Positions 1-64,000 of a stretch of DNA of 64,000 nt are shown here, piece by piece. A program made the translations under genes and the position numbers. The stretch is from assembly GCA_009768925.2 (NCBI GenBank), contig VHIT02000033.1, forward strand, positions 1 to 64,000. The letters run 5' to 3'. Each line of letters begins with the position of its first letter. Position 1 is the stretch's first letter. Source of the DNA: Cryptosporidium bovis. Lineage: Eukaryota; Apicomplexa; Conoidasida; Eucoccidiorida; Cryptosporidiidae. Below the pieces are notes generated by a model. That model did not search any database. It was not told the DNA's origin and saw only the letters and a list, made by a program, of their open reading frames with translations.

Positions 1-327
1 CGAGATATGCAAAATATCATCTTTGATATCTACAATACTTCCACTCAAACGAAACACGCCATTCCATGGTCGTACATTCATGCTCAACCTCAATACTACG
101 GAAACCGTAACAATACAACACCTCAAAAGAATCAGGCGTGCTTACAGATTCGCAAAGAGTTCACGAAAAACTGCAACACTTAGAGTCACAAACAAACCGT
201 GCGGTTCAACCAAACGCCATTTCAAATCGAAACTGACGCCAACGAACCAACAACAACTGTCAACAGACTACTTCACGAAGGTACCGGGAATTCCAGGTTG
301 AAAATTTATTACCCCGGAAAATAAAAA
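1..327 (+). CDS. Possible 3' end of an unidentified gene, frame uncertain (partial, window edge)
   Basis: By hand count this edge is about 43% G+C, far above the rest of the window, and it is rich in A and C with little T, as a sense strand might be. Frame 1 reads as N/Q/T-rich protein from the window edge, meets one TAG at 181-183, and then continues open in the same frame to TAA at 325-327. Frame 2 is open from the edge to TGA at 299-301 but gives an Arg/Lys-rich peptide. I cannot decide between a real stop at TAG, a degraded gene, a TAG lying at an intron acceptor (the local sequence is TTAG), or the frame-2 reading. A run of 14 A follows at about 323-336. Convergent with the LSm7 gene. 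No family is recognised. Confidence 0.3.
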
Positions 328-410
328 AAAAAAAAACACCGGGGCAGGTTCTGAGATTTTCCATAAATGAATAAGCAATGAAAGTAAATTAAAGTTAAAT
401 CTAATACTAC

Positions 411-810
411 TCAAACTTCGTAAAAGGGGTTATCAATGATTTCATTTCCATCTTTAGGACATATCATTAGAACCTAAAAATAGTTTACTTACTCTAAACC
501 TTAGTTCTATAAACTTACAGTTGCACCCCTGATTACAATTAGCCCTAAATATCTCTTTTTTTCGTTGTTTGTGTTCGAATTATCTAATTATTAGCAAAGA
601 ACGCGTAAATTAATTTATTTTGTACTTAATTCAGATAAAAATGATATTTTTGGACTTACCTGGTATATACTCAACAGTTTCATCCAAAACAAGGTTTGTT
701 ATGCCGTCAAATCCACGCAAGATTCCAGAAACTTCTCTTCCACCGCATAACTTTACTTTGATTTCTTTGTTATTAAATTTGGTTAGTCCTATTACTGTTT
801 TTGATGACAT
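411..810 (-). CDS. LSM7: LSm7, U6 snRNA/mRNA-decay Sm-like protein (three exons)
   Basis: Core member of the LSm2-8 ring (U6 snRNP) and LSm1-7 ring (mRNA decapping and decay). On the minus strand ATG lies at 810-808. Exon 1 is 810-660 (50 codons plus 1 nt), exon 2 583-519, exon 3 473-411 ending in TGA. The introns are 76 nt (659-584) and 45 nt (518-474), both with GTAAGT donors and TTAG acceptors. The spliced frame is 92 residues. Sm1 contains VKLCGGREVSGILRGFD and then NLVLDETVEYIP; Sm2 contains LGLIVIRGATVLMICPKDG. The GGREVSGILKGFD-type block and the LGLVVCRGT-type block are LSm7 hallmarks. Length matches the family (about 100 residues). It is divergent from the PP2C gene over a 134-nt spacer. 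Confidence is high because both splices restore the family signature exactly. Confidence 0.93.
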
Positions 811-944
811 TTTACGATGTTTTATTTTTCCTTTGAGAAAAAAGTTTTACCGCGGTCCTTTAAAGCAATATTTAATCACACATTATAAGCCTACCACTAC
901 ATCTATTAATAGGATCAAGTTTATGGGTTATTATTATACTAATA

Positions 945-2456
945 ATGTCTTGTTTTGCCAATTTAAAGGAGTTAAGTGGATTTAAAGAGGTTGTTTCTGA
1001 TCTTTTAAAGGGCGAGAATACAAAATTTTATTTGGACTTGGGGGTTTGTGAACAGATAAATTTTGATAAAAGCCAATACGTTGAATTTGTAAATCATTAT
1101 TTTATTAATAAGAGAAGAAGCCAAAGATATTTTCCGGACAGAAATTTCTTCAAAATACCACTTTTGATTGACAAAACTGGTAGAATAATGAAGATAGGTT
1201 GGTCTGCAGATTGGAGTAGAAATACACTTAATATGGGAAATTCTGAGTTTGTGGCATTAATGAAACAAAGTTTCAGATTCATCTACATATATGTTGTATA
1301 TGGGATTAACAAAGATGGAAATACTCCTCCAAGGATGACGGCAGGGAATAAATTGCAAACTGAGAAACGTGACCCACTTTCAATTGATTTAAATTACGGT
1401 CGTTTCGAATCTCAAGGAACAAGAAGTTATATGGAAGACAGAACATTTGTTTCTCTAGATGTATTAAATACTAATAAAAATTCTGTTAATTCCATTAAAC
1501 AAAAAATCCCATTTATTGCTATTTACGATGGGCACAATGGTGAATTTTCTGTAGAATTTCTAAAGAATCATTTACATGTTAACTTTTCAATATCATTCGA
1601 GAGAAGAAAATTTGATGACTGCGTAAAAGACACAGTTGATGCATTGCTTGATGCTTTTGATACTACAGAGAAACAATTGAAGCAACAGTATTTAAAATCA
1701 ATTCACTCTAATTTTGCTGATGAAAATGATTCATCAAAAAAAGTAGATCAGATGAACGATAATTTTGAATTCAGGACTGATAACTACCAGATTAAAAATG
1801 TTTCCAGTGGGTCCACAGCAATAGTTTGTTGTATAGTTTTTTCTACACTTTGTATTTGTAACCTTGGCGATAGTCGCGCAATTCTTTGTAAGGGTGGGCG
1901 AGCGCAGCTACTCACAAAAGACCACAGAATAAAAAGCAACTTAGAGGAACGTGAAAGGGTTAAAAAAGAAGGTGGAACTTTTGATGATGAGGGTTATCTT
2001 TCCGGAAATCTTTCCGTATCAAGAGCATTCGGGAATTGGGATAAAAGTAATGGTGCAAAATTACCTGGTTTAAGTTCAATTCCAGAAATATATATTCACA
2101 CTATTACACGTGAAGATGAGTTCTTAATTATTGCTTGTGATGGAATATTTGAATCAATCACAAATCAAGAAGCAGTTAGTCTTGTAAGAAGATCGCTGGT
2201 AGAGTTTAACAACCCGAATATCGCGGCAGAGAAGTTGGTTAATATTGCACTTCAGAGGCAATCCTTGGATAATCTTTCAGTTGTCGTACTTACACTAACA
2301 TCTCCTAGTTCATCTATTTGTGAGTTAAGTCAAATTAACAATATGGTAAATACGAATAGTAGCAGACAAGCTGATTTTACAAAAAGTTCGATCCAACAGA
2401 ACCATATCTCAAGAAAGGTTTATAACTTTTCAAATCTTAAAAATCTCTTAATGTGA
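945..2456 (+). CDS. PP2C-family Ser/Thr phosphatase with N-terminal extension
   Basis: Metal-dependent (PPM/PP2C) protein phosphatase of 503 residues. The catalytic domain starts near residue 150. Visible motifs are RSYMED (E164, D165), DGHNG (D195), GDSRA (308-312), DH (326-327), the SRAFGNW block (359-365), CDG (D399) and DN (442-443). The usual SRALGD aspartate, a metal ligand in human PP2C alpha (Asp239), is Asn at residue 364 here, which could change the second metal site. The first 140 residues form an extension I cannot assign; the C-terminal 50 residues are low-complexity. ATG at 945 is the first in-frame methionine. It shares a short divergent spacer with LSm7. The second PP2C gene in the window (16112-17473) has the canonical aspartate. 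Substrate unknown. Confidence 0.9.
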   Translation: MSCFANLKELSGFKEVVSDLLKGENTKFYLDLGVCEQINFDKSQYVEFVNHYFINKRRSQRYFPDRNFFKIPLLIDKTGRIMKIGWSADWSRNTLNMGNSEFVALMKQSFRFIYIYVVYGINKDGNTPPRMTAGNKLQTEKRDPLSIDLNYGRFESQGTRSYMEDRTFVSLDVLNTNKNSVNSIKQKIPFIAIYDGHNGEFSVEFLKNHLHVNFSISFERRKFDDCVKDTVDALLDAFDTTEKQLKQQYLKSIHSNFADENDSSKKVDQMNDNFEFRTDNYQIKNVSSGSTAIVCCIVFSTLCICNLGDSRAILCKGGRAQLLTKDHRIKSNLEERERVKKEGGTFDDEGYLSGNLSVSRAFGNWDKSNGAKLPGLSSIPEIYIHTITREDEFLIIACDGIFESITNQEAVSLVRRSLVEFNNPNIAAEKLVNIALQRQSLDNLSVVVLTLTSPSSSICELSQINNMVNTNSSRQADFTKSSIQQNHISRKVYNFSNLKNLLM

Positions 2457-2625
2457 TGAATATTTAATTTACTCAACTAGATGCGTGAATTTTTTTGATT
2501 AACCAATGTTATTACCTTCGTAATTTTTCGATATAATCAGCGTATTTTCACTAACAATATTCAACATAATTAAAACAGATAGAGCAAAAAACGTTGTCAA
2601 ATTAATTATAAGGCTAAATATAAAA

Positions 2626-4167
2626 TCAGGATTCATCTAGTGCCTCTGTCAAAATATCAAGATATTTTAGTTTGGTGGAAACACTATCCATAGGGCCTAC
2701 TTTAAATTGGTTAGTTCTGTTCTCTCGAAGGAGCTCTTCATTTTGGTTTATATTCTTTTTATCTAATAAGGAACTAAGTTCGGTTTTGGCAGAGTAAATA
2801 TCAATTGGATTTCCAGAATGCTGTGTAACGTCATTTTCTGCACTATTTGTACTTCTCATTAAAAATGAGTTTGCACTGTCAAATGGTCTAAAGTAGGGTG
2901 GAATATTTTTATTATATTCGGTATTCCAGTATTGATATGATTTTATACCTTCTCGTGGCTTGGGGAAAGGAGGTATATCCTTTACTTCAAGGTAAGTATT
3001 CCTGGGTGCATATGTTATTTTTGAAAAGCTTGGTAAATTCGCAAGGTAATGAGGTTGGGTGGCAAACGCCATTGGTGAATTTTCAATTGCTCCTGACCCT
3101 TGTATTGTTATATACGCTATATCATCAATCCCACCTAAGAATTTCTTTGAATCATTTATCATGAAACTTCCATTTCCTACTTGTCTAAATGTTGACATTC
3201 CTGGACCTCGAACTATACCACAGTTAATTTTGCGCTTAAATAGAGGTGAGTAACATGAACTCCAAATTCTCCAAAATCCCCTAGCAATAAGCATTGTGCG
3301 ATATCTCCTCTGAAGGAGTTCAAAGAAACGACCTATATTTATTGAGCCTGAATTTTCATGTATTCCTTGTTCGTTTTGGAATGTACTTGAACTCGGAACT
3401 CCATCTGCAATTTGGTGTGATAACCTACAGGTCACTAACTTCCAGGTAATGAATGCTAGAAACTTCCTTCTCTGAAATGCGGAGTATATACTATATATCA
3501 AACTCCATAAATGTCTTGTTACAAGCTCTACATTTAAAGCTATGCAACTACCTGATTCTGATTCAGTATCAGACTCAGATTCAAGCTCGCTTTCTGATCC
3601 GCTATCAATTGCATTATCACTCGTTGAGTTCACATTAGACCCAGTTTTTGGTTTCATTTGGCTTTTTCTCTTTGTAGCCCTACCACTCACTATTTTTTCC
3701 AATTTGGTTGCCTTGTAATTTTTTGCAAGTTCAAGTTGTAGGTTCTTTACTTGCGAGGACAATCTCTCATTTTCAGCCAATAGCAGTAACTGTTCCTGTC
3801 TAAATAAACGTAGTTGTGTTTCATTGTAATGATATTGAGCAGATCTATCTTCACCTATCTTTTTCGCATACGCTATATCTCCGAAAGAAAATTTGTATAA
3901 ACTTCTAAAAGCCCACTTTAAATTTGACGTATTTACGGAGTTTGAATTTGTTATTCCTGAAAGTATCTCGAGAGCCCTACCTTTGCAAAGTGCCACATGT
4001 GTTAGAGCTCTTGCAGCTGATAGTGGAATTGTTTCCTCATGTAATCTTTTTACTTCATTTTCTAACTCAGCCTCAATGGATATGCGTTTCTGCAACTCAT
4101 CTTGTAATTGCTTAACACTCTGTCGCAACTTTTTGTATTCAGTGTACTCTTCATGCCTTGTATCCAT
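2626..4167 (-). CDS. Unidentified protein with N-terminal coiled coil
   Basis: 513 residues from ATG at 4167; the frame is open ten codons further upstream but without another ATG. Residues 1-60 and about 130-165 are heptad-like, charged and rich in Leu/Glu/Lys (LRQSVKQLQDELQKR; ENERLSSQVKNLQLELAK), predicting coiled coil. Near residue 190-215 is an acidic Ser/Glu/Asp repeat (SESELESESDTESES). The middle holds several Trp/Arg-rich helices (for example FWRIWSS) and the C-terminal third is proline-rich and probably disordered. I recognise no family. It is convergent with the PP2C gene and divergent from LTV1. A structural or cytoskeletal role is possible for a coiled-coil protein but is not shown. 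Confidence 0.7.
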   Translation of the reverse strand: MDTRHEEYTEYKKLRQSVKQLQDELQKRISIEAELENEVKRLHEETIPLSAARALTHVALCKGRALEILSGITNSNSVNTSNLKWAFRSLYKFSFGDIAYAKKIGEDRSAQYHYNETQLRLFRQEQLLLLAENERLSSQVKNLQLELAKNYKATKLEKIVSGRATKRKSQMKPKTGSNVNSTSDNAIDSGSESELESESDTESESGSCIALNVELVTRHLWSLIYSIYSAFQRRKFLAFITWKLVTCRLSHQIADGVPSSSTFQNEQGIHENSGSINIGRFFELLQRRYRTMLIARGFWRIWSSCYSPLFKRKINCGIVRGPGMSTFRQVGNGSFMINDSKKFLGGIDDIAYITIQGSGAIENSPMAFATQPHYLANLPSFSKITYAPRNTYLEVKDIPPFPKPREGIKSYQYWNTEYNKNIPPYFRPFDSANSFLMRSTNSAENDVTQHSGNPIDIYSAKTELSSLLDKKNINQNEELLRENRTNQFKVGPMDSVSTKLKYLDILTEALDES

Positions 4168-4552
4168 TTTATTAATTATACCCTTTTTAAATCTCAAAAT
4201 AGGTAGAACTTCGTTACCCAGAAAGATTATTTAAAAAAGTCAGTCCACATGGCATGGTGCGCGCCACAAATATTAGTTCATGTAACTTGAATATTTGATT
4301 AACAGATAATCACAACATCACAATACCTTAGTCTTTAAATCATGATTTACCGTTACGTATATTTTTTATTTCTCTGAACATTGCTCTGTTATTTTATAAG
4401 TTACCTTTTCCTGAAATATTTAAGTGCGAATATCTAATATTATATAATTCTTTTTTTATTCATTAGTTAATTGTTGATATTTCTAGAATATTGAGACCGC
4501 TAATTGCGCTAAGACTTTTGACATTTTCTTGTCATAGATTTTTGACCTACAA
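4168..4552. promoter_or_regulatory. Divergent spacer with E2F-like GCGCGCC element
   Basis: 385 nt between the start codons of the coiled-coil protein (minus) and LTV1 (plus). The sequence is very AT-rich except for TGCGCGCCA at 4258-4266, which resembles the E2F-like TGGCGCCA element reported upstream of many Cryptosporidium genes. No tRNA, hidden exon or repeat was seen. It presumably carries both promoters. Confidence 0.5.
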
Positions 4553-5977
4553 ATGGGAAAGCATATTAAAAAGAAAAATGTCGTCAAGTTAAGATTAGCA
4601 TCTTACTCAGGAAACGGTAGTTCAGATCCTACATGGGTTATAGCTTCGAATAATAATTATACTGGTGAAGAAAAACAAAAAATCAAAAGTTTAGTAGGTG
4701 GTGTTATTTTTACAGATGAGTATGAACCAAATTTACGGATTGAAAAAGATAATTCAAATGTTTTATCCATTAACAAAGTAAATATTAATTCTCCCCTAGA
4801 GATAACAATTGATGAATCTCGAAAAGATGACTACTTTCCTGACGATGGATATGATTATGAACAACATTTATGTAAAATAAATTGTGATAAATTTATTAGA
4901 AATGTAAACAAAAAAATTGGCCATAATGAGAGTCGTGAATCCTTACTTTTGTCATCTACCTCAATACTTGATAATTATGGTGCCACTTTAGACGTTTCGC
5001 AAACACTAAGTGAATTAAATGAAATATTCGATTGCTTCGATGAGGTTGAAGAATTTGATGAATTAAACGATGACTTTATATTGGATGCCACTGGTTTAGA
5101 AAATATGGACGAAGTTGGTAAGAATATTAATGTTTGCGGTTTGTTATGGGGTGAAAATGGCATGAATTTGTCTGGAGAGAAGGAAAAACTGTATGGTGCA
5201 AATGATAAATTAATAGTGGAAAGCAACGATGACGAATTAGAGGATTCTAGCTTATCTTTAAAGGTTTTAGATGATACACTTGTTGAAATTTTGGAGGAAT
5301 ATAATGAAGCAAATATCTTTTCAAATAACAATGAAATCAAAGATCACATCACCGAGATAAATTCAATAAATAATAACAAATATTCATACGATGAATACGA
5401 GCACATACTTGATGAATATATTGGGCAGGCAAAATGTTATGATGTCAAAAACAAACAGGAGAAAGTAATTGATATTAATTTCCCTCTTGAAAGGCATCAA
5501 ATTGAGAAAATAATCTCAATAGTAGATCAAACGAGTTTCGAGAGTTCACCTAAAGAATCAGACATAGAGATTTCTGATAATGAAATTGAAAATGTTTCTC
5601 AAACATCATCTCCATTAACTCATGGTATTGACAATAGACCAAAAAAAGTTGTGATAGCAAAAATCTACCCAACACTTTTACCGTTGAATAACAAAATAGG
5701 GAAGAAAATGACGAGAAGTAAAGTTCATGATAAATACGACTTAATTAACAATAATCCCACACATTCATGCGTTCTTCAAACTAATCGAGATAAAAACGAG
5801 ACCCAAGAAGAAAAAAGAGAGAGAAAAAATGCATTTAAACAAGCCAGGAGAGAAATAAGAGAAATAAAGAGGAGGAATAAGCAAGATGCTAAAAAATTAA
5901 AGAATTCAATCGTCTCAAACTTTCTAGGTGTGAACCCATATGATATTAAGAATGGTTTCAGGCACTTCAGATTCTAA
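4553..5977 (+). CDS. LTV1: LTV1-like 40S ribosome assembly/export factor
   Basis: 474 residues. LTV1 is an assembly factor on pre-40S particles in nucleus and cytoplasm, released after phosphorylation. The N-terminus is short and basic (MGKHIKKKN). The family-typical FDDDYDYxQHL block appears as YFPDDGYDYEQHL at residues 94-106. A long acidic, Asn-rich middle follows, and the C-terminus has a strongly basic helix (EEKRERKNAFKQARREIRE, about residues 417-435) that matches the LTV1 C-terminal ERKxARK-type region. Length is close to human and yeast LTV1 (about 460-475). The call rests on these two anchors and overall layout; the middle is too diverged to judge. It fits with MPP10 nearby as ribosome biogenesis genes, although they are not an operon. 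Confidence 0.78.
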   Translation: MGKHIKKKNVVKLRLASYSGNGSSDPTWVIASNNNYTGEEKQKIKSLVGGVIFTDEYEPNLRIEKDNSNVLSINKVNINSPLEITIDESRKDDYFPDDGYDYEQHLCKINCDKFIRNVNKKIGHNESRESLLLSSTSILDNYGATLDVSQTLSELNEIFDCFDEVEEFDELNDDFILDATGLENMDEVGKNINVCGLLWGENGMNLSGEKEKLYGANDKLIVESNDDELEDSSLSLKVLDDTLVEILEEYNEANIFSNNNEIKDHITEINSINNNKYSYDEYEHILDEYIGQAKCYDVKNKQEKVIDINFPLERHQIEKIISIVDQTSFESSPKESDIEISDNEIENVSQTSSPLTHGIDNRPKKVVIAKIYPTLLPLNNKIGKKMTRSKVHDKYDLINNNPTHSCVLQTNRDKNETQEEKRERKNAFKQARREIREIKRRNKQDAKKLKNSIVSNFLGVNPYDIKNGFRHFRF

Positions 5978-6060
5978 TGGCTTGATGCTTCTCGAGGGGC
6001 TATATGTATAAGAATACATCTTGAGCGCTAAAGTTCATTTCACTTTCAAAATTAATTAAG

Positions 6061-6657
6061 ATGATAATTAGCTCACGCTGGATTTTGTTGAGTTTATTGA
6101 TTGCAGTAGATATATACTGCCAATCAGTACTACTAGGTTGCTATATTGAGAATGGGATTTCCACAGATAATGGAAATAGTTTTAACCCAGGTTTAATAAG
6201 AGATGGCCTGGAGTGCCCACCGAACCATCAAAATATGCGATCTATCTTCATGAATAAATTTGTAAGAAGCAAACTGGACTTGGATAATTTTGGAAGGTCG
6301 TTATATGTTGCGTTTGGTCAATCTCGTGAAATTAGAGGTTTTATGATGACTTCAGCAGGAATGTTTGCAGTTGCAGAAAGAATCTTAATGTCAATTTTCA
6401 TAATTCAATTGATGTTAAGTATTTTTCTTATTCCAATATTAAAAACATTCACAATAATAATTATTGTATTTCTATTAATTAGAGCAATGTTTGCAATATA
6501 TAATTTCCCTGAGCTAATTAATATCCATAGTGTCCCCAAATATGGATTGTCTGCACTTCAAACAATATTATCTAGGATTGATGATAAATTATTTAATTAT
6601 GGAGAGAAAGTACTATATTATTTTGGAATTAACAGCAATGAAACTCATATTTTATAA
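6061..6657 (+). CDS. Small membrane protein with signal peptide, unidentified
   Basis: 198 residues. Residues 1-21 form a hydrophobic signal peptide (ILLSLLIAVDIYCQS). The luminal or extracellular part carries two cysteines beyond the leader (GCYIENG, LECPPNH). Residues about 109-150 form a long hydrophobic stretch that can make two membrane spans separated by IPILKT, followed by a short tail ending ETHIL. It may be a secretory-pathway membrane protein; no family is recognised. The stop codon lies 10 nt from the end of the convergent gene on the minus strand. Confidence 0.75.
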   Translation: MIISSRWILLSLLIAVDIYCQSVLLGCYIENGISTDNGNSFNPGLIRDGLECPPNHQNMRSIFMNKFVRSKLDLDNFGRSLYVAFGQSREIRGFMMTSAGMFAVAERILMSIFIIQLMLSIFLIPILKTFTIIIIVFLLIRAMFAIYNFPELINIHSVPKYGLSALQTILSRIDDKLFNYGEKVLYYFGINSNETHIL

Positions 6658-6667
6658 ATCCAAATTG

Positions 6668-8521
6668 TTATATAACTTGTGGTATTTTCATTTTAGGAAG
6701 GACAAAAAGAGAATGATTCTCGCGTTCAGATTCAGAGTTTGTGAGTTCAAGACAGGATTTATGATACCATCTTCCTCTAACTAATGTTGATTTTGGCACG
6801 TATTTGAATTTACTTGGGTTATAACACTGTGTTTTTACCGTAGACTCTGTTGAAACTGGAAATGCACAAATACCACATAATGGTATGCTACTTGAGTTGT
6901 ACAAATTACAGGATTTATCACTGTTTATGTATTCTAGGCCTTCAAAGTTGCTGCAATCAACTAAACTAATATGATCAGCAATTATACTTGATGATGAAGC
7001 ATCAATACCACATAACTTTAGCTGCTGATAATTTGTATAATCCCATTCAACTTCTTCATGCTTTGCCGGATTACCAAATACCCCCTCTGTTACTGCTTTC
7101 GTCGCAGATGAGAATGTAAATTTGTTCACTGATTGTTCACAATTATTCGTCCTCAATGCGAATCTCTTCCAATTAACTGGAGAAGTACTCGGAAGTTCCA
7201 GTAACAACAAGATATCACGTAGTTTGTTGGTAACTAGACAAAGTTTGTACAATATAGGATGTAAATTTGCACAAGTATTCCAATATTCATCTAAAGTGTC
7301 AAAAAGGGACGTAAGTACGGAGGGGTTATTTTTTAGAAAGCTATTTGCATCTTGACTCAAGCCCAATGGCCATTCGAAGTCATGATTATCACTTCTTTTG
7401 TTTAGAGCATCCTTTCTTAGAGCCTCTAATGTTGCACTATATTTGTGTTCAACAATATCTATTAGCTCCTTTTTTGAGTAAGGAACTAGTATAGATGTAA
7501 TTACTATGATTCTCCATGATGTATTGAGATATTCATATAGACTCTCGAATATTTTATTTGCAAGGTGCGCATCTTTGCTTCGCTCTCTAACGTAGTCGCC
7601 GTATTTGGATAAATTTATTATTGATCCGTCTTTGAATTCAACAATTTCGGAGTACAATAGAAGTTTATTATTAAGATTGTTTAATAAATTTCTCGAAACA
7701 GGTAGCAATCCATCCAAAAATTTTCGAGTATTTCCTACAGATATTGATAGCATAGCATTGCACCAAAGAGTTCCCATTCTCTGTAGTCTTGTTAGCCTAA
7801 TAATGTAAGATCCTAAATTAGGTAACATCCTTCTAATAGCCTTTAATGAATTAACTCTTTTATTTTTGTCATGTACTTTATCAATTTCTTGAAACCTATA
7901 ACCTACTTTTTTTCCAAATTCCGTTTCCTCGTTGTCTACATTAGTTGCCCTATCAATGACATCATTAAGCTTTAATTCATATGAAATCGTGGGTTCAACT
8001 ATTACCTTTTGTAAAAAGGCGAAAGCAAAAGCGTGACCAATGCATTGATTAACATCTGGAACAACCATTACTGATCTTTCCATTCTACTTAATAATCTTC
8101 CAGACCAAGACAATACGTTGGAAAATCTTTGTTTCAGTTGGAAATGATCTTTTTCCTTATCATTTAAATCACCTAACCAATGGAGGTGCTTTGAAATTTG
8201 GTTTTTATCCCATTGAGACTGGCGTTCATCCTGGAAACGGATATGCTGTACCTTTTCAGATAATATTCTAAATTCCTCAAGTTCCTCTTTTATTTGCGTT
8301 TTTCCTACTTGAAATGAATAATTAGAACTAATTGTGGGATTAAAGTTTTCATTTGGAGTACTCCCCTCCAAGGAATAAATTAATGAGTCTACAGTCTTAA
8401 ATATTTGATTATAACAATACCAAGAATATGAATAAAGTTGTGACTTAGAAAGCTTTGAGAGTATATTTAATATATGAATAATTTCATCCAGCGTACACTC
8501 GCGGATTCCCCAATTAATCAT
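6668..8521 (-). CDS. Unidentified 617-residue helical protein with C-terminal CxxC/HxxxC motif
   Basis: ATG at 8521 is the first methionine; six in-frame codons upstream lack an ATG. Most of the protein looks alpha-helical with no recognisable domain. The C-terminus has CGIC, then a further Cys (KTQC), then GRWYHKSC, a spacing that could hold one zinc ion and faintly resembles the C-terminal segment of gamma-synergin-like proteins; I would not name it on that basis. It is divergent from the EGF-like gene, and TGGCGG at 8637-8642 lies in their shared spacer. It is convergent with the small membrane protein. Confidence 0.7.
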   Translation of the reverse strand: MINWGIRECTLDEIIHILNILSKLSKSQLYSYSWYCYNQIFKTVDSLIYSLEGSTPNENFNPTISSNYSFQVGKTQIKEELEEFRILSEKVQHIRFQDERQSQWDKNQISKHLHWLGDLNDKEKDHFQLKQRFSNVLSWSGRLLSRMERSVMVVPDVNQCIGHAFAFAFLQKVIVEPTISYELKLNDVIDRATNVDNEETEFGKKVGYRFQEIDKVHDKNKRVNSLKAIRRMLPNLGSYIIRLTRLQRMGTLWCNAMLSISVGNTRKFLDGLLPVSRNLLNNLNNKLLLYSEIVEFKDGSIINLSKYGDYVRERSKDAHLANKIFESLYEYLNTSWRIIVITSILVPYSKKELIDIVEHKYSATLEALRKDALNKRSDNHDFEWPLGLSQDANSFLKNNPSVLTSLFDTLDEYWNTCANLHPILYKLCLVTNKLRDILLLLELPSTSPVNWKRFALRTNNCEQSVNKFTFSSATKAVTEGVFGNPAKHEEVEWDYTNYQQLKLCGIDASSSSIIADHISLVDCSNFEGLEYINSDKSCNLYNSSSIPLCGICAFPVSTESTVKTQCYNPSKFKYVPKSTLVRGRWYHKSCLELTNSESERENHSLFVLPKMKIPQVI

Positions 8522-8675
8522 ATCAAGTTTAGAAGTCAAAATTCCTAGTATCTGGAAATTTTTACAAGGAAATAGGTATAGTTTCTGTCTCAGGTTTACG
8601 TCATTTCAAAAACAATATTATAGAGATCCAAAGCAATGGCGGTTATTAAAAAAACAAAAAATAAAAACATGTAAA

Positions 8676-9065
8676 ATGATAATAAATAAAATATTATTTA
8701 TTATATCAGCTACTGTTTTTGTCATAACTGAGAGCAAAAAATGTAGTGAGATAACCGCAAGTTCTATCATATTAGATTATTGCAAAAACGGATCGGAATG
8801 CACGATAGAAAATATAGGAGATTCAGATATAAACAATAATATTGTTTGCAATTGTTTATTTGGATATAGTTTACCTGATTGTTCACTCCGTAAGTTAAAT
8901 CCATCACTTTAACTAGTTTATTGTTAATTATTCCTATCAGAACTTCCTGAATCAGATGAAGACGATGAGAACAATACAAAAAATACATGTTGGGTTGAAG
9001 ATCTACTTCAACTTAACCAGTACTTGAATAACTTTAACATTTACAAACATATATTTCAGGGCTGA
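8676..9065 (+). CDS. Small secreted EGF-like protein (two exons)
   Basis: Exon 1 is 8676-8889 and exon 2 8941-9065, joined across a 51-nt intron with GTAAGT donor and ATCAG acceptor (8890-8940). The spliced frame has 112 codons plus TGA at 9063-9065. Without splicing the frame stops after LNPSL at 8912. Residues 1-20 are a signal peptide (ILFIISATVFVITES). Six cysteines follow in EGF order: C23, C36 (CKNGSEC), C42, C58, C60 and C69, with the CxC and GYSLPDC spacing typical of EGF-like modules. Exon 2 adds an acidic tail with one further Cys (TCWVEDLLQ). No transmembrane segment is seen, so it is probably secreted. Calcium-binding residues are not evident. Its partner is unknown. Confidence 0.78.
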
Positions 9066-9087
9066 AAAGTTTTAAAAGATATTACAC

Positions 9088-11103
9088 TTACTCGTTCAAG
9101 TGTTGTTTAAGCTCTTCTTTTCTCAACAACTCAAGGAACGGTTTTATGGTTTTCAATCTTTCATTTGCCATAATAAATGCATTCCTTGAGATCTCCTTTT
9201 CAGTGAAGGTTTCCACAGTTAACTTAGATTTAAATAGTTTTATCCAAAACTCCTTTGTACGTATAAAGAAGTTTCCTAAAGACTCGTTAACTAAAGGTGT
9301 CTTATTCGAATCATTTAATTCGTATTTTCTGATTAACTCCTCCATATCTTCTCTTGAACGGTTATGATATTCTTTATCTTTGTACACACTATCTTCGAAT
9401 TCATAAAAAGATTCGTCTGAATATTCGCTTCCCTCACTTGAAGAAAAAACTGTTTCCTGGTCAGAACTTAAGTTTGAATCCGACTCTGATTCTGTGTAAC
9501 AAAAGTCACTTGGGTTTATACTGGGTGGTAGAATACATTGCCAATTATCCTTTTTCAAGATATTAAAACACCAACAATCATCCAATGTTAATATTTTCTT
9601 CCCGGATTCAAAGAGGCCACCAAAAATATAAACACAATTCCCTTTAGTAAACATCCCGCAATTAATCCTGGGAATTGGAGAGGAGTAACTTCCATCAATA
9701 TATTTTGTATAATCACAACCAAATCCCGAGATGTCGTAAACTTCATGTGTTTGAGTAATTTTTGAATCTGATGATTGAGAACCGATAACATTTTTAGAAG
9801 TGGTCGTGATTGTATCAACTAAATTAGAAGTGACTTTTTCCAAGTTTAGTGACTTTTCAATTACGCGATGTTCCCCTTCAACACACTCTAATTGATCATA
9901 ACATCCTTCATAATCGAGTTTATTTTCAGTTGTCATGTGCTTATTCCGTAATTTAAATTCAGAGCTAATAATTTTGTTCTCTGATTTTCTATCAGAAATA
10001 TTTACATTGTACCATCTCTTACTATTAAAGTCAAATGTAAATAAATCGTTATAAAAAGTAGAATTTAAGTTTAATCCGATGTTATCTTCTCGATCAAAAA
10101 CACCTCCAAAAAGTATACACTGGTTTTTAAAACTTGTCATTGAAAAGCCAGATCTAGGTGAGGGTGAATTTCCTTTCCTATTTATTCTCTCCCAAACTGG
10201 ATGTTTATGATCATTTAAGTAGGGTTTCATATCTAAAAACCAACAGTCAGTGTGAACTTTTCCTATTGAATTTTTGGAGTTATCCTTTATTTTTGAGTAG
10301 CCACCACAAATGAAAATTTTATCTGTGTTTGGGCACAGTACCATTTGTACACCACTTCGTGGAGATGGAAGTGTTTCGTATTTTGACGAGTCTATTTTAT
10401 CCCAATGCAAGTTTTTTGTATTAAAGATATAGATGTCATTAAAGTACTGAGTTTCCCTTACTGTATCATGAAACCCACCAAAGACAACAAAGAAGTGACG
10501 CCATACAACCATCCTATGCCCACTTCTTGGAGAAGGAGACATCCCGGTAAACTTTACTTCTTCCCAGAGATAGTTCCTTAGGTTTAACTTCCACATATCT
10601 TTAAAGTGGTAAAACTGTTGTTCCGTAGAAAATTCACCGCCATGAATAAATAAATGATCACCAAAAATAACACTTTGGTGGGAGCATCTTGGCTTGGGCC
10701 CACCTGAATAAGTGCCTTTTGAAATTTCATTTTCAACCACAACCTTTTTCCACTCATCTTTTTCAATATTCCATTTATATAAATCATGAAAACAACTCAC
10801 TTCATGACCATCATAAAATTCTCCACCAAATATTATTAATTCTCCACTAATAGGATGTATATTGTAGGACGAGGAAACCCTTGGAGTTGGCCTTTCAGAA
10901 CAAATTACAATACATTGAATCGGATCACCTTCATTTCCCAATTGCGTATTTAAACCAAATTTCTCAATAGTTTTAATGATATCTTCAACTCCATCTTTCT
11001 TAAGTTTCTTCAAATGTTTGTTCCTTGATTTTAAAAGCTGCTTATTCTTCTTCTCATCTATTTTTTTCAATTTTTTTTCCGATTTCTTTGATTTTTTTGT
11101 CAT
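9088..11103 (-). CDS. KLHDC4: KLHDC4-like kelch-repeat protein
   Basis: 671 residues. It has a lysine-rich N-terminus (residues 1-40), then at least six kelch blades recognisable by FGG/HGG/CGG followed by a downstream W or Y, for example LIIFGGEFYDG, LFIHGGEFS, FVVFGGFHD, IFICGGYSK, CILFGGVFD and VYIFGGLFES. PSPRSGHRM and PSPRSGFSM mark successive blades. A C-terminal block, about 575-665, ending KTIKPFLELLRKEELK resembles the DUF4110 helix region that follows the kelch propeller in the KLHDC4 / yeast Kel3 family. An acidic Ser-rich linker lies between them. The biochemical role of this family is poorly known; it probably scaffolds other proteins. It is divergent from MPP10 across an 87-nt spacer. 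Confidence 0.85.
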   Translation of the reverse strand: MTKKSKKSEKKLKKIDEKKNKQLLKSRNKHLKKLKKDGVEDIIKTIEKFGLNTQLGNEGDPIQCIVICSERPTPRVSSSYNIHPISGELIIFGGEFYDGHEVSCFHDLYKWNIEKDEWKKVVVENEISKGTYSGGPKPRCSHQSVIFGDHLFIHGGEFSTEQQFYHFKDMWKLNLRNYLWEEVKFTGMSPSPRSGHRMVVWRHFFVVFGGFHDTVRETQYFNDIYIFNTKNLHWDKIDSSKYETLPSPRSGVQMVLCPNTDKIFICGGYSKIKDNSKNSIGKVHTDCWFLDMKPYLNDHKHPVWERINRKGNSPSPRSGFSMTSFKNQCILFGGVFDREDNIGLNLNSTFYNDLFTFDFNSKRWYNVNISDRKSENKIISSEFKLRNKHMTTENKLDYEGCYDQLECVEGEHRVIEKSLNLEKVTSNLVDTITTTSKNVIGSQSSDSKITQTHEVYDISGFGCDYTKYIDGSYSSPIPRINCGMFTKGNCVYIFGGLFESGKKILTLDDCWCFNILKKDNWQCILPPSINPSDFCYTESESDSNLSSDQETVFSSSEGSEYSDESFYEFEDSVYKDKEYHNRSREDMEELIRKYELNDSNKTPLVNESLGNFFIRTKEFWIKLFKSKLTVETFTEKEISRNAFIMANERLKTIKPFLELLRKEELKQHLNE

Positions 11104-11120
11104 CTTTGACTAAAGAAAAA

Positions 11121-11130
11121 TTTGGGCGCT
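11121..11130. promoter_or_regulatory. E2F-like GGGCGC element between KLHDC4 and MPP10
   Basis: TTTGGGCGCT sits in the 87-nt spacer between divergent start codons and resembles the E2F consensus TTTSSCGC. The assignment rests on sequence resemblance and position only. Confidence 0.4.
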
Positions 11131-11190
11131 TTTTCCTTTTCTCTACACGCTCCCGTCATTATCACCACATGATTTTTTTTATTACCATCA

Positions 11191-12849
11191 ATGGATGACA
11201 TTGAAAATTTTATTAACGATCTATCTGAAAACATTGATAATCTAAATTATGATGTTGATGAGGCTAATCTTATAAAATGTACATTTATTTCCATATTCAG
11301 TTTAATTGTCCCTGATGTGAAAGAAATATTAAACGCAGATAATTTACTATCAAGATGTGACTGTAATCATGCTTCTTTTTGGGACTCACTTGAGTTAATA
11401 ATGAAGCCTCAGATTAGAAAGCTTTATTCAAAAATACTTTCTCTCTGTAATAAGACTAATCAGAAAATTAATAATGAGAATTCTATATCTAAATTATTTT
11501 TCAACTTAAAACTTATGAGGAAAGATATTTCTGCAAATTTTATCAACAAGAATCGTCTAAAAGTAATGGCACCTGACACAAATGTATCTGAAATAAAAAC
11601 TCAGTGCAGTGAGAATAATAATATTGATTTATTTGATTACAACGAGATGATAGAATTTATGGAAGGTAATATTGAAATGTCGAATGAATATGCAGGGTCG
11701 TTTATTTCTGATTTAAGTGACTCAGATTCTGAAGAGTACGGGAAAAATTGTAAATATAATGATTTTTTCTCAAAAGTAAATCATGAAACAAATCACTACA
11801 TTCATGATTTGGAACACAGTTTGCCAAAATACATTGATTCAGGAATAGATAACCATTCAGATCAAGTACCACTTGAACAATTTTCGTCCAGTAGCAAAAT
11901 CCCGCACTATATTTCAGAACTGTCTGAGAATGTAAATAAACTGAATAAATCTAACAAATTTTCTAAATCTAAACTTAAGAATGAACAGGAAAAGGTAAAT
12001 TACGTAATTGATGAATTGGAAGAAGATATAATAAAACAAAAAGAGTGGTATAATTTAGGTGAATCTTCAACTTTAAACAGGTCTAAAAATAGTCTGTTAG
12101 ATTTGCACCTTGAAATTCCACGGTTTTCAAACTCAGATAATTATGAAACCGATAAAGATGATACTTTGCAAGACATCAACAAAGAGCAACCAACAGAAAA
12201 TAAAAATGATATCAATAAATATATCGAGGGTATTGTAAAACAAAGGATAGTGGATGAAATTTTTGATGAGGTGTCAAAAATTGAACCAATTACCGTTGAG
12301 ACTATGCAGGACACTCCAGAAATTCAAGTTGAAAAGTCCAAGCTAAGTTTATCTGAAATCTACTCGAAAAAGTACGAAGAACAAGTAATTGGAAATAAGC
12401 TCAATGATGATATTATTAAGGAAAGAAGGGCTTTGGCAGAACAGTTTTCTTTAATTATGAACAAGCTAGATAGTCTGTCAAACCAATATTTCACTTCGGG
12501 TATACCTGCTGTTCTTAATATTGAAAGGTCTGATATTCCCACTCTTAAAGTCGAAGATACAATTCCTGTGATAGTTTCAGATAACACGAGAATAGCACCT
12601 CAGGAACTAAAAAAACAAGGTAAATTTGTTTCAGATTCAGAGTTGACACGTCTTGAGAAAAAAGCCAGTAGAGAGAGAAATAAAAGGCAACTAAGAAACA
12701 AAAGTAATGGTCAAAAGGAAAAAAAAAAGACATATGGAAAGAGTGCGACATTACCGGAAAACCAAAGAAACATAAAATCATTTAGTAAAAATTCCATAGA
12801 CCTACCGAATAAACGAATAAAATCTCACCACTTTAATTTAGGAAATTAA
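11191..12849 (+). CDS. MPP10: MPP10, U3 snoRNP / SSU processome protein
   Basis: 552 residues. Mpp10 acts in the nucleolus with Imp3 and Imp4 in U3-guided early cleavage of pre-rRNA. The diagnostic region is the C-terminal third: KSKLSLSEIYSKKYEEQ, then RRALAEQFSLIMNKLDSLSN with YFTSGIPAV, then IPTLKVEDTIPVIVSDNTR with IAPQEL, and a terminal Lys/Arg-rich segment. This matches the family order of KKSLAEIYE, the LxxKLDALSNxHF block and the EEVAPVxVSDAxxLAPEE block. The N-terminal half is acidic and low-complexity, as usual for Mpp10. The stop codon is 34 nt from that of convergent PRMT5. Confidence 0.88.
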   Translation: MDDIENFINDLSENIDNLNYDVDEANLIKCTFISIFSLIVPDVKEILNADNLLSRCDCNHASFWDSLELIMKPQIRKLYSKILSLCNKTNQKINNENSISKLFFNLKLMRKDISANFINKNRLKVMAPDTNVSEIKTQCSENNNIDLFDYNEMIEFMEGNIEMSNEYAGSFISDLSDSDSEEYGKNCKYNDFFSKVNHETNHYIHDLEHSLPKYIDSGIDNHSDQVPLEQFSSSSKIPHYISELSENVNKLNKSNKFSKSKLKNEQEKVNYVIDELEEDIIKQKEWYNLGESSTLNRSKNSLLDLHLEIPRFSNSDNYETDKDDTLQDINKEQPTENKNDINKYIEGIVKQRIVDEIFDEVSKIEPITVETMQDTPEIQVEKSKLSLSEIYSKKYEEQVIGNKLNDDIIKERRALAEQFSLIMNKLDSLSNQYFTSGIPAVLNIERSDIPTLKVEDTIPVIVSDNTRIAPQELKKQGKFVSDSELTRLEKKASRERNKRQLRNKSNGQKEKKKTYGKSATLPENQRNIKSFSKNSIDLPNKRIKSHHFNLGN

Positions 12850-12883
12850 TGCATGCTTATAGATAGGTTTTAATAGTTTTATA

Positions 12884-14755
12884 TTACAAATTCATATGAT
12901 ACCCCTTCCCATTTGAATTGTGAATTTGAACTATTGAAGGATTTGTGACTAGCCATTCATACCACACTTTGTATTTAGTTGACTTTCTCCAAATACTGAA
13001 ATCTATTTTGTCACCTTTTTTTACTCTTATAGGGGTGTTAATTGGAAAATAAAAGTCAAACCAACTAATCAAACCTTCAGTGAAGTTATTTCTAGAATTA
13101 GTAAAGCCTATTTCATTATAGAGATTACATTCGAAGTATCCTTTAAAACCATGTAAAATTGAATCAGTTTTAGAGATAAAGCTTACCGTACGAAATAACG
13201 AGTTGTAATTAATAGTTGGTATTTTTCTCACCGGATGACTAAATGTAAATATTTTTTTTGGTCCCTCAGAAACAAAAAAATTGGATTTGATTTTGGAGAC
13301 ATACGGAGTTTCCATAGGATGATTCCGTTTTAATTTCATGACATTATTCCATATTTTTTTACATGAAATAGGCTCTATAAATGAAGTGTATCTCTGAGGA
13401 ATCATAATACCACCGGATTCAAGAAATTTTTGAGCTGAATAAAGGCATTCAGGTGCTAATTCATTATCTCCAAATGAACCTAACAATTCTGAAATAATAA
13501 TATTAAAGTTTTGATCAAGTATTGTGTCCCTTATATCAGAATGAATTATATCAACTTGTTTCCAATAATTATCTTTTTCAAAATGCTTACGTGCATTGAG
13601 GGTAATTACAGCGTTTACATTCTTCTCAACACAAACGATATTAGATGGGTTAATAGATAACCTTTTCAATGCTACTATTGAACAGTCTATAAGTCCTCCT
13701 CTCCCCGCACCGATAATCAATATTTTTATTTGGCCAAACTTTTCAGCATTTTCGTATAAACATAATTGAATTGCATCCGTATATTTTGTATATTTTATGG
13801 GATCGGCCTCAAATACCTCATAGTGAATACTCTTGAGGTCTTGAAATAATGGCTGCAGAGGAATCTGAAGAATATCAAGATAATCATATTCATATTTCTC
13901 TTGTTGCGTCAGCGGAGTTAACTTATTTAAATAATTAAAAATTGAATTGTAAGTGTCTTCATAAATTTTATTATCAATTCTAAGTGACGAATTCATAAGT
14001 TCTACTGAAATAGGTATCTTTAGTCTTAATAAATCCTCAATAAATTTTGACAAAGCATTTTTATCACTTTTTACATTCTCTATTTGAATAGTGTTTTGAC
14101 TAAGAACTAAACATTTAATTGGCTCACCAATAAAGCGAGGTAAGACTGTTATATCTGATTCATTCAAGTCATCACTAATATTCAATACAATTCCAACTTT
14201 TCCCGAAGATGAACCATTATCTAATATTCCACTAATTAACTGCCAATTTTCCCACTGTTGATCAACCATAGATTTATGGATATATAATTCAATCCAAATT
14301 TGCATTCCTGAAATATTCCTTTCTATGAAGTATAGTACTTCTGAAGCAAGTTCAATTGATATTTGTTTCATGGGTATTAAAATTGCGTGATAACCAACAT
14401 AAGTACACCACTCCAATATACTCTTTAATTTAGAGGTAGTAAGTGTTATTTTTGGGGGAATGGTGCCGATGACACCCGTATTCCAGTCAGATTCTTTTAT
14501 TGTATAGTGTTTTAAAAACATACGTTCAAATTCATGTACTTTGTGTCCTTTTAATTCAATGCTAGAATACAAAACCGGAACGTAAATAAAGTCGAATCCA
14601 ATAATTTTAATTAGGTTTAATACCCTCATTAACAAATATGTATCATTAGCTGCTTCATTTTTATCGTCTATGAGACTACAAAATGCATTGCTTATACTTT
14701 CTTCTCCAAATGAGAGCCCTATATAAAAAATTTCCGGTTTAATAACAATAGGCAT
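12884..14755 (-). CDS. PRMT5: PRMT5-type protein arginine methyltransferase
   Basis: 623 residues from ATG at 14755; the frame extends 11 codons upstream but only to a GTG. Type II enzymes make symmetric dimethylarginine on Sm proteins and histones. Residues 1-280 correspond to the TIM-barrel domain. PLQPLFQDLKS followed by YEVFEADPIKY at 312-322 keeps the Tyr/Phe pair that in human PRMT5 (Tyr324, Phe327) supports symmetric dimethylation. The SAM site is IIGAGRGG (about 347-354) and VEKN (376-379). The double-E loop SELLGSFGDNELAPE (422-436) holds both catalytic glutamates. The C-terminal beta-barrel follows. All key residues are intact. Sm-fold proteins in the same window are plausible substrates, but that is inference. 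Confidence 0.95.
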   Translation of the reverse strand: MPIVIKPEIFYIGLSFGEESISNAFCSLIDDKNEAANDTYLLMRVLNLIKIIGFDFIYVPVLYSSIELKGHKVHEFERMFLKHYTIKESDWNTGVIGTIPPKITLTTSKLKSILEWCTYVGYHAILIPMKQISIELASEVLYFIERNISGMQIWIELYIHKSMVDQQWENWQLISGILDNGSSSGKVGIVLNISDDLNESDITVLPRFIGEPIKCLVLSQNTIQIENVKSDKNALSKFIEDLLRLKIPISVELMNSSLRIDNKIYEDTYNSIFNYLNKLTPLTQQEKYEYDYLDILQIPLQPLFQDLKSIHYEVFEADPIKYTKYTDAIQLCLYENAEKFGQIKILIIGAGRGGLIDCSIVALKRLSINPSNIVCVEKNVNAVITLNARKHFEKDNYWKQVDIIHSDIRDTILDQNFNIIISELLGSFGDNELAPECLYSAQKFLESGGIMIPQRYTSFIEPISCKKIWNNVMKLKRNHPMETPYVSKIKSNFFVSEGPKKIFTFSHPVRKIPTINYNSLFRTVSFISKTDSILHGFKGYFECNLYNEIGFTNSRNNFTEGLISWFDFYFPINTPIRVKKGDKIDFSIWRKSTKYKVWYEWLVTNPSIVQIHNSNGKGYHMNL

Positions 14756-15150
14756 TTCGGACTCTATAACTGGGAGTCTTAATATCACAATATTATGATC
14801 TTGGACTAGTCTGACAATTTTATTAGGTAATATTTTAAAATTTCAAGGTAAAATGTTACAATTAAAATAAAATAAAAACATTTTCAATACAGAAATAAAT
14901 TTTAACAGTATTTATATAATAAATTTCCATTCAAATACAACTTGTTATTTAGATCCTTGTCTTGTATAAGTTTCAGATTATTAAGAAATTTGCGAAAATA
15001 GCTTTAAAATATGAAGTTATTTGGATTAAGTGATATAGTTAGTGATTTCTTGTTTAAAAATTAAATATAAAGAAAATGCAATAAAGGTTTATAATATACA
15101 AAAACCTATTTTGTCGCGCCGTATTTCATCATTTTAAACGAAAGTGGATT
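14756..15150. promoter_or_regulatory. Divergent spacer PRMT5 / CID protein with CGCGCC element
   Basis: 395 nt between divergent start codons, almost pure A/T except TCGCGCCG at 15114-15121, about 30 nt before the CID-protein ATG. Apart from this E2F-like element nothing was seen. Confidence 0.45.
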
Positions 15151-16107
15151 ATGAAGTTTTCTCTCACAAATGATGGTTTTAATACTGAAGACTTTGAGGC
15201 TAACATACATCAATTCTCCTGGAGGTTACAGAGAATAAATACACAGCAAGATATTATATGTTCATTATCTGAATCAATAATCGATGTTAAGGATAATCCT
15301 GTAATACTACAACTCTATATGAGGGTTGTTGAAGAATACAGCTGCAGAGCACCACCTGAACACCTAATACCACTTGTTTATATACTCAACGATTTTGCAC
15401 AAAAGTCAAAACCTCAAGCTCATTTTGCATCAGAGGCATTATTCAATATTTTTAGTCAAATAAACCTGTACTACACCGAATATATGGCAAAAGCAAGAAG
15501 ATGTTTCAATATATGGAAGAATCGTGAGATATTTGATCGTGAAACATTAAAGAGGCTAGACTGTTTACTATTAGGTATTACTCCTCCTGTTCCAACAACA
15601 ATAAGTCAACAAAATATCTCAAATAGTTTTCTTGGAATTCATAATGGAGAAAATTCAATAACACATACAAGGGCTCGACACAATGAAGAAAATAGGGACA
15701 AAGAAGATGATTCGAATCAATACAGGGGTTCAGAACAACATGGCTCCCAAAAACCTACAAGCGAATCTGACAATTCATTAAGAGAACAATATCTGGGTCT
15801 GTGCTCTAGCTACGACAAGGTTATTAAAGATATTACGAGCGCCAAGGAAAAACGGAAGATAATACAAAATATTCGCATTACAACTGAACCAGTGAAGAAA
15901 ACAAATGATTATAGGCTATTTAAACTGTTAGAAATGGAGTGGGAACTACGATGTCAAATTTGTGAAGGGCTTAAAGCTACTCTAGATAAAATTGATATCT
16001 TCCACACAGAGATAACAAGAAAACTTGCTAATTCAATTGGGCTGGAGAAACATAGTTCGAGCGAAACAAGAGAACCTATTTTAACTCGAGCTTCAAGACT
16101 AACATAA
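15151..16107 (+). CDS. CID-domain (RNA polymerase II CTD-interacting) protein
   Basis: 318 residues. Residues about 10-140 form a CID fold: LSESIIDVKDNPVILQLYM, then LIPLVYILNDFAQKSK, and RRCFNIWKNREIFDRETL, matching the LxYLANDVIQ and LLxIWxERxVY landmarks of the RPRD1/Rtt103/Pcf11 CID family. Such domains bind the phosphorylated CTD of RPB1 and link transcription to termination or 3' processing. A low-complexity linker (165-210) and a helical C-terminus (210-295, perhaps coiled coil) follow, most like RPRD/Rtt103 architecture. The RPB2 gene lies further along the window. Its stop is only 4 nt from the end of the convergent PP2C gene. Confidence 0.85.
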   Translation: MKFSLTNDGFNTEDFEANIHQFSWRLQRINTQQDIICSLSESIIDVKDNPVILQLYMRVVEEYSCRAPPEHLIPLVYILNDFAQKSKPQAHFASEALFNIFSQINLYYTEYMAKARRCFNIWKNREIFDRETLKRLDCLLLGITPPVPTTISQQNISNSFLGIHNGENSITHTRARHNEENRDKEDDSNQYRGSEQHGSQKPTSESDNSLREQYLGLCSSYDKVIKDITSAKEKRKIIQNIRITTEPVKKTNDYRLFKLLEMEWELRCQICEGLKATLDKIDIFHTEITRKLANSIGLEKHSSSETREPILTRASRLT

Positions 16108-16111
16108 TTTC

Positions 16112-17473
16112 TCATTTATTCTGAATTTGTTGGTGGCAACTTTGTTGATCCTGAATTGACCATCTGAAAAATATAACTGTTGCTGTCTTGTCGTCCATGC
16201 TTCCTTTTTTTTCTGCTATCTTTGTAAGCTCACCTGCTGCCTCAGTCGGAGTAAGGTTCAACATACTTCCAACTATGTTGGCAAATTCTTCCTCACTTAT
16301 GAAGTCTGATACCCCATCAGTGGCTAGGATTAGAAAGAGATCGTTCTCGATATCGATATTATGTACAGTTACATCCGGTTTTGAAGTGCAAAGTAGCAGT
16401 GGCTCCTTCATGTAAAGATCACCGATACTCCTAGATGTACTTATACCAATACACTTTGTGTTTTCTTCAAACGAAATTCTTTGTTGTTTCTTTACAACTA
16501 TTCTCCAAGTTCCATTGCAAAGCTCTACCCTACCACCTGCGCGCTCAATCCTTTCTCTTTCTTTCGTATCGTCCGGTCTATGTACTTTGGTTAATCTTTT
16601 GGCAGATATTTTGTTGTTTTCATTCCTATATCCAAGAATAAGGACTGAATCTCCACAATTACCAACAACAAGTTTTAAATTTTCGTCCACTGGATCTGGA
16701 CCGAATATCACACAAACTAGTGCAGTCGTCCCATCGTTGAGTCCTTTCTTCTTAGCAATAGATAAAAAATTGTTGTTTGTAAGTTCAAAACCTTGAATAA
16801 TACCCATACATAACGATTTTATTTCATTAGAGTTAATATTTCCATAGCTCTCATCAAAATTGTAATGCCTATACAAGTCAATAGTTGAGGGATCATTTCT
16901 ATTTAAACGGCTCAAGCTATGACAATAAAAAGTAAACATGTTATTTAACATTACTTTCTGAACATATTTAGAACAATTACAGCCCGCATGACCATCAAAA
17001 ACAGCAGTAATAGAAAAAATCATATTTACTTCAGGGTTTAAGAAATTAGTCGGAAATTGCGCTCGAGTAATATGCCTATCTTCACACAAGTCCATATTCC
17101 TTGTAGGATTAGGAATCACAGCAGTTCCTGCATGAATATTCCTATCTAATATTATATTTATCTTAATATTTTTCTTTGTTTGACCAAATATAGCCTCTTT
17201 ATCGGAAACCTCGCTTAACTCGGAATTTGTATTCATTTCATATAGCTTTAACCCATCAGTATCGATTCTAAACAGTCTCGATAAGGAACTACTATAGTAG
17301 ATGTCATTATTTATGTTGTATATCGAATTTGAATCATTGTTGACAGACCATCCACTTTCTTCATCGAGATAATAGTTAGAATTGGTACTTTTCAGCACTG
17401 AAAAAGTTGACTCAAGTCTAACGTCCTCATTGCTTACATTATCTAAACATTTTGTCTTGTTATTATTCGGCAT
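16112..17473 (-). CDS. PP2C-family Ser/Thr phosphatase
   Basis: 453 residues with all PPM signatures: E131/D132 (CEDRH), DGHAG (160-164), NDGTTALV (247-254), CGDS (273-276), the SRSIGD block (347-352) with its metal-binding Asp, TDG (385-387) and DDK (427-429). The first 100 residues are Asn/Ser-rich and probably disordered. There is no signal peptide or N-terminal MGxxxS myristoylation pattern (it starts MPNNNK), so it is probably cytosolic or nuclear. It is divergent from the Trf4-like gene across 170 nt that include CCGCCA at 17576-17581. Confidence 0.92.
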   Translation of the reverse strand: MPNNNKTKCLDNVSNEDVRLESTFSVLKSTNSNYYLDEESGWSVNNDSNSIYNINNDIYYSSSLSRLFRIDTDGLKLYEMNTNSELSEVSDKEAIFGQTKKNIKINIILDRNIHAGTAVIPNPTRNMDLCEDRHITRAQFPTNFLNPEVNMIFSITAVFDGHAGCNCSKYVQKVMLNNMFTFYCHSLSRLNRNDPSTIDLYRHYNFDESYGNINSNEIKSLCMGIIQGFELTNNNFLSIAKKKGLNDGTTALVCVIFGPDPVDENLKLVVGNCGDSVLILGYRNENNKISAKRLTKVHRPDDTKERERIERAGGRVELCNGTWRIVVKKQQRISFEENTKCIGISTSRSIGDLYMKEPLLLCTSKPDVTVHNIDIENDLFLILATDGVSDFISEEEFANIVGSMLNLTPTEAAGELTKIAEKKGSMDDKTATVIFFRWSIQDQQSCHQQIQNK

Positions 17474-17574
17474 TTCAAGTACCAGGATATATATAAGTCA
17501 TCATTAAACTGCATACAAATTAAGACATAAATGCTTATGTTTTCACTTGCACAAATGAAGATCAAACGAAAAAT

Positions 17575-17581
17575 GCCGCCA
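17575..17581. promoter_or_regulatory. GCCGCCA element (TGGCGG on the minus strand)
   Basis: GCCGCCA occurs in the otherwise AT-rich spacer between the divergent PP2C and Trf4-like genes. Its reverse complement contains TGGCGG, the same core as at 8637 and 60175. Its role is inferred. Confidence 0.35.
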
Positions 17582-17643
17582 ATAGTTCGAAAACAAATCC
17601 TAGTTTTATACCTGTAGATTTATAAAAATAAAACACGAAAAAA

Positions 17644-19047
17644 ATGTCCAACCAAAATGATATTAAACTTGATGGGCCTGATCAATATCTACTGGTTGAG
17701 GAGGAAAGAGTCAAAAAGTCTTTGGAATTGAATAATTCTCTTAGACTAGCAATTCAATCTAGGAAGAAGCCCGAAACATCAAAAATGGTAGATACTTTTG
17801 ACTACATTAATATAAAATCACTAAAAAGAAAGAGAAACAAAAAATCATGTTCAGTTCCTAGAGATAAGATAAGATTCCAGAAAGAAGAATGTACAACTAC
17901 ATCCATCGATACAAATGAAGGTAGCAAAGAGATTGAGATGATGAAACTGCCATGGGAAGTTGTTCCAAAGTACATTGACTGTGTATCGAATATAGATATT
18001 TTCTTTATTCATCTAAATAATGAAATTGTACAACTTATAAAGTGGCTAGAACTTACAGATTACGAACATCTTTTAAGAGCCAGAACACTTGCAAGGATCG
18101 TAGTAATATCACATTCATTATGGCCGGAATCTAAGGTTCAACCATTTGGGAGCTATTACACTGGACTATCACTACCAAGTGGTGATATTGACGTTTGCAT
18201 CTTAAATGTTTCGGGAGATCCAAAAAGGAGATTGAGGGAACTTGCAAAAGTATTAAAGGATCTAAATTTATGCACAGGAATAGAGTTGATATTGACTGCA
18301 AAAGTTCCAATTATAAAGTATGTGGATTCTGAAGCGTGTATTTCTGTTGACGTTTCTTTGAGCCAAGAAAGTTCTGTCGACACAACCAAGCATATTGCGG
18401 AATGCCTCGAAAAATTTGGTCATTTAAGACCGCTGTTACTTATAATAAAACTAATGTTACACCAGAGGGGACTAGATGAAACTTACCTTGGTGGTCTGGG
18501 TTCATATTCTCAATTTTGCTTAGTTTTATCATTTTTGCAGCAACATTCATCCTCTTATTCACTTACTTTATACAGGTCAACAACTTTGGGACACCTCTTA
18601 TTTGATTTTCTGGAATTATTTGGTATTATTTTCAACTACAATATTACTGGAATACGTCTGAAAGAAAAGGGTGAGTACTTTCACAAATCTGATCAAAACT
18701 CGACTTTGTTTCTAGAGTCTCCATTGCCTCCTTTTATTGACATGGGAAAAGGTGCATTCAAATACAGTGAGATTAAAGAATCATTTAGACTTGCATTCCT
18801 TGATTTAGTGGAGGCCAGAAGAAGATTCAATAAAATACGTCTATCTAAAGATACTAATATTTTAAAGAATCCAGAAAATTTCAGTATTCTTTCTTCGATA
18901 ATATGTATCGATGATGAGCTTTTCCAGTGTAGGGTAAGACCGGTAAATGAGCTTCAGGAACCCATATCAGCTCCTAGACCACCACCATTTATTTCAAAAG
19001 AGATAATCAAACAAGTTAAACAGGAAATAGACAGTATGAACAGTTGA
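17644..19047 (+). CDS. Trf4/PAPD5-type non-canonical poly(A) polymerase
   Basis: 467 residues. Trf4-family enzymes add short oligo(A) tails to nuclear RNAs and, in TRAMP complexes, hand them to the exosome. The nucleotidyltransferase core starts near residue 100 (LPWEVVPKYIDC). FGSYYTGLSLPSGDIDVCI (168-186) gives the GS motif and catalytic Asp181 and Asp183. The third Asp is in SVDVSL (D236). LDETYLGGLGSYSQFCLVL (277-295) is the PAP-associated central domain signature, and HLLFDFLELFG (317-327) follows. The basic stretch KSLKRKRNKKS (58-68) could be a nuclear signal. No CCHC knuckles are seen, as in Trf4, where Air proteins supply RNA binding. The stop codon is 1 nt from the end of the convergent gene. 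Confidence 0.9.
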   Translation: MSNQNDIKLDGPDQYLLVEEERVKKSLELNNSLRLAIQSRKKPETSKMVDTFDYINIKSLKRKRNKKSCSVPRDKIRFQKEECTTTSIDTNEGSKEIEMMKLPWEVVPKYIDCVSNIDIFFIHLNNEIVQLIKWLELTDYEHLLRARTLARIVVISHSLWPESKVQPFGSYYTGLSLPSGDIDVCILNVSGDPKRRLRELAKVLKDLNLCTGIELILTAKVPIIKYVDSEACISVDVSLSQESSVDTTKHIAECLEKFGHLRPLLLIIKLMLHQRGLDETYLGGLGSYSQFCLVLSFLQQHSSSYSLTLYRSTTLGHLLFDFLELFGIIFNYNITGIRLKEKGEYFHKSDQNSTLFLESPLPPFIDMGKGAFKYSEIKESFRLAFLDLVEARRRFNKIRLSKDTNILKNPENFSILSSIICIDDELFQCRVRPVNELQEPISAPRPPPFISKEIIKQVKQEIDSMNS

Positions 19048-19048
19048 T

Positions 19049-21331
19049 CTATTTTTTTATAAAATTTGGTTGTATCTTCCAATTATAATGACTATGGTTT
19101 TGAGAAATGATGGGGTACCCCATTCTTTGACTTGAAAACATTAAGCAATTCATATTATATGCTACAAATTGACCATTATTAGAACGAAAGTTTGTCATTG
19201 GGTAGTAACTAATATTTAAGTTTTTAGTGCTGGGGTTTGTTGATGACATCTCCCTTCCCTTTGTTCGTTCGATAAGTTTTCTTGAATGTGAGATATTGTG
19301 AATGTTAGTTGTATTGTCTTTTGGTATATTTTCAAGACTATTTAAGTTATCAACTGTTCCATCACCTCCTGTATCGATCTGAATACATCTTACTTCCACT
19401 AGTTTATTTCTTTCCCTTAGGTTAGTCATTGCAACATCTACTTGAACCTCAACATCCTTAGTTTCTCTTTTTTTAACATCACATGACTCACCTTTTTCAA
19501 TTGGATCAACAATAAGTGGACTCTCTTTTAAGGTAGTGTCTTCGAATGAAGTGCCGGGTGACTTATATACTGTTCCCCAAAAGGTGTTTACTCTTTGCTC
19601 CTCGTCATATAAGTCAATGCTTCCAATAATTTGACTTTGTTGTTTTTTTCTATACTCTCTCACGCGTCTTCTTGCGGTGTTAACAGCAAGTAATATTTTT
19701 GAGAATGCTGCAACTGAAACCTTGGTTGGTATATTGTAATTCATAGGAATATTCATACAACTCTTTGATCTTCCTAATTTATTTAAAGATTTATATTGTT
19801 CTATTTTTTCTAATCTTGTATTATTTAGTTCACATTTTCTTTCGGTTAAAGGCTCTCTTGTCTCATTTTTAGAATTATCTGGTTTGTAATCAATATTATT
19901 ATCAATTGAGTCAATATTTTTTTCACGCCGGTCAACCTGTTTAACAATTGATAAATAACTTTCGTTATTGTAGCATTCACTTATAATTCCAGTATTATTT
20001 ACTTTATGATTTGATAAATCATTCAAAGGGTAAAGTTCCATTTGATTATTTTTTTCACCTGTATTAATGTCTTTGAGCCAGAAACTAATGTGATAATAAA
20101 TATCTGCAAAATTAATCGAGTCACTCCCTTTTTTGTTATCCAATTCAGATTTGTCAAAGTTAAGTAAAACATGAAAATTGTTAATGAAATTGGATATTTC
20201 ATGGAAATCAAATATGTTTCCACTTAAATTGTAAATAGATAGAGCAAGTTCTTCAAAGATGTTAGTTAGCTCTATATTTCCGTGTTTTAAAGAATTAATA
20301 ATGTATTCAATACCAAATTCTAAATATATTTTATTTAAAAAAGAAGTATAACTATGTAATTTTTCAACTTGTGAACTCAATGGATTATCGCTAATTATTT
20401 TCACTCCAAAATTGTTTAGTTGCATATTTGTAGAATCATTAGAATATAACTCTGATTTACTTAATTTAATGTTCAAATTGTTGAATCTTGAAAATATTAT
20501 TGTGATAAATGTTTTGTTTAGAATACCTTTCACCAATATAGAAAATAGAAATAATGAACTCTTTGATCTTGAATTAATCAGGCTCTTTAAAAATGCTATC
20601 AACAACTCTTTGTTTACCTTTTTTTCATAGAGTTCTTCAAAATGAGGTCTGTTGGTTTCTTTCCCAGTTGAAACATAGTCAAGAATAAAAATTTGACTAG
20701 ACACTTTTCTCAATGTCTTCAATTCATTTAATTCTTTATTCAGCAAAATTGATTCAATGTTAATAATCAACAATGTGTGGAAGTTAGCATTTACTTCACA
20801 AGTTTTTTCGAGTTGAAGCTTCCTTGCAATGGTTATTAGATTAAGTAACTGTACTGGCTCCTGAATATCAACTTGAAGAAGCTCGAAGTAGTTGTAATCA
20901 TCACTAAATGTGTAATTTACTGGGTTAACTAAGCCTTGAAGTGCGTCATACACATTTTCTAAGTTGCAGTTTTCATCCCTGCACACTTTTATCATTAGAA
21001 AAGAACATCTGAATTTTGGCAAAAAAATCATATTTTTTTCCATAAAACGACTTTTAATTATATTTGATTCAATAAACAAACTTTTCGTTAATTTTTCAAT
21101 AAAACATATATTACTTTCATTGGTAACTTTCTCATTACTAGTAGAGAAATTGTCCCCATACTTATTGCCATATATGGAGTTTGTTTTTCCACTACCTTTA
21201 TCAGCTGAACATAACAAACTATTAAATGAACCAGTTAAACATTTCAACACAATATATTTCACCTCAAAATCACATATATTATTATTTTCACCTATTATTC
21301 GAATATAACCAGTATTTTTTTTGCTTCCCAT
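19049..21331 (-). CDS. Degenerate kinesin-like motor protein
   Basis: 760 residues from ATG at 21331. The first 290 residues follow the order of a kinesin motor but with eroded nucleotide-binding motifs. The P-loop reads ADKGSGKT (43-50) where kinesins have GxTGSGKT. Switch I is NANFHTLL (181-188) instead of NxxSSRSH. Switch II is LDYVSTGKE (217-225) instead of LVDLAGSE. NKELLIAFLKSLINSRSKSS (240-259) and NKTFITIIFSRFNNLN match the INKSLxALGxVIxAL and SKTLMIAxVSP blocks. The rest is Asn-rich with a basic RTARRRVREYRKKQQ-like segment (about 550-575). The loss of SSRSH and DxxGxE suggests weak or absent ATPase activity. The call is by visual alignment of ordered motifs only. Confidence 0.55.
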   Translation of the reverse strand: MGSKKNTGYIRIIGENNNICDFEVKYIVLKCLTGSFNSLLCSADKGSGKTNSIYGNKYGDNFSTSNEKVTNESNICFIEKLTKSLFIESNIIKSRFMEKNMIFLPKFRCSFLMIKVCRDENCNLENVYDALQGLVNPVNYTFSDDYNYFELLQVDIQEPVQLLNLITIARKLQLEKTCEVNANFHTLLIINIESILLNKELNELKTLRKVSSQIFILDYVSTGKETNRPHFEELYEKKVNKELLIAFLKSLINSRSKSSLFLFSILVKGILNKTFITIIFSRFNNLNIKLSKSELYSNDSTNMQLNNFGVKIISDNPLSSQVEKLHSYTSFLNKIYLEFGIEYIINSLKHGNIELTNIFEELALSIYNLSGNIFDFHEISNFINNFHVLLNFDKSELDNKKGSDSINFADIYYHISFWLKDINTGEKNNQMELYPLNDLSNHKVNNTGIISECYNNESYLSIVKQVDRREKNIDSIDNNIDYKPDNSKNETREPLTERKCELNNTRLEKIEQYKSLNKLGRSKSCMNIPMNYNIPTKVSVAAFSKILLAVNTARRRVREYRKKQQSQIIGSIDLYDEEQRVNTFWGTVYKSPGTSFEDTTLKESPLIVDPIEKGESCDVKKRETKDVEVQVDVAMTNLRERNKLVEVRCIQIDTGGDGTVDNLNSLENIPKDNTTNIHNISHSRKLIERTKGREMSSTNPSTKNLNISYYPMTNFRSNNGQFVAYNMNCLMFSSQRMGYPIISQNHSHYNWKIQPNFIKK

Positions 21332-21537
21332 TTTCAATGGAAAAATGCAAATAATAATTTTTAGTTCTCAGACTGGACAAAAAATTATGTGGTCAAAAAA
21401 TATCAGGAAAAAAATTTATACATGGCACAATTACATGGAAGGCATTTAAATAATTTAAATAGCAATATTTAATATATCTACAAGAGGAAAATGGTATTTA
21501 TAATCCTCAAATAGTTAATGAGAAAGATGATTATGAG

Positions 21538-23160
21538 TCAATTGGTTCTTCTAGTTGGCGAATATGGTTCATTAAAAACAAGAATTGTATTATGTTCTTT
21601 GTCGAAACAACTACTTACTTCAAAGATTGAATTAAAAACATAGGGTAAACTATCCACCAAATCACTTGCAACAATACTTCTAAATCGTTTTTTGTATGAA
21701 ATGTGTGCAGATAGTCTTACAAGCAAACATGCACCATATGTCGAGACCATGCCAGGATGCATTACATGCGTGTTGATTTCCGAATTTCGATTCGAGTGTT
21801 TAATCCCCCAGTTAAATAATGTTGAAATTACGCCGGAGAGAATGTCACCTTGGCCACCTGATCTCTTAAGCGTTCCTGCAATGTTACAAATTGCTACTTC
21901 ATTTCCATTACTGATTATATCAATTTTATCCTTCAGAACGATACATAAGTTTCCAAGTTTTCTTGATAAATTGAAAACTCTATCAGCGATCAATAAAAAC
22001 GATTCTCCAGACGAATCAAAGGATGATTCTGTGACACTTGAGTTTTTTCGATTACATGCCATAACACAATTTTCATTTATTACGTGTTCATAGAAGCACA
22101 TTCGTAAAGGATTTGATATTAATATGCTGCTCTCATTTAAGGTTTTCGAATCAGAAACGTTTTCTTTGGAATCTTCATTCTCAAAAAATAAATTTATTTC
22201 TTCTCCATCATCATGAAACTGTAATTTTGTATTGGTATTTATTGAGGGCCATTCAATATTAGGGGTTCTTTCACATGGAGACTTTAACTCAGAATCCTCA
22301 TTTCCATTTGTTCCCAATGGTAAAACTCTAGGAACGTTTATGGAAGTGTCCATGTCGTGGTTTACTTTATTGATTTCGTTTTGTATTTGGATGTATGGTG
22401 TTTTTGAGCTCACTATGTTTTTATTATCAACACTACTTTTATTGATTTTAGAATAATTACTGTCATCCAGCCCTACCATTATATTATTTTCTAGTCTGGT
22501 AAATTCTGTAAGATTAGGGGTAAGGATACAATTTTTGTATCCATTAATTATATCCGGCTGTTTTGAAATTAAATACAATCCATCAGCATCAATAACAATT
22601 GGAATTGAAAGTGAACGACATATTTTAATTAATTCTGATATAACTGTCATAATAACCTTCTCTCTTCCAAGACCGCACCCAATAACTATTATATCAAGCT
22701 TAGAAAGCCAAGGTCTAATAGCTTCTATTGAATTAGAATAAATTTCATCATCAAAGGTAGATTGTGAGGATGGCAATAGTGGGTGTACAATTAAGTCAGG
22801 AGAATAACATTTAATTGGAATTGCTGCTTCCGGAGTACAGAAAATATGACATAAATCTGCTCCTATTTTTAATGAAGAGATTCCTGCGAAATACGGAGCT
22901 CCAGAGTACTCACTAGAACCACCAATTATTCCAATTTTTCCAAGGCTACCTTTTCTAAGATCAGAACAAAGATTTGGTACGGAACTCCTGACAGCATCAA
23001 TGAGCTTTCCCTGCGGGATTGGTGGATACCAAGCGTATCTAGATTTCAGGCTTTCGTTCTCGGCATTTAAACCATCATTTAACGTAACGTCATTATTTTC
23101 CTGGGTTTTAAGTGAATCGTTTTTCACTTCTCTCGAAAAAAATGTTAAGAGCCTGTTCAT
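21538..23160 (-). CDS. NAXD: ATP/ADP-dependent NAD(P)H-hydrate dehydratase (CARKD/NAXD)
   Basis: 540 residues from ATG at 23160; the upstream open frame lacks an ATG. It repairs hydrated NADH and NADPH (NADHX, NADPHX). The ribokinase-like fold shows KIGIIGGSSEYSGAPYFAG with SSLKIGADLCHIF, then DIIVIGCGLGREK, IVIDADGLYLISKQP and LTPNLTEFTRL, and near the C-terminus the catalytic loop KRSGGQGDILSGVI, typical of eukaryotic CARKD proteins. A low-complexity insertion of roughly 150 residues sits between TPNLTEF and CIVLKDKIDII, making it longer than the usual 330-390 residues. The N-terminus (MNRLLTFFSREVKN) could be a weak mitochondrial leader. The bacterial-type epimerase half (YjeF N) is absent. 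Confidence 0.9.
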   Translation of the reverse strand: MNRLLTFFSREVKNDSLKTQENNDVTLNDGLNAENESLKSRYAWYPPIPQGKLIDAVRSSVPNLCSDLRKGSLGKIGIIGGSSEYSGAPYFAGISSLKIGADLCHIFCTPEAAIPIKCYSPDLIVHPLLPSSQSTFDDEIYSNSIEAIRPWLSKLDIIVIGCGLGREKVIMTVISELIKICRSLSIPIVIDADGLYLISKQPDIINGYKNCILTPNLTEFTRLENNIMVGLDDSNYSKINKSSVDNKNIVSSKTPYIQIQNEINKVNHDMDTSINVPRVLPLGTNGNEDSELKSPCERTPNIEWPSINTNTKLQFHDDGEEINLFFENEDSKENVSDSKTLNESSILISNPLRMCFYEHVINENCVMACNRKNSSVTESSFDSSGESFLLIADRVFNLSRKLGNLCIVLKDKIDIISNGNEVAICNIAGTLKRSGGQGDILSGVISTLFNWGIKHSNRNSEINTHVMHPGMVSTYGACLLVRLSAHISYKKRFRSIVASDLVDSLPYVFNSIFEVSSCFDKEHNTILVFNEPYSPTRRTN

Positions 23161-23286
23161 TAGGGCAAAATTAAAAAAATACTTGAATATAACGGTGGGG
23201 ATCAGGCGTATCTTTGAGCGGAGTTGTAGAGGGCAATCAAAAAGCAACTTTTAGAAGAAAAAAGAGAAATGATGTTAATATAAAAT

Positions 23287-24126
23287 TTATATTGGATTAA
23301 TACCATTGCTACCTAATTCTGATAACCTAACGCTTGCTGCAACTCTATTTATTAGCTCGTACTGATCAAGAAAGTCGACAATACTATTTACCTGAATGGC
23401 AACTTCAGACTTATTACTTCTATAGATACAAGAAATGTTAGAGTCTTTTGAATTAGCGATAATAAGACAGCATGGGAGAGGAGTGCTTTGGATATTATTT
23501 CTAATGTTTGAACGAGAATTGTGTTCTACTATTGTTTTAAGAGAAAAATATAGGTATTGCAGTCTTTCATATTCTGCCAATTTCTCACGGATGCTTTGTT
23601 GTATTAGTGGTAAGTTATCGCATGGTGGTGATGTGTCCGAAAGAATGTGGTGTACACTAGATATACCTTTCCAAATAATATTCTTGTTACTCTTATCAAT
23701 AATCCTTGCAGAAATCAACACATTTATCGCATCATATACTCTTCTCCTGATACTTTTCTCGCTAGACTCACGATTTTTCTGATAGACCGGATCATTCACA
23801 GCACGCATTGAATCGACCGGTCCAAGACATTCCATAATTAGATTATCAGCTATTTCTGTCTGAGTAGAAATCCTCCATACTTTCAGAAGGGTGCAAATTC
23901 TTACTGCAACCTGTTTTAGAGTTCCTTTTGCAGAATGCCCTCCACTCATCGTAAAACACGGCACAGATGTGTTTCTCATATTAGGGTAGTGTTGACTTAA
24001 ATGCACAGAGTCGGTCTCCGTGGTCAACATTTCAAAGGTATACCCCTGGTTACAGACATCTTCCGGAGGAGGACCCTCAACTACAATGTTTAAGTTCCTA
24101 TATTCGTTATTCCTAGGACGATCCAT
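23287..24126 (-). CDS. DP/E2F-family winged-helix transcription factor (DP-like)
   Basis: 279 residues from ATG at 24126. DP proteins pair with E2F to control S-phase and growth genes. The DNA-binding winged helix spans about residues 66-155: LKQVAVRICTLLKV, QTEIADNLIMECLG, then EKSIRRRVYDAINVLISARI and IIWKGI. RRRVYDAINVL is the signature shared by E2F and DP; the QTEIAD and KNIIWKG context, with the long insertion before RRRVYD, fits DP better than E2F. A helical dimerisation region (AEYERLQYLYFSLKTIVEH) follows, about 180-205. TTTCCCGCC lies upstream in the spacer shared with proteasome alpha-2. Apicomplexan E2F/DP proteins are known mainly from Cryptosporidium. Confidence 0.88.
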   Translation of the reverse strand: MDRPRNNEYRNLNIVVEGPPPEDVCNQGYTFEMLTTETDSVHLSQHYPNMRNTSVPCFTMSGGHSAKGTLKQVAVRICTLLKVWRISTQTEIADNLIMECLGPVDSMRAVNDPVYQKNRESSEKSIRRRVYDAINVLISARIIDKSNKNIIWKGISSVHHILSDTSPPCDNLPLIQQSIREKLAEYERLQYLYFSLKTIVEHNSRSNIRNNIQSTPLPCCLIIANSKDSNISCIYRSNKSEVAIQVNSIVDFLDQYELINRVAASVRLSELGSNGINPI

Positions 24127-24465
24127 GTGAACTTTTGAAAACAACAATTAGATGAGAAAATCTATGTTTATCTACGTCAAGGTAGTCCCGCGGCAAATAA
24201 CTATCTTTAGAGCCAAGGGATAGATAACTGTGTGACTAAAAATTTGTGATAAAAAGAAAAATTGATAGTAGAAGTCACGAGGATAAACACAAGGAATTTG
24301 TTATGTAAATCATTTCTAATTTGTTTGTTAATACAGAGATTTACTAACTAAAATTTTCTTTAATTCCTTTCTAAAAACACATATTTCCCGCCAAAACGCC
24401 CCCTCTGAACATTACAATGTTTATCCGAAGGCTGTTTCGAAAACACGTGGATTTTAACGTTTGTT
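24127..24465. promoter_or_regulatory. Divergent spacer DP/E2F - proteasome alpha-2 with consensus E2F site
   Basis: 339 nt between divergent start codons. TTTCCCGCC at 24384-24392 is a textbook E2F site (TTTSSCGC), followed at once by AAAACGCCCCC. No other feature was found. It lies 74 nt before the PSMA2 ATG and 258 nt upstream of the DP/E2F ATG, so either gene, or both, could be regulated. Confidence 0.6.
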
Positions 24466-25176
24466 ATGGAATCAGACTACTCTTTCTCACTCACAACATT
24501 CAGTCCATCTGGAAAGCTTGTTCAGATTGAATATGCACTTAATGCAGTGAACAATCAGGGCCGTCCAGCATTAGGAATAAAGGCAAGAAATGGGGTCGTT
24601 ATTGCAACAGAAAAAAAGATTTCCAATTCTCTTATAGAAGAGTCTTTCATAAGAAAGATTGAACTCATCACAAATGGAATTGGTTGTTGTTTTGCAGGCA
24701 TGCCTGCCGACTTTAGAGTCATACTGAAGAAGGCGAGAAAGGTTGCGCAGGTATATTTTAATACGTACAGAGAAGAGATTCCTGTGGGTGAACTAGTAAG
24801 AGAGGTTGCAACAGTAATGCAGGAGTTTACCCAGTCGGGTGGTGTTCGTCCATTCGGAATATCACTCCTTGTCGCTGGTTTCGATGGAACGAGAGGACCC
24901 CAGCTGTTCCAAATAGATCCCTCAGGTGCTTACTTCGGCTGGAAGGCGTCCGCCATTGGGAAAGACATACAAAGTGCGAAATCATTCTTGGAAAAGCGTT
25001 ACAACACTGAAATGGAAATCGAAGATGCAGTTCACACTGCATTACTTACATTGAAGGAGTGTTTCGAAGGTGCAATGGACGAAAACAATGTGGAGATAGG
25101 CATAATAGATGAGAGCCGGGTGTTTTCTATACTGTCCTCACAAGAGATAAAAGACTATTTAGGAGAAGTCGAATAG
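24466..25176 (+). CDS. PSMA2: 20S proteasome subunit alpha type 2
   Basis: 236 residues, the usual length. The alpha-subunit N-terminal signature is [20 protein letters not shown] (residues 5-24). [38 protein letters not shown] and [13 protein letters not shown] are standard alpha-ring features, and the order and spacing match alpha-2 (PSMA2/Pre8). The protein forms part of the outer ring that gates the 20S core in cytosol and nucleus. It is divergent from the DP/E2F gene. Confidence 0.95.
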
Positions 25177-25426
25177 AATTTTCATACTATCCTATTCAGA
25201 TTTACAACTATTTCAGACCTAAATTAGTGTCAGAATTATTGATTGTGATAGCATTAATTTACGAGTTGAAAAATTCACTTTCCTTATTCGATGTGGGGAT
25301 CCTATTTTATCTAGGAGACGCCGGAATTTGTTTTGCGTACCCCCCACTTTACGCGACCTACATTATTTTATAGGAAAAGAGATTGAATTACTTTCAAGTA
25401 AATTTATTTATCTCATTTGTGCAAGT

Positions 25427-27757
25427 ATGAATCTGCATGTAATTCTTGTCCTTTCTATTTTTTCAATCTTCAAATTATGTCTATGTGGTGAATTCACGGG
25501 TGTTCCTGAAGGAGCTGCGTTCAATTCCAATGATCTACCAGACTTTGGCGATTTTGGTGGCATGGGTGGTATTCCGGGTGATGATCCTGTTCTAGACGAA
25601 AGTACACCACCTCCTTCGCCGGAACTATCTAGTGAGGATGAAGCAGAAATCCAAAAGTCTAGTGAGAGCTATGAATTTCAAGCTGAGGTATCGAGACTTA
25701 TGGACATTATCATCAATTCTTTATATTCTCAAAAGGATGTATTTCTCAGGGAGTTACTTTCAAATTCTGCAGATGCCCTGGAGAAGGTCAGATTTATTTC
25801 GGTTACTGATGACAGTTTTTTGGGTGATCAAACTGAATTAGAAATACGCATTTCTTATGATTCTGAAAGGCGAACCTTAACTATTAAAGATACAGGTATT
25901 GGTATGACACACCACGAATTAGTTACCAATCTTGGTACAGTTGCAAAGTCTGGAACGGCAAATTTCCTGGAATCATTAGCAAAGGGTGGTGACCTAAATC
26001 TCATAGGGCAATTTGGAGTTGGTTTCTATGCATCTTATCTTGTTGCTGATCGTGTCACTGTTATATCAAAGAATAATGATGATAAACAATACGTTTGGGA
26101 ATCAAGTGCGGACTCTTCATTCAGAATAAGCCTAGATCCGAGAGGAAATACTCTGAAGAGAGGTACTTTAATCAGACTCTCATTGAAGGAGGACGCAACC
26201 GAATTTATGAACTTTTCTAAGCTCAAGGATCTTGTATTGAAGTACTCTCAATTTATTAATTTTCCAATATATGTATATAATCCGGATGAATCACCGAATA
26301 AATCAGATGGTGGAGAGTCCACTGATGTTGAAACCAAAAAAGGTAGATGGGAACTTGTAAATGTTGAGAAGGCAATATGGTTGAGACCAAAAGAAGATAT
26401 TACCAAAGAAGAGTACTTTGGATTTTATAAGAGTATTTCACATGATTATTCAGAGCCATTAAGATATCTTCATTTCTCTGCAGAAGGTGAGATAGAATTT
26501 AAGGCACTCCTTTTCATTCCTTCACATGCACCATTTGACATGTTCGATACCTATATGGGTAGAACTGGAAATATAAAATTCTATGTAAGAAGAGTATTAA
26601 TAACTGATAAAATTGAGGATCTACTTCCAAAGTATTTGAACTTCATTAAGGGTGTGGTTGATAGTGATGATATTAGTTTGAACGTTGCAAGAGAACATGT
26701 TCAACAAAGCAGGATAATCAGAGTTATAAGCAAGAAAATCGTCAGGAAGGTTCTTGAGATGCTTAAGCAAATGCAGACTGAACAAGTTAATGCAGAAAAG
26801 GAGAATTCAGATAAATCTGAAGAAGAAAAGTCCAAGAACAGTGCACTAGAGATTTATAACAAGTTTTATGATATGTTCCACAAGAACTTGAAGTTAGGTT
26901 GCTATGAAGATGATTCCAATCGTTCAAAGATAATAAAATTGCTCAAATTCTATACATCAAAATCAGGTGACAAGTCAATATTCCTGTCTGAATATATTGA
27001 AAGGATGAAACCTGAGCAAAAGAGTATTTTCTATATTTCTGGAGAGTCAACATCCTCGTTACTTAAAAATCCACTTCTATCTATCTTTCTAAAATATGAT
27101 GTAGAGGTACTATTTTTAACAGAAGGTGTTGATGAGCCTTGCATATCAAGAATACCGGAAATAGATGGGTTTAAGTTTGCCAGTATCGAAAAAGGAGATG
27201 TTCGTCCTTTAGAAGAGACTGAGGATGAAAAAAATTTGCACAAGAGGTTAACAAAGTTCTATGATTCTCTTTTGAAATTCATCAAGGATGAGTTTCCTGG
27301 CGAGTTTTCTAAGGTAGAGGTCTCAAAACGATTGGTAAATGATCCAGCTGTCATAACTTCTGGCCCATGGGGACAATCTGCATACATGCAAAAAATTCAA
27401 AAGGCACAGACTTTTGCAGGGAGGCCAGACTACAAGAATAAGCATATGGAGATAAATCCTGATCACGCTCTCATCAAAAAACTAAACACGTTGATCACAG
27501 AGGACAAAGTCCAAGCGAAAGCCCTCGCTCGCATGATAATCCAACTCTCGACCATTGCGTCCGGTTTTGATTTAGAAAATCCAAACGAATTCACTTCCTC
27601 TGTACTTGATTTAGTGCTGAAGAATTCTGGGATAGATGCGGAGAACGCAATAAGCCCAGTTGAGCTCCCACCAGAGGTGAACGAGGTAGAAAAGGAAGAT
27701 GAGAACAAGTTTGATGATGAGGAGGATGAGGACCGTAAGGAGAAAGATGAGCTCTAG
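25427..27757 (+). CDS. HSP90B1: GRP94/endoplasmin, ER Hsp90 with C-terminal KDEL
   Basis: 776 residues from ATG at 25427; the frame is open 33 codons further upstream but with no ATG. Residues 1-20 are a signal peptide (MNLHVILVLSIFSIFKLCLC). The N-terminal ATPase domain shows FLRELLSNSADALEKVRF (about 106-123), IKDTGIGMT, LGTVAKSGTANF and IGQFGVGFYASYLVADRV. The middle domain includes GVVDSDDISLNVARE. The protein ends in KDEL, the ER-retrieval signal, after an acidic tail. It is the ER-lumen Hsp90 that folds secreted and surface proteins, probably including the giant secretory proteins nearby. Both signal peptide and KDEL are present, so compartment assignment is strong. Confidence 0.96.
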   Translation: MNLHVILVLSIFSIFKLCLCGEFTGVPEGAAFNSNDLPDFGDFGGMGGIPGDDPVLDESTPPPSPELSSEDEAEIQKSSESYEFQAEVSRLMDIIINSLYSQKDVFLRELLSNSADALEKVRFISVTDDSFLGDQTELEIRISYDSERRTLTIKDTGIGMTHHELVTNLGTVAKSGTANFLESLAKGGDLNLIGQFGVGFYASYLVADRVTVISKNNDDKQYVWESSADSSFRISLDPRGNTLKRGTLIRLSLKEDATEFMNFSKLKDLVLKYSQFINFPIYVYNPDESPNKSDGGESTDVETKKGRWELVNVEKAIWLRPKEDITKEEYFGFYKSISHDYSEPLRYLHFSAEGEIEFKALLFIPSHAPFDMFDTYMGRTGNIKFYVRRVLITDKIEDLLPKYLNFIKGVVDSDDISLNVAREHVQQSRIIRVISKKIVRKVLEMLKQMQTEQVNAEKENSDKSEEEKSKNSALEIYNKFYDMFHKNLKLGCYEDDSNRSKIIKLLKFYTSKSGDKSIFLSEYIERMKPEQKSIFYISGESTSSLLKNPLLSIFLKYDVEVLFLTEGVDEPCISRIPEIDGFKFASIEKGDVRPLEETEDEKNLHKRLTKFYDSLLKFIKDEFPGEFSKVEVSKRLVNDPAVITSGPWGQSAYMQKIQKAQTFAGRPDYKNKHMEINPDHALIKKLNTLITEDKVQAKALARMIIQLSTIASGFDLENPNEFTSSVLDLVLKNSGIDAENAISPVELPPEVNEVEKEDENKFDDEEDEDRKEKDEL

Positions 27758-27838
27758 TTGAATTAGAACATAGTTATTTTCAATATTCTACTTTCCATTT
27801 CTGGCTGTTTTAGTGGCTTCTACGCACTGGTGATGCTT

Positions 27839-30214
27839 CTAGTTGTTTCCGGGCATAAGCGTTAGTAGAAAGGAATGAGCACCAGATACAATAGGTGAGG
27901 AAGCGCTGTGCGACAGGTTATGTTCTTGTTGGGACTGATGCTGAATGAATGGGTTTGGTGGGTCGTTCCTTATGGGGAAATAGTGGTGATTTCTAAATGA
28001 GGATAATGTCTTGTTTCCCGAGAAACCGCTTCCCCCGTTCTTTGGGTCGCGAATACCTCTATCTGTTTCGCCGCACCTAAATTTACTTTCGCTGCTATGG
28101 CCACTTTCAAGTTCTTTCATCATGTTAAGTATTATTTGCTTCTCATTAATATCCTTCGTGAGGTCAAACGCGATATTTAGGTGTCTCAAAGACTTGTCTT
28201 TCCTCGACAACTGTGAATATGTTTTACCAAGGTACAAGTGAATGTTTGGTTCATTTGACGCAAGGCGATGTGCGGCTGTGAGCATCGTTAGCGCATCTTC
28301 ATACCTTTCTAGTTCCAAGAGCACTATTCCCGCGTGGTATTTCAACCAAGGATTTCTTTGGTCCTTTAAGATACCCTTTTGAAATGTATTATAAGCAGAG
28401 AGAAAGTCATGGGTTGTGAGATAGCAAAGCCCCAAGTAGTGAATCAATGTTGAGTTATTAGGAACGACTTTAAGAGCAATAGTGAAGTGTGTTTTCGCCT
28501 GATTGTACTCTTCCCTCTTGAACCAAACATACCCAATCCCCCAGTGTGCCCTGTGGCACCTTGGATCTATTTTAAGTGCTTTCTGATACATCTGTATTGC
28601 TTCATCATATTTCTCTATTATGGAAAGTTCATGACCAATAAGTGTGTATGCGTAAACATACCTCGGGTTATGTTGAATTGCCCTCTTAAAACATTTAATT
28701 GAATTCTCATATTCTTTGTGTAATGAGAAACAATTTCCTATTACAATCCAGAGTTGTGGAGTATTTTTATCTACGATTTTAAGAACTAGATTTGAAAGAT
28801 TGATCAATTCAATACTTTTCGAAAGTTGCCAGAGGCAAGAACTATGCAAATCCAAACAATTAATCCAAAGATTGTAGTTTGCTTCATAATTAATTCCGTT
28901 GCATACGTTCAAACATTCTTGCCATTGGTTAGATTCAAACAATGCTTTTACTTGCAATTCAATTACATAACCGATAGTGGAAATATTATTTGGAATACCT
29001 TCTAACATCTTAAGGAAGTTTTGGCAAAGATACCATTCTACTTGGTACGAAAGCTTTGATAAAGTGTGTAACATATAAAACAATGAACTATTGATTGAAT
29101 TGCCTATTATAAATTTTTCACAATTTTTTTCGAACAATGGCAAGCTTAAACTATGATCTAAATAATCTGCAGTTTGTTTACCGAGAGATGCAGTTTTATT
29201 AAATTTCAGTGATTCAGAATCAATAATATATGGCCAACTCGGTCCAAAACTATGAATATCGTTATCTGACTCCAACCACTTGTTGAATGCAAAGTTCCTT
29301 TGCCTCTGTCTTTTTTGTGTTAAGTCACCGAAATTATAAAAGAAATCAGCAATGTCAAATACATATAACTCCTCACTGTCTGCTTTCCCCGAAACAGTAA
29401 TTAATATATTTCCATCTTGAATACTTTTTATTTGCCATAAATCTGCCTCATTTTTATAAAGCGTAGATAGCACCAGGTTACCATTGTTACAACCAACGTA
29501 TTCCTGGCACTTTTCTCCCCAGTTGTTTAAACAACAACATATTTTGACAAGCTCATGAGGAAATTGACATGAAAGGTTAACTAGCCTTTCAAAAGACTTC
29601 CAAAGGATTGGATTCCAATCAAGTGAAATTGCATAGCAATATAGAGCAGCAATTTTCATGTCCAGTTCTTCCAAAACGTTACCCCATAGATATAACCCTG
29701 CTGAATTTCCTGGTACGCGTAACTCTCCAGTATGTATACATCTTATTAGCATCGTTGGATTTACGCAAATAGTTGAGAATAAAGATGAGAGGGTTTTTTT
29801 GTTTTCATTAACAATTGGGGTTCCTTTCCAGGATTTTGGGGAAATTGAGGGAGAAATTGTGCAATTATTAGCTAATTCCACTAATGGTTTTGAACATATT
29901 TTTAAAATAATATTTTCCGCCTCTTCTATTTTACACATCTTCAAATGGTATTTAATTTTTAAATATTCACCATATAAATCTATATCACTTAAATTGTATA
30001 CATCTTGAGTTGTGTCCTTTGATTTATCTTCAAAATTAGTTAAATAATTCAGTGCTTCTTGTAAATTAACATCTTTAACGAACAATCTAGAAACTTGTAT
30101 CTTCGCTTCTTTCGTATCGAGTAATTTGCCAATGACCTCTCCCCAAAATCTTGTGTGGTCATACAATTGCCATTTATCAAGAAAAGATAAGATTGCTAGT
30201 AGGTCATGATTCAT
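27839..30214 (-). CDS. CDC27: Anaphase-promoting complex subunit APC3/CDC27 (TPR protein)
   Basis: 791 residues. APC3 is a TPR scaffold of the APC/C ubiquitin ligase that binds co-activators. The C-terminal half contains at least seven consecutive TPRs; the most telling is VIGNCFSLHKEYENSIKCFK followed by RAIQHNPRYVYAYTLIGHE, almost the CDC27 consensus (VxGNCFSLQKEHxxAxKxFxRAI, then YAYTLxGHE). Later repeats have AHWGIGYVWFKREEYNQAK and PWLKYHAGIVLLELERYEDA. The N-terminal 100 residues are helical, as in the APC3 dimerisation region. The C-terminal 80 residues are low-complexity and rich in Ser, Gly and Pro. APC8 and APC6 are alternatives, but the GNCFSLQKE motif favours APC3. It is divergent from Clf1 over 241 nt. 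Confidence 0.88.
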   Translation of the reverse strand: MNHDLLAILSFLDKWQLYDHTRFWGEVIGKLLDTKEAKIQVSRLFVKDVNLQEALNYLTNFEDKSKDTTQDVYNLSDIDLYGEYLKIKYHLKMCKIEEAENIILKICSKPLVELANNCTISPSISPKSWKGTPIVNENKKTLSSLFSTICVNPTMLIRCIHTGELRVPGNSAGLYLWGNVLEELDMKIAALYCYAISLDWNPILWKSFERLVNLSCQFPHELVKICCCLNNWGEKCQEYVGCNNGNLVLSTLYKNEADLWQIKSIQDGNILITVSGKADSEELYVFDIADFFYNFGDLTQKRQRQRNFAFNKWLESDNDIHSFGPSWPYIIDSESLKFNKTASLGKQTADYLDHSLSLPLFEKNCEKFIIGNSINSSLFYMLHTLSKLSYQVEWYLCQNFLKMLEGIPNNISTIGYVIELQVKALFESNQWQECLNVCNGINYEANYNLWINCLDLHSSCLWQLSKSIELINLSNLVLKIVDKNTPQLWIVIGNCFSLHKEYENSIKCFKRAIQHNPRYVYAYTLIGHELSIIEKYDEAIQMYQKALKIDPRCHRAHWGIGYVWFKREEYNQAKTHFTIALKVVPNNSTLIHYLGLCYLTTHDFLSAYNTFQKGILKDQRNPWLKYHAGIVLLELERYEDALTMLTAAHRLASNEPNIHLYLGKTYSQLSRKDKSLRHLNIAFDLTKDINEKQIILNMMKELESGHSSESKFRCGETDRGIRDPKNGGSGFSGNKTLSSFRNHHYFPIRNDPPNPFIQHQSQQEHNLSHSASSPIVSGAHSFLLTLMPGNN

Positions 30215-30351
30215 CTGAAATTCTTTTTTAAACTATTAAATTTAATTAAATATTGTTTTTTATTTGACCTGAAGCTGTACAATAATTCATGTAAATAATC
30301 CAAGTAAAAAAAAAATCTCCATTAAAGGCAAACCCCCACAAATGGATAGGT

Positions 30352-30360
30352 AGTGCGCCA
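30352..30360. promoter_or_regulatory. AGTGCGCCA element between CDC27 and Clf1
   Basis: AGTGCGCCA stands out in the AT-rich divergent spacer. The reverse complement of a near-identical element (AGTGCGCC) occurs in the COG4 / HAD spacer at 40949-40957. It is probably an E2F-like promoter element; the assignment rests on recurrence. Confidence 0.45.
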
Positions 30361-30455
30361 ATATTTTGTTTTTCCTGAGAAAAATGCAACCATTGACAAA
30401 GTTTGCCAAGCAAGTGTAAATGATGTTACTTAAATAATAATTTTACTTATTAGAA

Positions 30456-32645
30456 ATGGATGCGGATATTAAGGGTTATATATCAACTTACCATAGGCAT
30501 GGCCAAGCATCTTCACGCAATTTACTGGAGGGAGTTAATAATGTAAAAGACAAAACATCCGCCCCAGTTCAAATTACAGTAGAACAAATACTTAAAGAGA
30601 CCTACTCTGGATATGCGGAAAATAAAAATGTACAAAGCTCTTATAATGAAAGAAATGAGTTTCATGAGTTTAGAGATTCCGATGAATTAGACGAATATGT
30701 AATTCGTAGAAGGAAGGAATTTGAGGATATCATCAGGAAAAAACGATGGAAAATTAGTTTGTATCTATCTTACGCAAAATGGGAAGCCTTGCAGCACAAT
30801 TTTAATAATTCGAGATCAATTTTTGAAAGAGCATTAAATATTAACTATGAACATACGAGAATTTGGAGGGAATACATAAATATGGAGATTATCAATGGTA
30901 ACATCAACAATGCCAGAAATTTATATGAAAGAGTCATAAGATTGTTGCCAATGGTCGATGAGTTTTGGATAAAGTACGTTCAAATGGAACAAATTCTAAA
31001 AAATTACATAAATGTTAGACATATTTTTAATAATTGGATAAAATGGAAACCATGCAAAAATATTTACTTTCAATATTGTAAGTTTGAGGAAGAATGTGGA
31101 GAAATTGAACTTGCAAGAAATATTTTAAATAATCTAATATCTTCGTATCCAACACAGGAAGCTTTTCTTGCCCTGGCTAGATTTGAATTAAGATATAATA
31201 ATATGGCATCAATAAAAAAAATATTTGATCAAATGGTCTATTTTTACAAATCATCAAGCACTCAAATTAACCCAAAAACTGTTGTATTCTTTGCAGACGT
31301 TTTTGTTAATGAAGGAAAACTTGAAGAGGCAATAAATATTTATAATCAGGGAATATCACTTACTGAAGCGCAAGATAGGCAATTTTTAAAAGAAAAGCTA
31401 TTTATTGTTTACAAATTAGAAAAGAAGCAAAGGGTTGATGACACTGACGAATGGAAGTTAAATAAAATAAAACAATATAGAGATGTGTTGTCCTGTAACC
31501 CTATAGATTTTGATCATTGGTTTGATTTTTCTATATTTGCATTTCAATATTTAAAACCTGAAGATGTTCAAAAAATATTTGATGACTTCTCAAAAGTATC
31601 ACCTCCAAAGGACGATATTATAGAGTTTGAGAAATACATTTACTCTCACTTCCTTTACCTGTATTATTTTGAGACTAACATAAGCAATTCATCTACAATT
31701 ATTAACAAGACTCTAAACTCACTTATTAATCAAATTGATGCATTTAAGGAAAACAAAAACAAATCTATAAATAGTACCAGTAAACCAATTAATTCGAGTT
31801 TGAATGAAGAATGCTCACGAATTTTATCGGAAGTCTTTATTTTCTTTTCCGGAAATCAAATAAGGAACGGAAATCTGCCTTCCGCAAGAAAAATTTTAGG
31901 TGCTGGTTTAGGTAGAATTCCATGTTCCAGGCTATTTGATTATTATATTAATTTTGAACTTAAACTCGGAAATTTTGACCGTTGCAGGTTGTTGTTTACC
32001 AAATATATTGAATTCAATCCCATTTCTGCTGATACCTGGAAGAAATATATGAAATTTGAATATAAACTTGGTGAAATAAAAAGATTTATTGGAATTGCAG
32101 AAGCAGGGATTTCTATGCCTGAGCTTGACTCTCCTGAAAACATCTGGGAATATTATATTGAAGTTATGACAAAAAAAGGTGATTACGAAATGGCAGATAA
32201 TATTTATAGACGTCTTTTAGAAAAAACACAACATCATCAAGTTGTAATGGACTATTCAACCTTTATTGTTTCTAAATTAAACGACTTAGAATATAACAGA
32301 GAATTTGTTCTTAAAATATTAAATATTTACAAACAAAACTCAATGGACTATCGAAGAATGCTTATATTGAAGTATTGGCTTTCTCTAGAAGAGAAAATTA
32401 GTGAAACAGAGTACGCAAATAATTGTGAAAATTGGATTAAAATAATCAAAAGACTCACTCCAAATATAGTAGTAGATGGAAATTCAAATGAAAAACGTTA
32501 TATTTTTAATGAGGAAAATTATGAGCTTTCTTATTTGTTAAATTTTGAACAGTCAGAAAAAGCAAAAGTAGGTGAAGAATTGAGAAGCAATGTTCCCTCT
32601 GGACTATTAGATGCTGCGAGAAGTTGGAAGAAAATAAAACGTTAG
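30456..32645 (+). CDS. CRNKL1: Clf1/Crooked-neck-like splicing factor (HAT repeats)
   Basis: 729 residues. Clf1/Syf3/CRNKL1 is a scaffold of the Prp19-associated spliceosome complex. The N-terminus has the family block QITVEQILKE (about 39-48), then EYVIRRRKEFEDIIRKKR (78-95), followed by roughly 14 HAT repeats with the W..Y..E/F pattern, e.g. YLSYAKWEALQHNFNNSRSI with FERALN, IWREYINMEIINGNINNARN and FWIKYVQMEQILKNY. Length matches the family (about 690-850). It is nuclear. The introns seen in this window show that the spliceosome is needed here. The start at 30456 is the first ATG of the frame. Confidence 0.93.
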   Translation: MDADIKGYISTYHRHGQASSRNLLEGVNNVKDKTSAPVQITVEQILKETYSGYAENKNVQSSYNERNEFHEFRDSDELDEYVIRRRKEFEDIIRKKRWKISLYLSYAKWEALQHNFNNSRSIFERALNINYEHTRIWREYINMEIINGNINNARNLYERVIRLLPMVDEFWIKYVQMEQILKNYINVRHIFNNWIKWKPCKNIYFQYCKFEEECGEIELARNILNNLISSYPTQEAFLALARFELRYNNMASIKKIFDQMVYFYKSSSTQINPKTVVFFADVFVNEGKLEEAINIYNQGISLTEAQDRQFLKEKLFIVYKLEKKQRVDDTDEWKLNKIKQYRDVLSCNPIDFDHWFDFSIFAFQYLKPEDVQKIFDDFSKVSPPKDDIIEFEKYIYSHFLYLYYFETNISNSSTIINKTLNSLINQIDAFKENKNKSINSTSKPINSSLNEECSRILSEVFIFFSGNQIRNGNLPSARKILGAGLGRIPCSRLFDYYINFELKLGNFDRCRLLFTKYIEFNPISADTWKKYMKFEYKLGEIKRFIGIAEAGISMPELDSPENIWEYYIEVMTKKGDYEMADNIYRRLLEKTQHHQVVMDYSTFIVSKLNDLEYNREFVLKILNIYKQNSMDYRRMLILKYWLSLEEKISETEYANNCENWIKIIKRLTPNIVVDGNSNEKRYIFNEENYELSYLLNFEQSEKAKVGEELRSNVPSGLLDAARSWKKIKR

Positions 32646-32907
32646 TTTGTTCCTATTATCAATCAATTTCACCAATCTATGATACATTGTATTCATTTTT
32701 AAGATTTACCTCGAGAATAATTCATGTATATATGTTTTTTTAAAATAATAATTATTTTTAGTAAATATAGATAAATTATATTTCATTCCTGAGTAGAAGC
32801 GTTAACATGCTTTATATTATAAGCTTGTATTTGTTTTTATTATTGTATCTATTTTTTCGAATTTTTTGTTACCTGCTCCCCTTTCTTTGCGGCTTAAACC
32901 GTTATTA

Positions 32908-33508
32908 ATGGACAGTTTTTTTAGTAAGATTGATTTACTAGGTTCTAATTTCGACGCATCGTTGGCAATTCAGAATTTGGACGTAGTAAGATTTCCAAAA
33001 AATACCCATGCCCTTGATAACTTAGCGAAAGCGAAGTTATTATTGCCATTTGGAGTGCAAGAGAGAATAAACAAAGATAGCTCAAATATCAATGAGCTGG
33101 AAACTAAAAACTCAGAAAAAGAAAAACTAAGTGATTCTATAGCAATTGATGTTAATTCACTGAAGAATATAGACTATAAATTTTTGAAAAAGAAAAAGTT
33201 TATTGAAAGCAAAGACGTTTACTTCTCTGCTATCAAGAAGTTCACGGGATTAAAGGGGGACCAAATTATACGACAAAAAGTTATGGTAATTCCAAAAAAT
33301 AAAACAGAACAGGTAAGCTATGATATCCATATTAATTATTTGTATTATTGAAAGCTCATTTTAGTATACAGGGTTGGTGCAGTGTTGCGACAAGAATTAT
33401 GTTATATTAAAAAGTTATGCGAAACAAAATAATAGTATATCTAGTAGTAATAAAGAAAAAAAAAGTAGTTGGAAAATATTCTCCATTAGGAATAACTTGT
33501 TCTATTAG
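32908..33508 (+). CDS. Spliced small protein, possibly Sm/LSm-like
   Basis: Exon 1 is 32908-33312 (135 codons) and exon 2 33365-33508, joined across a 52-nt intron (33313-33364, GTAAGC donor, TTTTAG acceptor). The spliced frame is 182 residues and ends in TAG at 33506-33508. Read without splicing, the frame runs into a Tyr-rich tail that stops at 33351. The N-terminus (FDASLAIQNLDVVRFPK, then ALDNLAKAKLLLP) faintly resembles the FDPLxALY plus DNLARFExLLP block of LSM11-like proteins. The splice joins KVMVIPKNKTEQ to YTGLVQCCDKNYVILK, which looks like an Sm1 strand pattern (V.V..K....YTG.L...D). The family call is tentative; the gene and splice are better supported. Its stop overlaps that of the convergent LRR gene. 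Confidence 0.62.
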
Positions 33509-35484
33509 AACCTTTCCAAGAACACCTTGTTTATTTTGTCATTTATATTCAAATGCTTAATTTGTGGATAATTCTCCCAAACAAATATAGGGAAATTCTG
33601 GGACAAGCCATTGAAGTTGATTATTTCAAGTGAAGAAATATTTTTCATGTTATTAAGTAGAAAAACCAGCTCTTTATCGTCTATTGTATCGTTCACTGAA
33701 AAAGACAACTCTGTTATATTGGAGAAAAAACTTTTCAGTTTGATTTCATTATCCATAAAATATCCTCCCGGAACACTTTGTAAATTATTTATAACAAGTT
33801 TATAGGGTCTAAATTTCCCACTGGAAATGATATCAAAACAATCACTTGAAAATCCCAATCCTGAGTTTGATATCAATATTAGTTCCTTTAGATTCAAAAG
33901 GCAGCAATCACCAATCAAACATTCTAAAATTAGACTTTGATACTTAATTGACTTTATATATGAAATATCGAGTGAAATTTTTTCTATATTTCTGCAATTT
34001 GTACAAACCTCCTTAAAAGAATCAATTAGCAAATCACTAAGTTCGTAGATACTAATTGACAAATTCTTTAAGTTAATACAGTATGTACCAATATAATGAA
34101 TTAAATCACTTGTTATGACATTTTTCAGACCATCTAATTCAAGATCAACAAGGGAATCGGAATTACTCTTAATAATACAACACATAGACAGTGGGGTTAA
34201 CCCACCACCCATTAGTTTGGTTTCAATCTCCAAGTCCTGGATTAATTTCAATACTTTATCATCAATTATATCCTCTTCTAAAACAAATGATTCGTATTTG
34301 TTAGTTTTGTCGAGTTGAAATACTGATTTGTCGTCATTGGAATGATTATCAAGTGTTTCATCATCATTCAATGTCAATTTTGGTATCTTAATCCCATTAG
34401 AGTTCTCAAACATACATTTATGCGGATTAAAATTCATTCCTAAATTAGTACTTTGGCTTAGTTTGAGAGTTTTCAATCTACACACATCTTCTTCTGAATA
34501 CCTAAGTGCCAGATATTTAATAGTTGTTGATGTTAGTAAAGGACACCAAGAAATGTCAAGGTGCTGAAGTTTCTTAAGATTTTTATCTAAGTAATAGAAT
34601 GATTTATCAGAAATATTTGCACAATTCTTAAGTTTCAAAGTCTCTAAATCTTTCAGATTTAACGTAATCTCTTTGAAAACCTCATCGTTCATATTAATAT
34701 TGAACTTCAGATCGAGGAATTTTAATTTTGTGAATGAAGAGACAATCTTTTCTAAAATTTTCGAAGATAACTTTGATCGTGAAATTGTTATTTTTTCAAT
34801 ACTATTATTTATACTACAATTGAACTCGCAACTTCCATCATTTATGCCATCACAGGATGATATATCAAGTTCTTTCAAATTAACACAACATTGGACGATG
34901 TCCTCTAGTGTTCCAAGTGTAATATTCCTACAAGAAGAAATATTCAGTACTTCTAAACCAACTGAGTGCTTAATTACGTTATGTAGGTCAATTATTTGAC
35001 AACAGTTTTTAATTATCAATGACTTTAGGTTGCATAGAGAGGATTTAACAGGGGAAAACAATTCTGTTTTAAATGCAGAATCAGTAACTAACTTGCAACC
35101 AGAAATATTCAACTCCTTAAGCTTATTGCAATTAGAAATTATGCACTTCACAACCCTATTATTAACTTGGTAACAATTACTTAGGTCTACTACCTCCAAG
35201 TTGGGTGAATTAAAAAATAAGTAGTTTAGTGAACTAGCCTTAATACCATTACAGTACGGAATTATCAATTGCTTTCTATATGGACCACTAATTCCGTATA
35301 TAAACGATTCAGTTATTTTTATTGAAGAACGTTTGAGCACCTTGTATATATTACAAATTGTTTGATCAGAATATTTCCTTAGTCCTTGTATAGACAATTT
35401 TCCCTTTTTTACTTGAATTTCTAGAAATTCTTTACTATCTATAACATCTTCTAAAGTTTTTCCATCCCCAATTAAGCTCAACAT
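33505..35484 (-). CDS. Cysteine-containing leucine-rich repeat protein
   Basis: 659 residues. At least ten LRRs of the cysteine-containing (FBXL/AMN1) type are seen, for example LEVVDLSNCYQVNN, LKELNISGCKLVTD, LKSLIIKNCCQIIDL, LEVLNISSCRNITLG, LKELDISSCDGIND, LETLKLKNCANISDK and LQHLDISWCPLLTST, from about residue 75 to 330, with more after residue 450. A low-complexity acidic stretch lies between. No clear F-box is seen at the N-terminus (residues 1-60), though a divergent one cannot be excluded. Such proteins often act as substrate adaptors of SCF ubiquitin ligases or as scaffolds; no function is claimed. It overlaps the convergent upstream gene by 4 nt at the stop codons. Confidence 0.85.
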   Translation of the reverse strand: MLSLIGDGKTLEDVIDSKEFLEIQVKKGKLSIQGLRKYSDQTICNIYKVLKRSSIKITESFIYGISGPYRKQLIIPYCNGIKASSLNYLFFNSPNLEVVDLSNCYQVNNRVVKCIISNCNKLKELNISGCKLVTDSAFKTELFSPVKSSLCNLKSLIIKNCCQIIDLHNVIKHSVGLEVLNISSCRNITLGTLEDIVQCCVNLKELDISSCDGINDGSCEFNCSINNSIEKITISRSKLSSKILEKIVSSFTKLKFLDLKFNINMNDEVFKEITLNLKDLETLKLKNCANISDKSFYYLDKNLKKLQHLDISWCPLLTSTTIKYLALRYSEEDVCRLKTLKLSQSTNLGMNFNPHKCMFENSNGIKIPKLTLNDDETLDNHSNDDKSVFQLDKTNKYESFVLEEDIIDDKVLKLIQDLEIETKLMGGGLTPLSMCCIIKSNSDSLVDLELDGLKNVITSDLIHYIGTYCINLKNLSISIYELSDLLIDSFKEVCTNCRNIEKISLDISYIKSIKYQSLILECLIGDCCLLNLKELILISNSGLGFSSDCFDIISSGKFRPYKLVINNLQSVPGGYFMDNEIKLKSFFSNITELSFSVNDTIDDKELVFLLNNMKNISSLEIINFNGLSQNFPIFVWENYPQIKHLNINDKINKVFLERF

Positions 35485-35859
35485 TACAAATAGCTTGGTA
35501 TCAACATCTACTCGGAAGTTATATTTTTTTAAATATAGCGGTCTTTTTTTTTAAAGACAATTCGTCTAATTTCAACTGTTATTTCCTATAAAAATTAGTG
35601 TTGACAAAAAACAATATTCAGTGTTAATAAAAAAATATATGATGAACAAAAAACACGAGAAATACTATATTATAACAGAAATAGCGCATATATCAGGCTC
35701 AGAACACGAATTATTCTAAAAAGTTGACTTAACACTTATTTCAATTGAATCCGAGTCAGAGCTCACATTAAAGATAAAAAGCTTACAGGAATAATCTTAT
35801 CAAAAATATCTTAAGCCTTATTCAAACTACTGCTTTTTTTGAAATCTTAAACAGACAAT
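35485..35859. other. Spacer between RPB2 and the LRR gene, no gene seen
   Basis: 375 nt holding the 3' flank of RPB2 and the 5' flank of the LRR gene, both on the minus strand. It is AT-rich with T/A homopolymers. A short open run on the minus strand (about 22 codons near 35715-35785) is too short to call. No GC-rich promoter element was found. Confidence 0.5.
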
Positions 35860-38800
35860 TTATGCAGTTTGTAAGTGTATTCTGGGATATATTGACATAG
35901 CCATTAATTCTTGAAGAAGAAGTTTACATGCATATGGTAAGCAAATTTGACTGATATGTGACTTGTTGTTGCATGCTTTGCACTCAAAGTGTTGTTTTCC
36001 CAAGTCTGCAATACAAACAAGGCCACATAAATCACAAATATGAACACGATATGCATCACACTGATCAAAAAGTCTTTCTTTCAGCATTTTCGCTGCGCCG
36101 TGTGAAATCATACAATCACGTTCCATTTCACCAAACCTAAGTCCACCCTCTCTAGCACGGCCTTCCCTTGGTTGTCTTGTTAACATTGTCACTGCTCCTC
36201 TTGCTCTAGCGTGGATTTTATCATCGACCATATGTTTTAGTCTTTGATAATATGTTGGGCCAATAAATATTCTTGACTCCAGTCTTTTTCCTGTATGACC
36301 ATTATACATAACTTCATTTCCATTTTTCTGGAAGCCAGAGTTATGTAAACGTGCAGATATCTCCTCAACAGTTACTCTTGTAAATGGGGTTGCATCACCC
36401 TCTAGACCTTGAATAGCACACGCCTTTCCAAGAAGACATTCAATCAAGTGGCCAATTGTCATTCGTGATGGAATAGCATGGGGATTCATAATTATATCTG
36501 GAGTAATCCCATCCTGAGTAAATGGCATATCCTCCATTCTATATGTTATTCCTATTGTACCTTTCTGTCCATGTCTTGAAGCGAATTTATCCCCAACGTG
36601 TGGTATCCTTACAGTTCTAACTTTAACCTTTACAAATTTAACGCCTTTGCTGTTTGTGCTGAGCAAAACCTCATCCACTACACCATGCTCGGATGTTCTG
36701 ATTCCCACTGAACAATCTCTCTTTGTAAGCTTTTGAATACGTACATCACGATCTTCAGGATTTATGGGGCCAACCTTTCCGATAATAATATCGTCACCTA
36801 AAACTCTATTACCAGGTTCAATCAAACCATCTATATCCAAATTTCCATAATTTCCGAATTTAAGGCCACCTACCTCCTCAGGGTTAGGCAGTTCAAAAGA
36901 TTCTATCAGATTACTACCAACTTGCTTCTCTTCTGAAACATAAGTTCTGTAAAAGACTGATCTAAATAGCCCCCTGTCAATAGAGGATTGATTCATTATC
37001 AAACTATCTTCTTGGTTATATCCGGAGTAACACATAATTCCAACAATACAGTTAATCCCTGCAGGTAATTCACGAAATCTCATATATGTCATTGCTCTTG
37101 TCGTTACCAATGGTTTCTGAGGATAATAAAGTACATAACCGAGTGTATCCATTCTAACATTATAATTACTTGTATAAACTCCCATAGCTTGCTTACCCAT
37201 AGCACTTTGATAGACATTTCTTGGACTTTGATTATGATCAGGAAATGGAATAATACTCGCACAAATACCTAAGATCAAAGAGGGGTGAATTTCACAGTGA
37301 GTGTATGTACTGCAATATCCTCTTGCCGTCCTCAAGTCATTAATAAACATTGCAATCATTGATGACTCTTCTTCTTCACAATCAAGATATTCTATTATTC
37401 CTGTGTTAACTAAATCTTTCCAGCTGTACTCTTTAATATCACTGTTTCTTGTTTTGTCATAAAGGTATGTACTTTCACTTGATAAAAGTGAATTGATATG
37501 ATATTTCTTTATTTTAAGCTCGCCATCTTCTCCGACAATGTAAAGAGGTCTCATAGACCTACCTGAATCCGTAAAAATTTTAACTTCTCTATTAATTACA
37601 TCTAAAACTATAGAAGTTTCATATGGTATTTCTCCACTTCTTCTAATCATTCTTAAATTAGATATTGTATCTTCTGAATCATCAAAGCAGCCAATCCAAT
37701 TACCATTAAGAAACACTTTTATTTTTCTTTTTATTCTTTCCGCTGGAATTTCATCTATTGAATCCATACCCCATTCATCCAAAAACGTTCTTATTGCAAA
37801 AGGTCTGTATCCTACAGATATCTCGCACATTAATGCCAGGTTCTTAACAAGTCCTACTGAATGACCCTCTGGAGTTTCAGCAGGACAAATCATACCCCAG
37901 TGTGTATTGTGTAACTGACGTGGTTTTGCAAATTTACCCTCACGCCCAAGAGGCGTATTTAGACGACGTAAATAGGAAAGGGCAGATGTGAAGGTTAAAC
38001 GGCTTAAAACCTGAGATACACCTGTTCTAATAATCTTTCCATCTTTGTCCTTTCCCCAATTGCCAGTAGCGAATTGGTACTGTATTGTCTGTGTTATATA
38101 TGATGCAGATCTAATAACACCAACTAAGTCAAATTCTTTTCCATTATCAATGTTTCTTTGAAGAATTCTGCGTACGTCCTTCATCATTTTCCTGAAGCAT
38201 TGGCCAAACGATGCTGCAACCAATGGGCCAGCTAAGTCCAAACGCTTCTTACCGAAGTGATCACGATCATCTTCAGGAACCCTACCAAGAGCACCTAAAC
38301 ATAATTTATGAACCATATATCCAATAAAATATGCCTTACGTGATTCATTACCAGTGGTTACACCCACATGGGGAAGAAGTTCCTTTTCAAAAAGCTCACG
38401 TGCATACTGTATACGTTTTTCCCTCGCAGCACCAACAGTAGGCCCTCTTTTACCAATAAAGTCTAGACAAACATCTTGGGTAGAGAACTCGAATGTTTCA
38501 ATAAGAGATGGCTTTATTAATGCTAACATCTGTGTGTCGCTAAAATCGTATACACACCTGGAAATTATCTCCTTATCTGATGAAATTCCTAATGCCCTAA
38601 ATAAAATAGCAATAGGTATATCTGTTCTGATATACGGAATCGACGCAACAATTTGGCCTTGTCTTCCATTTGCACCTCCTCTCAACTTCACTGAGAAACC
38701 AGATGTTGCCTGCATTCCTTCTCTATTACTCCTGATTTCAGCAATCCAAGAATATTTAGAGGGTTGACGCTTTTGAAAGAGATATACAAAGTTGTTTGCC

Positions 38801-39384
38801 ATTCTTTCCTGCCCAACTAAGACCTTTTCCATTCCATTTATAATAAAGTATCCTCCTTGGTCATAGACGCACTCTCCTGCACTCTGAAGTTCACGTTCAC
38901 TGATGTTATGAGTCCAACAATACTCAGATCTGAGCATTATGGGAATTTTTGCAAGTGGCAATCTTGTATAGGTTGTTTCATGTACTAAAGTTTCGGTTCC
39001 ATTTTCCTCTGTTCTATATACCTTTTGTTCAGCATCAACAAAAACTGGGCTAGAATACGTTAAGTTTCTTAGTCGTGCTTCGTTTGGCCATAATCCTCTT
39101 GCAACACCTTCTCTTTCTTCTACGGATGGCCTACTAAGTGACAGCTGCCCAAATTTAATAACATAACTTATTTTAGAATCTACTTGCTCATTTGGCCTAT
39201 ACTGTGGTTGAGGTTTAATAATTATAGGTGGGTGTTCATCAACTATTTCCTGTAATTTAAATATGGTAAAGTCATTAAAACTTTCCAATTGTTGGCTAAC
39301 AAGACCTCTTTCTCGAAAATATGTTCCAACTAGTGCCCAAGAATCCTCTTGTTGAATCTCATTGTCTTTATAGTCTGAGTTCAT
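35860..39384 (-). CDS. RPB2: DNA-directed RNA polymerase II second-largest subunit RPB2
   Basis: 1,174 residues, normal for RPB2. It forms the pol II active-site wall, lobe and hybrid-binding region. Visible landmarks are [16 protein letters not shown] near the N-terminus, [40 protein letters not shown] followed by [55 protein letters not shown], and the C-terminal [20 protein letters not shown]. The zinc site is CDLCG with the later CKAC pair. The [14 protein letters not shown] and CDLCG context fits pol II rather than RPA2 or RPC2. The frame is intact. Confidence 0.97.
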   Translation of the reverse strand: [1174 protein letters not shown]

Positions 39385-40222
39385 TTGGAATCTGTTTTGT
39401 ACTAAAAAATGAAGTAAATCCTATTTTCTTATTATCCTCAGTACCTAAAATATTTCAAAACAGAAATATTGACTTTCTGGGACACACGCGCCTAACATAA
39501 CTAATTTAATTGTTAAAGTCAAACGAACAAATTTTTGTTGTATCATAATGATCTAATCGGTTAAAAAAATCTGTCTATTTATTTATATGTTAATTATAAG
39601 CCTCAATTTTCTTAATAATTTCCATAATTGTTTCTATATGTCTCACATCTCCTTGGAATTTGTTTTTATTTCTCAATTGCTTGAAGAGTGATTTTGCCAC
39701 ATCTTAAGTGAGCATAATATTTCTTGTCTTATTTTTAATCTGTTGCTTCAAGTATAATTTATCAAATATTTAATCTTTTTAAGTAAAATCAGTTTAATGT
39801 CATATTTTAAAGGAATACATGTAGTTAAAGATGACTATATGACAAAATAACATATTTTTAGCTGTTCTTGAATAATAATTAAACTCATTACTTGGTATTT
39901 TGTGTTGATCTATAAGTTTTTTATTTTCTGATTTTATTTGATTGATATTTTATTTCTTTAATGAAAACAAAGGTAATCCCCTTTTACAAATAAAATATAC
40001 AAGTACTTCAAAAAAGCACTAAATATTGCACATCCTCAACTTTTTTTTAAAGATAAACATAGAAACAATTAGAGGTTAATTTCTTTCCTGAAAGTTTTAT
40101 CAAAAAGAGAAAAATTATCACTAAATATCTATGAAAAACTAATTAGTATCAAATAAAATTAAAAAAATAAGTTCGGAAAAATTTAGTTTATAGATCAATA
40201 ATTTGGTTATTAACAAAATTAT
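39385..40222. other. Longest spacer (838 nt): RPB2 upstream region, with a short coding-like fragment
   Basis: The RPB2-proximal part holds ACACGCGCCTAA at 39484-39495, an E2F-like element about 100 nt upstream of the RPB2 ATG and close to the one upstream of myosin A. On the minus strand 39703-39590 is open for 37 codons to a TAA and reads like protein (FKQLRNKNKFQGDVRHIETI then MEIIKKIEAYN), preceded by a possible TTAAG acceptor. No upstream exon with a consensus donor was found, so it is not called a gene. The remainder is AT-rich without structure that I can see. Confidence 0.45.
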
Positions 40223-40912
40223 TTAAAGGTAATCCTTATAGAAATCCACGCTTAAGCCATTTATTGAATATCCAGACCTTCCATTCACGTGCAAAACAAC
40301 ATAACCATCTTTCAGAGCATTTGCGCAATTATATATATCATCATCTATAAACAGTACTTGATCAGCGGAAAGGTTTTCATTTTCACAAACTTTTCTTAGG
40401 TGGAATGTTTTAAAAGGTGGCATTGGAGCATCCAAGCCTAAATTGGAGTACTCACTCCTTTCCTGCCAAAGTCTCGGATAAAAACAATAGTAATCAGAAA
40501 CTTTAAATTTTGCATTACTATTCTGAAGGCAAATATTAATCATCGACTTTCCAGAGATATTTGTCTCTATTTTTTCAGATGGAATTAATTTCGGATCTGA
40601 AAATGTTACAACATTTATTGATAACCCAATTTCCATCGCAACTGCTCCCAAAATATTAAATTCACGAGACAAACTTTTTAAAAACAGTCTTCCTTTGTCA
40701 CTTTGAGGATCAATAAATCCTCCAGAGTGCATCGTCATCATGGTAAGATCGAAATCAGATGCAATTGTACGTATATCAAAAGTGTCACAAATATAGCGAA
40801 GGAATCTCCTATGGATTTTAAACAACTGACTTTCGCCACAATTTAAATATAATTCTTTTTCCTTAAAGATGTTAAACCATTTGTAGAAGTTAAATTGCTT
40901 ATCAGATAGCAT
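40223..40912 (-). CDS. HAD-superfamily phosphatase-like protein
   Basis: 229 residues. HAD motif I is ASDFDLTMM (about residues 51-59; nucleophile Asp, DxDxT), motif II VVTFSD (about 100-105), a candidate motif III Lys in PPFKTFHLRK (about 165-174) and motif IV VLFIDDDIYNC (about 187-197). All catalytic positions are present, so it should be an active hydrolase, though the substrate cannot be read. The small cap insertion contains a Tyr/Cys-rich DYYCFYPRLW segment. No signal peptide is seen. It is divergent from COG4 over 71 nt. Confidence 0.8.
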   Translation of the reverse strand: MLSDKQFNFYKWFNIFKEKELYLNCGESQLFKIHRRFLRYICDTFDIRTIASDFDLTMMTMHSGGFIDPQSDKGRLFLKSLSREFNILGAVAMEIGLSINVVTFSDPKLIPSEKIETNISGKSMINICLQNSNAKFKVSDYYCFYPRLWQERSEYSNLGLDAPMPPFKTFHLRKVCENENLSADQVLFIDDDIYNCANALKDGYVVLHVNGRSGYSINGLSVDFYKDYL

Positions 40913-40946
40913 TTTTTTCCTAAATTTTACAAACCGTGGGGATCGA

Positions 40947-40957
40947 GGGGGCGCACT
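40947..40957. promoter_or_regulatory. GGGGGCGCACT element in the HAD / COG4 spacer
   Basis: This is the only GC-rich run in a 71-nt divergent spacer. Its reverse complement begins AGTGCGCC, matching the element at 30352-30360. It is probably an E2F-like promoter element. Confidence 0.45.
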
Positions 40958-40983
40958 ATGAAATAAAAGAAATTGTTAAATGA

Positions 40984-43368
40984 ATGCACAAAAGAAAGAT
41001 GAACGCCATTATATTAGAGGAAGAAAAAAGTTTGGATTTATCAATTTACAATAATAATGTCGAATATTCTGATGTAAAGAACGAATTCTGCTCATCAGTT
41101 TCAATTATTCAGAAGTCTCTAAATAGTTGCTCGAATAAAATGAATTCTATGAGGAATGAAGTTTTATGCAATCTAGAGAAAGGCTTAGAATGTTATTCAC
41201 AGAGAGTTGAAAAGTTGCCTTCAGAAATTAGAAATATTAGGGATCTAAAGTGTAAACTACAATCTGCAATTCAAGTAGTAGAAAATATTTTATCCCTGAA
41301 GAAATGTAGTAATGATTTTAAACTTGGAATGTCTAACAAGGACTATTTATCGTCTGCACTTTGTGTAAATAAATATTTAAACCTTAGAAACTCATGTATA
41401 AATCTTGAACATGATTTGTGCAATGAAATGGAAAGCGGAAGAGGAAAATTGTATGAAACGATTTGTGATAATCTAGACAAATCACTTTCAAATGGGGATA
41501 TAGAAGATATAACTTACTTTATTAAATTGTTTGTTCCAATTGGAAAAGCAGAGGAAGGCCTTGAAATATACATAAAATTTATTAGGGAGAATATTAGTGA
41601 GAAATGCATGGCAATTTACAATGAATCGATAGCAAAATCAAATAAAACAGGTGAGAAAATGAACTTTTCTGAGATGATAACTTCATTATTTGTTACAGTG
41701 TTTGACTGCATTAATGACTGCCAAGAGAATACTATTGATTTTTTTTCTGAAATTGAAGGTGGAAACTCCGATAATCAAAATGTCTCTCTTAATAAATGTA
41801 CAGTGCTACGCCAAATGTACTCGAAATTAATGGAAGAAGTAGATATTCAATGTTCGATAATATTCAATAAATTTGAAAAACAATATTCTGCTTATCTTGA
41901 CAATAATTGGAATGAAATCGAGGAAAATGGCGTACTAAATATGAGTATTTCTAATTTTGAACTTGACAGATTCTTAGAAGAGGTATCATACATATGTAAG
42001 CTATATTTCAAATTCAAAGTTCGTATTAATGATTTGATTAATTCTTACATGAATATAAATAATAGTCATCTAAGCAACTTCAGAGATGAGAGAGTAGAGG
42101 AACTTAAAATTGTAAATAGAAATGAGAATACATTATCAAGTAGGATTGAATTATTGAGTTTTAAATATGTTTCATGCGAATACGGCTATTTGTTATACTC
42201 AATCAATCAAGCGTTAAATTATACAGATGAAATACCGTGGAATGACCAGGATATACTTAATTCAACTCTGGTAGAAGACATTTTTTTTCTTTTGTACAAA
42301 ACTACGAATAGATGCATTTCTATAGGAAATGCTCAATCACTAAAGCTAATTATTGCTCATATAAATCACATATTATCCAATATTGTAAAAAAAAAGATTG
42401 CAGAAAACCTACAATATTCCAAACCTTTTTATGAAGCCTCTCTTGGAAGCAATAATGAATCTATTTCTTGCTATTCACACAAACATTTACTAGACTTAAT
42501 ACAGAGGAAAGAAGCAAGTATTTCAAATATTAATTCAAAGTATTCGTGGACACATTCATTGAATAATCTTCAAGCGTGTATCGAAAATATTGAGATAATT
42601 TCTAAAACAATTGTTAGAGATTTTGAAGAATATTATAGTGACTTGAAATATTTTGAAATGTGTATAGATAATCATCAAAGAGATGGAAATGAAAATCAAA
42701 ATACAAGCAAATATTCTGATAAGTTTGAGGTGTCTGAATATATTGAAAAATCATTTGAGCAAACAGTCAATGAATACAAATCTGTTCACGAATATTACTC
42801 TAAGATTTCACTTCAAATTTTAAGTAAAATATCGATTTCGCCTATTTTGGTACACCTACATGAGGAAATTACATTCGAAATATCAGAACTAGAAAGCAAA
42901 GAATATTCATTGAATAATTCATTTATTCCATCATTATCATTATCTCTTAAAACAATCAATGACCATTTGAGATGTTATTACAATAATCAGAGTTCAGAAT
43001 TTATTCTATCACTTATGATAGAAAGAATTGTTAACAAAATCGAACAAATCATTGTTAATTACCCAGAAAGAAAGAAGTTTACGATATACGGTGCTCTTGC
43101 GTTTGAAAATGATATAAGGAATTTGCTCTCATTTACAAATTCTCTCCTTTCAATTAGTATACGTCACATGTTCCTAAGACTTTTAGAAATTTGTGATTTG
43201 CTCAATATAATATCTCTTGAAGAGCTTAATGAACTACTCATAACCGATTTTCCATGTAGAAACTGGCACCTTTCCAAATCAGACATCGCAAAAGTTTTGT
43301 TTTTAAGGTCTGATGTAGACCATGATAAATTGAAAACTATAATTAAGTCAAATATTTTCTTTAAATAG
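40984..43368 (+). CDS. COG4: Conserved oligomeric Golgi complex subunit 4
   Basis: 794 residues, family-like length. COG4 is a lobe-A subunit of the Golgi vesicle-tethering complex and binds SNAREs. Landmarks are the N-terminal coiled coil (SVSIIQKSLNSCSNKMNSMR), the segment DIEDITYFIKLFVPIGKAEE with GLEIYIKFI, matching the COG4 block in which ...FFKLFPLLGLHEEGL... is expected, a C-rich middle CTVLRQMYSKLMEEVDIQCS, and a C-terminus CRNWHLSKSDIAKVLFLRSD that matches the COG4 end WRLTPxEVRQVLxLRxDF. The protein is diverged and Asn-rich. Another ATG five codons downstream (MNAIIL) is an alternative start. It is cytosolic and acts at the Golgi membrane. Confidence 0.84.
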   Translation: MHKRKMNAIILEEEKSLDLSIYNNNVEYSDVKNEFCSSVSIIQKSLNSCSNKMNSMRNEVLCNLEKGLECYSQRVEKLPSEIRNIRDLKCKLQSAIQVVENILSLKKCSNDFKLGMSNKDYLSSALCVNKYLNLRNSCINLEHDLCNEMESGRGKLYETICDNLDKSLSNGDIEDITYFIKLFVPIGKAEEGLEIYIKFIRENISEKCMAIYNESIAKSNKTGEKMNFSEMITSLFVTVFDCINDCQENTIDFFSEIEGGNSDNQNVSLNKCTVLRQMYSKLMEEVDIQCSIIFNKFEKQYSAYLDNNWNEIEENGVLNMSISNFELDRFLEEVSYICKLYFKFKVRINDLINSYMNINNSHLSNFRDERVEELKIVNRNENTLSSRIELLSFKYVSCEYGYLLYSINQALNYTDEIPWNDQDILNSTLVEDIFFLLYKTTNRCISIGNAQSLKLIIAHINHILSNIVKKKIAENLQYSKPFYEASLGSNNESISCYSHKHLLDLIQRKEASISNINSKYSWTHSLNNLQACIENIEIISKTIVRDFEEYYSDLKYFEMCIDNHQRDGNENQNTSKYSDKFEVSEYIEKSFEQTVNEYKSVHEYYSKISLQILSKISISPILVHLHEEITFEISELESKEYSLNNSFIPSLSLSLKTINDHLRCYYNNQSSEFILSLMIERIVNKIEQIIVNYPERKKFTIYGALAFENDIRNLLSFTNSLLSISIRHMFLRLLEICDLLNIISLEELNELLITDFPCRNWHLSKSDIAKVLFLRSDVDHDKLKTIIKSNIFFK

Positions 43369-43604
43369 CGTAAATTTGTAGGATGAATTTTTAATGTTGC
43401 CCAAAATTGTTAAATAACTCATGTAATTCTATTTTATATTTTTTTATGTAAAATACTGTGCGGCCGGAACTTTGACTTAATTTCGAGAGCTGGAATCTAT
43501 TATGTCATGAATGACTGGTGTGTGTGGGGAGAATTATTTTTTTAATTGTTAACACTTTTGAAAAATAAGTTGAAATCTGAGTCATTGTTGAGATGTAATA
43601 TTTA

Positions 43605-45325
43605 ATGATGAAAAGCAAAAAAGCAGAATATATTAAGCCATCTATAGTGCATCCTTCAAAATTTTCTAGATTTGAAGTAGGTGATAGAGTTGGGAAATAT
43701 GTGAAGATAAGAGAAGTAAGTGGCACTTTGAATATTTTACATGCTATTCAAATAATAATTTAACTTAATATGTTATTAGGTTGGAACTGGATCATATGGA
43801 AAAGCAGTACACGTCAAAGATATATCTAGGGGAAGAGACTATGTGATGAAATCAATCGATATTTCCAAATTATCTGAAAACGAGAGAAAAGTTGCAATAA
43901 ATGAGGTAAAACTACTCAGTAGCATTAGACATCCATATATCATATGTTTTAGAGAATCTTTTGTTGATGGAAATTACTTGAATATAATTATGGAGTATGC
44001 GGAAGGTGGAGACTTATTTCAGAAGGTTAATACTCAAAAACAATTAAAAAACTATTTATTAGAAAAACAGATCGTCAGATGGTTAACACAAGCACTTCTA
44101 GGACTCGCTCACTTACATAGCAGAAAAATATTACATAGAGACATTAAAAGTCAGAATATGTTTATTTCGAATAATGGGTTAAAAATAGGAGATTTTGGAA
44201 TTGCAAAGGTATGTCATATAATAAAAAAAACGAATCAATGCCAACGTAATTCAATAACAGGTACTTGAGAATACGGGAGCATTTGCTAAAACAACAATAG
44301 GAACGCCATATTATTTATCACCAGAAATATGTTTATCTAAGCCTTACTCATGGTCGTCTGATGTCTGGGCACTTGGGTATGTGAATAAATATTAAAATAA
44401 TTGCCTTTTAACTTATATTTGCTCTTTAGTTGTGTCGCATATGAAATGTGCACTTTAAGAGTACCTTTTGATGCACCAAATTTAAAAGTGCTTGTAGAAA
44501 AAATAACACAAGGTATGTTTAAAAAATTAAAGAGGTTTATAAATTAATTCTTTTAAATTCTAGGTAAGTTGCCCCCTATTCAGAATTCTTATTCAAAGTG
44601 TTTGCGTGAGATTATTATGGATATGTTGGTGACGAATTCTTTACAGAGACCAACTGTAAACGAATTATTAAATTATCCAATCATTATGGTAAGATAACCT
44701 TTTCATTTTGATTACTTTTTTATATTATTGTTATATATAGGCAGAATTAAGACAAATGAAAGAAGAAGCAGTCTTTATTTGTAAGAACAATTTATGTGAG
44801 AAAAGCATGGTCAATAATGCAATACTAATAGCGGATATTATAAGGTAAGCATATAAATTCATCAAACCAAAAAATGAATAATAATTATTCTAAACAAGTA
44901 CTTTTCAAATGAAATCGAAATCAGAAAGGCATCTAAAGAATCCCATAGAGAAAAGTGATACCCAATCTGTGATTTCAAATGCGGAAAGTACAGCGACCAA
45001 TGAATTTGAAAATTATGAAGTCAAGTCAAAGAATGTACAAACTAGCAGTCAGACTGGGACGTTGAAAACTATTCCAAGTTTAATTGGCAACTCTTCTGAA
45101 GGCATTAAATCGAAACACAAGTATATGCAGGTAAACAATTCATGTAAAGAGGTAGAAATAGTGTCTGAAGCATCAACCGACACATGGACATCTTCGTCAA
45201 TCTCACATAAAAACACAGATCACGGAATAATTTCAGAAGAAAAAGAAACAAAAGATTCATGTATCGTCCCGAAGATGAAGTACAAGAATATGTCGCTATT
45301 TCCAGTTGAAACATTATTACAATGA
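43605..45325 (+). CDS. NEK/NIMA-like protein kinase (seven exons)
   Basis: Exons are 43605-43715, 43780-44208, 44261-44376, 44430-44512, 44564-44688, 44741-44844 and 44899-45325; introns are 64, 52, 53, 51, 52 and 54 nt, all GT-AG. The spliced frame is 464 residues. The kinase domain has a glycine loop GTGSYG (39-44), Lys61 (YVMKSID), HRDIKSQN (156-163), DFG (175-177), [31 protein letters not shown] and a final [11 protein letters not shown]. The [13 protein letters not shown] segment and [10 protein letters not shown] fit the NEK family, which acts on centrosomes and mitosis. The C-terminal 160 residues are Ser/Thr/Lys-rich and unstructured. ATG at 43608 is an equally possible start. Every splice keeps the kinase signature in frame. 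Confidence 0.92.
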
Positions 45326-45370
45326 AAACTGTTTAATGTTTTGTCTAAGCGGTCTATGCCATCTCCTTAT

Positions 45371-45403
45371 ACCCCCACCCTCACCCACTTACCCACCCAC
45401 CCA
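45371..45403 (-). promoter_or_regulatory. G-quadruplex-forming tract upstream of HSBP1
   Basis: On the plus strand this is a C-rich run (CCCACCC type) in an AT-rich spacer. The minus strand has six GGG-or-longer tracts separated by 1-5 nt, enough for an intramolecular quadruplex. It lies about 55 nt before the HSBP1 ATG and just after the NEK kinase stop. Function is inferred. Confidence 0.55.
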
Positions 45404-45456
45404 TTCTTTTTATTAGAGTTGAATCGGAATAAATATTGAATTTACATACTCCAGAA

Positions 45457-45786
45457 ATGGCAGACGAAAATTTTCGTCCCGATGAAAACCCAAGAAATAA
45501 TGCCAACATAGATGACTCTGTTTTCGCGGAATGCACAGAGGATTCGATTCAAAACTTAGTTTCTGATATGCAATCGCATTTCAAGACAATGTCACAGACA
45601 ATACTTAACAGAATAGATGACATGGGAACTCGCATCGATCAATTAGAATTTATGTTGAATGATCTAATTTCTGAAGTAGAGGCAACCGAAGCGAAAAAGG
45701 AACAAATTCAGACTCAGAATATGACATTAAACAAAGAGTCTGAACTTGAAATCCAGAAAAAAGGAGATGAAGTTCTAGGACTTTAA
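45457..45786 (+). CDS. HSBP1: Heat shock factor-binding protein 1 (HSBP1)-like
   Basis: 109 residues from ATG at 45457. The core is an HSBP1 coiled coil: QNLVSDMQSHFKTMSQTILN and RIDDMGTRIDQLEFMLNDLI, matching the family QxLLxQMQxKFQTMSDQIIG and RIDDMSSRIDDLExxIxDLM pattern. HSBP1 is a small oligomeric coiled coil reported to bind trimeric HSF1 and also to act in WASH assembly and trafficking. The N-terminal 35 residues (acidic) and C-terminal 30 residues are extensions beyond the usual 75-residue protein. The call is firm because the motif is long and ungapped. Which of the two roles applies in this parasite is not known. Confidence 0.93.
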   Translation: MADENFRPDENPRNNANIDDSVFAECTEDSIQNLVSDMQSHFKTMSQTILNRIDDMGTRIDQLEFMLNDLISEVEATEAKKEQIQTQNMTLNKESELEIQKKGDEVLGL

Positions 45787-46268
45787 ATTGTAATAATAAA
45801 ACACACCCAAACAATATAGTACTTGTTTCAAAACGCAATAATTAACTATGAAAGACTCCTGTTCTTCAATTTACTGTGTTAAATTAATGAAGCAGTAATA
45901 ATACTTATCTTATTCCCCTTGAATTTAATGTAAGGTCGTTTCAACCAATATGATCTGCCGATAGAAATATTCTATTATTTGAATCTTATTCTCCCCATGT
46001 CATGCAGTTATAAATTTATTTTGGTATTCCTGGATTATTATACCGGCGCCTTGTAGACATGACAGTTACACTGTCTATAATTTAGTAGTTGGTAATGTAT
46101 CTTTGAAGACATTTATGCGTACTAAAGGAAAAAACGCAAATAGCTCGAGGTTACTATATTTAATGTATTAAGGGATGCATCTTCCAAGTGATAAAAATAT
46201 GCGGTTGAATTTTAGAATGACTCGGGGGAGATATAGATGGAAATAGGAGACTAGCTAAATCATTTAAG
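45787..46268. promoter_or_regulatory. Spacer with CCGGCGCC element; unresolved 5' part of the next gene
   Basis: 482 nt between HSBP1 and the terminal exon that starts at 46269. CCGGCGCC at 46043-46050 is a GGCGCC palindrome with the E2F core and is the best promoter candidate. The first exon of the following gene must lie between here and 46268. Candidate ATGs are at 46060, 46116 and 46175, none joined by a strong donor in the required phase (one nucleotide), so I do not model it. Confidence 0.45.
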
Positions 46269-46489
46269 TAACATTACTTGGAGATTTACAACACTTTCCT
46301 CTGACTTCTGAATACATTCTACGTTTTAAATTTGTCCAAGGGGGCATATATGAAGAGTTAGAGTTGGTCTCTTTGAGACCTATTATTCCGGTTACTGGAG
46401 ATACTATTTTGGATGAATACCTGCCTGAATTATCTTTAAAAATTCAAGCAAGGTCCTTTCATCCATACTTTGCTTTGTTATGGCAATAA
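46269..46489 (+). CDS. Terminal exon of an unmodelled gene (DIX-like?), partial
   Basis: The frame is open from 46271 to TAA at 46487-46489 (72 codons) and has clear coding character: TLLGDLQHFPLTSEYILRFK, then FVQGGIYEELELVSLRPIIP, and IQARSFHPYFALLWQ at the end. The in-frame upstream codon is a stop (TAA at 46265-46267) and there is no internal ATG in this frame, so a spliced 5' exon is required. The sequence TTTAAG just before is a possible acceptor. The pattern TL..DL..FP...EYILRFK....Y.E.E.VS....IPV is faintly like a DIX-type module, but I would not name it. Its stop is 7 nt before the cyclin ATG on the same strand. Confidence 0.6.
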
Positions 46490-46496
46490 CAAAATT

Positions 46497-48221
46497 ATGT
46501 TATCTGGATTTCAACCAGTTCATTTTACTCGACCTCCACAAGATTCAGTCTCAAATTCAAAATGTGGATTCCACCAATTTAGCTCATACCTAACTAACAA
46601 TTTAAACTACTCAGACAGCTGTAAGAGTAGTAAGTTTCTATTTTCATCAGATGGAAATAATTGCGACGATGGTGTTGATTCTCATAATGATTCATTTAAC
46701 AATGAACGTAGGTCGTTTCACAGTGCCCTTTCAAAAAGAACTGAAACTACAAATACAGAACCCGGTTTTGTTGTCGCGCTCTCGATTTTCTTAGCTCAAA
46801 TTGCTACGTCCAATTCATCATCAGCATGTGACGTAGGTTCTTTAACTCCATTTCATTCTGTCTGTGTTCCTCCTATACCTATAAGAGCGTATTTAGTGAG
46901 AATTGCCCAACATTTTTGTTGCAGTAATGAGTGTTTTGTTCTAGCAATTGTTTACGTTGGGCGAATTATAAAGTTAAATCGGGGCTTTTCACTGACATTA
47001 CTGAATGTACATCGTGTAATTCTTACGGCTATTATGCTAGCAACAAAGTTTTTTGATGATGTATATTTTAGCAACGCGTTTTATGCTAATATTTCCGGTG
47101 TTGGAGCACGCGAACTCAATTCTCTCGAAATTTACTTTCTTAGGTTAATAAAATTCCACCTCTTTGTTACAGAAACCGAATATGAATTACACAAAAATCT
47201 GATTATGGAGTCTGCCACCAATTCATTTATACCACCTTCTCTACCAATGAATATTATGAATATCCAAATGAGCGAGAAATCCAATGAACAATTCCAAATG
47301 GGCGAGTTTAAGTATTTTGATGGTAGGTGTATCTGTCGTAATTCTAGAAACAGTTGTTCCCATGATTTGGGTGCATATTTTTCACGGAACTACATTGAAA
47401 ATCAGGATCTGCGTTCAGAACACATAACTCATTCCTCTAATTTGAGGGAATTTGATTGGAATATACACAAGAGTGGACACAGGAATAATGAAATGGTCTC
47501 GTTTCCTAATTTATCAATAAATTCTAATATTTATGTCTCCAAGTCTTGCACAAGATTTACTACTGATATAGACGTGAATTCAACTGGGAGTTCTCAACAG
47601 GGGAGATCTCTAAGTAATTCCACACTTGGTAAATTAAGTGATCAGAAATCTTTTCTTTACGGAACTGAAAGGTACGAGAATCCAAATACTGATTATGGTG
47701 TGAGAAATAGGTATTCATTTACTGGACATAAGACACTCTTGAACCAGAGACCTTCCTTTGATAACCAGACCGATTGCAGTACAGCATCGCAAAGTGAATT
47801 TGACGAGGTGGAGCAGTTCCCAGGTAGAATTAAGAAACAATTTTCTTCAGGAACAAACCGTTCAGTTTCATTTGGAATAAACAACTCTTCATATAGAGCC
47901 TCAGATAATTCATCAGGAATCGGCCTTCAGCACAACAGTAACTCTCAATCTCAAGCTTATTCACATAAAGAACACTCAAACTCATTCCCCGACAATCGGT
48001 TTCCCTTCAATAAAGGTAGTGCGTCTGATATCCGTACTGTCTGTCAGAACGGCTACGGAAATACTTCAAAATTGCAGTTATTCCCTGCGTCTAGCTCTTC
48101 AAATTCAGTTCAAACATCGGTCTCGGCATTCAATCCCGCAGTAAGTCACTATGGAAAACTAATTATTAATTCCTACAACTTCCGTTGTGCAACAGGGCTT
48201 GATAAAAAATTGTTTGTTTAA
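46497..48221 (+). CDS. Pho80-type (P/U) cyclin
   Basis: 574 residues from ATG at 46497. The cyclin domain spans about residues 85-225: FHSVCVPPIPIRAYLVRIAQ, CCSNECFVLAIVYVGRIIKL, LTLLNVHRVILTAIMLATKF, then FDDVYFSNAFYANISGVGAR and ELNSLEIYFLRLIKFHLFVT. LNVHRLxITxxMLAxKFFDD and NxYYAxVGGIxxxELNxLE are hallmarks of Pho80-like cyclins that pair with Pho85/CDK5-type kinases. A long Ser/Asn-rich tail of about 340 residues follows, with no recognisable domain. It may partner a CDK in phosphate sensing or cell-cycle regulation; the actual CDK is not in the window. Confidence 0.88.
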   Translation: MLSGFQPVHFTRPPQDSVSNSKCGFHQFSSYLTNNLNYSDSCKSSKFLFSSDGNNCDDGVDSHNDSFNNERRSFHSALSKRTETTNTEPGFVVALSIFLAQIATSNSSSACDVGSLTPFHSVCVPPIPIRAYLVRIAQHFCCSNECFVLAIVYVGRIIKLNRGFSLTLLNVHRVILTAIMLATKFFDDVYFSNAFYANISGVGARELNSLEIYFLRLIKFHLFVTETEYELHKNLIMESATNSFIPPSLPMNIMNIQMSEKSNEQFQMGEFKYFDGRCICRNSRNSCSHDLGAYFSRNYIENQDLRSEHITHSSNLREFDWNIHKSGHRNNEMVSFPNLSINSNIYVSKSCTRFTTDIDVNSTGSSQQGRSLSNSTLGKLSDQKSFLYGTERYENPNTDYGVRNRYSFTGHKTLLNQRPSFDNQTDCSTASQSEFDEVEQFPGRIKKQFSSGTNRSVSFGINNSSYRASDNSSGIGLQHNSNSQSQAYSHKEHSNSFPDNRFPFNKGSASDIRTVCQNGYGNTSKLQLFPASSSSNSVQTSVSAFNPAVSHYGKLIINSYNFRCATGLDKKLFV

Positions 48222-48526
48222 TTATTTTTTAATATGTAATGAATTATTATATTGTTCATATTAGGCAAGATTTTTTAGTTAATTCTAATACGAATCCAAC
48301 TACTTAAAGACTCTCAGTTTAATTTAGTGATGCAAACTAACTCCTAGGGAATTTTGACTATTGACTCTTCTGACGACTTTTTCTACATGTCACACTGAAT
48401 TTGCAGAATTCTTTGGACACTTTTCTTAAAGACTCATAATTATGTTTTCTAAACAATCACATACAAGGTACATCAATGTAGGTGAATTGATATTCGGTAT
48501 ACCATCTAAAACTGCAACAACAAAAT
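48222..48526. other. Convergent spacer cyclin / myosin A, nothing seen
   Basis: 305 nt between the 3' ends of two convergent genes. It is AT-rich with no hidden exon, repeat or RNA structure that I can see; it probably holds both 3' ends. Confidence 0.5.
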
Positions 48527-50974
48527 CTAATTTACAGAGACCTCGATATCTAGTACTCTTCTTAATTGAGCTTGGATTCTCGTTAGAGGTTTGAGTTGAT
48601 TCTTTCTAAATTCTTTGCGCAACTTGTATCTCAAATATACGGCTTCTAGTAATTGTACAAGTGGTTCAAATGCAGCGAGCTTCTCGCGTTGAAGTTGTGC
48701 CATTTTTTTAGCTGCATCTTTAGACAAAAATACCATGGTTTTTCCAATTGCCCATGAACTCTTCGGAATATCCGTACTTTGCAGCATTTTTTCTGCAAGT
48801 ATTCTCGGGTCAGTATTCTTGTCATTTGAAATTGCCATATTACAGTATTTAAATTGGAAAATGAACTCGGAGAATGTTCTTCTGTATGAGAAACCAAGAT
48901 TTCTAAGTTGTAAGGCCTCCAAAATAGATAAAGAATGTAGTTGAATCAAGACTTTTGATGCAACCCAATCTAGTGGTTTTTTGGACTCGTTTGGTTTGAC
49001 ACATCTAATGAAGTGTGGCTCAGTTTCATCAATGATAGACATTAAGGTTCCAAGAGAGTTGATAAATTGAGATCCAATCAATTGACCTTTGGCCATTTTG
49101 CCTCTTTCAACAAATACACCTTTGAATAGACTAGAAATTAATTCATTAGAAGATTTTTGAACAACTTCCACAAGTTCTGCCCTTAGAACATCCTTGTTTT
49201 TGAATAAGAAACCAGAAGCACAATATTGAATGTCTCCAATGGTGTGGCTCACAATAAAATTCACGTTGCCACTAATTTTCGCAGGTTTTAAACATGGATT
49301 ATTCTTTAAGTTAGTATATGCTGCAGACAAAAACTTTTCGTCAGTGCCACTTGGAACCAAACATTGATCCTCCATAGCGGAAAGGATTGAATTTTTCTTA
49401 TCACATAAAGCCTCTAGAACCAACTTGTTTGATTTAAACTCCAAGTTTGCAGAAGAAATACCTTCACTGCTGTACAATTTTTGCTCTTTCTCAAAAACTA
49501 TGTCCGTGAAATTTTTCTGTAAATATTCGTTTGTAACGTTAATGAAGAACTGTTCAAGGGAGTTGTTTTTAAATACTTCAAATCCAAAGATATCTAGCAT
49601 TCCACAAAATACATTGAAGCCTTGTGGTGGCTTAATGTTCTCATTCAAACTAGAAATAATGTAGTCGAATAGTTTATCATAAAGGCCCTTTGCTAATGAG
49701 TCTTTTAACATTCTTGTTTCATCCGGTCTAAATCTTCCCTCAATAACATTTTTACCTGCATATGAAATCTTTACAATAATTTCTTTTTCTACTGCTTCTC
49801 CATCCAATTTGCAAAGTTCCATTGCATCATTAAATGATTGTCTACTTGAGTCTGCAATCTTAGAACCTTCAACACCTCCACCGACATCAACAGGCTCTAT
49901 CTCAACATTTCCAAGTAGTAATATTCCTGATACCAGAGACAATATGTCCTCAATCTGCTCGTTTCTAAGACCCATTGTCTTAAAACTTTCCATAACATCC
50001 TTGAAATCCTGGACATCATCGATATTGTCCACATCTAGGCACTGCGGATTGATGAATTTGTATTTATTCAATGGCCTGAGCTTTAATTTTTCCTTTAGTC
50101 CTGGAAAAGATTCTGCTCCTTTCAAAAGTTGGTAAAAAATGTGGTAACTTCTCTCGAGACTATCCTGAGTAATTACACGAGATTTTTCCAACAAAAAGTT
50201 ACGAACAACACCATATTCAATGCCACCAAGTTTTCCCAATTGCAATTGCATAAAACGACCGAATCTTGACGAGTTGTTATTACGTATTGTTTTGGCATTA
50301 CCAAATGCTTCTAGAACTGGATTTGCAGCCATAATTGCATTTTGAATCTTGAGGTCCATTGTACCACTCTTTGATGATGCAAAGAATTTCATAACGTGCT
50401 TAGTTGCTTCAGTTTTACCTGCACCGGACTCACCACAAACCAAAATCGATTGGCATCTAGAAACACTCATAATATTATCAAATGCTCTCTTCGCAATGGA
50501 AAATACGTGAGGAGGTAGTTTAGAAACATCATTCGAATCACGGTAACTCAAAACAGTTTCCTGACCTACAAGTCCAACGTCCTTGAATGGGTTGATTGCA
50601 ACAAGTAACGGATCAGCTGTAGTATAAATCTGGTTTACTAAGTACCTCTGCTTCAAGAAATCTAGGACACAGGGTATTGTTGTAAAAGGGACCAATCCAA
50701 TATCTGGATATGCATTTGGATCGAAGGGTTCATTAGCAATGTAACATGTGTCAGGCTTTGCTTCAAAAACTGTATTGGAATCGACTTCCTTGAGAGAAAG
50801 CATCTCCGCGGTGGATTCACCTTGGACGATGCATTTTGCAAAAAGACTATCTGGATCATTTAAGACTGAAGGTGCAGAATCACACCAAACAATTGAACCC
50901 TTTGCTGTCTTCTTGTCAAATACGAACTTTCCTGAGACCTTACGAGTCAAACCTTTGACATCCTTAGCACTCAT
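48527..50974 (-). CDS. MyoA: Class XIV myosin A (glideosome motor)
   Basis: 815 residues, the small size typical of apicomplexan MyoA (about 820), with no tail domain. MyoA drives gliding and host-cell invasion under the plasma membrane in the glideosome. The N-terminal 75 residues are a short SH3-less segment. The P-loop is GESGAGKT (181-188), switch I is NNNSSRFGRF, and LDIFGFE with the adjoining NSLEQFFINVTNEYLQ marks switch II and the relay helix. The neck (LRKEFRKNQLKPLTRIQAQL) is a degenerate IQ region where a MTIP/MLC1-type light chain binds. The motor is intact. AGCGCGCCTA sits upstream at 51103-51112. Confidence 0.96.
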   Translation of the reverse strand: MSAKDVKGLTRKVSGKFVFDKKTAKGSIVWCDSAPSVLNDPDSLFAKCIVQGESTAEMLSLKEVDSNTVFEAKPDTCYIANEPFDPNAYPDIGLVPFTTIPCVLDFLKQRYLVNQIYTTADPLLVAINPFKDVGLVGQETVLSYRDSNDVSKLPPHVFSIAKRAFDNIMSVSRCQSILVCGESGAGKTEATKHVMKFFASSKSGTMDLKIQNAIMAANPVLEAFGNAKTIRNNNSSRFGRFMQLQLGKLGGIEYGVVRNFLLEKSRVITQDSLERSYHIFYQLLKGAESFPGLKEKLKLRPLNKYKFINPQCLDVDNIDDVQDFKDVMESFKTMGLRNEQIEDILSLVSGILLLGNVEIEPVDVGGGVEGSKIADSSRQSFNDAMELCKLDGEAVEKEIIVKISYAGKNVIEGRFRPDETRMLKDSLAKGLYDKLFDYIISSLNENIKPPQGFNVFCGMLDIFGFEVFKNNSLEQFFINVTNEYLQKNFTDIVFEKEQKLYSSEGISSANLEFKSNKLVLEALCDKKNSILSAMEDQCLVPSGTDEKFLSAAYTNLKNNPCLKPAKISGNVNFIVSHTIGDIQYCASGFLFKNKDVLRAELVEVVQKSSNELISSLFKGVFVERGKMAKGQLIGSQFINSLGTLMSIIDETEPHFIRCVKPNESKKPLDWVASKVLIQLHSLSILEALQLRNLGFSYRRTFSEFIFQFKYCNMAISNDKNTDPRILAEKMLQSTDIPKSSWAIGKTMVFLSKDAAKKMAQLQREKLAAFEPLVQLLEAVYLRYKLRKEFRKNQLKPLTRIQAQLRRVLDIEVSVN

Positions 50975-51102
50975 ATTTTAATAAATTTTTAAAGTGTAAA
51001 TATATACTGACTTTGTGTATTGAGCTTGTGATTTACAGTTACTCGTTTAAATCTGTTCATGCAAACTGCACTCAACTGGTGATTGTGTCTAACAATGATT
51101 TA

Positions 51103-51112
51103 AGCGCGCCTA
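51103..51112. promoter_or_regulatory. AGCGCGCCTA element upstream of myosin A
   Basis: It lies 129 nt before the myosin A ATG in a 291-nt spacer and shares CGCGCCTA with the element upstream of RPB2 (39484-39495). It is probably an E2F-like promoter element. Confidence 0.45.
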
Positions 51113-51265
51113 TCTCATGTCTAGGTATAATTTTTAAAATACATGTAAAAGATAAAGAAAATTAGTATTAATAACAAGTATACTCAAATGCTATAAAAGT
51201 AAAAAATTATCAAATAATGTTTTTAACCTGTAATAATATTTTTATCTAAAAAAATATCTTTTTTT

Positions 51266-54200
51266 TTATGGCTCCACATTTTCAGTTTCGAAAAATGAAA
51301 ATGAAGTTGATGTTTCCATTTTATCTATTCTACTTATTCTATTATGTAAATCCTTGATAATTTCTATTCTCCTTGACTTTGATTCCACAAAGTTTTCAAA
51401 CATTTTACTTTCAGCGGAGTACACACCCTTGCATATTTGAATTAATAATTTTTGATAGTTGATTTTTTCTCCATTTTGCTTTTGATTTGTCCTAATTAAT
51501 TCCAGCAGTGAATTTTTTCTCAGATAGTTAAGGGCGGAGATGCAGATCTTTATTGTTTCTTCAGGGTTTAATTTCTCGATTCCTTCATTTTTTGGGATAA
51601 TGTCAGATTGGGGAATGTCTTCTATTACCATTAAGAAGCCGATATTATATGCAACTTCAATTGCTGTTTTTAGAATTAATTCATAGTTGAAGAAGAAATT
51701 CAATCTCTTAATTCCGGTTTCTCTAACAAAGTCATTAAATGAATATTGAACCATTTGGGTCAGATTTTTAACTGATAATTTTAAAATTACATTTGAGAAT
51801 AAATTAGAAGAAACTCTTAATGAATAATCTTTGGACCATAAACTAACTATCTTATTAATTTCAATCCAACCCAAAATATTGTCTTCCAACGTTACTTTTT
51901 GAGATTCTGCAATTAAATTTTTTAATCTGAGGTTAAATAGTTTTTTATTTTTCATTGAAAAGATATTGTGGTTCAGAGAGATCAACTCAGAAAATGTTGT
52001 ACAGATGGCGTCTCTTATTTGAATTCCATCATTTGTAGTTAGATCTATTACCGTCCCACCGTCTTTTCCACTCCTAGATTTTACGACTTGAATACTATTT
52101 TGTTCCACTTCTTTTTCATCTAACTCTGATATTGAATTAGAATAAGTACCGATCCATGATTTACATTGATCTTTTAAATCATCTAAACTAGTATCTTGTT
52201 CTATTTCCAATTCCATTTTTTTATTGGTCTTTAATCGCAAATATTTGAGTGAATCTGCAAATGCATAGTTGATAACCACATTATTTAGGAAAAACGAATC
52301 AGAAAAGACGAACATCTTTCTCTTTATAAGATCATCCAACATCTCTGCAGGTACGCGTTGTAGGTATTGTACACCCATTGTTCTTTTATCGAAGTATACC
52401 TTTAATTTAACATCAGATTCCAAGGCAGTAACCATAATGACATCCGGAAATCCATAACTATGTGCTGCTGTTTCTATTGATTCATAAACAGTTTGTCGCG
52501 TTCTATATACTTTTTCAGTAGCTAGGTGATTACTATAATCGGAAACAGGATGCTTTTCTATTAATAAAGTCAGTGAATTATACATAAAGTCAAAAATATG
52601 AGGTTTGGAATATAATAAAATAATAGTTTTTCCGTATTTGTTTTCTATTTCTTTACATATTGAATTTATTTGTCCAAGTAAAATTTTTGCTTTGTCAAAC
52701 CATTTAATGCAATGTACAAATATTGTATTCATCCGTGAGATTTCAAGTTCAGTGTTTTCCGCTTTATTCATATTAAAGAGATCGATAGGATTTATATATG
52801 AAATAAATAACCGTCTTATCAATTCGGCATTAAATATTTTATCTGTACTATAAATAGGAGAATGAAATGTGCTTATCCAAGACCATAATTCAATTGCTGG
52901 GGTTTTAGAAATTTCCAATATTTGCGCTTCAGTAAAATTCATTCTAGCATACAAATCACTACTCTCTGCGTGTGTTATAAAGGTATTTAGAACCAATGCA
53001 GGATCCCAAAAATGGAACTTGTAAAGTCCACTACTTTGATTTAGTTTTATATGCTTTGAAGCTGATTTAGAGAACAAACTCCATTCTAATGTAAATAGGC
53101 TGGAACTAGTCGGCCAAATAAGTTTACTTCCCAATTCTGCATCAGCTTGCTTTATACGTCTTATTAATTCCATTAAGAATATCTCACGGATATTCACGTT
53201 AAATAACGGTAGAACTCCTTCCCATAAATCAACAGCTTTTTTGCATTCTTCGTTGAGTGTTTTTGATAAATTTTCGCCTTTAATGACAGAACTGATTAAA
53301 TGAGTAATTGGACCGGTTTTACTCATGTAAATTTTACAAATTTCGGCGAGAGTTTCCACCGGATTTTCACGAGTTTTAAAAACTAAATCAAACAAATTAA
53401 CATTGCTAAACATGGTGGGTAGTATGGTCGGATCTTGCGTAAAAAGAATATCTCTTGATTCTATAGGTAGTAATTTTGCCATCTCTTCAATAATAGAACC
53501 CAAGAAGCTTGTTTCAGTAAAAACCGTACTTCTTGACATAAGAGTCGAAAATTTTGCAAACCAGTCTAAACCATTCGTATAAGTGAGGGATAAATGTTCC
53601 CAGTACATACTATTTTCACTTATTCTAATTGCTTCGTAGGCTTGTTTGATACTATTCCACTTCTTCCCCGATAAAGGCATACTTTTTTGAATAATTGCCT
53701 CAATTTTTTTTTCTAATGGTGATTTGTAATCAATTTGGAGGTTTTGAAGGAATTTACCACTGATTACACCATCATATTCTTTTTTTATGCGACCAATTTC
53801 TCTAAGAGGTATTTCACTTTTTACTTGACCATTAATATAATACATATTTTCTGATGAGTTAACATTGTTGCTTCTGGTAGAAATAATTGGTGTGACTATA
53901 CTTTCAAATTTCACTGCTTTATCCCAGCTTACTGGTAGTGGTGACCTTAATTCAAAGAAAATTCCTGGGTAAACAAATTTATTTGGTTCACTGAATAATG
54001 GTGCATGATAAACTACCATTAATTTTTCGATATCCGTCCTATATACGCTGTCGTGGCCTATCTTTAATTTTATTAATCTCTTTTCTTCTAATAACAGTTC
54101 ATTGAAAAATATCACAATATGCGAATAAGTCAAATTTATATAATGTTCTGCGAATAAACACCTAAAAAGGTGTATTAAATAATATGGTAAGTTATCGTGT

Positions 54201-57200
54201 TCTTCTTCCCAACTATTCAGTTTTCTGTTTATACTGGACTGAGTATCCTCTATTTCATTATAAAAGTAATTTATGACTTTGTAGAAGAAAAACATATCAA
54301 ATATGTTAAACGACCTGTTATAGACGTCCACATTTTTCATTGCAGGAAATTTTCTAGGTTTTAGTCTAACGTTCCACTGTTTAGCAACCTTTGATATCAT
54401 AAGATAGTCATCTTTTAATAACCTTGAACCTTTATGAATATATCTTTGTAGCATTCCTGCCCAATATACTGCTCTATTTATCTGCCAAACTGACAGCCCA
54501 TTACAATTGTATTTAGAGTAGACTTTGGCTTCTGAAATAATTCGAAAATTGTTTTCCTCTGGAATCTCAATTTTTCCTATTGAAGGCCAAATTTGAGGAA
54601 TTAGTTTAACTTTTTCAATGCCACGATCTTCTGTTGTTGCAGACAATGTAAGTTTAGTTCTCCAATATTTTCCCTTAAACCTATTAAACTTTAACATAGG
54701 TGGTGGGGATAAATTTTTTTTCTCCATTTTCAGATCTGAAAATTCATTGTTATCATTAATTTGAAACAGAGGAAAATTGATTTTCGTTGGATTTGGAGTG
54801 AAACTCGATTTTACATTAATTGAATTTGAATAATAATCTTCAATTTGCCTATCGGCTGTTTCTCTAATATTATTATCATTATCCTCGATGTTTATAAGTC
54901 TGGCTTCTTCCATTAAGAATTTCAAATAGACAATAAACGCTGCACGGACTGAAAGAGCAGAATTTGAAATTGACAGCCTAAAGTGTTGAATCCAACTTGA
55001 AAATGAAAGATCTGAACTACTATAGTTTTTATAAGATTCAAATAGATGTGAAACGTTGATCTTCCACATATTATTAATTGCTAGATTTGATAATTTGTTC
55101 GTTACAAATGCCATATGTACACATTTGTTTATTTCTGACTGATGAAGAACGCGACCAACCATTATTTCCGAATAATTTACTGGCCTCTTATATTCAGTTT
55201 TTAGAAGATGTGATATGTAATTGTAGTCTTCTGCAGGCAAATGTAGGTAATCAAAATAATTCAATGGTAAGTTTTTAATATCAATCAGTGATCTGTGAAA
55301 TGGTGTAGTATATCTGTAGCTTGAACTTGTCTTGAATAAGTCTTCGATCACAACAATGTTTCTAATATGAGATTGATCAAAAAAACCATGTTCAGCGATA
55401 ATTTCGGTTGTTGATATATCATTTTCAGTGTTTCTTAAAACTGATTTGAAAAAACTATAGAGCAAAGATTCTGCAACAGGAACAGTAAACCATTCTTTCC
55501 AAGAAAAATTCATTTCAGGATTAGTTTTTGTTATTTCAGAATAATGTTCACTGACCTTTTTCTGTAATACAGAACTCCAACAATTCCTTTCTAATGCATA
55601 ATTTGGACTGGTATTAGTACTTTTTACAAATGACCACCATTTACAAATTGAACTAATTGGAAATTCAAATTGCAATTCTTCAAGGAGTCCCCTTTTTGGG
55701 GAGAGTGTTGGAACACGTGAAATAAACAGTCCTTTTGAAGTAGTCTCAAGGAAAGAACTAAGTGAGACAAGCATTCTAATTTCAGAGTCAGATAGCCCAA
55801 TGCAATCATCAATGTTATAGAATTTAACCGGATCTCTTGTTATCAAAAATGGCTCTATTGACTTTAAGGAAAGTGTTGGGAAATCAGTAATTTTGAATTC
55901 AGGTATAACTTCTGGATGAATTTCATCAATACTGAACGTTATTGATGAAGCAATAGGTCTGTTTTCCATTGTAAAACTCAATTTATAACATTCAAGCAAG
56001 TTTTCATCTTTATACTGGGAAGCATCATATGTTGGAATACCTGGCAAGTCAAATGTTTCTTGTATCCATGTTGTGGCATTTTTTACAAGAATACGAACTA
56101 GTTGTTTGTTACTTACCCATTTTTGTTCTCTAAACGCTCTGAAGAAGCTGTCTCCGAACCCATTTTGGAAAACTTTGTTTTTTACTATTTCTTTAACAAT
56201 ATCACAGATAATAAATGGATCAAATTCACCATGAAAAATAGGTTCAATAAATTTTTTCTGAAATGCCAAGAAATATACTCTAAAAGCAATCATTAAATTC
56301 ACCACCCATAAACCATCGCAACTAGATTCGAGCTCTGGATCTACTAATCCAACTGTAGAATCAACAAATGGATTCAATCTAAGTCTGGAAACAAAGTGAA
56401 CTTGGTCCATTGTAATTATTTTAGGATTTTCCGGAGTTTCAACTAGTGAAGTTATTCTTTTATCAAATAATTTTTTAATATCAGATAGATCCATCGTGTT
56501 TCTATTTATTTTTTTCATTCTCACTTCTCCAACCCTTAACAGGAATGCTGTTTGTGCCCAGATTATAAAGGTCATCATCAAGTATTCACCCATAGATTTT
56601 TGCAACCAGGGTACTTTATCACCAACTATATCTTCGAGTGCATTACCTGCATCTGAGGCAGTGACAGAAGCTTCACCAACAAAATTTTTTGGGAATATAG
56701 TTGAAACCCAATTACACAACTCCACAACTGGAATTTCGAATGCTGTATTGAAATATAATTTTGAAAGAACTGCCTTTAGGACTATAGTTACAGTATTTTG
56801 GAAAGAGATTAATAAATAAACTTGCCATTCATCTAAATACTGACACAAAGAGGAAACTTCCTCGAATGTTAATTTATTTTCTATTATTTCTGTCTCTTCT
56901 GCCTCAAATTTATTGAATGAAGCAATTACGTCCTTACGTAGATAGTATTTTAATTCAAGAAATACATTATTTGGTGGATTGAATTCCGGAAATATGACGT
57001 TTTTTGGTAGATCTATTGCTCTGTTTGAAAATATTTGGGGAGTTGAATATATAAATTCAATTCTTTTTTCTGGAGTAATTTGTGCCGGAAAGTTTACGCT
57101 CTCCATCAATAAACAATATCTCAATACATATTCTGCAACAATATCTCTTGACATAAAGGGAAGTATATTACTCAATACATCTCCAAAAGAGTACTTTACA

Positions 57201-59935
57201 GGATGTTTCCACCACAAACATAAAGAATTCACAGGGATAACAATGCTGTTAGTACCAATCTTTTTAAGGTCAATATAATTGTTTACAAACGCTTCTACTA
57301 TAGCAGCGAGCACGTGTAAATAGTTTTTTATATGATAACCTACTCCCAAACAGGCTTGAATTTCTGTATTTGAAATAATACTCTTCAAGTTGGTGTTGAA
57401 GCCATAAGGTTCTAATGATGAAACAAGCTTTTTGTCAATGGGATAAAATTTAATTTCGAATGGAAGGAAGGGAAATAATGGTGCTGAACATATTCTTATT
57501 GAATGAACTCTTAAAATTGAATCGTGAATATGGCTTTGATCAATATAAAAGTGGTTTTCATGATTTTTTTTAAATTGGTTGCATAATTCAACAAAAAACT
57601 TGGTTATTATCTTTTTTTCCTTGACATTTGGATTTTGTTTAAATGGTAAATATTCGAAAACACCATTTTCTAATATCACATTGGTAAGATAGGCACCCAT
57701 TTTATCTGGGTTGTAAGGATCATTCATATCCTTTTCAATCAATAAGAAAGCTTTACAAAATAGTGTAATAGGGATTACAGATTCTTTTGACCCCGGAAAT
57801 AAGTGAGAAATAAATCCGTTTGCAAATGCATCCAAACAAAGTAAATAGTTTAACTGCTCAGGTAATAATGATGTACACTCTTCTAGAGCCCAAATATCTC
57901 TGCCACTGTATACTGTTCCTGATGATAACATTTCTAATTCAGTTTTATACTCCGAGGCATTGGCCAAAGGACCTTTTGGTGGAACTCCCAAAACACCACA
58001 GAATAGTAGCTCCAGTTCGTATAAAATCCCTATTAATGACTGTTTATTTGTTAAAAAGCTTTCATTTTTGCTCAATTCAATAGATACCTCCTTGCAAAGC
58101 TCGCGGAAGAGATAACTGATATCACTATATATTCCTCCAATTACGAGGCTTAACTTTCCTTTATCAGAAAGAGTTTCCAAATATTTTAAACAAAGGTCAA
58201 ATACCGTTTCACCAGAATTGTCAAAAATATTTCCAACTTTAGTGATAAGAGGTTGAGTGAAATCAAAAATCACTAGTGAATCAGAATAATGTTCTGAAGA
58301 TATTCTAAAAATTGCAGAAATGATGCTCCCAACTGGAACAAACCAATGACTTAGATTTTCATACACTATATCACTTACACATTCTCCTGTGTTACAGTTT
58401 TCCAATTCAGCCCAAACATTATCCTCATTTGCTAACAACGGAGTCAAACCTCTTTTTGTTAAAGACTTTTTATAGGAGTCAATAAACCTTTCTCTAATTA
58501 GTTTTTGTTTGCTTATTCCAGGTCTGGATTCTTCTTTATAATGTTCATCTTGTACATCAGATTCAACACTATCTTTCACTTCAATTCTTCGCAATCTGTC
58601 AATGTATTTATCTGAGTTCTTAATTATATCTGGTAGATAATACTCTTGCGCTATTTTGCAAAGTTGCATTGCAGCCGTTTTGAGAATATGTTTACTTGTA
58701 ATCACTGTTTCCCCATCTTTCAAGTAAAACAGCGTTTGTTTTCCATCAATTAGTCCCTTTTCAATTTGAGAATTTCTGAATAAAATGACCTCTAGACAAG
58801 AATTCTGAAAGTTTGACAAAGAGAAATTTGGGGATGCCTGATAAAGTACAGAAGTACTTATAGAGCTTGGGAGATCTTTCACTTCATAATCTGAATCTTC
58901 ATTAAATTGTTTTTGTGCTTCAACAACTGATTGCCATGCAAGAATTAATTGTGCTTCATATCCTATAGAATCAAATTTTTCAGACAAATTCCCTTGCTTT
59001 ATTAATTCTAGAATGTTAACCCCAGCTGACCTCTTTGACGCCAATTGTTTTGTTATTACTCCTGCTGTGGAAACCGGTAATTTGGCACCAGAGACTTTAC
59101 CATGAATTGATTGACGAGTAGCTCTTTTTGGGCGTGCAATTATTCTCTTTTGTTCTTGTTTAATATCAATTTTGGTTTTTTTATCTTGTTCTTTAGCTAA
59201 TTTGGTCTTTTTTGGCTGAATTGTCACAAGTTTTCTCTTCACCGCTTCAACCCTTCTAGGATCGGAAACTAAATACTTAGTGTGATCATCTGCTCCAGAA
59301 AGCAATAAAAATGACATATCTGCATCTGGATGAGACGAACTACTCTCTTGAGCAGTTGACTTTGCTAGATCATTCAATATTTCTTTTGCCTCAGGATCTA
59401 CAAATACTTTATCGACCCCACATTTTTTTATATGTGCGAAATAACTTGCAAGAGCAGGTATTTCGAGAACATCTGCACCATATTGCAACAAACAGTATTG
59501 AATTTCTCTTGAAACTCTATTGCAAAATTGAATATTACTATTGTCTACTTCGACACCAAATATAGTTGAATCATCATCAATGACTACAGGAGTATAACAA
59601 TCCATTTCTATTCTAGACAAAAGTCTTTCACAGGCCTTCATTATCTCAACAGAAGCAAACATTTCCCTTCCTCCAGCATATGAATAAATCACAGGAAGCA
59701 TTTTCTTCTTTTTTAGAAGTGATATTTCTCTATCTACCAAATTCCACATTTCAAACTTATCAGTATTCCCATATTTGCTTTTTGGTCTTGAAAATATAGC
59801 CCTTGCTCTTTCAAAAGATAAAGTATCATATTTATTATCAACACCTGCTCCATAAATAAATAAAATTGCATTAATAAAATAATTCAAATAAATTAATAAT
59901 TTGAAATATTTAATAGAGACTTTAATTGGACACAT
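51266..59935 (-). CDS. Giant secreted protein (2,889 residues) with about 180-residue degenerate repeats
   Basis: Residues 1-29 are a signal peptide (FKLLIYLNYFINAILFIYGAG). Residues about 200-300 form a basic Lys/Arg linker (KRKLVTIQPKKTKLAKEQDK). The rest is a hydrophobic-core, mostly helical-looking sequence with few cysteines and no recognised domain. A weak motif, [VI]-P-[VI]-x-x-[LI]-C-x-W in its best form (IPVNSLCLWWK, IPVVELCNWVS, FPISSICKWWS), recurs with mean spacing of about 540 nt, giving 13-15 units. No transmembrane segment or GPI signal was seen at the C-terminus. It ends just before a poly-T run. No family is recognised. It is divergent from a second giant secreted gene. Confidence 0.85.
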   Translation of the reverse strand: MCPIKVSIKYFKLLIYLNYFINAILFIYGAGVDNKYDTLSFERARAIFSRPKSKYGNTDKFEMWNLVDREISLLKKKKMLPVIYSYAGGREMFASVEIMKACERLLSRIEMDCYTPVVIDDDSTIFGVEVDNSNIQFCNRVSREIQYCLLQYGADVLEIPALASYFAHIKKCGVDKVFVDPEAKEILNDLAKSTAQESSSSHPDADMSFLLLSGADDHTKYLVSDPRRVEAVKRKLVTIQPKKTKLAKEQDKKTKIDIKQEQKRIIARPKRATRQSIHGKVSGAKLPVSTAGVITKQLASKRSAGVNILELIKQGNLSEKFDSIGYEAQLILAWQSVVEAQKQFNEDSDYEVKDLPSSISTSVLYQASPNFSLSNFQNSCLEVILFRNSQIEKGLIDGKQTLFYLKDGETVITSKHILKTAAMQLCKIAQEYYLPDIIKNSDKYIDRLRRIEVKDSVESDVQDEHYKEESRPGISKQKLIRERFIDSYKKSLTKRGLTPLLANEDNVWAELENCNTGECVSDIVYENLSHWFVPVGSIISAIFRISSEHYSDSLVIFDFTQPLITKVGNIFDNSGETVFDLCLKYLETLSDKGKLSLVIGGIYSDISYLFRELCKEVSIELSKNESFLTNKQSLIGILYELELLFCGVLGVPPKGPLANASEYKTELEMLSSGTVYSGRDIWALEECTSLLPEQLNYLLCLDAFANGFISHLFPGSKESVIPITLFCKAFLLIEKDMNDPYNPDKMGAYLTNVILENGVFEYLPFKQNPNVKEKKIITKFFVELCNQFKKNHENHFYIDQSHIHDSILRVHSIRICSAPLFPFLPFEIKFYPIDKKLVSSLEPYGFNTNLKSIISNTEIQACLGVGYHIKNYLHVLAAIVEAFVNNYIDLKKIGTNSIVIPVNSLCLWWKHPVKYSFGDVLSNILPFMSRDIVAEYVLRYCLLMESVNFPAQITPEKRIEFIYSTPQIFSNRAIDLPKNVIFPEFNPPNNVFLELKYYLRKDVIASFNKFEAEETEIIENKLTFEEVSSLCQYLDEWQVYLLISFQNTVTIVLKAVLSKLYFNTAFEIPVVELCNWVSTIFPKNFVGEASVTASDAGNALEDIVGDKVPWLQKSMGEYLMMTFIIWAQTAFLLRVGEVRMKKINRNTMDLSDIKKLFDKRITSLVETPENPKIITMDQVHFVSRLRLNPFVDSTVGLVDPELESSCDGLWVVNLMIAFRVYFLAFQKKFIEPIFHGEFDPFIICDIVKEIVKNKVFQNGFGDSFFRAFREQKWVSNKQLVRILVKNATTWIQETFDLPGIPTYDASQYKDENLLECYKLSFTMENRPIASSITFSIDEIHPEVIPEFKITDFPTLSLKSIEPFLITRDPVKFYNIDDCIGLSDSEIRMLVSLSSFLETTSKGLFISRVPTLSPKRGLLEELQFEFPISSICKWWSFVKSTNTSPNYALERNCWSSVLQKKVSEHYSEITKTNPEMNFSWKEWFTVPVAESLLYSFFKSVLRNTENDISTTEIIAEHGFFDQSHIRNIVVIEDLFKTSSSYRYTTPFHRSLIDIKNLPLNYFDYLHLPAEDYNYISHLLKTEYKRPVNYSEIMVGRVLHQSEINKCVHMAFVTNKLSNLAINNMWKINVSHLFESYKNYSSSDLSFSSWIQHFRLSISNSALSVRAAFIVYLKFLMEEARLINIEDNDNNIRETADRQIEDYYSNSINVKSSFTPNPTKINFPLFQINDNNEFSDLKMEKKNLSPPPMLKFNRFKGKYWRTKLTLSATTEDRGIEKVKLIPQIWPSIGKIEIPEENNFRIISEAKVYSKYNCNGLSVWQINRAVYWAGMLQRYIHKGSRLLKDDYLMISKVAKQWNVRLKPRKFPAMKNVDVYNRSFNIFDMFFFYKVINYFYNEIEDTQSSINRKLNSWEEEHDNLPYYLIHLFRCLFAEHYINLTYSHIVIFFNELLLEEKRLIKLKIGHDSVYRTDIEKLMVVYHAPLFSEPNKFVYPGIFFELRSPLPVSWDKAVKFESIVTPIISTRSNNVNSSENMYYINGQVKSEIPLREIGRIKKEYDGVISGKFLQNLQIDYKSPLEKKIEAIIQKSMPLSGKKWNSIKQAYEAIRISENSMYWEHLSLTYTNGLDWFAKFSTLMSRSTVFTETSFLGSIIEEMAKLLPIESRDILFTQDPTILPTMFSNVNLFDLVFKTRENPVETLAEICKIYMSKTGPITHLISSVIKGENLSKTLNEECKKAVDLWEGVLPLFNVNIREIFLMELIRRIKQADAELGSKLIWPTSSSLFTLEWSLFSKSASKHIKLNQSSGLYKFHFWDPALVLNTFITHAESSDLYARMNFTEAQILEISKTPAIELWSWISTFHSPIYSTDKIFNAELIRRLFISYINPIDLFNMNKAENTELEISRMNTIFVHCIKWFDKAKILLGQINSICKEIENKYGKTIILLYSKPHIFDFMYNSLTLLIEKHPVSDYSNHLATEKVYRTRQTVYESIETAAHSYGFPDVIMVTALESDVKLKVYFDKRTMGVQYLQRVPAEMLDDLIKRKMFVFSDSFFLNNVVINYAFADSLKYLRLKTNKKMELEIEQDTSLDDLKDQCKSWIGTYSNSISELDEKEVEQNSIQVVKSRSGKDGGTVIDLTTNDGIQIRDAICTTFSELISLNHNIFSMKNKKLFNLRLKNLIAESQKVTLEDNILGWIEINKIVSLWSKDYSLRVSSNLFSNVILKLSVKNLTQMVQYSFNDFVRETGIKRLNFFFNYELILKTAIEVAYNIGFLMVIEDIPQSDIIPKNEGIEKLNPEETIKICISALNYLRKNSLLELIRTNQKQNGEKINYQKLLIQICKGVYSAESKMFENFVESKSRRIEIIKDLHNRISRIDKMETSTSFSFFETENVEP

Positions 59936-60323
59936 TATATGATACTATTGTGATTTTACAAACTTATTTTTAAATTTTTCTGTATATAAATTCGTTCACA
60001 TTAATCACGATAAATTTACCCTAGTTTACTAATTTTCATATATACAACAATATTATTGAATCAAATATTTATGATGTTTCAATTTGGTCTGATTACTTTA
60101 TATTTAACATTTGTGGCCTCTGCCGCTCACATTTACATGGAAAAAAAGCAATTTACTATGAATCTAAAAAATCATGGCGGGTTTATTTATTAATCTTTTA
60201 AAGCCAAAAATGTTATTTGTATAAAAGTCCATTTATTTTCGCAATAAAAACTTCTCTTATACTTCTTATTGGAGTATTATTGAATAATTAACATATGATG
60301 CCCCCGTTATTTGTGTGTTAAAA
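59936..60323. promoter_or_regulatory. Bidirectional spacer between two giant secreted genes
   Basis: 388 nt between divergent start codons, AT-rich, with TGGCGGG at 60175-60181 near the middle and a GTGGCC/GCCGC pair around 60113-60126. It probably holds a shared bidirectional promoter. No hidden exon is seen. Confidence 0.45.
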
Positions 60324-63300
60324 ATGATTATTCGAAAAAGAACAAGAAACAATACATTTTTTGTAAATGATTACATATTGTTTTCAATATTTGTTCTTGT
60401 ATTTTACTTGAAACTCTGTATTATAATTGGTGAAAATCTAAGTAAATCAATACAGACTCAAACTAGTTTTGTAACTGGGAGTAATTTGACTGATTCAAGA
60501 AATTTTGAAGTTGAAACAGGTGATACAAAAGAAAGTACTTTGTTCCGTCTAACATGTGGTGTTGATGGAAAGGATTATTCAAAAAGTGGAATTAAATTTA
60601 TAAAACAACATTTGAAATCATTTTCAGCCAATGAATTTAACAAACTAAAGTATTTAAAACTGCTACCTGTTCTTTACCTCGGTAAAAATACTGAATTAAT
60701 GCTAAAGTCATTTATGAGAGGAGAACTGTTAGGTGCTCCATTACGTCTGAGAACTAGAATAATTCAGAGTAGTGATTCTATTCCAATTATTGAGGATGAT
60801 TTCCAAATAATTAAGGATACAGATGATCCAGGAGATGATGAAATGAGAATAATAAATAACCGTGTGGCAAATGAAATAAGGTACACAACAATTTTGTGTG
60901 GTGGTGAGATAGTGGCGTTTTTGCCAGTAATAATATATATTAAGGAACTAGGTAAATCTGGGATCAACCTAGGAAATGACCCTATAATTATGGGAGGAAT
61001 TTCAATGTTTGAAAATGATAAAGCAACTTCACGTCGCAAGCATGCAGAAATTGAAATGAGGTATTTGTCTACCCTCCCCTTTGCAGATGAAATATACAGT
61101 GGGACGAAGATTAGAAAGCGAGGTTTATTAGTAGGTGCACCTGAATTCATTAAAGAAAGGGGGTTTTATGATTCCGAAGACATTAATTCTCAAAACAAGC
61201 AAGATTTAGAAGAAGGTGTAATTATAGGAATGAAGGTAAGAGCAAGAGAGGAATATTTTCAACATGCAATTGAAAATATTTTTCAATCTACACAACCAAA
61301 AAGTGTATATAACACAATTTTTGATTTTGATTTTCCGGAGGCCTTTTTTTCCACGTTCAATGGTTCACATATAGACAATAGAATTAGTGATTTTGGAGTT
61401 ATTGGTCATAAAAAAGGAATTCCACATCAAATTACTACTGCAGACGCAATGAACTTTTCAACACTTAATAGAATAAAATCTGACCTTGGTAAGTATAAGG
61501 TGCTTAAAAAAAGTAATGATTATTCAGTTGATGGATCTGTTGGGATAGATGAAAATATTGGTGATTTTAGTGTTCAAGAGAAAAATGTTGCTAGCAATAT
61601 TGAATATTACAACCCTGATAGCATTCTAATAGGAAAAAACTTGAGACCTAATGATCAAATATCTAGAGGTTATTCTGAAAGCAAGGATATTTTTTTAAAT
61701 TCAAATATTCCAGACTCTAAAATAGCGGAAATAAGTAATTTCCCCCTATTCAAGGAGGTACCTAAAGATATCTCAAAAATAATGAATTATGACCGGAATA
61801 AGTTTTTGGGTGAAATTAAAAATTTAACATCGAGTAGTGAGTTTAGCAATGCATTTAAAAAATTCCCTGCATATCTATCCCAAACAAAAATTCTTCCGGT
61901 GTCAACTCAAGCATATATCTTTTGGGAGTCGATGAAATATTCAAATGAAATATTAAATGAAAAACATGGAATTAGGATAGCAAACTTTCCCAAAAATGAA
62001 GTACCTAGTTTAGATATACTTCCAAAAAAAATACCAAGGGAAAAAGACGAGATCACTCATTCTTGTTATAGAATAATAAGATTCTTTCAGAAGAAAAAAA
62101 CTCCTTTTATATTTATTAAAAAATCAGAGAGTAATGGTAGCAATCAGCTTGAACTTATCAATCCATTGAGATCAAAATCCATCAAAACTTATAAAGACTA
62201 CGCAAAAATATTGTGTAACTCTGTTCTCCCGAATATTTTTATTTCTTCGGTACATATAATTTTTGAGAGAATATTGGTTCAAAGAGAAAATAGATTCTAT
62301 GAAAGGTTAGATGAGCGTAAGCAAGAGTTTGAAATTCAAGAGAGAGAAGAAAAGTTATTGAGAAAGATAGGAGAATCGGTGACTTCAAGGTCAAATATAA
62401 CACCATATTTAATTGAGAATCCATATGAAAGGTACCTTAATGCATGGAGAAGAAGTATCGGATATTTTGGTTCATTTTTATATCCCAAAAAAATACAAAC
62501 ATTCGAGAAGATTTATAATCTTGTCAAGTTTGGTCCTGAAATAATTAAAAAAAAGAATGGTGATCTGTCTCCTGAACAAGTTAGAAATGCAGTTTCAAAG
62601 GCTGTCGTAAAGTTAGTAGATGAAAATTTCACAATTTTGGGTTGCAGCGATTTATTTTTAAATACAGGTGAGATCGAATCATTTATTATTAAAATATTCT
62701 CAACAAATTTTGGTATTTCGATTGATAAATTGATATATGAAATGCCTATTAAACCTGAAATAAATATAAGTAATTCTAAAAGTTTAAAAGTTGATGATTT
62801 ATATACTTGGTGCATTGAATTTATAAGACCTATTATCAAATATAACAAGAACATACAGAGTATAACTGAGAATGAGCTGATAAAGGGAAAGGAAGACGAA
62901 AAATTTAAATCAAAAAATACTTCTGAGAATAAAGCACAAAATATTGGGCAAAAAGCTATAACTTTGCTTGAAAATGGGTATGAAACATCGTGTTCTATTT
63001 TCAGTTCTTTTCTAACCATGAATATAGTCAACTTTAACTTGTGTTTTGGGAAGAATGATAGCAAAATTCCCAAATTAATTAATAATATATTTCTTCACCA
63101 AGCGTTAACCGACGAATCAAGCCAAATACCAGTTGAGCTTGGACTTAAAATGTTCGAAACAACTTATTTTGACATTTTCGAAAGGGTTTCTGAGCAACAT
63201 GGAATTCATTTTATATCAAATGAAATGAGAAAAGTTGGAAACAGCCTTCCTGTTTTCGATTTGATGTCAAAATATTTACCTATTGAGTTAACTTCAGAAA

Positions 63301-64000
63301 CAATCAACTTCACCGAAATAGAAAAAATTTTTTCTGTGGTTTTTGAGAATATTGTGAAAAAAAAAGATAATGGGTTTGAATTCTTTAACGAAAATATAAT
63401 GGCCAGATATATTTTAGGAGTATTGAAAGAACAAGATCTTATTGTACCTAAAGACATTAAAACTGTTCCAAAGTTCCCAGTTAATCATACATATCCCTGG
63501 TCAACACTATTTTATCCAGGACTAGTGAATTGGTGTAGTCAAATGATTCACTCTTTAGTAGATAAAGGTCTAATTAAAAATAGGAAAACTGGTGAAACAT
63601 CAAATAAAGAATCAATTAAACCAATAATTGAGAATACATGTAGAGAAGAAATAATATTTGGAATAAGGAATAACATAGAATATGAAGCAGACGAAATATT
63701 GAGAAGAAACTTTGCATGTCACCTTGGTGCCTCACTCGTTTACTGGTATTATAAAAGACCAATGCCAAAGTGGATATTCTTTGATCAATGGGAGACCGTA
63801 TTTGATCCAGAACCGGAAATAACAATTACGGAAGAGCCTGAAATTACTTTAACTACTTTTACAATACTAAAGTGTATTGTTGATTTAGAATTTCCCACAC
63901 TTCCAAAAATAGGGAAGGATAAGACAGAAATTCGAAAAGAGTTATCTAGTCAAAAAATATCTACAGAAACAAGAAAAGGTATGAATTTATCTGTATGGAA
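60324..64000 (+). CDS. Giant secreted or membrane-anchored protein, partial (runs off window)
   Basis: The frame is open from ATG at 60324 to the window end, 1,225 codons, with no stop; I read the whole frame. Residues 1-36 have a basic start and a hydrophobic segment (YILFSIFVLVFYLKLCIIIG), a signal peptide or signal anchor. The remainder is Lys/Asn/Ile-rich and helical-looking with scattered cysteines. I recognise no domain. It carries motifs like LPVSTQAYIFWESMK, IPVELGLKMFETTY and DDLYTWCIEFI that resemble the recurring motif of the divergent neighbour, but spacing is not regular. The sequence AAAAGGTATG near 63974 could be a splice donor at the very edge. The gene may be a paralogue of its neighbour. 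Confidence 0.8.
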   Translation, partial: MIIRKRTRNNTFFVNDYILFSIFVLVFYLKLCIIIGENLSKSIQTQTSFVTGSNLTDSRNFEVETGDTKESTLFRLTCGVDGKDYSKSGIKFIKQHLKSFSANEFNKLKYLKLLPVLYLGKNTELMLKSFMRGELLGAPLRLRTRIIQSSDSIPIIEDDFQIIKDTDDPGDDEMRIINNRVANEIRYTTILCGGEIVAFLPVIIYIKELGKSGINLGNDPIIMGGISMFENDKATSRRKHAEIEMRYLSTLPFADEIYSGTKIRKRGLLVGAPEFIKERGFYDSEDINSQNKQDLEEGVIIGMKVRAREEYFQHAIENIFQSTQPKSVYNTIFDFDFPEAFFSTFNGSHIDNRISDFGVIGHKKGIPHQITTADAMNFSTLNRIKSDLGKYKVLKKSNDYSVDGSVGIDENIGDFSVQEKNVASNIEYYNPDSILIGKNLRPNDQISRGYSESKDIFLNSNIPDSKIAEISNFPLFKEVPKDISKIMNYDRNKFLGEIKNLTSSSEFSNAFKKFPAYLSQTKILPVSTQAYIFWESMKYSNEILNEKHGIRIANFPKNEVPSLDILPKKIPREKDEITHSCYRIIRFFQKKKTPFIFIKKSESNGSNQLELINPLRSKSIKTYKDYAKILCNSVLPNIFISSVHIIFERILVQRENRFYERLDERKQEFEIQEREEKLLRKIGESVTSRSNITPYLIENPYERYLNAWRRSIGYFGSFLYPKKIQTFEKIYNLVKFGPEIIKKKNGDLSPEQVRNAVSKAVVKLVDENFTILGCSDLFLNTGEIESFIIKIFSTNFGISIDKLIYEMPIKPEINISNSKSLKVDDLYTWCIEFIRPIIKYNKNIQSITENELIKGKEDEKFKSKNTSENKAQNIGQKAITLLENGYETSCSIFSSFLTMNIVNFNLCFGKNDSKIPKLINNIFLHQALTDESSQIPVELGLKMFETTYFDIFERVSEQHGIHFISNEMRKVGNSLPVFDLMSKYLPIELTSETINFTEIEKIFSVVFENIVKKKDNGFEFFNENIMARYILGVLKEQDLIVPKDIKTVPKFPVNHTYPWSTLFYPGLVNWCSQMIHSLVDKGLIKNRKTGETSNKESIKPIIENTCREEIIFGIRNNIEYEADEILRRNFACHLGASLVYWYYKRPMPKWIFFDQWETVFDPEPEITITEEPEITLTTFTILKCIVDLEFPTLPKIGKDKTEIRKELSSQKISTETRKGMNLSVW

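What the first reader, a model, noticed from the sequence alone, without database searches (positions are those of the whole stretch)
51266..59935. Giant secreted protein built from about 15 degenerate tandem units of about 180 residues
A weak proline-centred motif recurs through the protein. On the plus strand the Pro codon, or its equivalent in eroded units, falls near 58875, 58336, 57771, 57235, 56731, 56113, 55660, 55057, 54493, 53935, 53402, 52899, 52350 and 51859, with one possible further copy near 59410. Successive gaps are about 450-620 nt, mean about 540. The best copies read IPVNSLCLWWK, IPVVELCNWVS, FPISSICKWWS and VPVGSIISAIF. I recognise no known family, so this may be an undescribed secreted repeat architecture.
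Basis: partly seen in the sequence, partly recalled or inferred. Interest (0 to 1): 0.85.

Follow-up and report, generated by a model that had tools for sequence, protein, structure and literature searches.

The report
Giant secreted parasite protein, partly repetitive
A very large, probably secreted protein of an intestinal parasite, already known as a gene, contains a run of about five (perhaps six) repeated helical blocks, each apparently pinned by a pair of cysteines, and it shares its front end with the gene next door; its role is still unknown.

Summary
The repeat is real, but clearly detectable in only about a third of the protein. The ORF (51266-59935, minus strand, 2889 aa, one exon) is the orthologue of C. 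parvum CPHLJ_7g3800/cgd7_3800, named LSP1 in 2007, first of seven 'large secretory protein' genes clustered on chromosome 7. The window also holds most of LSP2. Profile-profile self-comparison of 11 orthologues scores up to 44.5, against 23.7 (reversed) and 24.1 (column-shuffled) controls. It defines five tandem units (Cys687, 862, 1031, 1206, 1378; spacing 169-175 aa), the fourth weak, and a partial sixth at Cys1811. The constant feature is a cysteine pair 38-53 residues apart, not the proline. AlphaFold gives the same helix order in each unit, at modest confidence and low for unit 4. LSP1 and LSP2 share an N-terminal domain, and a second cysteine-hairpin module (three copies each) occurs in both. 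No Pfam or PDB sequence relative was found. Best reading: a genus-specific, secreted, probably disulphide-clamped helical scaffold, likely acting with other LSPs. The architecture is supported; the role is inferred.

The parts
51266..59935 (-). LSP1 orthologue, 2889 aa, single exon
   Evidence: 10 other orthologous sequences, 32-94% identity over 96-100%; C. parvum CPHLJ_7g3800, taken to be cgd7_3800 = LSP1
59846..59935 (-). N-terminal hydrophobic, signal-peptide-like segment (residues 1-30, approximate)
   Evidence: 19-residue hydropathy above 1.6 at the N-terminus in 10 of 11 orthologues; no SignalP available
59390..59737 (-). N-terminal domain shared with LSP2 (residues 67-182)
   Evidence: HHalign 95.5 against 19.4 and 19.3 reversed; own-genome single-sequence search E 1.8e-4, 29% identity
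58868..58960 (-). marginal trace of a unit before the array (residues 326-356), without the Cys pair
   Evidence: 16.7 against 16.8, 19.2 against 17.7, 16.2 against 15.0
58070..58222 (-). type-2 Cys hairpin (residues 572-622, Cys582-Cys614)
57389..57910 (-). repeat unit 1 (residues 676-849; Cys687/Cys727)
56882..57388 (-). repeat unit 2 (residues 850-1018; Cys862/Cys906)
56351..56881 (-). repeat unit 3 (residues 1019-1195; Cys1031/Cys1074)
55841..56350 (-). repeat unit 4, more diverged (residues 1196-1365; Cys1206/Cys1244)
   Evidence: held out: HHalign 19.5 against reversed maximum 16.8; HMMER places it in register, 1206-1342, but at 3.9 bits, below an unrelated ORF at 5.0; helices in phase in a low-confidence part of the model
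55256..55840 (-). repeat unit 5 (residues 1366-1560; Cys1378/Cys1431)
54377..54514 (-). partial sixth unit, weak (residues 1808-1853; Cys1811, helices A and B)
   Evidence: HHalign 19.5 against 16.8 reversed and 21.4 against 15.0 for LSP1, 18.4 for any reversed sequence; helix phase +5..24 and +33..42 in a low-confidence model
53228..53353 (-). type-2 Cys hairpin, found when held out (residues 2195-2236, Cys2200-Cys2231)
   Evidence: HHalign 20.1 against reversed maximum 16.1
51407..51574 (-). type-2 Cys hairpin (residues 2788-2843, Cys2798-Cys2835)
59936..60323 (.). 388-bp intergenic region between the divergent LSP1 and LSP2 genes
60324..64000 (+). LSP2 orthologue (1697 aa; continues to 65417 on the contig)
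60624..60986 (+). LSP2 copy of the shared N-terminal domain (LSP2 residues 101-221)
63525..63650 (+). type-2 Cys hairpin in LSP2, found when held out (residues 1068-1109)
   Evidence: HHalign 21.8 against reversed maximum 16.1

Best explanation
This is the Cryptosporidium large secretory protein LSP1. After a signal peptide comes an N-terminal domain shared with LSP2, then a type-2 Cys hairpin, and in the middle a tandem array of five (probably six) diverged units of about 173 aa and five helices (A-E). In each unit a Cys just before helix A and a Cys in helix B sit 38-53 residues apart and most likely form a disulphide. The array would make an extended, oxidised helical rod. The protein most likely works as a structural scaffold, stored in a secretory organelle or deployed outside the parasite, and assembles with other LSPs through the N-terminal domain. 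Shown: orthology, gene cluster, repeat units, Cys pairs, LSP1-LSP2 homology. Predicted: helix order. Inferred: signal peptide, disulphides, rod shape, scaffold role, partnership.
For: Internal repeat far above two controls. A unit found when held out. Second Cys present in 50 of 50 aligned unit sequences and first in 48 of 50; both are invariant in all 11 proteins for all five units. Helix A from +3/5 to +24/29; helix B, containing the second Cys, starts at +34 to +49 and ends at +46 to +62; then C, D and E, in each of five units. LSP1-LSP2 domain. Cluster position, and co-expression as stated in a paper. No enzymatic family found by Pfam.
Against: The model of 660-1565 has mean pLDDT 60.6 and pTM 0.39: units 1-3 mostly 70-90, unit 5 mixed, unit 4 and its linker about 31-58, so the packing of units is not known and the helix order of unit 4 is unsure. 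Residues 1575-2720 gave pLDDT 44.1. Hydropathy also passes the threshold in a borderline stretch near residue 633 in 8 of 11 orthologues and near 2753 in 5 of 11, so a membrane-bound protein is not excluded. No localisation, expression or interaction data were seen for this protein. An enzyme of unknown fold is not excluded.
Confidence: 0.5

Rival explanations
1. The whole 2889-aa protein, and perhaps all LSPs, is one long array of 12-15 copies of the same unit, most eroded beyond sequence detection.
For: Cysteine hairpins recur outside the array (582-614, 2200-2231, 2798-2835). A partial unit lies at 1808 and a marginal trace at 326-356. Residues 1661-1711 and 1935-1985 resemble each other (30.6 against 23.7 reversed). 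The LSP2 region 1057-1109 scores weakly with both module profiles.
Against: Apart from 1808-1830 and the marginal 326-340, no region outside 676-1560 exceeds the reversed control with the unit profile. The type-1 and type-2 profiles do not align (score 8.6). The C-terminal model is too poor to tell.
Confidence: 0.23
2. The repeat region is a secreted enzyme or a binding platform for a small ligand, not a scaffold.
For: Many strictly conserved Trp, Arg and His residues among the orthologues; several diverged units could form one site.
Against: No catalytic family by Pfam, PDB sequence or fold search. What the units share is mostly a Cys and hydrophobic pattern; one Asn column (33 of 50) is the only polar one at 55% or more.
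Confidence: 0.15
3. The repeat is chance: helical, biased composition produces look-alike motifs.
Against: Two independent controls, the shuffled-motif count, spacing of 175, 169, 175 and 172 aa, and Cys conservation in 11 orthologues.
Confidence: 0.03

Closest known systems
C. parvum large secretory proteins (LSP1-LSP7, cgd7_3800-cgd7_3870)
   Same: Orthologue of the gene named LSP1; LSP2 as divergent neighbour and a following cluster of ORFs, most with hydrophobic N-termini by eye.
   Different: The passages read from the 2007 paper describe location, co-expression and an upstream motif, not the repeat units, the Cys pairs or the LSP1-LSP2 domain.
Helical solenoid repeats (TPR, HEAT, ARM, HAT)
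   Same: Tandem all-helical units.
   Different: Unit of about 173 aa with five helices and a Cys pair; no match of the window protein to any Pfam family.
Serum-albumin-type triple domains (disulphide-rich helical domains of ~190 aa)
   Different: Z in the range of common arrangements, no sequence match, different Cys pattern (recalled).

Membership tests
Cryptosporidium large secretory protein (LSP) cluster | Orthologous to a cgd7_3800-3870 gene | tested here: met
   44% identity over 99% to CPHLJ_7g3800; cgd7_3800 is LSP1 in Table 1. That the two numbers name the same gene is inferred from the matching number.
Cryptosporidium large secretory protein (LSP) cluster | Position in a cluster of LSP genes | tested here: met
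   LSP2 is the divergent neighbour, followed by ORFs at 65557, 70423, 72232, 75735 and 79626. In 4 species the source's LSP1 and LSP2 locus tags are consecutive. Labels LSP2-LSP7 are by order and size, not by comparison with the C. parvum proteins.
Cryptosporidium large secretory protein (LSP) cluster | N-terminal signal peptide | tested here: inconclusive
   Hydrophobic N-terminus above threshold in 10 of 11 orthologues; no signal-peptide predictor available.
Cryptosporidium large secretory protein (LSP) cluster | Shared upstream DNA motif and co-expression | tested here: inconclusive
   No exact 6- or 7-mer (2 or more G/C) in all five upstream regions and no such 8-mer in four or more of five; degenerate motifs not tested; no expression data here.
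Cryptosporidium large secretory protein (LSP) cluster | Sequence homology among the LSPs | tested here: inconclusive
   Met for LSP1-LSP2. Not detected between LSP1 and LSP3-LSP7, which were single sequences; LSP2-LSP3 gave 30.6 against 21.4 reversed, at low probability.
TPR / HEAT / ARM / other Pfam repeats | Match to a Pfam repeat model | tested here: not met
   0 families for the window protein even at E 10; among 11 orthologues only scattered hits at E 0.057 or worse.
Any solved fold | Structural match | tested here: inconclusive

The most novel reading that the evidence does not exclude
The LSP cluster encodes a set of genus-specific secreted scaffolds built from a repeat fold not seen before: disulphide-clamped five-helix units and Cys hairpins. 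They assemble through a common N-terminal domain into a Cryptosporidium-only extracellular or organellar structure.
Probability: 0.22. Interest if true: 0.7.

Novelty: new variant of a known kind. Interest (0 to 1): 0.45.

Why it matters
The LSP genes were set apart as a co-expressed cluster by 2007, but the searches made here listed no paper that by title, abstract or the passages seen describes their architecture. Unit boundaries, the Cys pairs and the shared LSP1-LSP2 domain turn an intractable 2889-aa protein into pieces that can be expressed and solved, and suggest that LSP1 and LSP2 work together. Orthologues came back from nine named Cryptosporidium species or genotypes, intestinal and gastric (host site recalled), so the protein has been kept across the genus as sampled.

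Tried and rejected
The unit profile was tried on LSP2-LSP7 and other ORFs of the region. HMMER: the best LSP (LSP5, E 0.064) did no better than an unrelated ORF (E 0.044); the best reversed ORF had E 0.2. HHalign: only a weak LSP2 hit, 1057-1079, 20.5 against 18.0 reversed LSP2 and 18.4 for any reversed sequence. LSP3-LSP7 did not exceed reversed controls by a meaningful margin with either profile.

LSP2's own internal repeat (1349-1464 with 1474-1585) scored 34.9 against 22.6 reversed, and LSP1 1661-1711 resembles 1935-1985 (30.6 against 23.7 reversed). The first was used only for the type-2 hairpin; the second was not pursued.

Relatives in bacterial and archaeal genomes: none confirmed. In the own genome, single-sequence searches gave no paralogue for the whole protein or the repeat region, and one, LSP2, for the N-terminal domain; only one or two candidates were scored in each.

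Fold search of the 660-1565 model gave no significant match. Low-scoring rows include dynein, mitochondrial RNA polymerase, the Rb pocket and serum albumin; a cyclin-like or albumin-like reading was dropped as too weak. A resemblance of the strand-helix motif to degenerate EF-hands was considered; there is no Pfam support and it was not tested further.

The C-terminal half was modelled to test the 15-unit claim. Confidence was too low, so that claim stays open there and the model was not searched for folds.

A shared upstream DNA word was sought and not found. Two recent papers on secreted proteins were searched for this cluster by name without a hit. One passage of PMC3542205 lists cgd7_3840 (LSP5) as a conserved hypothetical protein among UV-responsive oocyst genes.

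Full report
What it is. The ORF at 51266-59935 (minus strand) encodes 2889 aa without internal stops. The protein searches returned orthologues over 96-100% of its length in C. xiaoi (94% identity), C. ryanae (76%), C. felis, C. canis, C. ubiquitum, the chipmunk genotype, C. parvum and one unnamed source (43-45%), and in C. andersoni and C. serpentis (32%). The C. parvum protein is CPHLJ_7g3800. The number matches cgd7_3800, listed as LSP1 among seven 'large secretory proteins' clustered on chromosome 7 and described as co-expressed (PMC1779779: passages and one short section read). In this genome the divergent neighbour at 60324 (1697 aa) would be LSP2, and ORFs at 65557-84611 would be LSP3-LSP7 (labels by order and size). 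So the gene is known, and the window contains the start of that cluster.

Is the repeat real? The literal motif occurs four times, against 0.047 expected in shuffles. Comparing 200-aa windows of the 11-sequence profile with each other gave scores up to 44.5 in 861 non-overlapping pairs. The same pairs with one side reversed gave at most 23.7, and shuffled columns at most 24.1 in 325 pairs. The significant pairs link residues 681-740, 856-911, 1029-1123 and 1372-1495. A profile of the cores of these four units, with the rest held out, finds a fifth unit at 1208-1254 (19.5 against 16.8 reversed) and the first helix of a sixth at 1808-1826 (19.5). HMMER with the four whole units also places the fifth in register (1206-1342), but at 3.9 bits, no better than an unrelated ORF at 5.0. 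With five units in the profile, the regions above the LSP1 controls were 1808-1830 (21.4 against 15.0; 23.1 against 17.7) and, marginally, 326-340 (16.2 against 15.0; 19.2 against 17.7; but 16.7 against 16.8, and reversed LSP2 and LSP3 reach 18.0 and 18.4).

Anatomy of a unit. Starts at Cys687, 862, 1031, 1206 and 1378 are spaced 175, 169, 175 and 172 aa. In an alignment of 50 unit cores (5 units, 10 of the 11 proteins; one near-duplicate row dropped) the second Cys is present in 50 and the first in 48; the two exceptions look like an alignment slip, since Cys1206 is invariant in the 11-protein alignment. The AlphaFold model of residues 660-1565 (6 sequences; mean pLDDT 60.6, pTM 0.39) shows the same order in all five units. 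Helix A runs from +3/5 to +24/29. Helix B starts at +34 to +49, ends at +46 to +62 and contains the second Cys. Then come helices C, D and E. Confidence is mostly 70-90 in units 1-3, mixed in unit 5, and about 31-58 in unit 4 and its linker. This supports one fold repeated, but not how units pack, and is weak for unit 4.

Beyond the array. The residue 1811 region keeps helix phases +5..24 and +33..42 in a poor model (pLDDT 44.1 overall). Residues 1661-1711 and 1935-1985 resemble each other (30.6 against 23.7 reversed); this was not pursued. A second module, a CX30-36C helical hairpin, recurs at 582-614, 2200-2231 and 2798-2835 in LSP1, and at 1071-1106, 1412-1444 and 1533-1565 in LSP2. One hairpin in each protein was found when held out (20.1 and 21.8 against 16.1 reversed). 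The two module profiles do not align with each other. LSP1 and LSP2 share an N-terminal domain (67-182 with 101-221; HHalign 95.5 against 19.4 and 19.3 reversed), confirmed by a single-sequence search of the genome (E 1.8e-4, the only other match among two candidates scored). Homology of LSP1 to LSP3-LSP7 was not detected, but these were single sequences.

How it most likely works. The N-terminus is signal-like in 10 of 11 orthologues by hydropathy. Later stretches pass the same threshold only borderline, near residue 633 in 8 of 11 and near 2753 in 5 of 11. In all 11, 28 cysteines are invariant, and no enzyme family is found. This fits an oxidised, secreted, largely helical scaffold. Conserved Cys pairs inside each unit are expected to form disulphides in the secretory pathway (inference). 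The shared N-terminal domain and the stated co-expression of the cluster suggest that LSP1 and LSP2 act in one assembly (inference). Where and when this happens is not known from anything seen here.

Verdict. The interpretation as an unfamiliar repeat architecture holds for residues 676-1560. The gene family was known; the unit, the Cys pairs, the hairpins and the LSP1-LSP2 domain were not seen described in the listings and passages returned.

Noticed in passing
60624-60986 and 59390-59737: LSP1 and LSP2, divergent neighbours, share an N-terminal domain of ~115 residues; a search of the own genome with the LSP1 copy found only these two places (two candidates scored).
   Followed up: yes
L002:4368-5078 (LSP2 residues 1349-1585): LSP2 has an internal repeat of its own with period about 125 aa (score 34.9 against 22.6 reversed).
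   Followed up: partly
53981-54955 (LSP1 residues 1661-1711 and 1935-1985, and between): Two ~50-residue stretches of LSP1 outside the array resemble each other (30.6 against 23.7 reversed).
   Followed up: no
48527-50974: Myosin motor (815 aa, Pfam Myosin_head, E 6.6e-181), directly beyond the 3' end of LSP1 on the same strand.
   Followed up: no
L003:423-2159 and L002-L004: The further ORFs of the cluster are mostly large with hydrophobic N-termini by eye; the one tested (579 aa) has no Pfam match at E 0.001.
   Followed up: partly
46497-48221, 40984-43368, 35860-39384, 25427-27757: Ordinary conserved genes: cyclin, COG4, an RNA polymerase second-largest subunit, and an HSP90 with a signal-like N-terminus.
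   Followed up: no
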